A stretch of DNA of 64,000 nt from Tethya wilhelma. Its lineage: Eukaryota > Porifera > Demospongiae > Tethyida > Tethyidae. Positions 1 to 64,000 of this stretch are shown here, piece after piece. Position 1 is the stretch's first letter; each line of letters begins with the position of its first letter. The translations under genes and the position numbers were made by a program. The stretch spans positions 22,226,776 through 22,290,775 of the forward strand of contig CAXIPT010000001.1 in assembly GCA_964030475.1 (NCBI GenBank). Direction: 5' to 3'. The notes below the pieces were generated by a model. That model did not search any database, was not told the origin of the DNA, and saw only the letters and a program-made list of their open reading frames with translations.

Positions 1-1
1 A

Positions 2-922
2 GCACTTGTTTCTTTTGAAGGTGAAAGTGAAGCAACTAAAATTCGAAAAGAGCTAAAAAGAGAAGATTTGAAGGCCATCAAAAAGGAGCTTTGTAAAGAG
101 CTTCTGGAATTATGGAAATTACCTGAAGACAAGAGAAAGAAAGCAATCAAGCGTCTCTTCCTAAAATGGCACCCTGACAAGAATCCTGACAACCCTGATC
201 TTGCAGAAGAAGTTTTTAAGTTTCTACAAACACAAATTGAACGTCTTGAAGCTGGACTTCCTCTCGATGATCCTGAGGGAAAGCCATCTCCAGCACCTCA
301 TAGCTCATTTTGGAGAAGAAACTTTTATGAATGGGCTTACACTGCTCAACAACAAGCACACTACCAACGTAGTGAACGTTCGCGAAGAAGATCTCGAAGG
401 TCAAGAGGTGGGAGCAATTGGTCTAGTACTAGTGGCGGTGGTGGAGGAGGAGGATCATTTGGCTTCTTCAATACAGCCAACAGTTTCAGACCTCAAAAGA
501 AACCAACGGAGGGTAGGAAATGGTTGAGGCAAGCAGAGGCAGACTTTCATGCTGTCAATGTGTTGTACGAAGAAGTACAAATGTCAGTAGAACTTTCGTG
601 TCACGTTTGTTACTTGTCCTATCAAGCTGCTGAGAAGGCCATAAAGGGAGTGTTACTAATTGAGTGTGGATTGGATGAAGATGGCCTAAAGCGAGACCGC
701 ATTACTCTTGATGCCAACATGCTACGTGCAACTTGTCCCACAAAAACAGCTCATCTGAATGAATATGCACACTCTCTTGTGAGCTACAGTTCTAATGTTT
801 TGCAACCATCTAGTTTTACAATTGCTCCAGCTGACAGGTACAACCCAACCAACGCTGCTGAAGCTAAGCAGAGTGTGGAATCGATACTTCAAATGATGAA
901 AGAAATTGCTGGTCTGGTATAA
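2..922 (+). CDS. Sacsin-like protein, C-terminal fragment (J-domain + HEPN)
   Basis: The frame is open from base 2, so this is the 3' end of a longer gene or exon entering from the left; the TAA stop ends at 922. About residues 15-65 form a J-domain helix II/III region with the HPD tripeptide (in KWHPDKNPDNPD), which in this family stimulates Hsp70. A low-complexity Arg/Ser/Gly linker follows, then a HEPN domain (from about RKWLRQAEADF to the stop, including HVCYLSYQAAEKAIKG). This order is the known C-terminus of sacsin and matches the end of gene E at 52361-53200. No SRR ATPase repeat is visible here. It could be the tail of another plus-strand sacsin gene, or the missing tail of gene A if the contig left of base 1608 is inverted. 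The family call is secure; which gene it belongs to is not. Confidence 0.88.
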   Translation, partial: ALVSFEGESEATKIRKELKREDLKAIKKELCKELLELWKLPEDKRKKAIKRLFLKWHPDKNPDNPDLAEEVFKFLQTQIERLEAGLPLDDPEGKPSPAPHSSFWRRNFYEWAYTAQQQAHYQRSERSRRRSRRSRGGSNWSSTSGGGGGGGSFGFFNTANSFRPQKKPTEGRKWLRQAEADFHAVNVLYEEVQMSVELSCHVCYLSYQAAEKAIKGVLLIECGLDEDGLKRDRITLDANMLRATCPTKTAHLNEYAHSLVSYSSNVLQPSSFTIAPADRYNPTNAAEAKQSVESILQMMKEIAGLV

Positions 923-1608
923 AATTAACTGTTCTTAACTATAACAGTAACATCATACGTACGGTAGTACGTATAGTAGGAATGGGCCGCCTGTCCCATA
1001 GACACAATACAAAATGTTCACGCTTAAAATTTTTCAGAGAAATATAGCTAAGCCTTCAAACATGCTTAGAGGCCTCCCTTTGATAGTTTTCTAACTATAC
1101 AGATCAACAAAACTCACAAAAGCTTCCTTGAGCACCCTGGAGAGACCGCTGGCGGGAAGCCAGAACAATGCAATTTTGTTTTCTCCTTTGTGACTTACTT
1201 GAACGCGATTTCCAGAGAAATGAAAGACATTGAGCCAACTCTAACCATACAAGGTAACTTGAATTCATCCAAAGTACGTTCTTTGATACTCGTCTGCTGC
1301 CCAAAAGTAATCACACAAAATCTAGGCAGCTTTGAAACTCTCAGGTACAAATTACTGTACTGTTAAAAATATGTAGCCATTTTATGTAGGTAAAGGTCAT
1401 CAACAGACCACGTGGTTTGCATTAGTGCGCATGCGCATTCAATAGTTCTGCAAGCACTTGCTTTTTTGTAGAGACTAACCAGTCTCCAAGCAATAACGCC
1501 TTAGTGTTGAAAAAAGTGATTGAACAAGTAATAAAAATTTCAAAAAAATAAGCAGTGTAGGAATGGGCAGTTCTGTAAAAAGCAAGGAAACAAGGCAAGA
1601 CTCTGAAN
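923..1608. other. Noncoding 3' flank, E-box/NRF1-like palindrome, single-N join
   Basis: No convincing exon is seen between the two convergent sacsin pieces. It holds a CACGTG E-box near 1410 and a perfect TGCGCATGCGCA palindrome at 1426-1437, which resembles an NRF1 site and is more usual near promoters than between 3' ends. A single N lies at 1608, exactly where gene A stops matching its paralog. Confidence 0.5.
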
Positions 1609-4600
1609 ACCAGCAGTTATTCCAGTATCATCCCCTTTGACTGTACGAATCTTGTACTTCATCTGCAATGAAGGAATGTTTTCAAAGTCAGTTGCTCCCT
1701 CTTGTAGCACTGGGTGCAGAATTTGAGCAAAAACGATTTTCCCTTCCTCCTCTTCATAACCTACATGTTCCAGTGGGTGATATATGTTGTTGATATTCTG
1801 ATCTAATCGGTGATGCCAACGTTCTGGAATTACTTTTCCAAGCTCAAACTTAACATCTTTAATTTCTTGGTCGTCACTTACGGCTAAAGTGTCAAGTGAT
1901 AACTGTTTTGAAGCAAGAAAATTCTCAACATCCTCAGGTGTTTCGGCATTAAGTAATAGCTTTAGAGTTTCGGCAATACCAGATTCCTTTAGTGAACTGT
2001 AAGAAATAGTAGGATTTTGTTTCCTGATTTCTCTCTCTAGACGAGCTGCCACTTCAGCAATAGCTAAATTTTTCATAAACGCTAGAAGCCTAGAATTAAC
2101 ATACAGCACTGACTCTTCTTGGCTATAATGAAAAAAGAAATTAGCTCTTCTTCTGCATAATACTTTGCCAGTATTTTTCATTTTGAAAACAGTTTGTAAC
2201 TTTTCAACTGTTACAATCTTAATGTTTGGTAGAAACTTTAGCAATATAGGCTCTATTGCTTTACAGAGTTGTTCATCTTTAGTGTTATGTTTGACTATGA
2301 GCAGTATTGCCTGTGGAATTCTGGGCAATTCTAGTGCTTGTTGTAACTTCTTAGCAGTCTCAGAGTCATCAACATGCTTACATTCAGGACAGATTTTCTC
2401 TACACAAATTTGAGTCAAAAGCTTTGGCCGAACTACTTCAGGTAGCATACCACAAAATTGTGAAACACTTTTAAAGTTACAAGCTTTCAGATCAAGTTTA
2501 GCCAGTCCAGTACCATCAACATTGACATTTACACTTGCTTGGCTTGTACTATACTCAGAAACATCATCATGGACTAGTGATGTTGACAAAACAAGTTTTT
2601 TCTCATTACTAAGAAGGTAGAGGGGATTTAATTTTGCTACTAAATCAGAATTTCTCTTCTCTGGTGGCACTGAACTGTTTTTACTCAGAAGATCATTTAG
2701 CTATTGCAATGATTCAGTAATGCATTTTTCAGTATTAACGTCAACTTCTTGACCCTCAGAACACTCATATGCTGTTTGCAGTACAATTTGCATGTGATGA
2801 ATGTCAAGGATGTTTTTTACTCCAATGACTTTCATTAGTGGGACTACTCTCAATAATTCTTCTGGAAGCTGGTGTAAAAATGGGTGTAATTTTGAACCAA
2901 TTTCATATGTGAGAACATATTTTGGTTTTACTAGCACCAGCTGCCACTTATGTGTTCTATCAGCTGTACTATATACTGGGATGCATGGCAGATTTTCAAG
3001 AAAAGATTTATCTTCCTCTGTTAAGTTCTGTAGCTCCTTCAAAAGGAATTCAAATGTATCCAACATCACTTTCATAAGATCAGTGCATTTTGGTGGTGGT
3101 TTAAGAGATTCTGGATAGGTATCAAAAAGTTTGAAGTTACTGAATTTTCCTTTCTTGCCAATACTAGCAATGTTTTGTAACACATCTTTAATTGATGGTT
3201 TAGTTGTGATCCTAAGTTGGGCAATGAGACTAGGATAGAAGTTGATAACAGACACAACAGGTTTGACTGCCCATATCAAATAGGACTGAGATGACACAAC
3301 AGCTTGACAGAATTGAGTCATGTTAACCACTGTGTTGGCTGTACGTGTGTGAACTCGGTTTGAAGCTTGCACCACTGGAACAATCCATGCATACTTGGGA
3401 AGCTGCTCAGTACAGACATATGCAATTTCAGACACCCTAGAGAGAAAAAAGGTGTCTTGATGCCATTTATCCTTTGCAGCTTGCTCATCAAATAGATACT
3501 CAACGAGTGTTGATGATGATTTGAAAATATCTCCAACTCTTCCACAAGCAGTATCAGTACAAAACTGTATGTACTCATTTTGAGTGATGGAAATACGTAG
3601 ACCAATTCCTATGAAAAACTCAATCCATCGAGAAGAATCCTTTGAATCATTTGTAAATATTTTCGGCAAAAAATTGAAGTGAGCTGAAAAGACTTGAAAA
3701 ATCTGGACATTTGGACTGCAGAAGCTACTCACTGGTTTTAGAGTACTCCCATCCTCTCCAATACAAGGAAGTTTTGATAGGCCATCAAGGAAACCAATTG
3801 CTCTTAGACACAAAGGGGTCAACATGGTCTGAAAACCACTTTGTTTGTATGATGCATTGCTGCGGTACAAATAGTCCCGAATGTGCTTCAAGTGAGCATA
3901 CCTTTCCTTTTCATTCATACAACTGAAACGAGGAAAGATGTAGCGAGTATAAATGTCTTCCTGACATACGATTTCTATTTGTAGTACTTCTGAGGCCCTC
4001 AGACTTTCCCAGGCAGCACCATTTTTAAGAAAAACAATATTGTAAAAGTTTACCCACTTTTTGTAGCCAGATTTACACATACGAAGTGGCCACACACATG
4101 TTTTTTTATTAAAAATTGGTGAAAAACTCTCATCAACAGTTTCAAACAGTGGCAAGGATTTTACGTGCTTGCAACAATCTGAAATTTGAAAATTGACATA
4201 TTTGATATACTTGATCAGAATCTCAACTTGCTCTTTCTTCAAGATTGAACTGAGATCCACCACATTTGAGTTAAAGTGATAGAGATTTCTGAGAATTACT
4301 GTTGGATCAGTGAGTACAGGACTACAAAGTACATGTGGTGGGGCACAAACTAAATCCTTGAGGACAAAAGGCATTTTTATCTCGTGCAATACATCATACA
4401 CCTCATCATGCTGATCTGGCGGATATACAGGAAGCACTAAATTGGATGTGGAATATAGTTCATTCAAATTGGTTGGAATAAGAGCAAATACCTTAATAAC
4501 ACTTGACAGGTGCTTTTTGAACACACTATCATTTAAGAAACACTCCCACAGTGCTTTAAGTGTGTCACGAGAAATGTACTTCTCAGCATCAAGCACACGA

Positions 4601-7600
4601 GACTCACTTAGTTCAGTAGGAAGCTCACACTGAACAACACTATGAACCAACTTCTTGCCAGGCTCATTATCATCATCTGAGCAACTAAGAAAGTACTCAC
4701 TTGCATACTCTAGATCAAGAAACTCTGGATGTAGGAACTTTGACTGGCTCTTTGGGAACAATTCTGAAAAAGTACTGGAAAGAGTCTTCTCATTAGCTAC
4801 AAATACTCTTAGTTTGCTATCAGCAGTCAACAGCAGAGGATAGCCAAATGGGCTTGAAGGAAATTCACTGTAAGTCAGAGGTTCTTTGTGAAGTAGCAAA
4901 TACTTTGTAAACATCTTGAAATCTTCAATTGTACCAAAAGAAGTGTCCTTTATGTCAGTTGGAAATCCACCGGAACTAACTCGTTTATAGTACTGAGTGT
5001 AGTAAGCAAAGACAGATTGTGAAGTTGTTTTTGGTAATTTGTACTCCTCTTTCGCCTGTACACCATTGAAGTGACTCCTTATTCTGTATGGTGCATTGGT
5101 GATCTTTATACCCGTTTTCTCTAAAATGGGTTGAAAACATTTTCTATCATAACTATCACTATTTGTCCAAAAGTAGACTTGGTTCGATTTGTCTTGACTT
5201 TTCAGGCAGTGCCATTCAATTGAGAATTTATGATTATCCTGTGTGCTTGGAGCTGTTACTTTTGCAACAACTGCAAGTATGGTAGGATTGTGTCTCCACA
5301 GAGTCTTGTACACATTTTTTGCCAAAGATAACCACTTTGTGTCTAGCGAAGCCATTGAATCAGGAAACAATTCATAGTACAAGTTTATACAGTCTTTGAG
5401 TGTAGACCATGACTTGCAAGCATCTGAGGAAATGCAAAATTCTTGAGCATGCTCTAGTAGGTTTGCATATGATGAAGCAATGGCACTTAGAAGATTGGCA
5501 TTCCATCTAGTTCGATCATCACCTTGGTTGGGATCTGTTGAGTGCCACAATTCTCTACGATTTGCACTAAGAACAAAGTGCCCATTAATATGAAGTGGTA
5601 GTTTGGATTCAACTGGTAAAGGAAGAAAACAAAAGATGCTTCCGCTAAATGCTGAATCCTTTTTAAGGCTACTTGGTAAGACAGATTCAGATGTGGATGA
5701 AAATGAAGAAGGCTTTGACAAAGATAATTGCTTTTGTTTTAGTAGTGTTAGTGGAGCTGCTAATCCGTGTCTAGGCTTTACATTTGCTATAAACTGCCAT
5801 CTTTGTTGCCTGTTGTTGATATCTCCCACCCCTTGTTGAATCAACCATTTTTCTTCCTTTAATCGAGTTTCAGTACTACTTTTGTAGTGAGTTATTTCAG
5901 TGATGGTCAGAGAGTAACGAGTAACATATGGATCACAACCACTTTGTTTAAAGGCCTTTACTTTATCAAACAAAAGAGCTCGGTTACTTTGTGCTGAGGA
6001 ATCAACCCTGGTTTCATAGTGACGCAGAGTTACATAGTTACTGCCGCCTTCATCAATGGTGAAAAAACGAAGCTCAGTGATATGATTTAGGAAAAGCATT
6101 GCCTCCTTCATCTGTGGAGCCCAACTACATAGCTTACTTAGCATTTTACTAGCAGTAAGAGGTTCGGAATCTGGCTCAAGAAGTTTTGATAGGGAAACTA
6201 AATCTTCTGAGTGTCTTAATGGAAAGCGGAAAAGAGAACCATCTAATAATTCCTTGAAATTACTGTCCCTGAGATAAGCAGATCGTAAATCAGGAAAATC
6301 TTTCCAGAAACCTTTCTTTTCCAAGTCATCAAATCTCCTTCCAGGGTTCATAGGTTCAGCACCAGGTACATATCTACAATGAGGATCCATAATGCACAAA
6401 GTTTTACCACCAGTGACAAAACTAGGGCAGTCAGTGAGATGATAGACCACATTGAAACCAATACCATACTGACCAATGCTCTCTGCATCTGATCGTTTGC
6501 TTCCAAGTCCAAGCTCTTGGATTCCTTTGAGGTCTTTCTCACTGAATGTGCTGTCGTTCCACACAAGAAGAGCTGGCCCTTGCAACTTTTGCCACTCCTC
6601 TGAGAGAACACTTTGAGTGCCATGAGTTCTTTTATCTAAAATGATGTACATCTTTGTTGCTTTAGCATCATCAGCATTTTGTAGCAGTTCTTTCAAGACA
6701 GTAATGTCGAAGGGGTACTCTCTTAGAATGTTTTGAATTCTTCTCGTTAACTCTTCTCTCTGACCGAACTCTATTCCTCTGAAGTACATTTGGCTTGATG
6801 TCACATACTTCTCAAGTAATTTTCCTCTAACTGGTCTGACATGTAACTGTTTGGCAAGATTTCTTGAAACAGTTCCATTGACATATACATATTGATCATC
6901 CTTTGGTGCCCAAGGTGCATCATTGTAAGCTAATTCTGAGGACCAGCGTAGAACAAACTGTTCATCAGGTAGCATGATCTTATAGTTGCTGAATTCCTTA
7001 GGTTTGATCTCTGAAAGTAAAGGAATAAGATGTTCAAAGATTTTTCTGCACTCATCATCAATTGAACTGTCACCAAAAGTTGCTTTCATTTCATTTAAAG
7101 CAGATTCTATGTCACACTCTGTGAACTCTTCTTTCACTTGAAGCATTCTCAACAAGTTCTCCTTATCAAGCATACTTGGTGGTACAGGATACAGGTAAGG
7201 CCCATCAAGTTTCCATTGTTTGGCGATGACTTTAGTGAAAATAAACTGTTTACCAGTCCATACACATGGTACTGCTCGTAGCGACTCTAGTTCCACTAGC
7301 TTCTGTTCTTGATCTTCTGAGAAAGGCAATAATTGTGTGTCTAAAAAAGAATACACTTCTCGTGATATTACATTTGCCCACTTTAATAACTCATTAGTAG
7401 CTGGCTTGCTATTGAATACTTTAATGAATTCAATAAAGTGTGCAACAACTTCAGCACACGTAGGAGTTGATCTGATTTTCAATGCAAGCTTTGTGGAATA
7501 GCTGATAAAACCACAGCCACCTTCTTCTGGAGGTTCCTCACAGAGAAAAGCCACCTGAGATCCAACAATGCAGATATTGACATTAATTGAATTCTGCGGA

Positions 7601-10600
7601 TCATAGCTATAGACAGATGGTCGAGCTAACATCAAATCTTTTCCACTGAGAAGGGTGTACTGTTCTCCTTTCCAGGACAGTGGATATCCAACTGATTTCT
7701 TCAGCACAGGCAAGAACTTGACACACTCAATTTGAATAGGTGTACCGCCAGTCACGTGAGATTCAATAGTACTAAGAATAAGTTGTACATGTTTTAATGC
7801 CTTTGTTTTGTCAGAATCATGGAGTAGTATTGATGCTTGAGCTCTTTCAATTAGCATACTCCAAGGAAGTTTACTGCTAATCATCCCTAGTGATTTCAAA
7901 GCCAATTTGGCTCGATGGCTTGAAGTCAGCAGAGATGCCGGGAAGTGATGCTTAACAGACTCAAATAACTCTGCAAATGGTGCCTGTGGATCAATAAGTT
8001 CATTACATTGCTTCAGCAGATGCCCATCCGGACTACTAGGAATGCTTGGCTGATTTCTAAAACTCTCTGAAAGAAGTTGAAACTTTTTTGAGAGCTGTGG
8101 ACTTTCACTAACACTTTCTACAGATGCAAACTCCAGCAGGAGCAGTAAAATGGTTTCGTTTCGACTTGCCTCAATGCTTGATAAACGATTCAGTTTTTCG
8201 AAAAATAAGCAAACAAACTCCATATCGTTCATCATTTTTTCTTGTAGATTGAAACATTGATGATAGATACTTGGCAACTCTACAATGCATATTCTAAGAA
8301 ACTCTAAGACATGAAGTATACATTTGGGAGTCTTACTGTCTCCTAATGTTGACTCACTAAGAATACCGTGTTCAGTAAGAAACTTGCAATTTGAAAGGTA
8401 GAGCCACTGATGTGTGTTGGCGGAGTAAAACAGCTTACTTCCTGAAATCTTTTGGAACAAGACTTTGATGAATATCTCCCAAGGTTTATGCTGCTGGAGT
8501 TCACTTTGAAGAGGCCACAATGAATGGAAAATGTAATCACAAATTTTGTTTGCCTCATGGAGAGTTTGTAGGTATACTAAAAGTTGATAGTATGCATTTG
8601 GTATCACATCTTTCATGAGAGTCTCATTCCATTGAACTTCAGTGTCTGTTTTTGAAGTAGCATCGTCAGCAGTCCATATTCCCCTTCGGTTGTTTATGAC
8701 AGCAAAGTTACTACTGACATGTACTGGCAGACCAGTCTTCTGGGACAAAGGCAAGTAACAAAATGTTTCACCTTTCAACTCAACATTAGGATGGTCTTTT
8801 TTAGTAGAAGTGGAATGAAGTAGGGAAGCAATAGATGCACATGCTCTTCTCCCAGCAATATTACATGAATCAGTAGCTACTAACCACTGTTGAACACTAG
8901 TTTCACCTTTGGAACTCTGTTCTAGAGAGCATTCAAGTTTTGTTACATTACTCAATGATATTGGAGGTACTGGAAGATCAACATGTTTCTTTGTTAATGT
9001 CAGTAGTACTGATGGACTTTGTTGACCTTCATCAATACGCTGAAATGTTATTGTCTTCACATGCTGCAAAAAGAGCAAAAGCTTTGAGCCACACATTTGT
9101 ATATCTTTCATCAAATCTTCTACTGTGGATTGTGAGTAACAAGTGCCACTAATCTCACTAGCACTTGTCCGAAAAGGAAATCTAAACATTGTTCCATTAT
9201 ATTTCTTTTGAGAGTTAAAGCCAAAGAGACCTTTATAAGGACAGAGCTGTTCAGATCGTGAAATGAACTTAGATGTGAATCTTACCTTCTTGCCGGGTAG
9301 AGCAGGATTTTTAATCTCTTTGTGTAAACATGAAAGTGTGGGATCAAAAATTATCAATTTGTCCTGACTAACAAATGAAGGTACATCTGTAATGTGATAC
9401 ACAGAACAAAAGCCGATACCAAATTTGCCAATCTTGAGTGGTTTATTTAGCTTAGTAGCTCCTCCAAGTTTGGTGATATTTACAAAGTCTTCTTGAGCAA
9501 AAGGACGATCATTATGCACAACTAATGCTGCCCCATGTGATTTCAACATTCCAGGAAAGAATAGGCTCTTTTCTTGTACTGTGTGATTACGTGAGTCATA
9601 ACAAATGTTCACTACTGTTGCTTCTGCATCATCAGCATTCTGCAACAGCTCCTTGATTATAGTCAGGCCATCCTTGTAGTCTCGAAGAATAGTCTTAAGA
9701 CGAACTGTTAGTGGTTCTTGCTGTCCGGTATCTTCAAATGTATCTTCAGAAATATCCAGCTGTTCACTGAGTGGGGAAAGTCCCAAATGTTCAGCAAGTT
9801 GTGTGTTCACTCGTTTGTGGACAAAATTGAATTGTTTCTTTTCCACGTCAGTTGATTGCAAAAATTCCTTTAGAAAGTCATTGTCTGTATAAAAAACATC
9901 TTCAGCTTTCATTAACTGTGGCAAATCACTTTCAGATTCTACAGGTACATAGAGCACATCCTCTTCTGAGAGATCAACTTCTGTTGTACCATCAGCTGTA
10001 ATCCAGTTTAGGATGCTCATCACAATACCCCACATGTTAACATGGTTCATCGAAGAAATATCAGTACTGGAGGACACTTGATTGTGGATCATTTCAAGAA
10101 CTGAGACAATTTGCGTCTGTGTTATGCTTTCACTCACTCCATGCTTAACAAAAAAAGATGAATATGGAAGTAGACTTTCTGGCATGATCCACAAGTAAGG
10201 CTCAAGATCATGACGAAATGTATTGTTGGTGTTCAATGCGACTATTTCAGGTCTAACAAATTTGTGTTGCTTCTTGATGTAAATCCATTCTGGTATAGAA
10301 GACAATAACAATTCACTTGAGGGTGTCCCTCGATTCCATTCCTCATTCAAAAATCGATAAATGGGATCAACAAGAAGGCTCATTGTATCACGTGGTATCT
10401 GATCGAGATGACCTATGATCACCTTGAAGTGAGCTAAGACACTACTTACCAGACTGGTATGATCAGAGAATTGGTCTGTGATAAAATGAGGTAAAGGTGG
10501 GTCTGGTATGAACATTTGAGAGCCAACCATTGCTGGGGTGACACGAGTCGTGTTTGAGCTAGGAAAAACATTGCTTCGTTGGCATACAAAGTGAGATGTA

Positions 10601-13600
10601 AAGGTGGAGCCTTTCCAAGGCAAGCACTGGGAATAACCTGATGGCCTTTCAGCTAAAACAGGGATCCAACTTCTCTGCTTAGCAAGGTGACCCAAAGCAT
10701 CCTTAAATGGCAAGTTACCACTCAATGTGGATATGGTATACAATCCAGTTGCGTGTTCTAAAAATTCAGCCAAGCTAATATAGTTTATCACAGCCTTTGC
10801 ACGCCTCAACTTTGTTTTCTTTACTGACTGTGGATCTGCACTTGGTGACAGACTAATAGTGTCAATGATTTCCAGGACATTTTGGGCAGAAACACTCTCT
10901 TGCAATCCACACTGTTTCAGAATGTCGACATACTTTGGTGAGTCGTATGGGGAGACTGGAAATACTTTTTCGCCCTTGAAGAGCTCTTTTAGCATACTAT
11001 TGGTTGGATCATACAACTGTTTTGGGGCTTTAGTGTGCCCTGAACCAATGTCTATAAAAGGAAGATTTGAAATGGCATTTGAAAAACTTTCATCATCTTT
11101 CTGTAGGATTTGGAACATGTCGAGTACTTCTTTCATAAGTGTACTGAGCATGGCACTAGGGAATGAGTTTCTATGGACTAATGGGAAAATGTACTCCTTT
11201 AGCAACTTGGTGTCAGTAAGAACACTTACTTTGAGGTAATTCAATAACTGATATTGAAATGCATCAGCTTGTGAAAACAGAATCATGGTGGATGGTAAGT
11301 TTGCCAAAGTGAAGCAGCACTTTGGAGGCTCCACTAGAGCTTTCTTGAATACAGATGCTGTCTCTGCCTTTTGAACAGAGAAAAGCTTTTCACTTGAGTT
11401 TGTACTGGTTTTGAAAATGTTTAGAGACTTGAGTGTGGTGAGCCTCTCAGAACTAGATGTTTTGGCATTTGGTGTAATAAAGGCTCGTAGGCTACTTGCC
11501 TCATCCAAAGATAGGTAAGCCTTAGAGGAAGAAGCAAGATGAATGGTATCCAGCAGTCCATTTGTGTCAAAGTGTTTCAAGTACTTGTGTAGATCATTGT
11601 GACGCACATAGTTGAATTCCCTTTCTTTACAATACATGATTTGCAAGGTTGTAAGAGCGGAAAGCAATGCTTCAGAACATTCAGAAACCATTGGAATGTA
11701 CATCAAAGGCTGTTTTCTATTCAGTTGTACTACATGAACATGATCGTGGTCTTGTGGTTCAACATGAATGGGAACAATGAAAAGGTTTCCAAACAATTGA
11801 AGTGACTTCTTTTCAACCCACTCCCAAAATGATCGAAACCACTCCAGTGTGAAATTGGAATCTGGCAAGCAAACTCTTTTCACTTTCTTCCATGAAGCGG
11901 GTGTTGCTTTACGAAGTAAATTGGCAACTGCTGAAGGATCAAGAAGAGTAAGTTGGGTCTGTTTTGACTTTGCTATTTCATAGCACTTATTGTGAAGATC
12001 ACGATCACCCACAGCATCAACTAGCTGATGATCAAGATTCGGAAGCAAGAGTCGTGGATACTCGAGTGAACAAAGAAAAACTAAGCTTTCTTCTTGTGAC
12101 TTGTTCTCAAAACTCGTGAACTTACCATTAGCTAAGGGAAGAAGGATCAAACCTTGTAAGTTGTTGAACTGCTGGTCGGCTGTGCAATACTTGAGCAGGT
12201 CATGCTTACCTTTTTCATCAACTTTAGAGTAGCTGTACGGTTTGGAGCGTAGCTGCCCTCGAGCTAACCTCGGTGTAACTTCCTTCACTTGAACTTTGAT
12301 ACAGTGAATGGCAGCCCATATACTCGGAGGAATAGATACAAGTTGAAGGCCACAATTACAAAGGCAATGATGAACTACTGTGGGTAGGCTTTTGGCACTG
12401 GGGATGAATGTAGCTTGATCAACAGACACCCATTCACCAGCATGATCATGGACATTAGTGCCTGTGTTGTTACTCCATAAGATTTCTCTTTCAAACAGCT
12501 GGGTAAAAAGAGGCACCAAAATCTTTTTCCAATGTACATCTCTGACAGCAGGTACATTTGGCCAGGCATGGTAAAAATCATCAACTGTCAAGAGTTTCTT
12601 GGCCTCAGTTAAGAGCAATACATAGCAAGGAGGCAATAGCTCTTTTACAAGGATATCATTCCATTTAGCAGATGGGTCATGTTTTCTCTCAACTCCAGGC
12701 CATTTCAAACTGCGTCGATCATCATTCAGGCTAAACGTGGCATTTACATGAACTGGATACCCAGAGGCTGTTTCAACAGGCATGGGAAGAAAGCAAAATA
12801 TTCTACCACTATCAGGGTTTTCAGCAATTTCAAGGGCAGTTCCTACCCAAGGAAATACATGTTGTTTTTTAGCTAATTCCAGAGCTTCTGATCCAGGATT
12901 GCTGCAACCTACAATACTTGTTACAAGCCAGTTATGGACTGAATGGGCTACTCCTTGAGTTGGGTCAGAAACTTCAATTCGAAACTGAGCTGAAAGCTCA
13001 ATGCAGTTGAAAATGGCATAAGAATCAGATGTAAATGCCTTCTTAAGCCTTCTCATGAACTTTGAACGTTTCTTAACTAGGTCAGACTTTGAGCTTGAAG
13101 CAACAGAAACCTTAAAGTACAACGAATGCACTCCAGTTTCTGAGATATTGTACACCTCAACTGTCACTACAGAGCGAAGGAAGAGCAACAGGTACTTGGC
13201 TTCTTTTCTCAATGCATCAATCAATTCCTGGACCATTGATAAACTGTAGACAACTTCTGAAAGCTCAGACGAAGCTGTTCGTAGTGGAAAGCGAAAAAGC
13301 GTCTTCGGATAGTTTGGACGACCATGGCGCTCAAAACCAGCAATACCATCAAAGGGTGAGAGAATATCTGATCTGCTGCTTTGAAGATCACAAAGCTGAA
13401 ATGATTTACCTGATTCTCGAGGCCATATTTTCTCCTGAGGGTCAAGGATTCCAAGGCGGTCACCACTAATGATTACTGGTACATCTGAAAATACACCAAT
13501 TGTAGTAAAACCAATATATCCATATATAAGTATAGATCAGGAAATTTTCACTGCTAAATAATATTCAGCACTAATACGAGTAGCAAAAATTAAAATGCAT

Positions 13601-15928
13601 GAACATTCATTAAAATGTATGAACAGAGTTCCTGATCTATGGTATGCTCCATTATTCCTTGCTCTACCTTCCTCATCTCAACTACAATCTATATATAGTC
13701 TCATTCCTAAGCCTCTAGCATGCTAATTTGTTGCTTATAATATTCAGCACTCTTAACTAATTTGGCAAACGTCATCATGATAATGTAATAATTTATTAAC
13801 CATTTTCATAATAATGAACAGTGGCCAATAGTAGATGCAAAAATTAAGCATGAGCAGTCTCATGTAAAGCACACAATGCCCACTGCACTCAGATTAATCT
13901 ACGTGCAGCATGATGCTGGCCAAGAGATACATGTGTGGAAATTTTTAGAACTGAAGAGCCTTATCCCCAGGCCCTCTGCATGTTGGTACTTAAACCTCTA
14001 CTGGACATGTAAAATTTTAAGAAAATGGTAAAGATCATCAACCAATAATAGCAGCACGCAGAAGGCCTGAGAATGAGGCTACTGCACAATAGGTTAATGA
14101 ATAATAAATAGCCCACAGTTGGACAACATACTGGATTGAAACTCTAACAGTGAGGCTTCAGCTACCAGAAATGCTACAATTATAAATTTAATGGTACGCC
14201 ATAAAATATTATCAATCAATGAATTCACCCTTCATGACTTGGGGCCTGGCCACATGAATAATAATTATTATTACCACCAAATATTAGGAATGAGGCTAAT
14301 ATAAGCATGCACACATAGGGCCTGGAACAATTAAGAACTCATTTTATGGCTACCTTATTCTCAGAATGAACACTTTTTCTAGTACATGGGAATACATTGA
14401 TCATATGGATTCATTGCTTGTTACTGTGTACACCTACAACAGTAGAGTATCAGTTATAGAGTACTCAGTTTTTCTCACAAACACAATTGCCACAAAATTA
14501 TCACAATAAGATGGTTTGATACTGGTGAAGAATAGCTGCATGAAACATCCTTTCTCTCAAATTTCATGCAATTCACAGAAAATAGGTGCTATGTAGTTGT
14601 TGTGATAATCTTTATGAACACAATAATATCCACATTGGGTACACACAAATAAAATAAATCTTAGTCTAAACCCAACAATGAAAGTAAACAAAAGACTGTT
14701 ACAGTAATAACCCTAACAGCCCCTAAATAACCTTGTACATATGCAGACCATCATCAAATCTAATCAACAGCATACCTGTGACATGGTAGACAGAGTTGAA
14801 TCCAATTCCAAATCTGCCTACTTTGAATGGATCGTCAGCTTTGATGCTCTGTTGTAGCTTCTGGATTCCCTCCCAGTCTTCACTTGTAAAGATGGCATCA
14901 TTTGCTGAGATAAGAGCTGGGCCCTGATATCGTGACAAGTCAGAGTGAGGGAGAGAGGCAGTCCCATGATGCCTGTGGTCAATGAAGAACTGTACAGTCT
15001 TGGCTCCCGCATCATCAGCATTCTGAATCATTTCCTTAATACGTAAATGTGTGTATAAAATAAAGGAAAACACAAGATGTCTGGTTTTTGTGCGACAAGT
15101 GAGGGAAATGACCTTATTAAGTGATCAATGCATTAAGTAAGTGAAAATTTAAATTAGCTCAGTGCTACTTTTATGAATAACAACTGCATGAATGAATCTT
15201 AGGTGTATCAAACAGAACAGAGAATCTGATTTCAACTGTATACATTACGTAAAAAAAAATCAGAAGTGCCGGCATTGAGTGACTGAATTACATCGTGAAC
15301 GTGACTGGAAATGAGTTAACTGTCACTGTACACGTACAGGAATCACATGACACAAGTACATATGATGTACACAGACATGAACCCAAAGAAGGTATACACA
15401 GGTGTCACGGTACCATGCTCACCTGGCACTTTGATAAACTCACGACCATTATGGCCACAGTACAGAAAAGTGTGTACAAACCGAGAATTATTTAGCTTAG
15501 TCAGACACTATTCTTGAGAATTAGGTAAAGCAACTTAAGAGCAGAAATTGAGCCCAGTTCATAGAAATATGCTTTACCAAATTAGGTAAACAGGTGACTT
15601 TTTGGTAACCAAGCAGGCTGTTTTAGTTCCCTGGAATTATAGTGAATGGTGGTTAATTAGGACAATACACTGAAGAGTAACAACCAGCCATCAAGATTCT
15701 AAGAGACTGCCAGTACTAAAATTACAGAGAAACCACTAGTATACACACGTTTCTGTGAACGGCAATATTATTATTATGCACAGAATAATATAGTATATAT
15801 TATATAGGGGTATGTACCTTGAAGATTTGTCCATCTGGATAGCGTTCCAGAATACCCTTGATGTAGATGGACAATGGAGGCCTTCGTTGCCCAAATTCCC
15901 GTCCAGTGATCACTGGGTTACTCATCAT
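1609..15928 (-). CDS. Sacsin-like giant ATPase-repeat protein (gene A), 3' truncated, one in-frame TAG
   Basis: Three exons are supported by splice signals and phase: 15928-15818 (start ATG, ends YPDGQIFK), 15034-14776 (EMIQNADDAGAK N-box, ends VYHVT plus one base), and one giant exon from 13484 down to the N at 1608. Three SRR modules with HSP90/GHKL-type ATP-binding motifs are visible. SRR1 spans exons 1-3 (FGIGFNSVYHVT). SRR2 starts near 9725 (KELLQNADDAEAT, FGIGFCSVYH). SRR3 starts near 6770 (KELLQNADDAKAT, YGIGFNVVYH). Paralog E runs on into J and HEPN domains, but here homology ends at the N. An in-frame TAG at 2701-2703 (minus strand) interrupts an otherwise open frame, because 2704-13484 and 1540-2700 share the same frame. 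The stop may be a mutation, a polymorphism or a base error. No N-terminal ubiquitin-like domain is seen, unlike vertebrate sacsin. ATP-dependent chaperone-like function is inferred from the family. Confidence 0.88.
2701..2703 (-). other. In-frame TAG inside gene A
   Basis: The codon lies between CITESLQ and LNDLLSK. Gene E at the aligned place reads CIQFTLKELYDIL with no stop. The frame is open on both sides (over 10 kb upstream, about 1.1 kb downstream), so a single substitution explains it. Confidence 0.85.
13485..14775 (-). other. Intron 2 of gene A
   Basis: Donor GTATGC follows the exon end at 14776; acceptor TTTTCAG precedes 13484. Phase 1 on both sides restores a GAT codon. The interior is AT-rich with no coding signal that I can support. 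Confidence 0.8.
15035..15817 (-). other. Intron 1 of gene A
   Basis: Donor GTACAT follows the AAG codon at 15818-15820; the acceptor AG sits just before GAAATG at 15034. The same phase-0 junction occurs in genes C and D. No other feature is seen inside. Confidence 0.75.
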
Positions 15929-16879
15929 CTGGTTAACTTCAAGTGGACCTTTCTAACCAAGATTGATCACTCTATACCAATCCATTCAATAGAACTAAGA
16001 AAGACCTGCACATTCAAGCCTGGACAGTATGCCGTATACAATCTGTTCCTGTGAGCGGTGACTGTAAATCCACTTCTAATTATATAGTTCTTGGAGAAGA
16101 GCAGCCAGTATCTAGTAATAGGAGTTAAGAGAATTCTACAGTAGTAATGAATTAAACTTGGTTAATTTTACATTAACATGAGCACATGGTTGGTGACTAC
16201 TATACATCAGTTTAGATTCTTGAGGTATACTTAAGTATGTAGATCCTCTCAATTTCTTGATAGTCACATGATGGTAATGGACCTTTATAAATGAACACTT
16301 CCCCTCCCTGACAGGAATCATGCAATCAATGAGCACCATGAAAATCTGTCTATACATAATTAAGTTACAGTTATACTAGACATGAAAGTGACTCACATAG
16401 TGTATTAAGCACTATTCACTTGACCACTAGCTGAATCTATGTTCAGCTTTACAGCTTGACTGGGCAAAATAATACAACAAACTTCTATAGGCCTATATAA
16501 ACTCATATCAAGAATTCGTTTTTCTCCACAGCATTGAACGCTAACCACGTGCCACATGCACAATGAATGCGGTTATTTTTTTCTCGTGAAAAAACTGTTC
16601 CGAGATTTATGGACAGTTATTCATGACCGTGTCCAAATCTAGACACGCCCCCTCCAGCTAGACTGCACGTCACTGCAGGCCTCGAGGCGAGGGCGCGGAG
16701 GGTTGTAACAATTAGCATGCGCGACCACTTTCCAGTTCTAGTTAGCACGTGTTATAGTCTAGTCCTAGACCCCACCCCTTTTTTTCGCTGGCGAAAGAGG
16801 TGGGGTCTAGGACTAGACTATACGTGTTACAGCACGACATTGTGGCATTCTGATACTCAGACAGAGATACCGAATCAGA
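15929..16879. promoter_or_regulatory. Probable bidirectional promoter between gene A and the GABA-B-like gene
   Basis: The two genes diverge here. The right half (about 16546-16750) has two CACGTG E-boxes (16546-16551, 16746-16751), a GCATGCGC half of an NRF1-like motif near 16714, and locally higher CpG than its surroundings. A strong hairpin lies at 16753-16822. Promoter function is inferred from position and motifs; no TATA box is claimed. Confidence 0.4.
16753..16822. repeat. Near-perfect hairpin next to a start codon
   Basis: Arms TATAGTCTAGTCCTAGACCC and its reverse complement pair over about 24-28 bp; the stem continues through a pyrimidine/purine stretch to a tiny loop at the TCGC-TG-GCGA centre. 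The hairpin ends 57 bp upstream of the ATG at 16880. It may be a short foldback MITE or part of the 5' UTR. Confidence 0.85.
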
Positions 16880-17683
16880 ATGAAAACTGTAAAAAGATCG
16901 ATTGATGTACTACTACTACTACTTCTTTGTGTGCTACTGAATCTCAAGAACTCTGCAGTTTTAGTTCTTGGACAATCAGCATCCACTAATGGAAACAGCA
17001 GTGCTACTCCTTTGTACTTTTCCTTGATCCTCTCATTTGGAGAATTTGGATTCAACTCTTCTGGTGAAGTTCCTGCAGTGAACATTGCCTTGGAAGAGAT
17101 TTACAGGGCAAACATTCTACCTGGTTACAGACTACAATACCAACGTGTACAGGATTCCAAAGTGAGTAGACAGAATAAGTTGGAATCAGTTTCATGAAGC
17201 ACAATAGCTTTGAGTAAAAGTCCTCCATTGCATGTTGGGAACTGCACCTTGATACTAATTAATACATCATGATCAATATATATAGCCGAATGACAATATC
17301 AGAAGCATACTTCTTATTCTTGTTCAGTCGTATAATTATTTGTTTGTGACCAAAATCAATTGAATTAATATGGGCTTGTAATCTAGCTGGCATGACATAT
17401 TATGATGTAGACCAGCTGATTTGCTATTTCTGAGCCATTATGTTTAGGAATGAAACCAACAGAATTGAGTTTAAACCTTAATTGTTTGACTTGTTGATAG
17501 TACTATACTCTACTGTAACAATGTCATGTATTAATGTGTATACAGTGTAACCGTGGAGCAGCTCTCGATGCTTTCTTTGATGACTTCCAAAGTGATCCAG
17601 TCAAGATTGCACTAATTGGATGTGGTTGTTCTGTAGCCACTGAGCCAGTTGCGGAGATTAGTCATCGTTGGAACATATCTCAG
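16880..17683 (+). CDS. GABA-B-type (class C) receptor, N-terminal ligand-binding exons, partial
   Basis: Exon 1 (16880-17161) starts with a signal peptide (hydrophobic VLLLLLLCVLLNL) and continues into LYFSLILSFGEF...VPAVNIALEEIYRANILPGYRL, typical of the start of the periplasmic-binding-like Venus flytrap domain of GABA-B receptors. Donor GTGAGT follows. Exon 2 (17546-17683) gives CNRGAALDAFFDDF and IALIGCGCSVATEPVAEISH, matching the next segment of the same fold; donor GTTTAT follows. The rest, including the seven transmembrane helices, is lost in the gap at 17774-18689 or beyond. The receptor would sit in the plasma membrane and bind small ligands; the ligand cannot be read from this. GABA-B-like receptors are expanded in sponges, so the family call is strong and orthology is not. 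Confidence 0.85.
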
Positions 17684-17773
17684 GTTTATAACATAAATGT
17701 ACAATGTGTGGTGTTATTTGAAATTGGGCATGCATGCATGACTACAATAGGATCAAGTTCAGTGGGGGGGGGG

Positions 17774-18689
17774 NNNNNNNNNNNNNNNNNNNNNNNNNNN
17801 NNNNNNNNNNNNNNNNNNNNNNNNNNNNNNNNNNNNNNNNNNNNNNNNNNNNNNNNNNNNNNNNNNNNNNNNNNNNNNNNNNNNNNNNNNNNNNNNNNNN
17901 NNNNNNNNNNNNNNNNNNNNNNNNNNNNNNNNNNNNNNNNNNNNNNNNNNNNNNNNNNNNNNNNNNNNNNNNNNNNNNNNNNNNNNNNNNNNNNNNNNNN
18001 NNNNNNNNNNNNNNNNNNNNNNNNNNNNNNNNNNNNNNNNNNNNNNNNNNNNNNNNNNNNNNNNNNNNNNNNNNNNNNNNNNNNNNNNNNNNNNNNNNNN
18101 NNNNNNNNNNNNNNNNNNNNNNNNNNNNNNNNNNNNNNNNNNNNNNNNNNNNNNNNNNNNNNNNNNNNNNNNNNNNNNNNNNNNNNNNNNNNNNNNNNNN
18201 NNNNNNNNNNNNNNNNNNNNNNNNNNNNNNNNNNNNNNNNNNNNNNNNNNNNNNNNNNNNNNNNNNNNNNNNNNNNNNNNNNNNNNNNNNNNNNNNNNNN
18301 NNNNNNNNNNNNNNNNNNNNNNNNNNNNNNNNNNNNNNNNNNNNNNNNNNNNNNNNNNNNNNNNNNNNNNNNNNNNNNNNNNNNNNNNNNNNNNNNNNNN
18401 NNNNNNNNNNNNNNNNNNNNNNNNNNNNNNNNNNNNNNNNNNNNNNNNNNNNNNNNNNNNNNNNNNNNNNNNNNNNNNNNNNNNNNNNNNNNNNNNNNNN
18501 NNNNNNNNNNNNNNNNNNNNNNNNNNNNNNNNNNNNNNNNNNNNNNNNNNNNNNNNNNNNNNNNNNNNNNNNNNNNNNNNNNNNNNNNNNNNNNNNNNNN
18601 NNNNNNNNNNNNNNNNNNNNNNNNNNNNNNNNNNNNNNNNNNNNNNNNNNNNNNNNNNNNNNNNNNNNNNNNNNNNNNNNNNNNNNNNN
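17774..18689. other. Assembly gap (916 Ns)
   Basis: A run of N follows a poly-G stretch. It probably hides downstream exons of the GABA-B-like receptor. Open frames that cross it are artefacts. Confidence 0.99.
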
Positions 18690-19196
18690 TATAGAGCGGG
18701 TGCAATTACGTAAAATGAGTCACTTCCGTATGGCAAAAATGTACAGAGCAATACGGAGAAACGAGCAGCTGTCATTTACTTCCGTATGGCAAAAATAACT
18801 AATTTTAGTATCACTTCAAAATGCTTCCGGTTTTGATGACGTTAATTGCAAGAGCTCTATGTCGCACGTGAATATGACGACCATTACTACACTAAAATTA
18901 GTATGCTATCTGCCGGCGCCGAGAGAAACCACAACTGGAACAAGATGCCAATAAGTGCTAATCCCGATCAGTTGCCTGTATACATAACGGGCAGTTTGTC
19001 GAATGCTGCTAGAGGGGTGTTTAGAGCACAGCAGTTTGGCCATCTAGGTTCTCCTCCCATTACAGGTTAGTATGGGATAATTATTGCGGTTTCAAGATCC
19101 ATGGCATTTTGTTATCCTCAAACATACAAATTTTAGCCTCATATACCCTAGATTATGCCACGAAAGTTATGAGCCATCTGGATATGATCCATATAT
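18690..19196 (+). other. Possible exon 18852-19066 of unknown gene, otherwise noncoding
   Basis: A frame after a possible acceptor (AAG near 18851) reads ELYVAREYDDHYYTKIS...YITGSLSNAARGVFRAQ and ends at a good donor (ATTACAG then GTTAGTATG, exon end 19066). I do not recognise the protein. It has no clear link to the receptor upstream or to the 2A gene downstream. A 19-bp direct repeat (ACTTCCGTATGGCAAAAAT) occurs twice just upstream at 18722-18797. Confidence 0.3.
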
Positions 19197-19270
19197 TATG
19201 ATCCTACACTTGAAACAGTTGTTTAGTCATATAATATTATGATCCTACACTTGAAACAGCTGTTTAGTCT
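19197..19270. repeat. Short direct repeat beside a MITE
   Basis: A unit of about 32 bp containing TATGATCCTACACTTGAAAC is present twice (about 19197-19229 and 19239-19270), separated by under 10 bp, just before the MITE-like element at 19265. Confidence 0.7.
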
Positions 19271-19563
19271 CGCGGGCCAGCCCCTTTCGAGGAAAGCCTG
19301 GTTACACTCACAAGGCGGTTTTTGTTTAAGTGTCCAGGAATTTCTTGGACACTTAATTGGCCACAGCGTGTTGCTATGTAAACTCCAATAGTTGTCCCTA
19401 ATGGAAGTGAAGCCATTACATCACTTGTCAGTTTTGATGTTATAACCGGCATGACAGCAACACTTCCACACTACAATCTGCTGACAGTGCAACTCACGGA
19501 TAGCCACTGGCAGTGTAACCAGACTCTTCCTTTCCCTTGGGAAGAGTCTGGCCCGCAAGACTA
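19265..19563. mobile_element. MITE-like element with terminal inverted repeats and TA ends
   Basis: The ends read TAGTCTCGCGGGCCAG and CTGGCCCGCAAGACTA in inverted orientation, and the similarity extends imperfectly inward for about 50 bp (GGTTACACT on one side, AGTGTAACC on the other). Length is about 299 bp with no coding capacity. TA at both outer ends is compatible with a TA target duplication, as in Tc1/mariner-like or PIF/Harbinger-like MITEs; the superfamily is not resolved. Confidence 0.7.
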
Positions 19564-19580
19564 ACAGCTCTCCTGTATGG

Positions 19581-19630
19581 GTTAGCTCATGGATATTATA
19601 GCTCTCGGAGCTATAATATCCATAGTTAGC
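19581..19630. repeat. 50-bp palindrome
   Basis: Arms around GGATATTATAGCTC and GAGCTATAATATCC with a TCG centre, flanked by GTTAGC and GCTAAC-type ends. It lies just right of the MITE. It could be a foldback element end or a hairpin in a 5' flank. Confidence 0.75.
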
Positions 19631-19834
19631 TTTACCGCAATCCAAAGCTTTGAAGAATTTGTTGATTGAAATTGAAAATTAGAAGAATTGAAAGAATCAA
19701 AAATCAGCTTGAAGTTTGATGTTTTAGGCTAGATGCTTTGTGGTGACATTGCATAAAATTACACCCTATGTGAGAGTACCCTTTGAGCTAGTCTCGTGGC
19801 AACAAGACTCAGACTATATTAGAGTATTTAGGGT

Positions 19835-20675
19835 ATGTATATCCCAATGTCTCTTTATTATATAGGAACTGTTACAATATTGAAGTGCTCACAGATGACC
19901 TGTTACAGTGACTCTGAGAAAATATACAAGTGGACTACTGGTACCACTGCTGCTCATCTGATAGGAGTACTAGTGTTGCCGTTCTTCCTCCAGCTCTTTA
20001 CTCTATTGCTGCTGGCCATGCTCCTCCTACTAGCTGGAGATATAGAGAGAAATCCTGGACCCCTTCATGGTAAGTCTATAGAAGATTGAGTCATATGACT
20101 ACATGTATGCCTATTATCATCACTGATCAGTGATTTAAGTTTTTTGAAGCTTGCCGGAGATGATGGCTGGGATTGTGCGGGCTAACTGAAAAACTGAATT
20201 ATTATCAATTTTTGTAGCATAATAATGAAATAATTTATACACTATATATCACAGTTATACTCAGTATGCAGTTATATAGTCTATAAAATATCATCTTCAC
20301 TGAAATAGCCTTTGTTCCATTCAGTTATAATGTCACAGCGCAGGACTAACTTGTCTACCATAACTGCGTGATAATGACATAACTAACTTTGTGTAGGTTT
20401 GAATGTGACCATCCTGACTAGGGAGCTGAGTCCAGCTAAAGACAAGTGGCATGAAATTGGTGTACAACTGGAGATTGAACTCTCTCAACTCAGTGATATT
20501 GAAGATAAACATCTCACAAATGAAAGAAGAATGACCGAAATGTTAGCTTTCTGGTTGGATGGAAATACCAAAACAAGAGTTTGTTGGGAGTCCATTTTAG
20601 AGTGTCTCAGATCACCCACTGTTAACAAAAGAGGACTAGCAAAAGAACTCCAGGAAAAGTACTGTCAACGGAATG
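19835..20675 (+). CDS. 2A-like leader + death-domain protein, partial
   Basis: Exon 1 (19835-20069) encodes a long hydrophobic stretch (LIGVLVLPFFLQLFTLLLLA) running into AGDIERNPGPLHG, an excellent match to the 2A ribosome-skipping consensus D-x-E-x-NPGP. Donor GTAAGT follows in phase 1. Exon 2 (20397-20675) has acceptor TGTAG and encodes LNVTILTRELSPAKDKWHEI...LSDIEDKHLTNERRMTEMLAFWL, a six-helix death-fold (death domain), then donor GTGAGT. Further exons are expected but not seen before the LTR element at 21706. Known: 2A-like sequences that double as N-terminal signal sequences were reported in NLR-type immune receptors of sea urchin. Inference: this is a related sponge death-domain receptor or adaptor. 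Start choice is uncertain (ATGs also at residues 5 and 21). Confidence 0.8.
20070..20396 (+). other. Intron of the 2A/death-domain gene
   Basis: GTAAGT...TGTAG, phase 1 at both ends (CATG joined to GTTTG gives HGL). No other content is recognised. Confidence 0.75.
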
Positions 20676-21483
20676 GTGAGTAAATAACTCTATATGTGAA
20701 GCTTGTGGCAGTAAAAATCAAAGATTAAGTATACCCTAGTAAAATCTAGTTACTGTGGTCCAGAGATTGTGTGATATGTCCACTACAAGCACATGTCAAA
20801 TTTTGAGAGCCTATAAATAATAGTTAGAGGACGAGTCCAAGTAATTCTATTGGATAGCCGCAAAAATCCGAGCGATTATTATCTAGCTATCATAGATACG
20901 TACAGTTGAAAATTCATCTAGGTTCCATGTTCACTAGCTCTTTGTCAAGCTAGTTACGTAGACTTGAAAGATTCATTTTGGCTTACTCTCAAGTTTGTCA
21001 AGCTATGGACTGTCCTCTGTAGATACTCAAGCTACTTACGGCAAGTCTTCAAGTGTTCTTTTCTTCTTGTTGCAAGCTGACCCAGATGCATGGGAGTGGT
21101 TTTGAAATGAGTTCAGAGGTCAAATTTTAAAAGCGCAGCGCTAGCATAGCTGACCTGCTAGTGCTGAACAAGCTGGATAGTTTTTCAAGAAAACAAGAGA
21201 AGAAACTAGTAGTATTAGTTGTTTGTAATAATATTATAATATAGTTTGCCTCAGGCACTTAGAAGACCTGCAGATCTCTATTGAGCTTTGCAGGTCTCTA
21301 AGCTCAATAGAAACCTGTGATTGACCAATCAGATTACAGTATTTGTGACAACTTCTTCTAAAGCATACCAGAAATGGTTGTAAGCTAAGTGCATGTGGTA
21401 AATTCATTACTGTTCATGTGTAAACACTCACAATTCTCTTCACAAGGGTTGGGTCAAAGGTTATGTTGCCGTATAGTACTATC
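20676..21483. other. Noncoding stretch after the death-domain exon
   Basis: No coding exon, RNA gene or repeat that I can support. It may be the next intron of the 2A/death-domain gene. Confidence 0.4.
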
Positions 21484-21636
21484 CAGAGGAGGTACGACAC
21501 GAGTGCACCTTTGCTGAGCTGGCAAGCAGGTGTACGTGATCAACTCTCATTGTGAAGTATTGTGGTCACATAATTGGAATGTAATTAACAGACTTACAAA
21601 GCTCAGCAAAGGTGCACTCGTGTCGTACTTCCTCTG
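21484..21636. mobile_element. 153-bp MITE-like element
   Basis: Terminal inverted repeats of 37 bp (outer end CAGAGGAGGTACGACACGAG, inner end GCACCTTTGCTGAGCT) pair with one mismatch. The core between them is short and noncoding. No clear target duplication was identified. Confidence 0.85.
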
Positions 21637-21705
21637 AGTAATACAGTATGTCTATACCCATGAAACCTTACTAGTATGCTAAATAGGTAGTAGGTATACC
21701 ATATT

Positions 21706-21885
21706 TGTAGTAACTGGAAACTTGTAATAACTGTAATTAGTTGAGTATTTCCTGTATGTGAATATTATGACGTTATGTAAAACTATAAATGCATGCTTAT
21801 TTGTATTGTCAGATCTGATGTTTTATTCCTGTTCAATGTCAAAGAACTTTTGTTGTAAACTAAGCGTGCAGGGCGCGATACCACA
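21706..21885 (+). repeat. 5' LTR (180 bp)
   Basis: It starts TGTAGTAACTGG and ends GCGATACCACA (TG...CA). It matches the 3' LTR except for indels. TTTGGCGACAAGGAT directly follows, with a TGG two bases after the LTR as expected for a tRNA primer-binding site; I did not assign the tRNA. Confidence 0.88.
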
Positions 21886-21913
21886 TTTGGCGACAAGGAT
21901 AAAGTGAGAGTAA

Positions 21914-24900
21914 ATGGCTATCCACGGAACTCTTTCTGCTTTCGATCCAAAACAAGAGGATTGGACGAGTTATACGGACCGTATGTCCTACTACTTCACA
22001 GCAAACGAAGTGACTGATGCAGCGAAGAAGCGTTCAATATTGTTGTCTGTTTGTGGGGCAGCTACTTTTAAGCTAATTAAGAATTTGGTGAAGGAAGGCG
22101 AACTGGACAGTAAAACGTACAGCCAAATTGTTGCTTTAGTCAAGAGTCACTACGACCCGAAGCCATCGGAGATAATGAAACGGTTCAAGTTCAACACACG
22201 TACGAGAGCTGACGAGGAATCAGTCGCCTCCTATGTTGCCGCTTTGAGAGAGTTAGCACAACACTGTGCGTACTAGGAGAGTCTCCAGGACATGTTGAGA
22301 GACAGGCTCGTTTGTGGTGTGCGCCATCAAGGGATAACAAACTGCCTACTGGCAGAGAAAGACCTTACGTATGACAAGGCACTAGAATTAGCACAGGCTA
22401 TTGAGTCGGCAGAGAGAGACACGAGGGATCTGCAGAATTCTGCTGCACGAAACTCGCAAGTGCCGGTACATTACAGTACCCCCCACAGAGAAAAGAAACA
22501 CAAGACTCAGAGTAAACCCACAGGATCGAAGATTGCTTGTTACAGATGTGGTGGTGACCACTTAGCAACTCATTGTAAATTCAAAGACACTGTATGCCAT
22601 GCCTGCAAGAAGAGAGGACACCTAGTCAGGGTGTGTACTGCCAAGAGTGGACAGAAGAGGAAGCCTGGTGCCAAGAATAATTATGTCATTACCTCAGAAA
22701 ACCTAGAACAGGATTCAGAGACAGATCAAGGATCTGAAGTATCTTCCTCAGAAGAAGAAGAAGAGTCAGTCTATCATATGTTCAATGTGCAGACAGGTGC
22801 AGCCATGAACTGTGTTGAACCAATCTTCAAGAAGTTGTGTATCAATGGAGTCCAAATTGAGATGGAACTAGACACAGGTGCAGCTGTTTCTGTAATAACA
22901 CAACACACCTACAAGAAGGTTGCACAACAAGGTCACATCCAACCTCTCCAACAGTCTGACCTCAAGTTGAAGTCCTACAGTGGACAAGCCATACCAGTGT
23001 TTGGACAGGTGCCAGTCAAGGTCAATTATGGTCAGTCGGAATGTGAGTTACTTGTACATATAGTAGATGGGGAGGGACCTGATTTACTTGGAAGAGAGTT
23101 GATGAAAGAGTTAAAGGTGACCCTTAGACCTGAAGAAATTCACTCTATGGAAACAGAGAGGTCACTAAATGGGGTGTTAGGCAAGCATTCCAAGGTGTTT
23201 TCTGAGGGATTAGGTTGCCTGCAGGGTTCACCAGAAGTGAAGCTAAATGTGGACAAAGAGGCAACACCCAAGTTTTTCAAAGCTAGACCCGTACCCCTCG
23301 CATTGAAGAAGAAAGTTGAAGAGGAATTGAACAGACTTGAAAGTATGGGTATTATTTCCCCTGTTGATTCTTCCAGGTGGGCAGCCCCAGTGGTCCCAGT
23401 TGTAAAACAGAATGGGAATGTTAGGCTCTGTGGTGATTTTAAAGTAACAATTAACCAGGCCAGTCCTGTTGATAAATACCCACTTCCTAGAGTGGATGAG
23501 TTGCTGGGGAATTTGTCAGGTGGGAAGTATTTCTCAAAACTAGACATGTCACAGGCCTATCTCCAGCTACCTCTGGATGAGGAGTCACGAGAATTCATTA
23601 CCGTAAACATCCACAAGGGTTTGTACAGATTCAATCGATTGCCTTTTGGAGTGGCGTCAGCCCCCTCAATTTTCCAACGAACAATGGAAACACTTTTACA
23701 GGGTATTGAGGGAGTGTCAGTGTATATTGACGATATTCTCATAGCTACTCCCACAGTGAAAAAACACTTAGAAATTCTCGATCAAGTTTTAGAACGCCTA
23801 AGCAAAGCCGGACTTAGGCTAAACAAGACCAAATGCTATTTCTTACGATCACAGATCGAGTATCTCGGGCACATCATCGACAAGGATGGTTTACATCCTA
23901 CTTCAGAGAAGATTCGTGCTATCCAAGATGCACGGACACCTACCAATGTTGGAGAACTTAGAGCCTTTTTCGGAATCTTGAACTATTACCATCGTTTTCT
24001 CCCAAACCTTTCATCTAAACTAGCGCCACTTTACCAGCTGTTGAAGAAAGATGTGAAGTGGACATGAAGCCGCTTTCAAACAGGCCAAGCATGTTCTGCA
24101 GCACAACTCACTCCTGGTTCACTATGATGAATCAAAGCCACTAATTCTTGCGTGTGACGCATCGAAATATGGATTAGGTGCTGTACTATCTCATGTGATG
24201 GAGGATGGTCAAGAAAAACCCATCGCTTATGCATCCAGGACGCTCACAGCAACAGAAAAGAATTACTCTCAAATTGAGAAGGAAGGCCTCGCCATACTAT
24301 TTGGAGTGAAGAAGTTCCACTATTACCTGTATGGTAGACACTTCGATATAGAGTCAGATCACCAACCACTTGCATACCTTTTCAATGAGACGAGAGGAAT
24401 ATCTCAGATTCCATCCTCTCGTATTCAGAGATGGGCACTTACTTTGAGTGCATACACTTATACTATTCGTCATAAGTCAGGGTCGACTTTAAGCAATGCT
24501 GATGCTCTCAGTAGACTACCACGTCCAGAGACAACAGAATACCAGGTGATCTTATTCACCTGATCAAGCATCTCGCTGGAGCAAATGTGAGTGCGAGTAA
24601 CATTGAGACATGGACATCACGACTATCTAAAGTGAGAAAGTTTGTGAAATCTGGATGGCCAGTTTCTACTACAGATGATCTCAAACCGTATGTGTCAAGA
24701 CAACATGAACTGAGTACTCTAAATGGATGTGTTTTGTGGGGATCCAGAGTGATTGTGCCGCCACAAGGAAGATCACTTGTTCTCGAGGAACTACATGAGT
24801 CACACTTGGGAGTTTGCAAAATGAAAGCTCTAGCAAGAAGCTATGTGTGGTGGCCGAACATGGATCGAGACATTGAGAATCTTGTAAAACAATGTATGAC

Positions 24901-25140
24901 GTGTCAGGAGTCAAGACCGTCTCCACCCAGTGCACCATTGCATCCTTGGCAATGGCCAGATCAACCGTGGAGCAGGATTCATTTGGATTTTGCCGGTCCA
25001 TTCATGAGACATATGTTCTTAATTATAGTTGATTCGCATTCAAAGTGGATTGACGCCCACATCATGTCAACAATAACATCAAAGAAGACTATTGAAGTTC
25101 TTCGCTCCGTTTTTGCCATTCATGGTTTGCCTCAAAAGCC
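21914..25140 (+). pseudogene. gag-pol of the LTR retrotransposon, broken
   Basis: Gag starts at ATG 21914 and is interrupted by an in-frame TAG at 22274-22276, after which the same frame continues. Two CCHC-type zinc knuckles (CYRCGGDH..., CHACKKRGH...) lie near 22540-22635. The retropepsin motif DTGA is near 22870. Reverse transcriptase follows, with the catalytic YIDD near 23725. A shift near 24065 moves the frame into RNase H, and a second near 24550 returns it to the original frame for the integrase zinc-binding HHCC region (about 24790-24905) and the first catalytic Asp (LDFAGPF). The integrase core stops at 25140 and resumes at 28020. The breaks mark a dead copy or assembly errors. Confidence 0.88.
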
Positions 25141-25149
25141 ATGAATGGC
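25115..25149. repeat. 11-bp inverted repeat exactly at the integrase break
   Basis: GCCATTCATGG and CCATGAATGGC flank 13 bp. The integrase frame is lost at the start of the second arm. Such a fold-back at a breakpoint suggests an inversion-type rearrangement or a cloning/assembly artefact. Confidence 0.8.
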
Positions 25150-25729
25150 ATGGCTATATCAAATTAGTTCTAAGTTAGCTTTTATTAACTTAAAAGCTTG
25201 CAAAAACGGAAGGGGTCAAAGTTCGCCAAACGACCTGCATACTTTAGGCTTTTTTTCCAGCTTGAAGAGCAGCACTGCAAAAGCGCTTGCATGCAGGAAT
25301 AGCCTAAGCCTCCCTGCACCTCTATAGCTAGCGTCAAGCTTCTCCTGCTAAGCACTAAGAAAAAAACGTGAGTTTAAAACCAAAGGTCACGATCTCGCCG
25401 CGATCGCGACCTTTGAACTCTAAAGCTTATATCTCCCCTCCCACTAATCAGACCTGACTCTTACTTAGTATTTTAGTAGAGCACTTCCTTACCTAACTGC
25501 ACAGCAAGTTTAAAGCTAATAGCTCAAACGCTATGGCTATAAAATAAAAAATGCGAAAAATCGCAGATTACGCGATCGTAGAATTCGCGCGTGCGACTTT
25601 TGGCGCTGTCGGCCCTAAAGAGTTAAGCTATTATTTAGCTCTTTCCCTTTCTAATGAGCCCAAAAACATGGCCTAAAACCATCGCTAAAGTACCAAACTA
25701 AACTAGGCCAAACCTCCAATTTTCTCCAT

Positions 25730-25756
25730 CTTCTTCTTCTTCTTCTTCTTCTTCTT
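25730..25756. repeat. (CTT)n microsatellite
   Basis: An uninterrupted CTT run of nine units, followed by an imperfect extension to 25764. Confidence 0.95.
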
Positions 25757-26296
25757 ATTCTTCTATGTTGGCAAGAGTTTTCTCAGAGACCACTCACTTT
25801 CAGAAGCTGATTCTTGAACTAATAAACTTGGTTTCTTTGTCTTCAATCGCTTTTGCCATCGGTTTTTTGTGTCTCTCATTGAGTCGCTAGATACAAGGCG
25901 AAAAGCACCTTCTCCATATGGCGGCCATTAATTTCTTATCTCATACATTATTCATAAGCTAGCAAGACTAACGACCCTTTCCATATTTAAGTGGGCGTTA
26001 TTTGGAATCTATTGCAAATTGCAAGCTCTGCATCAGTGCCTGGTTCTGTCCTATCCTCTCGTTCTCTGTGTTCAGTTCTTCAGTAGGGAAGTTATCTTTA
26101 GCTAACAAGACACACATACAATTGTCAGACATAAAATTAATACACATTTTGGAAATTTCAGCTTGGGATTTCAGAGTTTCTGAGCTGTCTGAAATTTAGG
26201 CATGTGAGGCTGAGGCCTGTTGGCAAGTTCTCTGCTCAGGTTATAAAGACTAAATTCAACTGATATTATAAACATTATTCGAAAAAAATAGAACAA

Positions 26297-26570
26297 ACAA
26301 GTACAAAAAACATTAGAAATGTAATGCAAACATAGGAATGGCCAAATCGTAAAAAAAAAGTGAGCAAACAAGATAGGAATGGTTGTTAGATTGAGCGAGT
26401 TCGTTCCTGTGTCTACAATGTCATTGAGCTTAGTAGGGATATGAACATAAGGTGACACAGTGAAATGAACTCACTCAATCTAACAACCATTCCTATCTTG
26501 TTTGCTCACTTTTTTTACGATTTGGCCATTCCTATGTTTGCATTACATTTCTAATGTTTTTTGTACTTGT
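26297..26570. repeat. Large inverted repeat, arms about 105 bp
   Basis: Left arm 26297-26402 and right arm 26467-26570 are near-perfect reverse complements (for example GGAATGGTTGTTAGATTGAG against CTCAATCTAACAACCATTCC), with a spacer of about 64 bp. It directly abuts an LTR fragment at 26571. Confidence 0.9.
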
Positions 26571-26742
26571 GTGAATATTATGACGTCATGTAAAACTATA
26601 AATGCATGCTTATTTGTATTGTCAGATCTGATGTTTTATCCCTGTTCAATGTCAAAGAACTTTTGTTGTAAACTAAGCGTGCAGGGCGCAATACCACATT
26701 TGGCGACGAGGATAAAGTGAGAGTAAATGGCTACCCACGGAC
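26571..26742 (+). repeat. Fragment of the LTR family: LTR 3' part, primer site and first gag codons
   Basis: It matches 21757-21926 from GTGAATATTATGACG through the LTR end (26698), the TGGCGACGAGGAT primer-site region and ATGGCTACCCACGGA, then diverges. It starts exactly at the end of the 26467-26570 arm. It belongs to a second, truncated copy, not to the main element. Confidence 0.88.
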
Positions 26743-26983
26743 CAAGCAGGTGGTACAGTTACCCTCAGACACCAAATACCCTAACAATACCATTATCAAG
26801 TGTTTTGACAATTGTAGAACCTCGGACCACAACAGGCCATTCATACGCACTCACACAAATGGAAAGCAATAAAGCCACGTAAAAACTCAAACTTTTTTTT
26901 TTAAGTGCCCCTTCGGGTTTACCACAATTGTGGCTAACGAGGGCCAGCAAATAGCCTAGGGCTAATGAACGCAGGTCCCNNNN

Positions 26984-27101
26984 GGAAAGAGAAAGAGCTA
27001 AATAGTAGCTTAAGAAGCCTTTTAGTGCTAAGCGCTCAGTTTTTGCAGAGTTATTCGCGTGAATATTTGTATTGCGCTAATGGGCCATCCGTGCCATTCC
27101 T
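26984..27101 (+). repeat. Dispersed repeat copy
   Basis: Almost identical to 42160-42277 (AGCTTAAGAAGCCTTTTAGT onward, ending CCATCCGTGCCATTCCT). A diverged copy in the opposite orientation lies near 25621-25960. Family unknown, noncoding. Confidence 0.8.
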
Positions 27102-28018
27102 ATGTACCCAGTACTACCGTACTGGGAATACAACTATTGTGAGTTACTATAGAGTAGTTTTTGTAATCTATATTGTGCGGACAGGGTAAATTTGACTCCC
27201 TAGACTTGTTCGGTTTGTCTCAGCAGCAAATCTGTAGCTAGAAGTACAATCTTGCATCCACTGGTGAGGCATTGAATGGTCAATAAGTCTACCAAGTTTG
27301 ACTTGGATTTGGACCTTTGAGTCGAAGATAGTGTGGTGTGTCCGAAATTAGGCGCTGTCCGAAAATTGGCGACTTTACCTTACTGGGGGACACTGTGACT
27401 CACCGTACTGAGTTTCATGTAATTTCATGGGCCATCACACACACAGCTAGGTTTCCCAAATCCTGATATCCATGTACCATGGTACTTCTTGTCCAAAGGA
27501 AAGTTTTCAAATAGAATTGAAGCAAAGCGTATAATACTGCAGAGTAGCTAGTATATGGAATAATTTTTCAAAATAATGGTACTATAATAATTATAGTATA
27601 GTGTCTATTAAGTCCCTCCTTAGTTGGGATTCTATTAATAGCCAGTCATGGTACGTTGTCCTAGCCTTGTTCCCAGGCTCCTCCTTAGCAAAAAGTTTCT
27701 TTGAAAAAAACAAAGGAGAGAGCCTTAATTGTACCAGTTGTCACTTAAGTGACTTATGGGGTAGATGTCTGGGAGACGTGAGTCCACTCAAAACACACTA
27801 GAGTCCTACCCAGACTAGAATTTTCAGAGGGAAAATTTTCTGGCAGTTTTGGTCCCCCAGACCAAATTTATAGAGAAGCTTGGTCCCCCTGGACTAAAAT
27901 TTTTGGCAGACCAAAATTTTCTTCCCAGTTCCAATACTTTGCCAATTCCCACACTACTAATTTTTTTGAAATTAAACTGAGAATCATTATATTGCAAAAT
28001 AAATGATATCTGATCAGT
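27102..28018. other. Noncoding remainder of the interruption
   Basis: AT-rich and without recognisable exons. It ends at the single N at 28019. Confidence 0.4.
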
Positions 28019-28019
28019 N

Positions 28020-28747
28020 CGATTGTCACTGACAATGGTTCGTCATTCACTAGTGAAGAATTTAAGGAATTTGCTCACAGGAATGGTATTAAATTGATCA
28101 ATTCAGCTCCGTACCATCCATCCAGCAACGGGCAAGCTGAACGTGCAGTTCAGACAGTTAAGAGAGGGATTGAACGTATCAAAGGAGAGAGTGTGCAAGA
28201 AAAACTCTCTAAATTTCTGTTCGACTATAGGATCACACCTCATGCAGTAACTGGTGTTCCACCATGTGAACTCTTAATGAACCAAACATTACGATCTCGT
28301 TTTGATTTGTTGTTTCCAAATGTTAGAGGAAAAGTGCAAGAGAAGCAAAGGAAGCAAAAAGAGCTTCATGATAATTCAAAACAATTGCGTACTTTTCAGA
28401 CTGATGACTTAGTGTTTATTGAGAACTTTGCAAACAAGAAACCAAAGTGGATTCCTGGGGTGATTGTCCAGCAGAGTGGCCCGTTATCATATGTAATTCG
28501 GGTAGAGTGTGGTTCCTATGTAAGGAGACATGTGGACAACATTCGTAAGAGAGAGAGCAGGGAACAGAGTGTGGAAGTTCCATTGGAAATGCCAGGACCC
28601 AGTTTAGAGTCTGCAGGCTCTCCTCCAAACACTCCGCAGGATGAGGATCAGGAAGTGGAAAATCCTCAAGACTCCACCCTGATGGCTCCGCCTCCCCCAC
28701 GGAGATCATCTAGAGCTAGACAGGCTCCAGACAGATTTAGTAAGTGA
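28020..28747 (+). pseudogene. Integrase 3' part of the retrotransposon
   Basis: It resumes in the same frame just after the N at 28019. It carries the second catalytic Asp (IVTDNGSSF) and the Glu (SSNGQAERAV) of the DDE triad, then a basic C-terminal region with a chromatin- or DNA-binding-like tail and a Pro-rich end (APPPPRRSSRARQAPDRFSK), stop TGA at 28745. Confidence 0.88.
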
Positions 28748-28812
28748 CTATAATTGTTTTTTTGTTTTTGTATAGTTTTCTTTCTTATTTACTTTGTGTG
28801 AGAAACAGTAAT

Positions 28813-28957
28813 AAGAAGGAGGAAGTGTAGTAACTGGGAAACTTGTAATAACTGTAATTAGTTGAGTATTTCCTGTATGTGAATATTATGACGTCATGTA
28901 AAACTATTCAATGTCAAGAACTTTTGTTGTAACTAGCGTGCAGGGCGCGATACCACA
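28813..28957 (+). repeat. Polypurine tract and shortened 3' LTR
   Basis: The purine run AAGAAGGAGGAAG (28813-28825) directly precedes the LTR start TGTAGTAACTGGG at 28826. The LTR is 132 bp, against 180 bp for the 5' copy: about 47 bp are missing after AAAACTAT, and three further single A bases are missing from A runs. It ends GCGATACCACA. Confidence 0.88.
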
Positions 28958-29385
28958 GTGTTTGTCTTTATTTTTCTATCCATCCATGAAAATTGTATGG
29001 TATGATAGTCCACATATATCACACCACCTATAGCTAGTCCACCCAGCTGTATGGCTTGCAGGATTTTTTCCAGGGTGCAAATTCCTGAGCCATGTCTCGT
29101 TAATAAATCAGCAGCTGGGTCAGAGATTTGAGAGTACTGGCTGGCTATTAGCCACCTGCATAGTGCAGACTGAGGAGGCATCCGCCATGCATAGCAAGAG
29201 AATTTTCATTTTATGGGGTCATATTCAAACCTATACCCTATGGCTGGGTATGTATTATTTCATGTGCCAGTATCTATGCATTAGTATATTATTTTTGTAC
29301 AGACTATACATATGCTAAAACCGTACATTGTATTGATTGTTTGCATATTCTTGTTATCTCTACTTTCTTGCACCTCATTGTACAG
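28958..29385. other. Noncoding, upstream of a terminal exon
   Basis: No coding signal is recognised. It ends in a reasonable acceptor (CATTGTACAG at 29385). Confidence 0.4.
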
Positions 29386-29613
29386 ATGGTCCACTTGTAT
29401 CAAGACCCTAATGGCGAAAAGATATTCAATAAAGATAGAAATGGTTCGACAAGTGATACTCTTGAAACTGGTATTTCTCGTTTTGGGGATAGTGAAATAG
29501 TTTCTGGCTTGAAAAGCAAATTGAATGAGCAAGAGAGTATGATCAAAGAAAAGTCAATGAAAATACAAGAGCTAGAGGAAACGATAGCAGCCATTCACAA
29601 CCATGGAAACTAA
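29386..29613 (+). CDS. Orphan terminal exon with C-terminal coiled coil
   Basis: After acceptor TGTACAG the frame MVHLYQDPNGEKIF...GLKSKLNEQESMIKEK...IQELEETIAAIHNHGN runs to TAA at 29611. The last 40 residues have heptad spacing of a coiled coil. The phase (0) does not fit the phase-1 end of the death-domain exon at 20675. It could be the tail of the GABA-B-like receptor (whose family often ends in a coiled coil) or of another plus-strand gene whose middle was displaced by the LTR element. The parent gene is unknown. Confidence 0.5.
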   Translation: MVHLYQDPNGEKIFNKDRNGSTSDTLETGISRFGDSEIVSGLKSKLNEQESMIKEKSMKIQELEETIAAIHNHGN

Positions 29614-30381
29614 CACAAAACCATGTGTACATGTGTATCATAATTAACTTAGTATACAGTGTACTATAGTTATGTTCTATAGATGTTGTTAGGAAATTGA
29701 CTTTCATGACAGTAAATTGATAACTTTATGTTAAGTAATATTGTTCCCTGAGTGCAGGCTAATAGACTATTCCTGGGAATATAGAGTGTATATAATATGG
29801 TGCATGACTTCCGAGTTTTACAACTTCTACAACTCAACATGCACAATGGGCATGTCATACTTGGATTACAAAGGTAAAATTCTTGTGAGAGTCACATATG
29901 GCTGTGACAACCATGAATTATTATACCAAAAATTGAACTATTATTATTGTGTACACAGCTTTATCTGTTTAGAGATAATTATTATAACTTTCGCAAACAT
30001 TATATCCTCGAAAATTGTTTTATTATGCATCTATACACAACAATTATCTACTCAAAATTTAATGGAAACATTGAAAATTAACCATGTATGCAGGCTAAGG
30101 ATTAAGGATCGAATTATTATAGTCCATGAATATCTGTGCACAGTATATAGGAGAACCACAAAACTTATTTAATAAATAGAACTATAAACCACTAGTCATA
30201 AGTAGATTTCTACGTATACATTCGGTCTCATTATTGTAATGTGACATGTCATATTATTGTAATACACACACGTGTACACACACACACATGCACACACAAA
30301 AATTAAGCATACTTAGAGCCTTATAAACACATGCAGTAATGATAGTAATGATAAACAAACTTTACAATAGTGTACCTATCT
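29614..30381. other. Noncoding intergenic between convergent genes
   Basis: No exon is seen. It includes a short interrupted CA-rich stretch near 30264-30300. Confidence 0.5.
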
Positions 30382-33300
30382 TTAAGTTACTTGTCTCATT
30401 TCAAGACTTACCGCTGCTGGTGAATTTGCTGATTCACATGGAATCGCATTGAGCACTGAATATGTAACTTTCTGTGGACTCTGTGGCATCGGTGCCTGTT
30501 GATAATCTAGTTCACTAAACGATATGTCATCAAATAGATCTGCAATGGAATTGTCTATTTCACGAGTGTTGGTTGTACTTAGCTCTATTTCAATACTATC
30601 TTTCCGAGAGGTGCTGCAGGGTTTTTTTCTAGACAATATTCTCGAGAAAAAAGTTTCAACTTTGACGACAAAACTCTCTGGACAGGTATACTTGAAGGTA
30701 TGATAGAAAAGGATACAAATAAAGATGACAAAAGCAAAAAAGACAGAAATGTGAGCAAGAATATCTTGACTAGCCCCGATACTTTGGACATGATAAGTTG
30801 CGGCAGCAAACCAAATGGCATTGAAGAGGAAAAGATTTTCTTTAAATTCCAAAAGGCGACTTTTGTAAGTATGTTTGCCTTGTACAGTTTTCAGTAGAAC
30901 TATGAAAGAGCACACAAGTAAGACTAGAAACAGTCCGATACTTGGATTGTTCCCGATCTTAGGAACTAAAACAGAATAAAGAATTATACGTATTAGCAAA
31001 AGAAATCCAGTCCAGTAGCGGTACTTTCCATTGAAAGGAGCATGGTAAGCATCCATGAATGAGTACAATTTATTGTTCCTTATCCATTGAAAGAGACGTT
31101 TGTCAGGCAATTTTAACAACCACTGCCAGCTAAAGAGAAACAGTGTGTATACAAGACCAATAGCAATGATGATGATAGCTGCAACAGTGAGTATAATGTG
31201 TTTCGTGCTGAAGTAGGGAACATTACCATCAACTAGCCAAACAATTCGAGTGGATCCATCGAAATAATATATTGTAGCAGACGAAAGGATTGTTATAATG
31301 GTACGAAGCAAGCTCGCATACGAGAGTAAGATTAATGTAGCTAAAGTTGCCACTGGATTTCTATTTGAGAGCAGCTTTGAAAACCGTTGGGAGTAAGTAC
31401 TGATAACAAGTACTGCAATCACAAGAAAAATAATGTATAGTGGAAACACAAGCCTCAACCAAGTTCTAACATAGCTGTCCATTCCATCATAGAAGCACAC
31501 ATCATATCCAAGGTCAAGATTAAGCCATGAAATGAAAACTGTTGAGAAATTAGGTTGTCTGAAAGGAAGAAGCACAGAGTTACTTACTCCAACCACATTG
31601 GCATAAAAGGTGAGGCCATTAAATGATCCAACAGCTACAGTCAGATTGAACACTAAAAGAAAGGCAACTAGTGCTATGCCAGCAATAGCAAAGACAATCA
31701 ACAGAGCAAGCCAGTCATTAGAACATTTCTCACATCTAGAATTACCAAACGTGACACTGAGACCATCACTACAAGCTCCGCAGAGTATGCCTGAACGATT
31801 GAAAGCACATTGTACATCAGAACCATCAGGGGCATCCAAAAATATCATTATTCTTTGAGAAGGATCAAGACAATAGTTGAAAGGACAATTAGAATATACT
31901 CCATATCCTCGTGTGGTATCATTGACGAACCAAACATTGCTGGTCCTTGTGATCGACATACTTTCAACATCACAATCAGTAGCAAATTCACTGAGACGTG
32001 AATCACATCCACAAGCACATTCTGTTTCATTTTCAGTAATTTTAAATGCAAGAGGACATGTACAGGGCAGAAACTGTAAGTCAATGACTTCAACAGATAT
32101 ACCATTCGCGTTACATGGACCCTCTGCATAGAAGTTCAATTGATCTGAATGCTGCAGAGGAGAAAAAATTTCAAGTCAGTACAATCCGTTCCGTTAATAT
32201 ACTGAATGAATTGTCCATCTCCTAACTGTCCACTTCCTGAACCAAGATAGCTCTGTATAGAAGCTGGTAGACCTTTACCAATTTGATCCATTGCAATTAA
32301 AGAAATTTCAAAAACTTGTCCCTTCAGTACATGTTTGATTGATGTTGTATCATTACGATTGTTAATACAAGATGAGTGTTTTTTTTCACATAGACAAACA
32401 CGAACAGGTAAAGAGGACACATCATCTAAGGATACATCACTTATCAATGTAAGATACTCTGCACCAGATAATGTTTCATCTTCGTCTATTCTAAGATTTA
32501 GTATCTCAGCAGCTTGACTTGGCACACACTGGTCAAAAAGTCCACCAAAAATTGATTCACCAAAGTTAGCTGTGTTATTTGTGAAGAATACATTGACATA
32601 ATTAAGGCTTGTGAGTCTAGAACTAGGAACTGAAGAAAATCTATAGCCACGTAAAAGTTGGATAAAGCAGTCGTTAGTCGAGATTGAAGTTGCTTCACAA
32701 TTGCTAGAGCTGGTCGAGTCATTGATATACACTGCTCCTCCTTGAAAAGCTGTGTTGTTGGCAAAATCAACTGTAAGCCACTGACCTGTATTAGCACCAT
32801 CGTCATATTCTGGTTGATCTTTTTGGATGTGAAATCTTGCATTGTTTTCCAAGACAAGTGCACCTCCAACTCTTGCACTGTTGTTAGCAAACTCCAGAGT
32901 TTCTCCAGTCCCTACAAATTGTATCTGTGTTCCAACAGCTAAAATGCCTCCACCAGAAGTTTTTGCTACATTATTAGAAATCGTTGAACTGTTTACAAAG
33001 TTAAGTTCACATTGAAGAGCATAAATTCCACCACCAGCTCCAATAGCAAAGTTACCAGATATTAAAACAACTCCGTAGAAATCGTGAGTACTTCTTATAG
33101 CTGTTAGAGCGCCTCCATTTTGAAAATGATTACTGTTGTTTGCAATTTCAACAATACCGTAATAGCGCACACTGCTATGATAAGTGGTTATTGGTCCTTC
33201 TTCATTGCCTCGTAGGCTACCTGGAAGTACTTCATTGGAAGAATATGAATTGTTATTGATTCTTGTAACCCCATTAAAGCTAACCTCACTCGAGAACATG

Positions 33301-34634
33301 TGAAAAGCTCCCAGATTGTTTTCTAAAGTTGTAGGTCCTGTAAATGATGCTTCACAGTCTATAATGTAGAAGTAAGCAAAATCTGCCACGTTGTTTTCAA
33401 AAGTAAGAGATCCAACACTTTCAAAAGTAGCAAAACCGAGATCAATAGCACCAAATAAAGTCCCAAAGTAATTGTTGTGAAAGGTTGTGTCACTAATTGT
33501 AAACAATCCAGGGCCCGAAAACATAATAATTGAGCTGAAGGAACTAAATTCTACTGAATTGTTTGCAAACTCACAATTTTGTACAATCAGTTCTGTTTTT
33601 CCACTTTGTACCAGAGGTCTTGTGTTACTAATATTGTAGTGGTTGTTGACAAACATGGTATTGTCTAGTACTAGTAAACTGTACATATATGCTTCTATTG
33701 TCAAGACAAACTCATTATTGTCTATGGCTTGATCAAACCTGCAGTTTTTAATAGTGGCCGTTCCACCTTGAAGGAAAACAGCTAACCTTCTGCTTCCTCT
33801 GATATTCCTAAAAGTTGTATTGTCCATTTCAAAATCACTCGATGAAATGGAAAAAATGGTGGCACTATCATTGATGGCCTCAATCTGACTACATTCCCCA
33901 GCACTGATTTTTGCTCTACTACCATTATGAATATTAATCACAATGTCTGAAGAGGCCATTTTAATTTCAGAAAATAAGATTCCATTCAATATCACAGCTG
34001 ATTCTGAAACTTCCATCACAAAATTAGATGGTCCTAACATATAATCCCTGAAGGAACAATTCTCTACTAGTGCCAGGGCTACTGATTTCAGAAGAAAAAC
34101 TTGAGAAAAATCTCGTAACAAACTTTCCTGGCCATGAAAGTTACATCTTTCAATATTAACATGTAAGCAATCACCAGCTCCTGTTATATGCAATGGGCAA
34201 TTCGTTAATGTTAGATCACTGAGAGTTACTAAATTAATTGTTTGGGCACAAGATTGAAGGAAAAGATCACTTCTATCATAATCTATGACAAGACTTCCTG
34301 ACTGGTTGCAAGTGACTATAGTTTCATTGTCACTGTCCATGTTTGAGTCTTTGTATTGAACAATTGAAACATTGCTGACATTAGTTAAGAAGCTGAAACT
34401 GAAGATCAATTCAAACTCAAGAACATGGTTACCAGGAATCAATATCAAGTTCAAACTATAGGGTAGTTCAAATGGAGTGTTTATCTCATTTTGAAGTTCA
34501 GAAAGAGTAATGCATTGTATTGTTTCGTTGGGACATGGTCCATTTTGAATTGGTGTAATGTAGTAGGTTTGAGTAGGCTGAGCAGATGCTGGCAAGACGT
34601 ACAATGTTAAAACCAGAATTCCAAGTACCAACAT
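30382..34634 (-). CDS. Beta-helix (PMP-like) repeat multi-pass membrane protein, one frameshift
   Basis: The N-terminal signal peptide (MLVLGILVLTLYVLPASA) leads into about 800 residues of parallel beta-helix repeats with GGA-type and NN turns (GGGIYA, GGGILAVG, GGALVLENNA, GGAVYIND), resembling the polymorphic-outer-membrane-protein repeat family. A Cys-rich region follows (CTCPLAF, CACGCDSRL, GILCGACSDG, CEKCS), then about eight hydrophobic helices (WLALLIVFAIAGIALVAFLL onward) and a cytoplasmic Ser-rich tail. The frame breaks at an A6 run at 32163-32168 (plus strand). One extra base there would join the two frames through the conserved YAEGPC segment. A nearby TTCTCCTCTGCAG could mimic an acceptor, but no donor in a workable phase was found for it. 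A receptor-like surface role is inferred; the family appears expanded in sponges. Confidence 0.8.
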
Positions 34635-36565
34635 ATTGCTTTCTAAATGTGTATGTCACCATACAGTAGATGCATACATCATGTAAAAAGACAATCATTA
34701 TGGTGATCAAACCATGAAGTTATAAAATGTGTCAGGGATTGTGCATGCATGTTTATGACTTAATTTATTCAATAGCTAATCATGGTAGCTATATCTCTAG
34801 ACAGCAAGTAGAATTTTTATCAAATGCCTCAATAATAACATACCTGCCATGGTTCAAGCTCTGCTCAAAGACAAATACAATGGCGTTTCAGACCAAAATC
34901 AAATGTACAACACTGACTGAAAAGTAGAACAATCTGTTACAATGGATCACTACAATGAAGTACATCCTTTTTTCATGGCTGGCTTACAGCTTTGTTTTGT
35001 GATTAGTCATATGCTATCAAGATTTCCATTTATGTTTATCCAGCATTGAACATAATTAGAAGTTAAGTTTATCCAGCATTGAATATATATAGAAGTTAAG
35101 TAGTATTCACATTGTACCAAATATAATGATCTACCTACTCAAATACCAACACCAACTGTCTTGAAACAATGTCATTATCAGGAATATTGGCCATGAATAC
35201 AGGTAACCACCCTGGGCCTTGGATCTGGTATAGTCCTGAATGCATGTGATGCTTATAGTTAAACAACTATCAACACATGTAGCTAAGTAACATACATGTG
35301 TTACTGAATAAGTACAGTAGCTATAGCTTAAAAGCTTAGCTTATAGCTTAAGCTATATATCTACTGTACTTATTCAGTAACACATGTATGTACAGATCGT
35401 TACTGTTGCTACATGTGTTGATAGTTGTTTAACTATAAGCATCACATGCATTCAGGACTATACCAGATCAAAGGCCCAGTACTTATCCATGGCAAAATTA
35501 TAAGTTTGATAGCCACAGGACGTCCTGGTGTGCTTGACCTATGATTCCTATGCAGTACTATAAAAGCTACTGAGAAGCCCTAATATACATGTATTTGGCT
35601 TCAGAATCATGTATTCATACAATGTCATAATTCTGACAATGGGATATGTCATTCTGGTTTTAATGACTACAGCAACACTCAAATGGAATATTTGCAACCT
35701 ATTCACTATAACCAAGTTTTCCTATATATAGGAAGTCACATTTTAAGACCATCCTAAACTATATACCAGCCTACACAACACTTCTCTATAGCTTATACAT
35801 TGTAAATCAAGTGCATGACACAATTTCAATGTAGCTATAATAGATTCTAAACTGCTAAGAATCCATCATTCTACCATGGAGCCTGAATTACCTACTACGT
35901 AGCAATTACCATTGGCAAGAAGAAGGTAAGTTTGTCATTGTTTTCAACACATGCATAGTGACTTGAATTTTCCTTGTAGGTTCATTTCCTCTGAAAAAGT
36001 ATTGCTTATGGAAACTTCTATGAATCATGAATATCATTATGAGAGCAAATACTATAGATACAGAGAATTAGCTGTTCTTGGAAGCAATATAATTGTATAC
36101 TATAATAATAGGCAATAATATTCAACCTGGATATAAAAGAGACCTGGTTTGTTTCAAGCTTAACAGTATACTTTAGCTACTCAGAAATTCTGCTATAGGG
36201 CAAAAACTTCACAATCAAAACAAAGATTACTCAAGAGCCAAAGAGTTGATTGACCATAACCAGAAGTTCAGATAAACAGCTATACTGCATCAATAGTCAT
36301 AGTACTGTACAGTTACTGTAGTGTGTAACAGTCTCTGTTATATTATAGACTATATATTGGACTGACAATATAAGTGGCTTTAGTTAGTGTATAGTATAGG
36401 CTAGCTAATGAATACTTGAATTTGATAAGTAAATTCCTAAGGGAGTGGTAGTCATTATTGTGGAAGTATTATGAGTGCCAGGTAATGTCTATCAATGTGT
36501 AAATAACTGTCTATGTATTTTACAATGGAAAAACACGGGCCACAATTGCAGAGAACAGATCTAGA
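34635..36565. other. Noncoding region between divergent genes, with a large palindrome
   Basis: It separates the PMP-like gene (-) from gene C (+). Apart from the palindrome at 35212-35480, no exon or known motif is supported. Confidence 0.5.
35212..35480. repeat. 269-bp foldback element
   Basis: Left arm (about 35212-35333; ends CTGGGCCTTGGATCTGGTAT) and right arm (about 35347-35480; TACCAGATCAAAGGCCCAGT) pair almost throughout, meeting in an AGCTTATAGCTTAAGCT-rich centre. A few small bulges occur. It is noncoding, MITE or foldback type. Confidence 0.88.
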
Positions 36566-39500
36566 ATGTCATTGAGTGCTGATGAAATAGCTGGTGAAGA
36601 GTTTGGGCAAGACAGGCCTCCACTCTCAGAGATTATCAAGAGTATTTTGGAAAGATACCCAGATGGACAAATCTTCAAAGTAAGCCATTATATTTTCAGT
36701 TTAGACTGTACACTTGATAAGTTTGAATGTTTCATTTTCCTCAAAATTTAATAGTGTAGTAGCCATTTAGTTATTCAACTTGTGATTTTATGTATATGAG
36801 TCAATGACAAAGTTTAACTAGGTGGATAAAACAAATTAAGTATGGCTAATAATAACAAATCTACTAGGATGGTGCAAAGGATACTACTGACAGTGCACAT
36901 TAAGTGCATAGCACGTGCAGAGCTAGGGTTATGGTAGACTGTTGTTTGTGTGTGCATCTGTCTGTTACTGGATAATGTGAAGAATGGCAGCTCTATGGTC
37001 CAAAGGGAAGGTACTTACGTTCATGAATCAAAATTATCTTCAAAATGGTGTGTAAAATCTTGCAAAACAGTGTCCTTACTGAGATCTGAGCCTTTGGTAC
37101 TTTTTCTGAACGTTAGGCTTACGCCACGCCTATAGTATACAGTCACCCAGGTAAGAGTGCGTGTTATTTAGAAGCTTCTTGTAGTTCGACTGCTTTGTTG
37201 TGAGTTGCTTGATTTTATACTCCAATAACAATTTTGTTGTGTTTGAATCATACTTAACTAAAATTTATCCTGAGTGTTCCCGTATTAACCATATAAAAAT
37301 GTTACATTATGATTGTGGCCATGTGTTTGTATTAAGATGTACCAAGAGAGTTCATGTGCCTAATAGGAAATTGAAAATGCAAGTGTTGATTCATTATCAG
37401 TCTCTTCCCCAGTAAAAGGGTGTAAGGAAGGCAGAAAACACTGCCTGTGGCCATTGATTCAACCAGGTCAGCTTGGTTGTCTTGGATTGTCAAGTTTCTC
37501 CTTTGCAATTGTCCACGGACATATTCCTTTCCCCCCTTAGTGTAGGTTGAGTTGTACCCTGCTGATCAGTCTCATCAACGGGTGGGTGATAGGCCATACA
37601 TGCACCACATCCACTACTGTAGCATTTTTCATTTGTGCCTAGTACACTTTGATATCAGAACCTTCAGGCTACCATGCTGTGTGGGGTATGCCTTAGGAGA
37701 ACACAAAGCTTCCGTGGACAGACATGGCCACCTCCTGTTGGAATTCCTGATATTGAGCTGGGATTCTTTGCTCTAAGGCTCTGAGTGCCCTCTTGGACAC
37801 AAAAGATAGGTCAAGTATAGCTACAGTGCTCAAGTACTGACCACACAGGTATTCAGTTTGACAGTATAGAATGACCCTATCCTGGCCAGGTTGTCAAAGT
37901 GTTCCTAGCTATTATTAGCCACTTGAACTGGCCATGGTGACAACAACAGTCTACTATACACTTCCTGTATAACCTTAGTCAGGGCTGCATCACTATACTG
38001 AATATTCATTACAACAATTCTACATGTATACAATTTCTATTAGTCACTACACACTGTTGTGATCCAATTTTATCACCCATGGACTGTTATTGACTAGCTA
38101 TTTCTTATTTTTGATCATCAGCCACTTGATTAAACTGTGCTGTAGCAGGCTTAAGCTTTTTGTTCAAATTAAGCTGAGATATTCAAAAGTACCATGTAAC
38201 TATATAGTTCAGGATGTGTAACTACCTACCTCTTACCAGATGGATTGAATGGTCTTGTGTACATTAGTTTTCATATCTGAATTATATCCAGTGATAGCAT
38301 ACAGACAATTAATAGAATTTCTCAAGTCATTGTCATCCATGCCTCCTGTGAGTCTCTCCTTGAAGCTATCAGTGTTTGTGCATGTCTATATATGTACTTC
38401 GTTTTCATCATCTTCAAAAAAAATTATTAAGAATCTGAAAGACAATAGGTTTCTGTTGATATAATAATATTGTTATGGCTTACACTATTCTTTATTGATT
38501 TAAAGGAAATGATCCAGAATGCTGATGATGCTGGAGCCAAGAGAATCCAATTCTTCATTGATCACNATTAACAATCATGAGTTATAGGTGTGCCACAGCA
38601 TATTATAGTGGAAAATAATTTAAAAAATGAGTCATGTATGTGTATCTGTATGCATATTAGGAAGTGAGACTTTTGTGGGCCTGATTAACGTATAGTAGGT
38701 AAACTTGGTGAGAATTAAATTAATTTTGGTGAATTGGCAAATCGTGACAACCATTATCAATTCACGAGCAGAAACCACATGCAGGCAACTCTATAGCTTT
38801 AGTAGTTTTTAGCACTAAAGACTCTCTTTGTTGTCTTACTGCAGTCGGAAAGGTTCATTATTTGTAACAGAAGCATACTTTCACCTCCAAAATTGACATA
38901 GAACTGAATTTGCCAAAATATGTTAAGCCCGCCAAATTTGCTTGCTATACAGTAATTGAGTGAGTAACTACTTTGGCATGTGGTTAATAAGTGTTTGATC
39001 TTTTGATTTATATTTTGATTCCATTTTCATTACTACTAACAATTATGATTACGGTACTCATGCATAGATCTTCCAACAATAATCAGCGGTGAAAGGCTTG
39101 CCTATCTTGAACCACGGGAAAAGATATGGTCAGGTAAACCTGGAAGGTTGTACGAGCTTACAACATTGCAAAAATATGCAGTTGGTGCACTGAGGCCATT
39201 TGAAAATATTTTTGGCTTTAACCTCAAATCAACTAGCTATCCGTACACATTGTTTCGATTCCCCCTGCGCACTGCTCCCTCTGACCTATCTCAGACTATA
39301 TACAGCACGGAAAAGACAGAGGAACTGATCGATGCTTTGAGAGAAGAGGCTAAACTTTTGCTACTCTTCTTACGCTCAATTAATTCAATTGAAGTCTTCA
39401 GAATATCTGAGAATGGAGTTTATTCTCTTCTTTTTAAAACTTGTATTACACACAACTCCAAAGATGAAGTCAACAGAGTACGTACCCAATTCAAAAGAGA

Positions 39501-41701
39501 ACTTCAGAATGCTTATAAGCGTGAATCATTTAAGATGTCACGAATGCTAAACAGTACTAGCCAGTTCCAAGTGAATGTCACAGATTGTATGCACGAAGCA
39601 ACACATTCAACCACACACACTTGGTTAGTTGTCAATCAGGCAGGTTCACAAGTACAAGAGGTGCTTGAAGCATGCCAACAACAAAGTGTATTTCCATTAG
39701 TAGGTGCTGCACTAGAGCTAAATGAGGCCACCATGCAAGGAGGCAGAATATTCTGTTTCCTTCCTATGCCTGTAGAGATAGCCTCAGGCCTACCAGTGCA
39801 TGTCAATGGTACTTTCGGTTTGACAGATGATCGACGAAGCTTAAAATGGCCTGGTATAGAAAGAAAGAATGATCCAACAGCTAACTGGAACCGACTACTA
39901 GTCACAAAGCTACTTCCTTTATGCTATCTTACATTAGTCATTGAAGCCAAGAAGTGTGTATCACCTGAGCACTTTTATCAGATAATTCCACCTGTTAAGG
40001 CCATCCATGGTACTCAGTGGAGTGTGATTTTACAACCATTCCTGAAGCAACTCTTTAGAGAGCAAATTGTTTTCTCTCACCTATCAAAAGAATGGGTCAA
40101 TGTAATAGAACAGTCTACACTCTTTGTTCCACAGGGTGAAACTTTACTTCCTATTGTTCTGATTGTTTTAACTTCCTGTACCTTCAACCTTGTAAATGTT
40201 CCAAGTGTAGTGTGGGATGCTCTTCACTACATACATTTGCCAGCTGTCCAAGTATCACCAGAGCTTCTTAGAGAACAGCTACGTTCAAAACCTTGGAGCT
40301 ATACTAATCACAATGTAGAAGAAAAGAAAAGCCTACTTACGTATTGTCTTTCAGACAAGAAATATTCAGAATTGATTGGTATTGAGCTTATTCCACTTGC
40401 CAATGGAGGATTTACTTCCTTCCAAAGCATTCATCAATGTGGTGGTTATTATGTGTTTATCTGCAGTTCAGAATTTCCCAAGTACTTAGTGCCAAATCTT
40501 GATTACAAGCTTGTTGATATTTCATATGATTCTCAGCTACAAGAGAGCTTGTACGATGTTGCCAGTGCAAAAATAACAAACCTTTTACCTCTCAGTGAAG
40601 AATCTGTAGCCGCATTATTGAATGAAGCTCAACCAAAGGAATGGCAAAATAGTCATGAAGTGTCATTACCACATAGCAATTTTCCAACTGCTTGGTTTGA
40701 AAAGTTTTGGCTTTGGGTCAGAGACAAAAATTTGTGGCACTTCAATGGAAAGCTTATTGTCCCTGTTTCTTCCCCTAGTGAGCAACCGCTCAATGCTTTT
40801 CGAGTTGTAAGACTGACATCTACAGAGTCTTCTGTTTATGTTTGTTCCTATGATCACTGTAGCTTTTCACTACAAAAAGCTTTGACTAAACTCAAGGTAA
40901 GATATTCTATGCAGCAACATTTTCCATTTCTCAATCACCAGCAACTTCAATATTTACTCCCGATATATAACGCATTAAACTTATTAAATGCTGCATATAA
41001 AGCTTCTCATTATAGTAGTGTGAAATTCGAAAAAGATGAGGCAGAAGCTCTTCAAGCTTTCCTATGCCATTCTTCACTTGTGAATTGCAACTACCAACAG
41101 AAGAAAGTTCTTCAATGCATACCAATATTCAAGACTGCAACCAACTCCAGTGAAGTGCTATGTTCAGTCACTCAAGCAGCTTCCCATTCAATTGTGCATA
41201 AAGCATTACTCCTGCAGGCTAATTTCAACCTCAGCCTTGCTAAATTGCCTCCTAAACTTTTGCTTTTTAATCGAAGCTCACATAATCAAGTAACAATTCT
41301 GGAAAAGTATGCAAATGTTACCTCCATTTCTGATGTGGATCTGTTAACAAAATACATTTTCCCTTTAATCCATGAAGGATCATTTCCCAGACAGCTCATA
41401 AACCCATTAATGAAGGAAGTACTTGATCTGTTTAATGTATTTCAGCACAAAAACAGTACTTTTGCTACTAGTTTCCAGAACCTAGCATTTCTTGACACTG
41501 GCAATGGTTACCATCAGAAAGCCTCTCCAAGAAATACATTTGATCCTTCTGTACCAATACTTGTAGAATTGTATAAAGGACAGAAAGTATTTCCTCTCGA
41601 ACCATTTAACAAACAAAAGTATTTACAAGTACTCAGACAGTGTGGATTGCGTACTACAGTTACTCCACAAGAGATTGTCAGTATTGTTAGTGAAATTAGT
41701 A
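36566..41701 (+). CDS. Sacsin-like protein (gene C), N-terminal part, broken by single-N joins
   Basis: Exon 1 (36566-36679) encodes MSLSADEIAGEEFGQDRPPL...YPDGQIFK and ends at GTAAGC. Exon 2 starts at 38506 (EMIQNADDAGAKRIQFFIDH) and is cut at the N at 38566, losing about 200 bp of SRR1 including the GIGF motif. Exon 3 starts at 39068 (acceptor ATAG) and runs open to the N at 41702 (ending TVTPQEIVSIVSEIS), after which homology stops. It is the closest paralog of gene D, which is near-collinear with it. The uninterrupted text EPFNKQKYLQVL near 41600 shows the intact state of the site at which D and E are split. Function follows the sacsin family: HSP90-like ATPase repeat chaperone. Confidence 0.85.
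36680..38505 (+). other. Intron 1 of gene C
   Basis: GTAAGC...TTAAAG, phase 0. Longer than the equivalent introns of A and D; no supported gene inside. Confidence 0.7.
38566..39067 (+). other. Single-N join and remaining intron before gene C exon 3
   Basis: The base at 38566 is N and the sequence to its right does not continue exon 2. The acceptor ATAG lies directly before 39068. Confidence 0.7.
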
Positions 41702-42277
41702 NTGGGCTGCTGAGTAAGTTGTGTAGCCTGCTTGATACTGAAATGATACACACATCTTCACATCTCAGTCATTTGGAGGCAGGAGCTGTATCATAAGCTT
41801 ACTTGCCTTTCAATATGTTATGATAATCAAAGTCCTGATTCATCTCTTAAGAAGAGCAAGGGCATCCAGGTATCACAAAATAGTTCCAGGCAACTTGCAT
41901 TTAATTCCAAATAAAGCACACTTTTGTGTGTGGAAAGGGTCATCAATTTGAATTTTCTAGAAGCTAATGAATTATGCATGAGTGTGGAAATTAATGACGG
42001 CCATATGGAGGAGGCGCTTTTTGCCTTGTATCTAGCTACTCAATGAGAGGTGCTAAAAAAACCAATGGCAAAAACGACTGTCCTGGCAAGTTCATTCGTT
42101 CAAGAATCGGCTTCTAAAAGTGAATTGGAGGTTTGGCATATGTGTTTTGGGGCTCATTAGAAAGAGAAAGCACTAAATAGTAGCTTAAGAAGCCTTTTAG
42201 TGCTAAGCGCTCAGTTTTTGCAGAGTTATTCGCGTGAATATTTGTATTGCGCTAATGGGCCATCCGTGCCATTCCTG
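41702..42277. repeat. Unrelated contig with dispersed repeat (41939-42277)
   Basis: Right of the N at 41702 the sequence is no longer sacsin. From about 41939 it matches the repeat at 26984-27101, and in reverse a diverged copy at 25621-25960. It ends in the gap. Confidence 0.7.
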
Positions 42278-42364
42278 NNNNNNNNNNNNNNNNNNNNNNN
42301 NNNNNNNNNNNNNNNNNNNNNNNNNNNNNNNNNNNNNNNNNNNNNNNNNNNNNNNNNNNNNNNN

Positions 42365-42454
<90 letters not shown>
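42278..42454. other. Assembly gap (87 Ns) and (CA)45 microsatellite
   Basis: Ns 42278-42364 are followed by a pure CA run 42365-42454. The microsatellite lies inside an intron of the HECT gene, directly after the donor at 42463, and probably caused the gap. Confidence 0.97.
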
Positions 42455-42455
<1 letters not shown>

Positions 42456-42463
42456 TAGTGTAC

Positions 42464-45047
42464 CTTTTGTAAATGATGCTGTATACTAGCATCTGGAATG
42501 TCTGTGGCATTTGTTGTCACTGCTGCAAGGCCACCAAAGAGATAATCAACAACTGTAGGAGCAAAAAAGCAGGGGCCAGGACCTCCATGAACTATTGATA
42601 GTGCTATTAATTTTCCCATGCACAGATACAGCTCTTCCTGTAAGGCAGTTGTATTGTGGCGCAAAACACGGCATTTCAATGGGCCATCCAAAAGAGAATT
42701 ACATTCTCGCATAGCATTCATAAGGAGCATAAAAAATTCCCGGCGAGGGCCTCCACCATCAATTGCACTCTCACCCAGAAAGGTTACACGGATGTGGTTC
42801 CTGTCATCAAAAGGACGCCTTACAGCTCTAAGAGCATCATCCCAAATACTGCTTCTTCGAACAGTGATTCGAAAATTTCGATCTTCATCAGGATACAGGT
42901 TGACATTGCGATGAAGCTGAAGGGCTTCTTGGACATCTTTGGCAGGTTCACTGGTAGAAAAAAATTATAAAACACAATGTTATATTTTGTATACATGTTC
43001 ATAAACAAATAAATTTAGGCGCGTGCATGATTGATATGTCCAGTGACAAGCACATGCACGCACGCACACCCACACCTACCTACCCACACACTGTAAAAGA
43101 TACACACCTGATACAGGCATTGTCTTCTATAGCACTTAGGTGGAGTACTTCCTGTAAAGCAGGATCAGTTTCCCAATCAGGCTCTTCCAAGAGATTAACA
43201 AAGCAACTGCATACACATAACCATCCAAAACAACAATTATTAACAAGTACAGGCAGTGAACGTAAAGTGTATACATACACAAACACAAGTACCTGTAAGT
43301 ACTCGAGCCACCACAGCCACTACCGCAATCAGCACTACCATCATCACCACCACTATCAATGACGATGTACTCACTTGGTGATGCACTGTAATAATGAAAG
43401 TTATATTTGAACTTTGAATTCACAAGGAATGTATTACAATTACTTACACATCATCCATGAACTTTGCACCCTCAGACTGACATTTTTTTGGCTTTGGACG
43501 GTTAGGTCTGTAGAAGCATAATAGGAGCTAAAACATACTGAAAATAATATGTGCTTTTCAACATACACTTTATCTTTTTCTTGTGAGCGCTCCTTGCTAC
43601 TACTCTCCTCTTCAACATCAGATAACCTAAGCAAAACAGTATGTTTTTTTAAAAAAATGCACAATTATAACTGATTTTGCAACTTACACATCATCTTTGA
43701 ACTTTGCACTTCTGTATTTCTTTGGCTTTGGACGATTAGGTCTGTAGAAATATACATATAACAGGGGCTAAAACATACTCAGTCTGACAGAAATAATTAT
43801 GTGCCTTTTCAACATACATTTGATCGTCTTCTTGCAAGTGCTTTTTGCTAGTGTTCTCCCCTTCAACATCAGATAACCTAACCAAAGGCAGAATACATTT
43901 CGTAGGCAACAGCAAACTTAGCAGATAAAAATTAAATTAATGAAGGACCACAGGTACTTGAAATTGCAGAATGCCCTTATCTTGTAGCACTGAACTATAA
44001 ATGCTTGGCAATGGAGCAGATCGAGAGTAGCAACTAAACTGATGGACACTGACTCATCAATTCCAATCATATGCTAATATATCCAGGTCTAGCTAAAATC
44101 AGAGTAGAAAGTTACATATAATATATATATGTTCACTTACATTTCAGGATTATCCACTTTCCTCTTTTTGCGTTTACAATTTGTCACATGTTTTCGGAGT
44201 TCTGACATAGGAAAGAATTCGTCACAAACTCTGCAAAAGTCTTCCGGTTCTGCCCCAACATTTGACTATTATAAAGGGAAATAATACATTATATCTATAC
44301 ATGTACATACTACACACACCTATATCATTCGGTTTTATATCTATTAGCAGAAATACGCACCTCCCTACTTTCCTCATTCAATTTCTTCAACTTGTCTTCT
44401 GGGATGTCGCACTGTAGTGGTCGGATATATAGCTTTGCTTGTCGCAGTATATCTTTTAGAAAAGCTACAGTGACACCGCCATCAGGTCCTTCAATGGCTA
44501 CCAAGTCTTTCGAATTTTCTGAAACTCGCATGAGTGTGTACCCACCACACTCCTCTAAGATAGGAAATGCATCCATCACCATGTCATGGATATGATTCGC
44601 ATCGCCCTCGACAGAAAAAACCAACTTTCTCAATCCTAGGTTTAGTCTAGCAAGTTCAATTTTCTCTTCAGTACTAGGAGAGAATTCCTGCTCAGAATCT
44701 TTCAAACAAATTACTTCTTTTGTCCACGTTAACACTGCTTTCTTCTTGCTCTTTCCTCTTCCTCCTTTCCCTCTTGAAATACATCGCTTATTGCTGTAGA
44801 CTTTCGAGGGCTGATAACCAAACAAACGCCTGTGCTCTTCGTATGCACTTGAACGCTTCTTTGCAGACTCCAACAGTGATGGGGTTGTAGATGACGTAGA
44901 TGGCAGTGAACGTGATCGCTGATTGTCAGACTGTGATGATGAACCAGCTTCTTTCTTGTCTTTTATTTGCTTCATTACATCAACAGCCCCTAGCAACAGG
45001 TTCTTGGCCCTTTCCCAGGCATCATCTCCTTCACCACTAGCCGCCAT
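42464..45047 (-). CDS. HECT-domain protein (zinc finger + HECT N-lobe), transposon-associated, partial
   Basis: Nine exons join in consistent phase: 45047-44361, 44265-44141, 43877-43818, 43741-43688, 43626-43567, 43507-43448, 43385-43293, 43206-43108 and 42950-42464. Exon 1 is a Ser/Lys-rich N-terminus plus an alpha/beta region. Exon 2 holds a C2HC zinc finger (CRVCDEFFPMSELRKHVTNC). Exons 3-6 are two copies of one exon pair (LSDVE... then PNRPKPKK...). The last exon is the start of a HECT domain (IRVTFLGESAIDGGGPRREF). The catalytic Cys lobe would lie beyond the gap. HECT proteins are E3 ubiquitin ligases. The start lies just inside the minisatellite-bearing terminal repeat, facing away from it, which fits a transposon-borne gene. 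Confidence 0.82.
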
Positions 45048-45178
45048 AATTGCTCTGATCTGGCTCTAGCCACGTGCTGAGCCACGTGTACATTGCGTGA
45101 TAATTTTCATAGCTGCGCATGCGCGTGAGCTGTGCTGCTGGCCGGCCGGCCGACCGTGGCGCTGTCTCGATCTCTGCA
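45048..45178 (-). promoter_or_regulatory. Likely promoter of the HECT gene
   Basis: Two CACGTG E-boxes (near 45071 and 45083), a GCGCATGCGC palindrome (NRF1-like, 45115-45124) and a GGCCGGCCGGCC block lie within 130 bp of the ATG. Inferred from motifs and position. Confidence 0.45.
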
Positions 45179-45527
45179 GCCGCCTTCATCTAAAGCAAGA
45201 GCGCCTTCATGCAGAGCAAGACCGCCTTCATAAAGGCAGTAGTGCCTTCATCTAAAACAAGACCGCCTTCATAAAGGCAGTAGCGCCTTCATGCAGAGCA
45301 AGACCGCCTTCATAAAGGCAGTAGCGCCTTCATCTAAAGCAAGACCGCCTTCATGCAGAGCAAGACCGCCTTCATAAAGGCAGTAGCGCCTTCATGCAGA
45401 GCAAGACCGCCTTCATAAAAGCAGTAGCGCCTTCATAATATGATCAAGACCGCCTTGTGAATCATCAAACCATGTTCATAATATTGAGAGTATAATCGCA
45501 TAATTTTGGCACTAATAACACTTCATA
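45179..45527. repeat. Transposon terminal inverted repeat, right end, with 41-bp minisatellite
   Basis: 45179-45436 is a tandem array of about 41 bp units (CCGCCTTCATAAAGGCAGTA then GCGCCTTCATGCAGAGCAAG) with variants. 45437-45527 is the unique outer end, finishing ...CACTTCATA. Reverse-complemented, it matches 62804-63128 almost base for base at the outer end. Gene D sequence starts at 45528. Confidence 0.9.
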
Positions 45528-48500
45528 ATATGGTTCAAGGGGAAATACTCTCTGTCCCTTATACAATTCCACAAGTATTGGTAGAGAAGGATCAAATGTT
45601 TTGTTTGGACAGGCCTTCCAATGGTATCCAGTATCAAGGAATGCTATGTTTTGAAGACTAGTAGCAAAAGTAGTACATTTGTACTGAAAGACATTAAACA
45701 GATCAAGTACTTCTTTCATGAGTGGTACAGTAAGCTGACTAGGAAAAGATCCTGATTGGATTAATGGGAAAATGTTTTTAGTTAACAGATCTACGTCAGA
45801 AATTGAGTTAACACCTGCATACTTCTCCAAAATTCTCACTTGATTGTGTGAACTTCGATTAAAGAGCAAAAGATTGGGAGGGATATTAGCGAAGCTGAGG
45901 TTAAAGTTAGCCTCTATGAGTAAAGCTTTCTGTGTAATTGACTGAGAAGTTACATTATTGACTGAACAGAGTATCTCACTGGAATTGGTTGCAGTCTTGA
46001 AAATCGGAATACTTTGAAGAACGACCTTCTGTTGGTAGTTAAAGCTCACAAGTGAGGAACGGCATAGGAAAGCTTGAAGAGCTTCTGCCTCATCGTTTTC
46101 GAATTTCACACTACTATAATGAGAAGCTTTAAATGCAGCATTCAATAAGCTTGATGGATCATATTTTGTGAGAAATTGTTGTATTTGCGGGTGATCGAGA
46201 AACGGAAAGTGTTGCTGCATTGAGTATCTTACTTCTAGTTTTGCTAAGGCATTTTGTAGTGGAATACTGCACTGATCATAGGAATGAATGTAAATAGGCG
46301 ACTGTGTAGATGTCAGTCTTACAACGTGAAAAGCATTGGGTGGTTGTTCACTAGGAAAAGAAACAGGGACAACAAGCTTTCCATTGAAATATGCCAAATT
46401 TTTGTCTCTGACCCAAAGCCAAAATTTTTTGAACCAATTAGTTGGAAAACTGCTGTGTGGTAACGACACCTCATGACTATTTTGCCATTCCTTTGGCTGA
46501 GCTTCATTTAACAATAAGGCTACAGCTTCTTCACTGAGAGGTAAAAAGTTGGTTATTTTTGCACTGGCAATGTTGTACAAGCTCTTTTGTAGCTGAGGGT
46601 CATTTGAGATATCAACAAGCTTGTGATTAAGATTTGGTAGTAAGTACGTGGGAAATTCTGAACTGCAAAGATACACATGAGAAATATCATACTGATAAAT
46701 ACTTTGGAAGGAAGTGAATCCCCCATTGGCAAGTGGAATAAGCTCGATGCCAATTAATTCAGAATACTTATTGTCGGAAAGACAATACATAAGTAGGTTA
46801 CACTTTTCTGCTGAGTTAAATGTTGTATAGCTCCAAGGTTTGGAATGTAACTGTTTTCTAAGAAGCTCTTGTGACACTTGCACAACTCGAAAATTTGTGT
46901 AATCAAGAGCGTCCCAGACTAGACTTGGAACATTAATAATGTTAAAACCACAGGAAGTTAAAACAGTGAAAACAATGAGAGGTAAATTCTCATCATTTGG
47001 AACAAAGAGTGTTGACTTTTCTGCTGCATTGACCCATTTATTTGACTGGTTAGAGAAAATGATTCGCTCTCTAAATAGTTGCGTCAGGAATGGTTGTAAA
47101 ATCACACTCCACTGAGTACCATGGATGGCTTTAACAGGTGGAATTATCTGGTAAAAGTGCTCAGGTGATACATACTTCTTGGCTTCAATGACTAATGTAA
47201 GATAGCATAAAGGCAGTAGCTCTTTGACTAGCAGTCGGTTCCAGTTAGCTGTTGGATCATTCTTTCTTTCTATACCAGGCCATTTTAAGCTTCGCCGATC
47301 ATCTGTCAAACCAAAAGTACCATTGACATGCACTGGTAGGCCTGAGGCTATCTCTACAGGCATAGGAAGGAAACAGAATATTCGGCCTCTTTTGGGGGCA
47401 TCATTTAGCTCTAGGGCAGCACCTACTAATGGAAAGGTACTTTGTTGTTGGCATGCTTCAAGCACCTCTTGTATCTGTGAACCTGCCTGATTGACAACTA
47501 ACCAATTGTGTGTGGTTAAATGTGTTGCTTTGTACATACAATCTGTGACCTCCACTTGGAACTGGCTTGTACTCTTAAGTATTTGTGACACCTTAAATGA
47601 ATCATGCTTATAAGCATTCTGGAGGTCTCTTTTGAATTGGGTACGGACTCTGTTGACTTCATCTTTGGAGTTGTCTGTAATGCAGGTTTTGAAGAGAAGA
47701 GAATGAACTCCATTCTTAGATATTCTGAAGACTTCAATTGAATTAACTGAACGCAAAAAGAGAAGCAAAAGCTTGGCCTCTTCTCTCAAAGCATCAATCG
47801 GTTCCTCTGCCTTTTCTGTGTTGTAGATAGTCTGGGATAGGTCAGAGGGAACAGTGCGCAGTGGGAATCGGAACAATGTATATGGATAGCTAGTCGATCT
47901 GAGAGAGAAATCAAAAGTGTTTTCAAATGGCTTCAGTGCATCAATTGCATGTTCTTGCAATGTGGTAAGCTCATACGACCTTCCTGGTTTTCCTGACCAT
48001 ATTTTTTCTCGTGGTTTAAGATAGGCAAGTCTGCCACCACTTATTATTGTTGGAAGATCTATGTATATTAGTAACATAATACTAAATAAATAAATATGAA
48101 CCAAAGTATGAAATCAAAAGATCAAAACTTGTCAATTCTCTTTGCATTAACCTATAATTATACCAATGTAGCTATTTGTTCAATTGACATGCCCTTCATG
48201 AGAAGATTCATGAATCATTGTCTCTCTCTCAACAATTTCCAGTATATAATGATTATGATACACACACTCATGCACACACATGTATCCGAATATTTACTTG
48301 CTTCTACCCCTGATGCCACTGGGCAGACTTGAACTCACAACCCTAGAGTTATGAGCCAGCCAGAGATATTAACCTCTCAGCCACACACAAACACATGCAC
48401 ACAAGCACACACCATTACCCACTGTAATATCTATAGCCTATTAATTGACACACACATGTAAACAAAACATGTACATACCTGTAACATGATAGACGGAATT

Positions 48501-50867
48501 AAATCCGATTCCAAACTCTCCAACTTTGAATGGATCTTTTACCTTGATACTCTGTTGTAGCTTTTGGATTCCTATCCAGTCTTCTTCTGAAAAGGCAGCA
48601 TCATTTGCTGAAATGAGGGCTGGACCTTGATAGTCCTTCAGTTTCTCATTCGGAAGGGAAGAAGTCCCATGCTGTCTGTGGTCAATGAAGAATTGGATCT
48701 TCTTGGCCCCAGCATCATCAGCATTCAGGATCATTTCCTATGATAATAGAAGTCAGTAAAGCCTATTTTTATTGACAAACACACTATTTAGGAAAGATTT
48801 ATGATAATTAAAACTTAAGCAAGTAATGTTGACATACTTTGAAGATTTGTCCATCAGGGTATCTTTCTAAGATGCTCTTGATAATCTCTGAGAGTGGGGG
48901 CCTCTCTTGCCCAAACTCTTCCCCAGCTACACTGTCACTTTTTCTGTATTGGTTATTCATATATTGATCATTAATTTGTCATGCATGAATGGTTACTAAA
49001 TAAATGTGGTGACATTATGCAGTTATGACATGCATAAGCAAAATAATTACAGGATAAATTTTAAGGTATGAATATGATAACAGTTTATTTTTTGCAGTTT
49101 ATGGAAGATGACCTCAAAAATACTGGCAATCCATGCAGGATTTCCTAGCTGTATTTCTTTCCCTAAACCACAAAAAATAGGTGATGTAAAACGTAATATT
49201 AATGCATGAAAATTTGAATCCATGGCCATATTAATATCCGCAGAGTCAAAATAAAAGGTTTCAGCTTAAATTATAGCCATCAAATTTTGTTTTACAGAAA
49301 GGTATTCTATTCAAACTGTTGTTAATTATAAGAGAGAGAGAGCTATTTTATAGAGTTTATTACCTTTGCAACCACCACCATGAATAAAGATTAAATTAAG
49401 TAAATAAATTAATACTACTAACCTAGACATTATTATATCTGAAGTGCTGTCTGGGGGTTGGAATAAAATGGGAGAGGTCTCACTGTTAATATTTGTGGAT
49501 GTACATGAAATAGGAGAAATCTCACTGTGGGCATATGGTAGAGTAGAAGGGGTCTCAATGTCATTAGCACAAGATTCTTGATGGAATTGTGTCATTGTTG
49601 CTAAACCATTGGTTGGTAGTTGTTGTTGGTATATGACAATAATACCATGACGTATCAGTGCACTCAGTTGTGAAGTAGTGAGAGGGAAAATTGGAGCTTC
49701 ATAAGATGGAAAGCTTCCAAAAGCCAGTTGTATGCAGCCTTCGTCAATATCAAGCAGACGGATGCATGCATGATCAAGTTCAATTATAGTAGCTATTTTC
49801 TTTTGAACAGCCCTAATGTCATTCATGGAAAATACAGCAGGCTTTTGTGTTTCAGACCGTGTACCAAACCACATTTCACCAATTACTTTAACTACTAGTA
49901 CTGGACCGGAAGAAGACTGACAGTTGATAGCTTTAGGGGGAATTTCAAAAATGTTTCTTTCACTAAACTGGGTAAATTTTTCTACGTATGATTTCAAATC
50001 TTTTTTGCATTCTAAGCAGTGTTCGTTGATTATCTTTTCCAGGATTCTGTAATTTATAAATGAGATATAGTCATGATGGATCAGAAATATTTGAATGTCA
50101 GATACAGTTGTTATTGTTTTTAACTCTTCACCATGCTCTTTCTGAATTCGCCTAGGAAGACCAACTCGACCAGAGGAAAAAATTGTGCATATGATATCTT
50201 TCACAGGTATTTTTTGTTCCTTTAATGAACTAAATACAATTTTTAAAAAGTTTTGGAAATCCTCAATCATTCTTTCTGTATCAGCTATAAGTTGATGCTG
50301 TAGTGTTTCCCTTTGAACCTCATTTAAATGATCGAGGTCGAGATGTGGAAATGACTTTTCTTGTTGTCCTGGGCATTTTGATGTATCCCTAAAGTATAAT
50401 TCAACACTGCAGTGTCCACAGGGACATTTGAAACCACAAGCTTCTACTTCTGTAGTACTTCTTGCAGAATCAGTGACTCCACTAGTTCTGCTCTCGGTAG
50501 GATCTACAACTCCCCATTTTAGATCACAAGCTAGCTTGGTCAAGTTCAATTCCTGGAGGATGCTGACAAAGTCATCAAAATGAGTAGCACTGTCCTTGAT
50601 TTTATCTAAGATCTGGCTCATGAGGATACTAGCCCTGTGATATTCATTCTGGTTCAGATTATCTGCTTGTATCTTGTTATAACTTGAGATAAGAGACTTT
50701 GAAAGGGCATGGACAGCAAACTCCACAACAACTGACCGTACACCACTTACTAGACGAGGAAAGTTTTGGACAAATACTTTGTACTGAGGAGATTCAGGTG
50801 TTTCCTCCACAGTAGGTGAAGCTACTGCAAGAGATACTGCATTTTCTGCTTTCTTTTCTACTTCCAT
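45528..50867 (-). CDS. CARD-sacsin fusion protein (gene D), C-terminus lost at transposon
   Basis: Exon 1 (50867-49423) starts at ATG (MEVEKKAENAVSL) and encodes a CARD-like death fold (about residues 35-130: ALSKSLISSYNKIQADNLNQ, RASILMSQILDKI) and a Cys-containing helical module of unknown function. It ends ATG TCT AG before donor GTTAGTA. Exon 2 (48943-48838) begins with A, giving MSRKSDSVAGEEFGQ, which aligns with gene C's start MSLSADEIAGEEFGQ. Exon 3 (48737-48479) carries the SRR1 ATP pocket but reads EMILNADDAGAK, with Leu replacing the usual Gln. Exon 4 runs from 48058 to 45528, ending at FPLEPY where the transposon repeat begins. The residues up to the TGA near 45465 are transposon sequence. 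All phases agree (2, 0, 1). The acceptor before exon 2 is pyrimidine-poor, so transcripts should confirm the fusion. Confidence 0.8.
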
Positions 50868-52360
50868 CGTGATTTTTCTATGTGCCGTTTCATGTCGAGG
50901 GACACGCCCCTTTTCTCTTATTCCCACAAGTATTACGTAAGTTTATTGGTCGTGCGCTCGTGCTCCGTGATACAGTTCAAAGGTCATTATCGCAGTCAGT
51001 GATAGGCATGCTCAAACAGTTACATGCTATAAATTATCTCAATGCTGGAGTGACTATAGAGTTGTTATTTCTGGAGGTTGGTTTACCTCAAGTGAATCAA
51101 TCTGCTTATAGGAATGCAGTTTCTTGTGATGATGCGATTTTTGGCACAATGCTACAAGACTGAATCATTGGCAAATTATATATGAATGGGTGAGGCTGGT
51201 GCTAAGCTCTTAAATTACAGAGTCACTCCACATTCTACTAAACAGGTAGAAAACAAATACAAGAAAGCAAAGGAACAGATGAAAGTACCGTATACTTCTT
51301 AAATAAAGTTTTTGCGGATAGCTGGCGGCACCATTGCAAATTTTTGTTGAATAAGTCAAAGTTTTACAGTTCTCTTATTGGAACTTGAAGTGTATACAGT
51401 CACGCCTATACAGTACAGCTATAGCTCGAGTGAGATCTTGAGCTCTACTTTTTTTTGGACTATATTTTATTTAAAAGTGCTGTAGACACTAAGCTAGCTA
51501 AAGCTAACAATGTAATATTATATGGTGCTACCTATATAGTTTACCACTGTTACGGCTCTGGTGGTGTTCTGTACATGTGTGCTCTGAGTCTGCTGAGCTG
51601 CAGCTGGTTTGTGGCAGCTATTGCAGTGGTACTTCTCTTAAAAAAAAGTTTAATGTGGACAGCACCTTCAAATTAACTGAACCAAGCCCAATATTATTTT
51701 CAGTTGACATGTATACAAGTTCAATGTATGTGTGCTACCATGCCTCTTTCTTAAGTACATACTTTTTCGTTGAATAACTTTGAAAATTCACTGATAGATT
51801 TTGAACTGCAAAAAACGCGAAACTTGAGTTAAGTAGTCTACCTCGAAAATTAAATGGTATAATACGGTATATGCAAACAAAGAAAGAAAAGTTTGACAAT
51901 TTGAGGTCAAGATTGACGACACAGTTCTTACTCACCAAAGGAGACAAAATAAACTGTCAATTAACTGGATATAATTATATTATGATCCTATTCACAGTTG
52001 TGATAAAGAAAGGAAGCATCATAACAGCTGTTTGAATGGCAAGTACATCACAAAAAAAACATTGTCTCATTTTAAGTTGTTTGTAGCAGCATGCAATGCT
52101 GAGGATGATTATGAAGATGAAAATGATTTTAAAGTGTACAATATCATGGTACAAACAAAACTATAACCAGATCTAGTAGATCTACAATCATACGTAACAT
52201 TCGAACACAAATCTACTCAAGAATACTAGTATCTAACTTCAAAAAAACACTTTTTTTCTTTATTGTATATATGTCAGTTACTATACTATAACTATAAACT
52301 ATTTAATAAAATTATTCATGTTAGACCTTTTTATTATTATAGACTAAGCAAACTATAGTT
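50868..52360. other. Intergenic region between genes D and E
   Basis: It is upstream of the CARD-sacsin gene and downstream of the E stop codon. No exon is supported; the sequence is AT-rich toward the right. It probably contains the promoter of gene D. Confidence 0.5.
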
Positions 52361-55300
52361 CTATTCATAAAGTGTTTGTACAACCTTCAAAACTTGCTGT
52401 GCATGCTCGTTTGCATTGTTTGCTTCAAATACACCAAACATTTCAGCTGGTGCTTTACCAGCTGGGCACTTATTCGGGTAGCGAGGATCTAGATAGTAGT
52501 TTTCAAGTGGAGACACATGTGTAACAAGTTCTGGTGGATCTAATTTTCTCACAGTTTGTAAGGCATAAGCATGCCTTGTGAGGTTGTGATCTTTCAGACC
52601 TCTTTCATCCAGACCGTTCTCCATGTACATAGCTCCTTTCAAGGCTTTCTCTGCAACTTGGTGTGCCATGAAGCAGACATGACCAGCAAGTTCAAAATCA
52701 CTTGGCTGTATTTGATCATGTAAAATTGTCAAAACACGAAAGTCAACAGTAGCTTGCCGTATCCACCGTTTACCTTCTAGTGTATCCTTCTTAGGCTGAA
52801 ACTGAAAACTATCAAATGGAGAATTGGTATAGGATCTTTCACTGTTTTGGGCTCTAAAATGTTGTTGCCCATAGTAACTACTTTCTTCTCCACTTCTAGA
52901 TCCTCTGTATCGCTCATGCTCTTGTTGATGAAAAAACTTGTGTTGTCCTGCAGTGTAGTTCCATTGACCGAATTGTTGCTGCCATCTTTCTCTTGGCAAG
53001 GGATTATCTGAGGATGCAGCCTCTAAACGTTCAATCTGTGTTACCAAATACTTGAAAATTTCTTCTGCAAATTGAGCATTATCTAGATTTTTGTCAGGAT
53101 GCCATTTGAGATACAATCGTCGAACAGCTCTCATTCTTTCTTCTTTGGGTAGCCTCCATATTTCCTTGAGAACACAATCTATTTGTTCCTTACAAGCTCT
53201 TACTTTAGCTGGATTATTTGTTGGTGTACTTGTATCTCTCGCTCCATCATAAGTTTGAACAGCATTTGAGCATTCTTGTGTTAGAGATGGTTTTGTTAAT
53301 CCTCTCAAAAATTTATATAAGTCGATGACACTTACGTTAATCCCTTCTTCATCATCATTTTGGTTAATAAAGATTTTGTATTTCATCTCAAATTGTGATA
53401 TGGTATCTAAACTTTCACCTTGAGGAAGAACTGCATGCACAATTTGAGCAAGGATGATTTCCCCATTTATGTTGTAGCCGACATATTCCATTGGGTAGAA
53501 AATGTTGTCAAGATCCTGATCAAGTCGGTGGTGCCAACATTCAGGGATTTTTCTACCCAGTTTCCAAACAGGGTTGTCAATTATGGCTCCAGCAATAGGT
53601 ATTTTTGCTCTTTGTAATACCTCCATAATATCATCTGAGGATTCAGCTTTCAGAAAGTATGCAACATGCTTTTGTATTTTGTAAATTGCTTGTGGTTCAA
53701 TATCTGGGAGTGTTTGTTTCATTAGTGTAATCAAAGCTCCTGCTAGTTCTTTGATAGCATATTCCTTTGATATGTTAGAAATACTTGTGTCTAGGTAGAG
53801 TGTGCACCCATTGACCTTGTTTTCAGACAAGAAATACTTGACTGTCTTATTACCAATTACTACTCCGTGTTCCTTATGGATTATCATTGTCTGCAGATTG
53901 TTAACAACAGTTATATCAACATTTGAGACTAATGTAGCCATTTGTGGTTCCAAGTTAGAACAATCACCATCATGGTAATGTTTGACCACACTCATTGTAG
54001 CAGTTACTAGAATAGGAATGGACAATGCCAGTTTCAGCTGATCAGCAACTTCTGCAGAATGATTATTATCAACCGCTTTGCAACTTGTATCTAATGTCTG
54101 CTCACAGATTTCTGACAGAGCTACGGGTCTTATGCATTTTGGCAAAAGTTGACAAAAATCGGATTCGTAAAATTTATACTCTTCAACTGGCAAATGTACT
54201 AATAACAAGTGTTCAGAACCGGAGAGGTCAAGTTTTCCTCTGAAACTTGGTTTGTCACGATACACAAGTTGTGTGGACTTGACTAGTGTTCCTCCTTCAC
54301 TAGGAAGAAATAGTGGATCCAATGCATTTTGTATGTTGGATTTACTCATTTGTTGACTTTTTGGGTTATTATGGCCTGCAAGTCTCCACAGAATATCATA
54401 TAATTCCTTCAGAGTAAATTGAATGCACCTCTTTGTGTTTATATCAATCTGTTGTTCTTCAGCATGTTCAAACGCAAGTTTAAGAACTAGCTGTAAATGA
54501 TGCAATTCAATTTTACTCTTAACACCTAACTTTGATAACAGCTGCTCAGCAACTGAATACAGGCTTTCAGGTAAAGCATGTAGAAATGGATGGCTCCACT
54601 GGACATCACATTTAAGAACACATTGAGGCTTGACAAGAACTACTTGCCTTGTGTTGATATGAGCTGGTGAACTATAAACTGGTATGCAAGGTATGTCTTG
54701 GAGAAGTTCAAAATCTAAGTCATTTTCAGAGAAATAATCTTCAAAAAAGCTAAAATGTGTTTTCACAATTTTCATCAAATCAGTTGCATTTATGGGACAC
54801 TTTAGTCCTTCAGGATAGTTGTAGAACAAAGTTTGGCTAGTAAATTGACTTTCTTCACAAAAGTGCTTCATATTTTCAATAACATCATCTACACAAGGTA
54901 AAACACACACATTTAGAGCTTGAAGAAGTCTTTGGATTTCAAGTTGTCCTAGTGTCTTAGTGTATGGTGACTGAATTACTGGTTTCACAGTCCATAAAAG
55001 AATTGCATTGTCGCCTGAATCAGTTGTTACATCACAAAATCTTGTCAATCCAATTATTTCACCATTAATCGAAATCATTTTGGTAGGAGTGGCAGCTGGC
55101 TTGAGCCAAGTTAAATTAAGAAGTTGTTTGGAATATACATAAGGAATCCTAGAAACTGCTTTCAAAAATGTGTGATTACTGTGCCATTTTAGTTCTGATG
55201 CTTTGTAGGAGAAAAGATAGTTTACCAGTATTGTTGATGCTTCTAGTGGATTGGAAGTTTGTCCATTTGCTACGTTGTTACAGAGTTGTAGATACTCATC

Positions 55301-58300
55301 AGTAGTAGGCGATTTATGTAAGCCTATCTTAATGAAAAAATCCATCCATTCTGAGCTTTCATACTCATTCTCAGTGAAATACTTTGGTAAGAATGAAAAT
55401 GTATCATGAAAAGCTGAAAAAATCTTCACTTGATGGCTATAATAGCATGAGGCTGGTTTAAGATCCTCATCATCTCCTCCAATGCAGCAAAGTGATTTTA
55501 GCTCTGCAAGAAAGTCTTGAGCAATTTTTTTCTTCTTTTTGAGTTCTTCATCAGCTGTTTTGACTCGAGCTGTTTTGACTCGAGCTTCAGAATTTGCTCT
55601 GTCCAATAAATAATCTCTAATGTGTCTTAAATGATCATATCTTTCTGTTTGTGACATGAAGTTAAATTTTGGAAAGATAAACTGGACATACAGCTCTTCA
55701 GGGGTTATGCTTTCTATATCTAGCTGCTCAGCTGATCCAAGCTTGGTCCAATCTCCATGTTGTACTACGAACACAGCATCAGTGTCGTTCAGCCATTTCT
55801 GATATCCAGATTTACAGACGTTGTTTGGCCACACAAAGGCATATTTTCCTTGAATTGATGCAAATTTTCCTTCGATGTTTTCAAACAATGGGAGTGACTT
55901 TACATGTTGTTTGCTTTTGTAGTCATGTCTGAAATCAATCGCACTTAAATAGCGAACAAGATCCTTAATGCTTGATCTAGTTAGCACTCTGGAAAGATTG
56001 TGATCATTATTAAGGAAAGAAATGTTTTTCAAGATAAGTTTTTGCTCATTGAGTTGAGGACAAGAATTTTGATGTCCCTCAACAACACTTTTGTCCAAGA
56101 ATGGCATCTTCATTTCATTAAGTAGTTTGCAAATAAAAAAATTTGGATCCTCTTGACTTGAAGGAACAACTGGCAAAAGTTGGCTCTGAGTAGAAATTAG
56201 ACGTCCATCTACTGTTAATAGTAAGGTCCAACGCTTAAGAATACATGACAAATAATGATTGAAAAAAGAGTCATTAGTAAGACATTTCCAAAGTGATCTA
56301 AGTTCACCTTTAGTAAGGTAATTTAAGTAGTACTCGATAATACAAATTCCTTCTAGCTCTGGTGGCAAGAATGTAGTGAGAATTTCACAAATGAACTCCA
56401 AACCTTCATTGGTCTCATTTGATAAGCTAGAATTCACAAAATATTCTAGTGAATACCCTATGCCTGTGAGCTTTGAATGAAGAAATTTGTCTGAGTTTAC
56501 AGCAAATAACTGACAGAAGTTAGAAACTAGCACTTTTTCGTTCTTTTTGAAACACCGTAAAATTCCATCGTTGGTCAAAAGAAGTGGTATTCCATATGGA
56601 TCAGACGGAAACTTATACACATCAGTCTCCACATCATGATACAAGATGTATTTGGTAAATTCTACAAAGTTTGAAACTGATTCAAATGGTGTTTCAGCAA
56701 TTACACAAGCAACAGGATAATGTTGAGAGGAAGCTTGCTTGTAGAATTCATACACAGATGCTGGAGTAGTTTCAAGGAGCTTTGGCTTATCTTGATCAAT
56801 AATGGAATCAAAGCTAATCTTCATTCTATAAGGAGCTGATGATATTTTCATGCCAATTTTCCTTAAAATTGGTCTTATGACACTGTTATCATGATCACGC
56901 AACAACAAAGATCTAGTTGTCCATATAAAAACCTTATGCAGGGGTGAAGTGCTTATTGGACGACACCACTGAACTTGTGATGGCTGATTGGCTTGGTGAT
57001 AAATAACTGCTAAGCATGGGGAATTATTCTTGTAGAGCACTTTGTACATAGTTTCTGCCAATTGAAACCACGGTTTTTGAAGAGTTGAAGTGGATATGTC
57101 AGGAAACAATTTATAGTAATTTTTAATAGAAACAAAAAGATGGTGAGTATCCACATAGAAAGTTTGACAATCCACCAAAAATTTTGCATAAGAAGATGCT
57201 ATAGCTACAAACAGTGCATTGTTCCATTCAGAACGTTCATCAGTCTCGTCTGGGTTTGTAGCTCGCCAAAGGTTTCGACGAGTAGAATTAAGTATGAAGT
57301 TTCCATTGATGTGCACTGGTAACCCACTTTGTATTGGAAGGGGAAGAAAGCAAAACACTTGACCATTTAGCCATTTTTTTGGGGAAAATGATGGCTGAGA
57401 AATTTTACTAGCTGTCATTTCAGTTTTAGAGTTGGCAGAGGCCTGAGATATACTCTTTGTTGTGTGTACATGTTTGACATTTTGCCTTTGAGAATCTGAT
57501 CTTATTATGTGTAAGACTGGCTGCGAACTTTTCAATGTTGGTGGTTGGATTTCCTCTGATTGTGAGAAACTACCCTCAGATCTAGACTGATGGCTCTCAA
57601 ACCTGTAGTTATCATTACTCGTAACAATTGGTGCTGCAATACCATGCCTTGGTTTCACTTTATCAACATACTTCCATAACTGCTGATAGTTTTCAATGTC
57701 ACCAACACCTTGTTGAATCAGCCACTTTTCTTCATCAACCTTTTGTTCAGTTGTACCACTTTTTGTAATATCTGACATGGTAAGTGGATACATAATCACA
57801 TGAGACCTGTTGCCAGTTTTGTTCTTGAAGGCTGATATATACTTTTGCAATTCCATTCGTTTTTTTTGATCAGCACTGTTAACATTTGTGCAAAAGTGAT
57901 TCTGAGTTGTTATTACTTGACTACTTTTCTCAATTGTACAGAATTTGAGTTCAGTAACATAGTTGAGAAACAGCATTGCGTCTTTCATTTTAGCTGCCCA
58001 GAGTCTTAGAAGATGGTTCATTTTTTCTGCTGTAAGTAGTTGTCTTTGACTATTGTCAACTATCTTAGAAATTTGTATTAACTCATCTGTGTGTCTCAGT
58101 GGGAACCGAAAGAGAGAACCCCTTGATAGTTCAGGAGGGCAATTTTCAAGATTACATTGTAGATAAGCAGATTTAATATCAGAAAAGGTTTCCCATAGAC
58201 CTTGCTTCAAATCATCATATCTCCTTCCAGGATCCATAGGATTAGCACCAGGTACGTATCTACAATGAGGATCCATTATGCACAGTGTTTCTCCACCAGT

Positions 58301-61300
58301 GATAAAACTAGGGCAGTCAGTGAGATGATAGACCACATTGAAACCAATTCCATACTGACCAATGCTCTCTGCATCTGATCGTTTGCTTCCAAGTCCAAGC
58401 TCTTGAATTCCTTTAAGGTCTTTCTCACTGAATGTGCTGTCATTCCATACAAGAAGAGCTGGCCCTTGCAACTTTTTCCATTCCTTTGAGAGAACACTCT
58501 CTGTGCCATGAGTTCTTTTATCTAAAATGATGTACATCTTTGTTGCTTTAGCATCATCAGCATTTTGTAGAAGTTCTTTCAAGACAGTAATGTCAAAAGG
58601 ATAATCTCGAATGATGTTACTAATTCTCCTCGTGAGTTCTTCTCTTTGTCCAAAAGGAACTCCACTAAAATATGTTGCTGCTGATGATACATACTTTTCA
58701 AGAAATTTGCTTATAACTGGCTTAACATTAAGTTTCTCAGCAAGTTCTCTTGAAATAAATCCATTGACATATGTGTGAGTAGTATCTTTTGGAGCCCAAG
58801 GAGCATCATTGTAGGCAAGTTCAATGGACCAATGTAAGACAAAATTTTCATCTGGTAGCATGATCTTGAAGTTATTAAATTGATCAGTGTTGACTTTATC
58901 AAGTATAGGTATAAGTTCTTTTAGGAGCATTTGGCATTGTTCATTGACTGGGTTATCACCAAAATCATTTTTCATTTGAAGTAATCCCTCATGGACATCT
59001 TCTATACTAAACTCATCTTTGATTTTCAAGAATGCTGAGAGTTTCTTACGATATTCTAAGCTGGTTGGCAGTGAAAACAAGTATGGACCTTTCAACTTCC
59101 AGTTCCTTGCTAAATTTGTAGTGGCCAAAAATACTTCTCCGTTCCATATGCATGGAAAAGTGAAGAGATTATGCAAGCTAGATGGAGCAGAAAGTGTAAC
59201 TTTGTTTTCTTCTGTATGTACCACTATGATTTTATCCAGGAAAGAATATGCTTGTCTACATAGCTGATCACACCATTCATTCAATTCTTTTGACATTTGT
59301 TTTCCATGATAAGTATCAACAAGCAGTTTCAAATGACTGATTACCTCTTCACAGGTGGGTGAAGCTCTGATATGCAGCAGCTTTAGTGTTTCCGGGCTAA
59401 TCTGACCACACCCACCTTCTTCGGGAGAATATTCACAAATAAACTTGACTTGAGAGCCACAAATGATTCTGTTGTTTGTATATTTTCCACTAACTACCAA
59501 TTTTCGACCGCTTGAAAGGTGGATTCCTTCTCCTTTCCATGGTAGATGATAGTCAGCTGGTTTAGTTAATACTGGTAAGAACTCGATTAATTCAATGGTA
59601 ATTCCGATGCTTGCTGGGCAGTTTTCCTTGGGTCTATGATTTTCCAGAGTGTGTATGAGTAGCTTTACTCTTTGCAAAGCCTTTGTTTGATTATTCACAT
59701 AAAGGTTTGGTACGGTTTGAGCTCGTTCTATGAGATATTTCCAGGGAAGTTCTTCATGTATCATCTCAAGATTGCCTAAGGCTGAACAAACAAGATCCCT
59801 TTGAAAAAATTCTTGTATAGGAAAGTATGATTCATTCTTATCAAAGAGCTCTGCAAAGGGAGCAAATGGTGAAATAACATCTTTACACTTTCTGAGAATA
59901 GTACCATCTGGTGTGCATGGAATACAAGCATGTGAATTGAGATATCCTTCAAAGCTGTAACACCGACTTGTCCCATCATCATATTCTGCTTCATACACTT
60001 CTAGCATGTGAATGATGAATAGGTTTCTGCTTTGCTTAATTTCACTTAACTTTTTCAAATTCTTGAAAAACAACTCAATGAACTTTTCCTCTGTAATTGT
60101 ATACTCAGATAGTGGCATGTGAATTTTGAATGCTTCTGGAAGCTCTACTATTGGTTGTTTTAAATGTGAAGCAATCTTCACAACACACTCCACAGGCCCT
60201 TGGGACTCACTGCTTGATACCGAGTGCCTTAGTATTCCCTGTTGCAAAAATTTACATTCATTTAGGGTTAACCATTTCTTTGAATTTTTTGAGTAAAACA
60301 AACATTTGGATGATATAGAAATCATTCTGTAGAGCTCTGTAATCATTTTGTTCCATGGATTGTGTTGCAAAAGGTTAGTTGTTATAGGCCACAATGAATA
60401 GAACACATATTCATGTAACAACCTTTGGTGACACATGTTTTGTAGCTCACAGAGTAAGTCAATGTAGGCTTTGGGTATGACTGTTTTCATAAGACACACA
60501 TTCCATTGAACTTCAGTGTCTGTTTTGGAAGTAGCATCGTCAGCAGTCCATATTCCTCTTCTGTTATTTATGACAGCAAAGTTACTACTGACATGTACTG
60601 GGAGACCAGTCTTCTGGGACAAAGGCAAGTAACAAAACACCTCTCCTTCCTGGTTAACAATGGACGAATAGTTACTAGAAGTTGGAGCAGGTAACCATTG
60701 CAATTGACAAGCTATTGAGGCTGATGCAGTTTTTTGTTTAATCACATATGATGCATGAGCTATCAACCAGTGCTCTTTACTAGCTAGTGAATGGTGAAAT
60801 TTGTCACTGTACATGATATTGCATCTCAACTTTTCAGTATTTGCAGTTTGAGGTATTGGTTGACTGATGGTTTCTTTGGTTATTGTCAAAAGCACGGTTG
60901 GTGATCGTTTTCCGGTAGCAATACTTTGAAAGGTAATACGCTTTATATGTTGTAGGAAAAGCAACAGCTTGGAACCACAAGTCTGGATATCCTTTATCAA
61001 TTGTTTCACTGTAGCCTCTGTGTAGAGTGTACTACTAAGCTCACTTGCACATGATCGAAAAGGAAATCTGAAAAGTGTTCCTTGATATGATTTCCCTGGT
61101 TGAAATCCAAACAACCCGTGGTAAGGTAGTAGTTGGTTTGATTGTGCTATAAATTTGGATGTAAATTTCACTGTTTTGCCGGGTTGAGAAGAGTTTTTGA
61201 CTTCTTTTCGTAAAGCTACCAGTGTGGGATCAAATATGCACAGTCTGTCTTTACTGACAAAAGAAGGTACATCAGTGATGTGGTACACGGAACAGAACCC

Positions 61301-62803
61301 AATGCCAAATTTACCAATCTTTAGCTGTTTATCTCTTTTTGTTGCTCCAGCTAGCTTGGTGATATTTTTGAAATCTTCTTCAGTAAATGTCTTGTTGTTG
61401 TGAACTATTAATGCTGGTCCGTGTGACTCCAGCATACCTGGAAAGAACAAGCTCTTTGGTGGTGCTGTGTGAGTACGAGCATCATAGCAAATGTTGAGTT
61501 CAGTTGCCTCAGCATCATCGGCATTTTGAAGCAATTCTTTGACTATGGTAAGACCATCTTTGTAGTCTCTCAGAATGTTCTGTAATCTGGTTGTAAGAGG
61601 TTCATGTTGACCTGTATCTTCGAATGTGTCTTCGGAAATATCCAAATATTCACTCAGTGGAGTTAGACCCAAACACTCAGCCAGATTTTTAGAAACACGA
61701 CTATCAACAAATGTGTATGTATGATCTGAGCCACTAGACATGAGAAACTCTTTGAGGAAATCATTGTCTGTGTAAACAACATCCTTACTTTCTCTCAGTT
61801 GTGGCCACTCTAACTTTGATTGAATTGGAACATAGAGGGGTTCATTGTATGACAGTGAGACTTGTCTTGTCCCATTGTTAGTAATCCAGTTCAGTATGCT
61901 CAACACAATATCCCAAGCATTACTCACACTCACTGTAGGGGAAGAACTGTTTCTGATGTTTTCTAAAACTGATAAGATTTGTGATTGAGTCATACATTTT
62001 TTTACTCCGAATTTTGCAAAAAGTGTAGCATATTCTGTCAGACTTTCAGGTAGTACAAAAAGGTAAGGCTCCAAGTTATGTTGAAATGTAGGATTAAAAT
62101 TGAACGCAACCATTTTTGGACTTACAAAGCTGTTGTGCCTTTTAAAGTAAATCCATTTCTTAATGTTGCTTAATGTTATGATGTCATGATTACTCAAAAT
62201 ACTGTTCAAAAAAGAATAGATGTTGACTACAAGCTGGTTTAAATGATCTGCTGACAGCATATCTTTATGTTTAATTATTTGTTTAAAATGGGATAAAACA
62301 TGTATTGTTAATTGATGTTTCTCAAAAAGCTCAACAACTGTTTGAGATTCAATAGAAACAACAAACATTTGAGATCCAACAAGACAGGAGATAGTTTCAA
62401 CATCATTGGGACCCACAACTACCACTTCACTGCTCAGTGAAATGAAGTGGCTATCATAACCTCTTCCTCGCCATGGGAGACAAGAAGGGTAGCTAGTAGG
62501 GGGGTTGGCCAGTACTTGAAGCCAAGATGATGTCTTAGCAAGATGATTTATAGCTGTTTGGAAAGTTAACTGTTGGAATCCAGAGATAATGCAGTATGAA
62601 GAATATTGGTGTTGTGATTCTACAGTTCCCATGTGGCAAAGAACTGCTTTCGACCTAGACATCTTTAGCTGGTCAACTTGTTTTGGCACTGAACTTGTTG
62701 GTGTACTAATTTCACTAACAATACTGACAATCTCTTGTGGAGTAACTGTAGTACGCAATCCACACTGTCTGAGTACTTGTAAATACTTTTGTTTGTTAAA
62801 TGG
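52361..62803 (-). CDS. Sacsin-like protein (gene E), C-terminal three quarters with J and HEPN domains
   Basis: A single open exon starts abruptly at the transposon end (62803, in frame as PFNKQKYLQVLRQCG) with no start codon of its own, and continues to the stop at 52361. SRR2 begins near 61610 (KELLQNADDAEAT, FGIGFCSVYH) and SRR3 near 58650 (KELLQNADDAKAT, YGIGFNVVYH). Long sacsin-specific regions follow, then a J-domain (KWHPDKNLDN, near 53100) and a HEPN domain (from about 52790, GHVCFMAHQVAEKALKG). This is the expected C-terminal architecture, and it would complete gene D exactly, since D ends one codon region before E begins. As assembled it is a 5'-truncated copy unless transcribed from the transposon. 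Some tracts (58230-58590, 60500-60640) are unusually similar to gene A at the DNA level. Confidence 0.9.
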   Translation of the reverse strand, partial: PFNKQKYLQVLRQCGLRTTVTPQEIVSIVSEISTPTSSVPKQVDQLKMSRSKAVLCHMGTVESQHQYSSYCIISGFQQLTFQTAINHLAKTSSWLQVLANPPTSYPSCLPWRGRGYDSHFISLSSEVVVVGPNDVETISCLVGSQMFVVSIESQTVVELFEKHQLTIHVLSHFKQIIKHKDMLSADHLNQLVVNIYSFLNSILSNHDIITLSNIKKWIYFKRHNSFVSPKMVAFNFNPTFQHNLEPYLFVLPESLTEYATLFAKFGVKKCMTQSQILSVLENIRNSSSPTVSVSNAWDIVLSILNWITNNGTRQVSLSYNEPLYVPIQSKLEWPQLRESKDVVYTDNDFLKEFLMSSGSDHTYTFVDSRVSKNLAECLGLTPLSEYLDISEDTFEDTGQHEPLTTRLQNILRDYKDGLTIVKELLQNADDAEATELNICYDARTHTAPPKSLFFPGMLESHGPALIVHNNKTFTEEDFKNITKLAGATKRDKQLKIGKFGIGFCSVYHITDVPSFVSKDRLCIFDPTLVALRKEVKNSSQPGKTVKFTSKFIAQSNQLLPYHGLFGFQPGKSYQGTLFRFPFRSCASELSSTLYTEATVKQLIKDIQTCGSKLLLFLQHIKRITFQSIATGKRSPTVLLTITKETISQPIPQTANTEKLRCNIMYSDKFHHSLASKEHWLIAHASYVIKQKTASASIACQLQWLPAPTSSNYSSIVNQEGEVFCYLPLSQKTGLPVHVSSNFAVINNRRGIWTADDATSKTDTEVQWNVCLMKTVIPKAYIDLLCELQNMCHQRLLHEYVFYSLWPITTNLLQHNPWNKMITELYRMISISSKCLFYSKNSKKWLTLNECKFLQQGILRHSVSSSESQGPVECVVKIASHLKQPIVELPEAFKIHMPLSEYTITEEKFIELFFKNLKKLSEIKQSRNLFIIHMLEVYEAEYDDGTSRCYSFEGYLNSHACIPCTPDGTILRKCKDVISPFAPFAELFDKNESYFPIQEFFQRDLVCSALGNLEMIHEELPWKYLIERAQTVPNLYVNNQTKALQRVKLLIHTLENHRPKENCPASIGITIELIEFLPVLTKPADYHLPWKGEGIHLSSGRKLVVSGKYTNNRIICGSQVKFICEYSPEEGGCGQISPETLKLLHIRASPTCEEVISHLKLLVDTYHGKQMSKELNEWCDQLCRQAYSFLDKIIVVHTEENKVTLSAPSSLHNLFTFPCIWNGEVFLATTNLARNWKLKGPYLFSLPTSLEYRKKLSAFLKIKDEFSIEDVHEGLLQMKNDFGDNPVNEQCQMLLKELIPILDKVNTDQFNNFKIMLPDENFVLHWSIELAYNDAPWAPKDTTHTYVNGFISRELAEKLNVKPVISKFLEKYVSSAATYFSGVPFGQREELTRRISNIIRDYPFDITVLKELLQNADDAKATKMYIILDKRTHGTESVLSKEWKKLQGPALLVWNDSTFSEKDLKGIQELGLGSKRSDAESIGQYGIGFNVVYHLTDCPSFITGGETLCIMDPHCRYVPGANPMDPGRRYDDLKQGLWETFSDIKSAYLQCNLENCPPELSRGSLFRFPLRHTDELIQISKIVDNSQRQLLTAEKMNHLLRLWAAKMKDAMLFLNYVTELKFCTIEKSSQVITTQNHFCTNVNSADQKKRMELQKYISAFKNKTGNRSHVIMYPLTMSDITKSGTTEQKVDEEKWLIQQGVGDIENYQQLWKYVDKVKPRHGIAAPIVTSNDNYRFESHQSRSEGSFSQSEEIQPPTLKSSQPVLHIIRSDSQRQNVKHVHTTKSISQASANSKTEMTASKISQPSFSPKKWLNGQVFCFLPLPIQSGLPVHINGNFILNSTRRNLWRATNPDETDERSEWNNALFVAIASSYAKFLVDCQTFYVDTHHLFVSIKNYYKLFPDISTSTLQKPWFQLAETMYKVLYKNNSPCLAVIYHQANQPSQVQWCRPISTSPLHKVFIWTTRSLLLRDHDNSVIRPILRKIGMKISSAPYRMKISFDSIIDQDKPKLLETTPASVYEFYKQASSQHYPVACVIAETPFESVSNFVEFTKYILYHDVETDVYKFPSDPYGIPLLLTNDGILRCFKKNEKVLVSNFCQLFAVNSDKFLHSKLTGIGYSLEYFVNSSLSNETNEGLEFICEILTTFLPPELEGICIIEYYLNYLTKGELRSLWKCLTNDSFFNHYLSCILKRWTLLLTVDGRLISTQSQLLPVVPSSQEDPNFFICKLLNEMKMPFLDKSVVEGHQNSCPQLNEQKLILKNISFLNNDHNLSRVLTRSSIKDLVRYLSAIDFRHDYKSKQHVKSLPLFENIEGKFASIQGKYAFVWPNNVCKSGYQKWLNDTDAVFVVQHGDWTKLGSAEQLDIESITPEELYVQFIFPKFNFMSQTERYDHLRHIRDYLLDRANSEARVKTARVKTADEELKKKKKIAQDFLAELKSLCCIGGDDEDLKPASCYYSHQVKIFSAFHDTFSFLPKYFTENEYESSEWMDFFIKIGLHKSPTTDEYLQLCNNVANGQTSNPLEASTILVNYLFSYKASELKWHSNHTFLKAVSRIPYVYSKQLLNLTWLKPAATPTKMISINGEIIGLTRFCDVTTDSGDNAILLWTVKPVIQSPYTKTLGQLEIQRLLQALNVCVLPCVDDVIENMKHFCEESQFTSQTLFYNYPEGLKCPINATDLMKIVKTHFSFFEDYFSENDLDFELLQDIPCIPVYSSPAHINTRQVVLVKPQCVLKCDVQWSHPFLHALPESLYSVAEQLLSKLGVKSKIELHHLQLVLKLAFEHAEEQQIDINTKRCIQFTLKELYDILWRLAGHNNPKSQQMSKSNIQNALDPLFLPSEGGTLVKSTQLVYRDKPSFRGKLDLSGSEHLLLVHLPVEEYKFYESDFCQLLPKCIRPVALSEICEQTLDTSCKAVDNNHSAEVADQLKLALSIPILVTATMSVVKHYHDGDCSNLEPQMATLVSNVDITVVNNLQTMIIHKEHGVVIGNKTVKYFLSENKVNGCTLYLDTSISNISKEYAIKELAGALITLMKQTLPDIEPQAIYKIQKHVAYFLKAESSDDIMEVLQRAKIPIAGAIIDNPVWKLGRKIPECWHHRLDQDLDNIFYPMEYVGYNINGEIILAQIVHAVLPQGESLDTISQFEMKYKIFINQNDDEEGINVSVIDLYKFLRGLTKPSLTQECSNAVQTYDGARDTSTPTNNPAKVRACKEQIDCVLKEIWRLPKEERMRAVRRLYLKWHPDKNLDNAQFAEEIFKYLVTQIERLEAASSDNPLPRERWQQQFGQWNYTAGQHKFFHQQEHERYRGSRSGEESSYYGQQHFRAQNSERSYTNSPFDSFQFQPKKDTLEGKRWIRQATVDFRVLTILHDQIQPSDFELAGHVCFMAHQVAEKALKGAMYMENGLDERGLKDHNLTRHAYALQTVRKLDPPELVTHVSPLENYYLDPRYPNKCPAGKAPAEMFGVFEANNANEHAQQVLKVVQTLYE

Positions 62804-63128
62804 TATGAAGTGTTATTAGTGCCAAAATTATGCGATTATACTATGAACAATATGAACATGGTTTGCATGATTCACAAGGCGGTCTTGATCATATCATGAA
62901 GGTGCTACTGCCTTTATGAAGGCGGTCTTGCTCTGCATGAAGGCGCTACTGCCTTTATGAAGGCGGTCCTGCTCTGCATGAAGGCGCAAGCATCTTTGAT
63001 GAAGGCGGTCTTGCTTTAGATGAAGGCGCTACTGCCTTTATGAAGGCGCAAGCATCTTTATGAAGGCGGTCTTGCTTTAGATGAAGGCGCTGCTGCCTTT
63101 ATGAAGGCGGTCTTGCTCTGCATGAAGG
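62804..63128. repeat. Transposon terminal inverted repeat, left end, with minisatellite
   Basis: The outer end TATGAAGTGTTATTAGTGCC starts at 62804 and matches the reverse complement of 45437-45527; the minisatellite (units with GAAGGCGGTCTTGCT and GAAGGCGCTACTGCC) spans about 62876-63128. The 6 bp before it, AAATGG (62798-62803), match ATATGG (45528-45533) beyond the other end with one mismatch, as a target duplication would. Confidence 0.9.
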
Positions 63129-63223
63129 TGTGCTTTGCCGGTTAGGGGAAGGGTTGACCTTTGAACCTAGTCTCTAGGTAAGGGGTCATCAAAGCGAAAA
63201 ATTGGCTAGCAAATATTTACAGC

Positions 63224-63924
63224 ATGGAGTCTGATTCTCAAGTAGCTATATCTACTGTATGTGGAGCTGTTGTCAGAGCAGTAGAAAAGTTCGAGGAAGA
63301 TCGTTCACCAACCTCACTGGACACCCTTACATTCGTTTGCAGTCAGCTGTACAGACTTTTGCTTGTGTACTGTGAGGATGATCTTCTTGTTGAACAAGTG
63401 GGAATGTGCCACAGTCTACTTGTTGATATAGAACAGCATATGGAAGAACCAGATAATGTGGGATACACAGCGAGTTTCATGCAAGAGTGTGATGATTTAC
63501 AGAGGCCTAGAGGACGGCCAAAGTTTGATATCCCCAAAGAACAGCTTGAACATCTCCTACAGTTACATTTCAGTTGCCCAAAGATTGCCTCTATACTTGG
63601 TGTGTCTCTACGTACAGTAAGGAGAAGAATGACCCAATATGGCTTGTCAGTGTCTGATCTCTACTCAGATATCAGTGACTCTGAGCTAGATAGATTAGTG
63701 GATGACATTCACAATCTCTTCCCTAATTGTGGTTTTCGAATGATGGATGGTCACCTTCGCCAGCGAGGAATAAGAGTAATTCATGCCAGAATCAGGAGAT
63801 CCATGCACAGGATTGATCCAGAAGGTGTGGCTCTTCGATGGAGAGATACAATACACCGCAGGAAGTACAGTGTTTCAGGTCCTCTGTCCTTATGGCACAT
63901 TGACGGAAATCATAAAATGATTCG
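63224..63924 (+). CDS. Integrase-core transposase-like protein, first exon
   Basis: It starts at ATG 63224, about 95 bp inside the minisatellite. After an acidic helical N-terminus comes a helix-turn-helix (CPKIASILGVSLRTVRRRMT), an HTH_21-like region (HLRQRGIRVIHARIRRSMHR) and the start of the integrase core (SLWHIDGNHKMIR), where the Asp of HIDGN is the likely first acidic catalytic residue. Donor GTAAGT follows at 63925, so the remaining catalytic residues are outside the window. The protein would cut and paste the element in the nucleus. This integrase-core family is widespread in fish, cnidarian and sponge genomes. Confidence 0.8.
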
Positions 63925-64000
63925 GTAAGTTTAGATCAGTTTGTGGTGTTTGTGTATTTGCATGTGTCATGAATATGTGTGTGTTGTGTACTTGTGTGTA

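Follow-up and report, generated by a model that had tools for sequence, protein, structure and literature searches.

Proteins that join sacsin-type ATPase regions to death-fold domains have been described in sponges. In Amphimedon queenslandica, a report of 2013 described sacsin-like proteins that carry fused DEATH domains and have a predicted role in apoptosis or immunity (PMC3710099). A second group, the TRADD-N multidomain proteins described in 2021, combines a constant unit (Death-like plus TRADD-N) with variable C-termini, numbers 357 in Amphimedon and includes a sacsin fusion in its DEDD2 clade; for these proteins it was proposed that TRADD-N acts as a restraint and that fusion was aided by mobile elements (PMC8195603). 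The locus analyzed here lies in a 64,000-nucleotide stretch of the Tethya wilhelma genome (the window, to which positions refer unless a contig is named). A sequence-only reading had described it as a CARD domain spliced in phase onto a sacsin ATPase and had noted that it did not know this architecture from vertebrate sacsin; the DEATH-sacsin proteins treated in PMC3710099 and the TRADD-N-sacsin protein treated in PMC8195603 provide precedents. Fusions of this broad type have thus been published before, and what is new here is a predicted CARD fold instead of Death, together with one truncated sacsin repeat.

Our analysis favors, with a probability of about 0.52, a single transcript in which an N-terminal module is spliced to a sacsin repeat, and which would encode a protein of approximately 1467 residues consisting of the CARD module and one HSP90-like repeat. 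As in the Amphimedon DEATH-sacsin proteins, a death-fold domain would be joined to a sacsin ATPase in a sponge; as far as PMC3710099 describes them, those proteins carry Death, whereas here a CARD fold forms part of a longer module and the single truncated repeat is without HEPN. The locus shares with vertebrate sacsin (SACS) the SACS domain and sequences of GHKL ATPase motif type, and differs from it, as described in PMC3710099, in that no ubiquitin-like N-terminus was seen, in having one repeat rather than three, and in being without DnaJ or HEPN in frame.

The four exons of the model (Table 1) form one unbroken minus-strand frame of 1467 residues plus a stop, and the agreement of all later exon phases, already pointed out from the sequence, is borne out down to the stop at 45465. 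The module exon begins at an ATG in good context (A at -3, G at +4) within an open frame at 50942-49326, which reads into ATGTCTAG followed directly by GTTAGT, with the donor after 49423. Since N is absent across 42365-64000, the adjacency of module and sacsin is not an N-marked scaffold join. The module exon sits 480 bases upstream of the sacsin first-repeat gene.

Table 1. Features of the module-sacsin locus and of related sacsin genes in the window (residue numbers are those of the module exon).
Feature	Position	Strand	Remarks
Module exon (model exon 1)	49423..50867	-	481 codons plus 2 bases; start codon context ATCACG-ATGG
CARD-fold domain	50508..50795	-	residues 25-120; predicted fold
Conserved Cys motif C-x-C-G-x-C...C	50373..50426	-	residues 148-165; alignment A1
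Helical middle region	49938..50351	-	residues 173-310; without known family
TRADD-N-like region	49635..49898	-	residues 324-411; Gly-Cys (G377, C378) between two predicted strands
Rival ATG near module exon end	49428..49430	-	sacsin-alone leader MSRKSDSVAGEEFGQ; A at -3
Putative intron, module to sacsin	48944..49422	-	GTTAGT...AATACAG; donor 3.32, acceptor -0.06; frame-compatible
Rival terminal exon of module gene	49084..49162	-	best acceptor in the interval; in-frame stop at about 49114; AATAAA at 49089
Rival in-frame ATG, separate sacsin start	48958..48960	-	poor context CAATAT-ATGA: T at -3, A at +4
Sacsin exon (model exon 2)	48838..48943	-	encodes ...AGEEFGQERPPLSEIIKSILERYPDGQIFK; homologous exons in paralogs A and C and in 6 of 7 other loci
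Sacsin exon (model exon 3)	48479..48737	-	contains EMILNADDAGA and GEFGIGFNSVYHVT; SACS match C1:22275243-22275515
Last sacsin exon (model exon 4)	45465..48058	-	SACS match, 4.8e-14; final ~20 codons inside transposon end
Transposon end cutting sacsin part	45204..45527	-	inverted match to 62804-63128, 88.7%; terminal repeat; ACCAT on both sides
Sacsin gene B	52361..62812	-	two SACS stretches, HEPN, sub-threshold DnaJ; without first repeat; complementary to truncated gene
Sacsin paralog C	36566..41701	+	own start MSLSADEI...; no module match upstream; N interruptions at 38566 and 41702
Sacsin paralog A	2701..15928	-	own start MMSNPVITGREFGQ; no module match upstream

In the predicted structure, residues 25-120 of the module form a six-helix death fold of the CARD type whose best fold match is the CARD of APAF-1 (19% identity), which supports the presence of a CARD fold in this exon. 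APAF-1 has further domains beyond its CARD, and the model here goes on into sacsin, not into those. The CARD domain first read from the letters holds as a predicted fold but not as a profile match: Pfam CARD (PF00619) gave no match to the module exon at E up to 1, no CARD match occurs among the 25 of 32 families listed for 34 module members in Pfam, and none of the 27 CARD matches in the genome overlaps a module match when compared by eye. Searches of Pfam, PDB sequences and profiles with the module returned no confident named family; the tandem CARD of IFIH1 surfaced at E 1.4, covering the CARD region only.

Beyond the CARD fold, the window's copy of the module gave nothing in Pfam over the curated cut-off. 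Conservation was read from an alignment (A1) and family counts that drew on 30 of the 94 module matches, taken with little flanking sequence, and on a further 12 stretches of 10 kb; duplicates and rows that contained stops or had short coverage were removed before aligning, leaving 34 sequences. In this alignment C148, C150, G151, C153 and C165 are conserved at 90% or more, and the Cys motif that they form may be a metal site. Toward the end of the module, G377 is invariant and C378 is conserved in at least 90% of the 34 sequences; both lie at the turn between two strands of low confidence (369-375 and 378-383). TRADD-N domains, according to the description in PMC8195603, have a tiny residue followed by Ser (or Cys) in the turn that connects strand 2 with strand 3, and G377-C378 agrees with this pattern. 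The TRADD-N fold is RRM-like, with the order beta-alpha-beta-beta-alpha-beta; the elements predicted for the region, at low pLDDT, are strands 324-326, 369-375, 378-383 and 409-411 and helices 348-361 and 398-406; modelled separately with AlphaFold, it reached a mean pLDDT of 53.9, which is low confidence, and Foldseek found no match below E 0.6. PF20694 was matched by one of the 34 members (L045, 1.3e-4), in its C-terminal part and at 22.1 bits against a cut-off of 23.7, and its genome search gave one place, which is not on a module match; the PF13820 search gave no match anywhere, controls included, and is hence uninformative. We infer that the end of the module is TRADD-N-like, an identity established neither by profile nor by fold.

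The module exon has 94 matches in its own genome, the 49 rows after the window's copy being 44-64% identical; since a single copy is in some cases split over several matches, the copy number, counted by eye, is roughly 75. Some loci (L011) hold two copies within one frame. Outside this genome the module matched four proteins (35-51% identical), and the alignment query with the module added no further ones. Three of the ten module tails scanned run into matches over the curated cut-off, namely DUF6861 (L021), CABIT (L031, 4.7e-10), and FN3 (5.6e-33) with a septin/AIG1-type GTPase stretch (L041); the tail of L013 leads to a coiled coil that resembles ATG16 but scores below cut-off, and in the other six nothing came close. 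Kinase pieces lie in further frames downstream of the module at L027 and L028. The module is a lineage-expanded N-terminal unit of approximately 420 residues, multicopy and with varying partners, so that CARD plus sacsin, although both regions are present, does not describe the whole architecture: the CARD fold is the first part of a module that leads other domains elsewhere. This family fits the published type of a constant unit with a variable partner, and it resembles the TRADD-N proteins, as PMC8195603 presents them, in having a multicopy N-terminal unit with the death fold first, a Gly-Ser/Cys strand turn later, and partners that vary (kinase).

Downstream of the module, SACS matches in exons 3 and 4 support the presence of a sacsin ATPase region, and the last exon matches the sacsin crystal structures 5v47 and 5v44 by sequence. 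Exon 3 carries two motifs that we take to be the N-box and glycine-rich motifs of the sacsin GHKL ATPase, and the repeat may bind ATP. Among the nearest named proteins to this part are sequences of Geodia barretti (46%) and Dysidea avara (39%). Death or CARD, as searched with Pfam, which would also miss the CARD of the module, was absent from all five annotated sponge sacsins, one of them partial. The idea of a giant chaperone-type ATPase had to be abandoned: a search for several repeats followed by C-terminal DnaJ and HEPN found a single repeat in the fused frame, cut by a transposon end, with neither of these domains before the frame ends, while HEPN and a sub-threshold DnaJ are on gene B. 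Gene B starts at the point complementary to the cut at 45527, paralog C has the uninterrupted site, and a related protein (P0008) spans the cut point without interruption, with 67% identity to the truncated gene and 66% to gene B. The matching break points, the ACCAT repeats and the continuity of P0008 indicate that a transposon has interrupted a sacsin gene, of which the truncated gene is the front piece, with gene B as a matching back piece.

The splice joining module and sacsin was inferred from sequence, and the agreement of its phase is weak evidence, so that of the proposed in-phase fusion it is the frame-compatible join of four exons that stands. At the join the model gives MSRKSDSVAGEEFGQ, compared with MSLSADEIAGEEFGQ in paralog C at 36566. 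The residue-by-residue alignment previously claimed for these two leaders holds for their equal length and from AGEEFGQ onward, but upstream of this point identity is confined to M, S and D, of which M and S come from the upstream exon, and nucleotide similarity to paralog C stops at 48929, just within the sacsin exon and short of the join. Two neighboring genes are a serious, if tentative, alternative: the module would end with the exon at 49162 or at its own stop at 49326, sacsin would start at 48960 (MNNQYRKSDSVAGEEFGQ...), and the join would be coincidental, its phase agreement being expected in one of three cases by chance. An in-frame ATG beside the exon, as at 48960, is also found in paralogs A and C, in the sacsins of Geodia (P0007) and Dysidea (P0013), two annotated sponge sacsins that each begin with their own short leader, and, with A at -3, in 7 of the 9 paralog loci read (in 3 as the second of paired ATGs; of the other two loci, L051 has no in-frame ATG and L055 yielded no such exon). 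The context at 48960 is poor by comparison with this A at -3, and only 366 bases separate the module stop from this ATG. Splice sites were scored with generic frequencies that had not been trained on this genome. Of the 27 AGs in the interval, the acceptor at 49162 scores highest (4.42), above that of the join (-0.06); if used, it would terminate the module protein ahead of sacsin, at the in-frame stop followed by AATAAA, although such signals (AATAAA/ATTAAA) are near chance frequency in the interval (2 found, 1.65 expected). In the module tail, one of four positive-scoring donors has the needed phase; the donor of the join is in phase 2, a slightly better one at 49364 (3.86) is in phase 1, and the best donors of 41 module tails, own copy included, are in phase 0 or 1, never 2. 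The family donors were dropped as support for splicing, since they score hardly better than shuffled sequence (median p 0.29). A very unlikely variant has overlapping transcripts, with sacsin read from the internal ATG at 49430 and spliced from 49423 to 48943, and the module on a transcript of its own; it would explain why MS at the join lines up with paralog C's start codon and why the leaders are equal in length, and the internal ATG is preceded by A at -3, but the variant requires a promoter within the module exon and makes it a coincidence that the module frame runs in phase into the ATG.

Against the spliced fusion stand the weak acceptor, the stronger one at 49162, a donor phase unlike that of the family, the leaders of other sponge sacsins, the Pfam result on the five annotated sponge sacsins and the lack of a fused protein among the listed matches: for the best 120 of 540 matches to the fused query, the best local alignment never extends over more than 58% of the query, which is roughly what the sacsin part accounts for. 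In its favor are the single frame, the N-free assembly, the predicted CARD fold, the modules leading other domains, the good module ATG beside a poor one at 48960, the apparent constraint on the sacsin part, the published precedents and the rarity of such an adjacency by chance: with 11 sacsin first exons and 75 module copies assumed, approximately 0.003 copies are expected to lie on the same strand and no more than 1 kb upstream, a rough, post hoc figure. Whichever transcript is made, it could be a by-product of transposon-driven rearrangement, a transient, truncated and decaying chimera of probably no use. We consider this rather unlikely, even though the break in the sacsin part coincides exactly with the beginning of gene B, transposon ends lie on both sides and P0008 is continuous across the cut. 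The frame is fully open, and between the truncated sacsin and paralog C the pairwise dN/dS over 844 codons is 0.30 (NG86) or 0.39 (YN00), so that the sacsin part looks constrained rather than like an old ruin, although a pairwise ratio does not tell which copy is constrained. The truncated copy is also no farther from the outgroup protein P0008 (67.2% identity) than paralog C is (67.1%); the insertion may, on the other hand, be too recent for decay to show.

If the spliced fusion is correct, the protein would run from the CARD fold through the Cys motif, the helical region and the TRADD-N-like end into the first sacsin repeat. Its CARD end might recruit or nucleate a death-fold signaling complex, the TRADD-N-like part might restrain this end, and the presumably ATP-binding sacsin repeat might sense unfolded protein or products of an invader and thereby free it. 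Assembly, sensing and any immune role of the protein are conjectural in this scheme, as is the link to inflammasome-like signaling proposed before. It is unlikely, though worth stating, that a transposon-rich locus has made a working ATP-switched sensor from the CARD module and a single sacsin repeat, in which an HSP90-like chaperone ATPase, in place of a NACHT or NB-ARC ATPase, would gate the CARD, and that the approximately 75 module genes give the sponge a set of CARD receptors whose sensors are interchangeable. Were the fusion made, it would add a CARD-type, single-repeat case, in a sponge, to the published links between sacsin ATPases and death-fold signaling. The module itself, CARD by predicted fold and missed by the Pfam CARD model, flags dozens of candidate immune or cell-death genes, which would escape annotation by profiles.

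We also compared module matches with SACS and Death matches across the genome, using 19 of 43 SACS matches and 94 of 150 listed Death matches; the last five Death entries were chosen for closeness to modules or location on contig C50, so this is not an unbiased count. One of the 94 module matches lies within 1 kb of any of these 19 SACS matches, a count that speaks against the fusion. Among the loci compared, neither the interval 49422-48944 nor the 1.5 kb that precede the module had a match other than to itself. A possible second module-sacsin pair is found at C7:2370959, where a module lies 11.5 kb upstream of the L051 sacsin exon, whose frame has no ATG of its own, with a reverse-transcriptase frame between them. 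Four of these Death matches follow a module on its own strand at distances of 1.4-5.7 kb, and two Death matches lie 4.6 and 7.7 kb upstream, also on the same strand, of front SACS exons at sacsin loci on C2.

The CARD-fold module of about 420 residues belongs to a family present in dozens of copies, with 94 matches to its exon across the genome (for example at the loci L013, L021, L031 and L041), and the Pfam CARD model misses this family. The partners of the module vary between copies, and include CABIT as well as FN3 with a GTPase-like stretch. On another contig (C7:2370959-2383535), a module copy is followed 11.5 kb downstream by a sacsin exon without an in-frame ATG, and the two are separated by DNA that holds a reverse-transcriptase frame; this arrangement is a possible second module-sacsin fusion. 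In addition, Death-domain matches at C2:12386375 and C2:12434471, on a further contig, lie 7.7 kb and 4.6 kb, respectively, upstream of front sacsin exons on the same strand, making both loci candidate Death-sacsin genes, like those reported for Amphimedon.

Within the window, a sacsin gene is split by two transposon ends (listed below). Pfam returned no match for two pieces of the adjoining HECT-like gene.

Features of the window
Feature	Position	Strand	Basis or remarks
Frame with DnaJ and HEPN	2-922	+	Domain matches
Retroelement	22277-25144	+	Reverse transcriptase, RNase H and integrase zinc-binding matches
HECT-like gene	42455-45065		Adjoins transposon end; identified by eye
Transposon ends	45204-45527 and 62804-63128		Terminal inverted repeats and subterminal minisatellite
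Helix-turn-helix/integrase-like frame	63182-63928		Adjoins transposon end; Pfam scores below cut-offs

The sacsin paralog C lies between N at 38566 and N at 41702. Its bases 41601-41701 are exactly identical, in inverted orientation, to 62704-62804 of the sacsin gene B. Since this 101-base identity looks like an assembly-graph overlap, paralog C may be misplaced or a piece of an alternative haplotype. The long open frames overlapping in several frames at 17686-18798 are an artefact of the run of N (17774-18689) with which they coincide. The retroelement also has weaker protease matches, and the DnaJ-HEPN frame probably forms the back end of another plus-strand sacsin gene.
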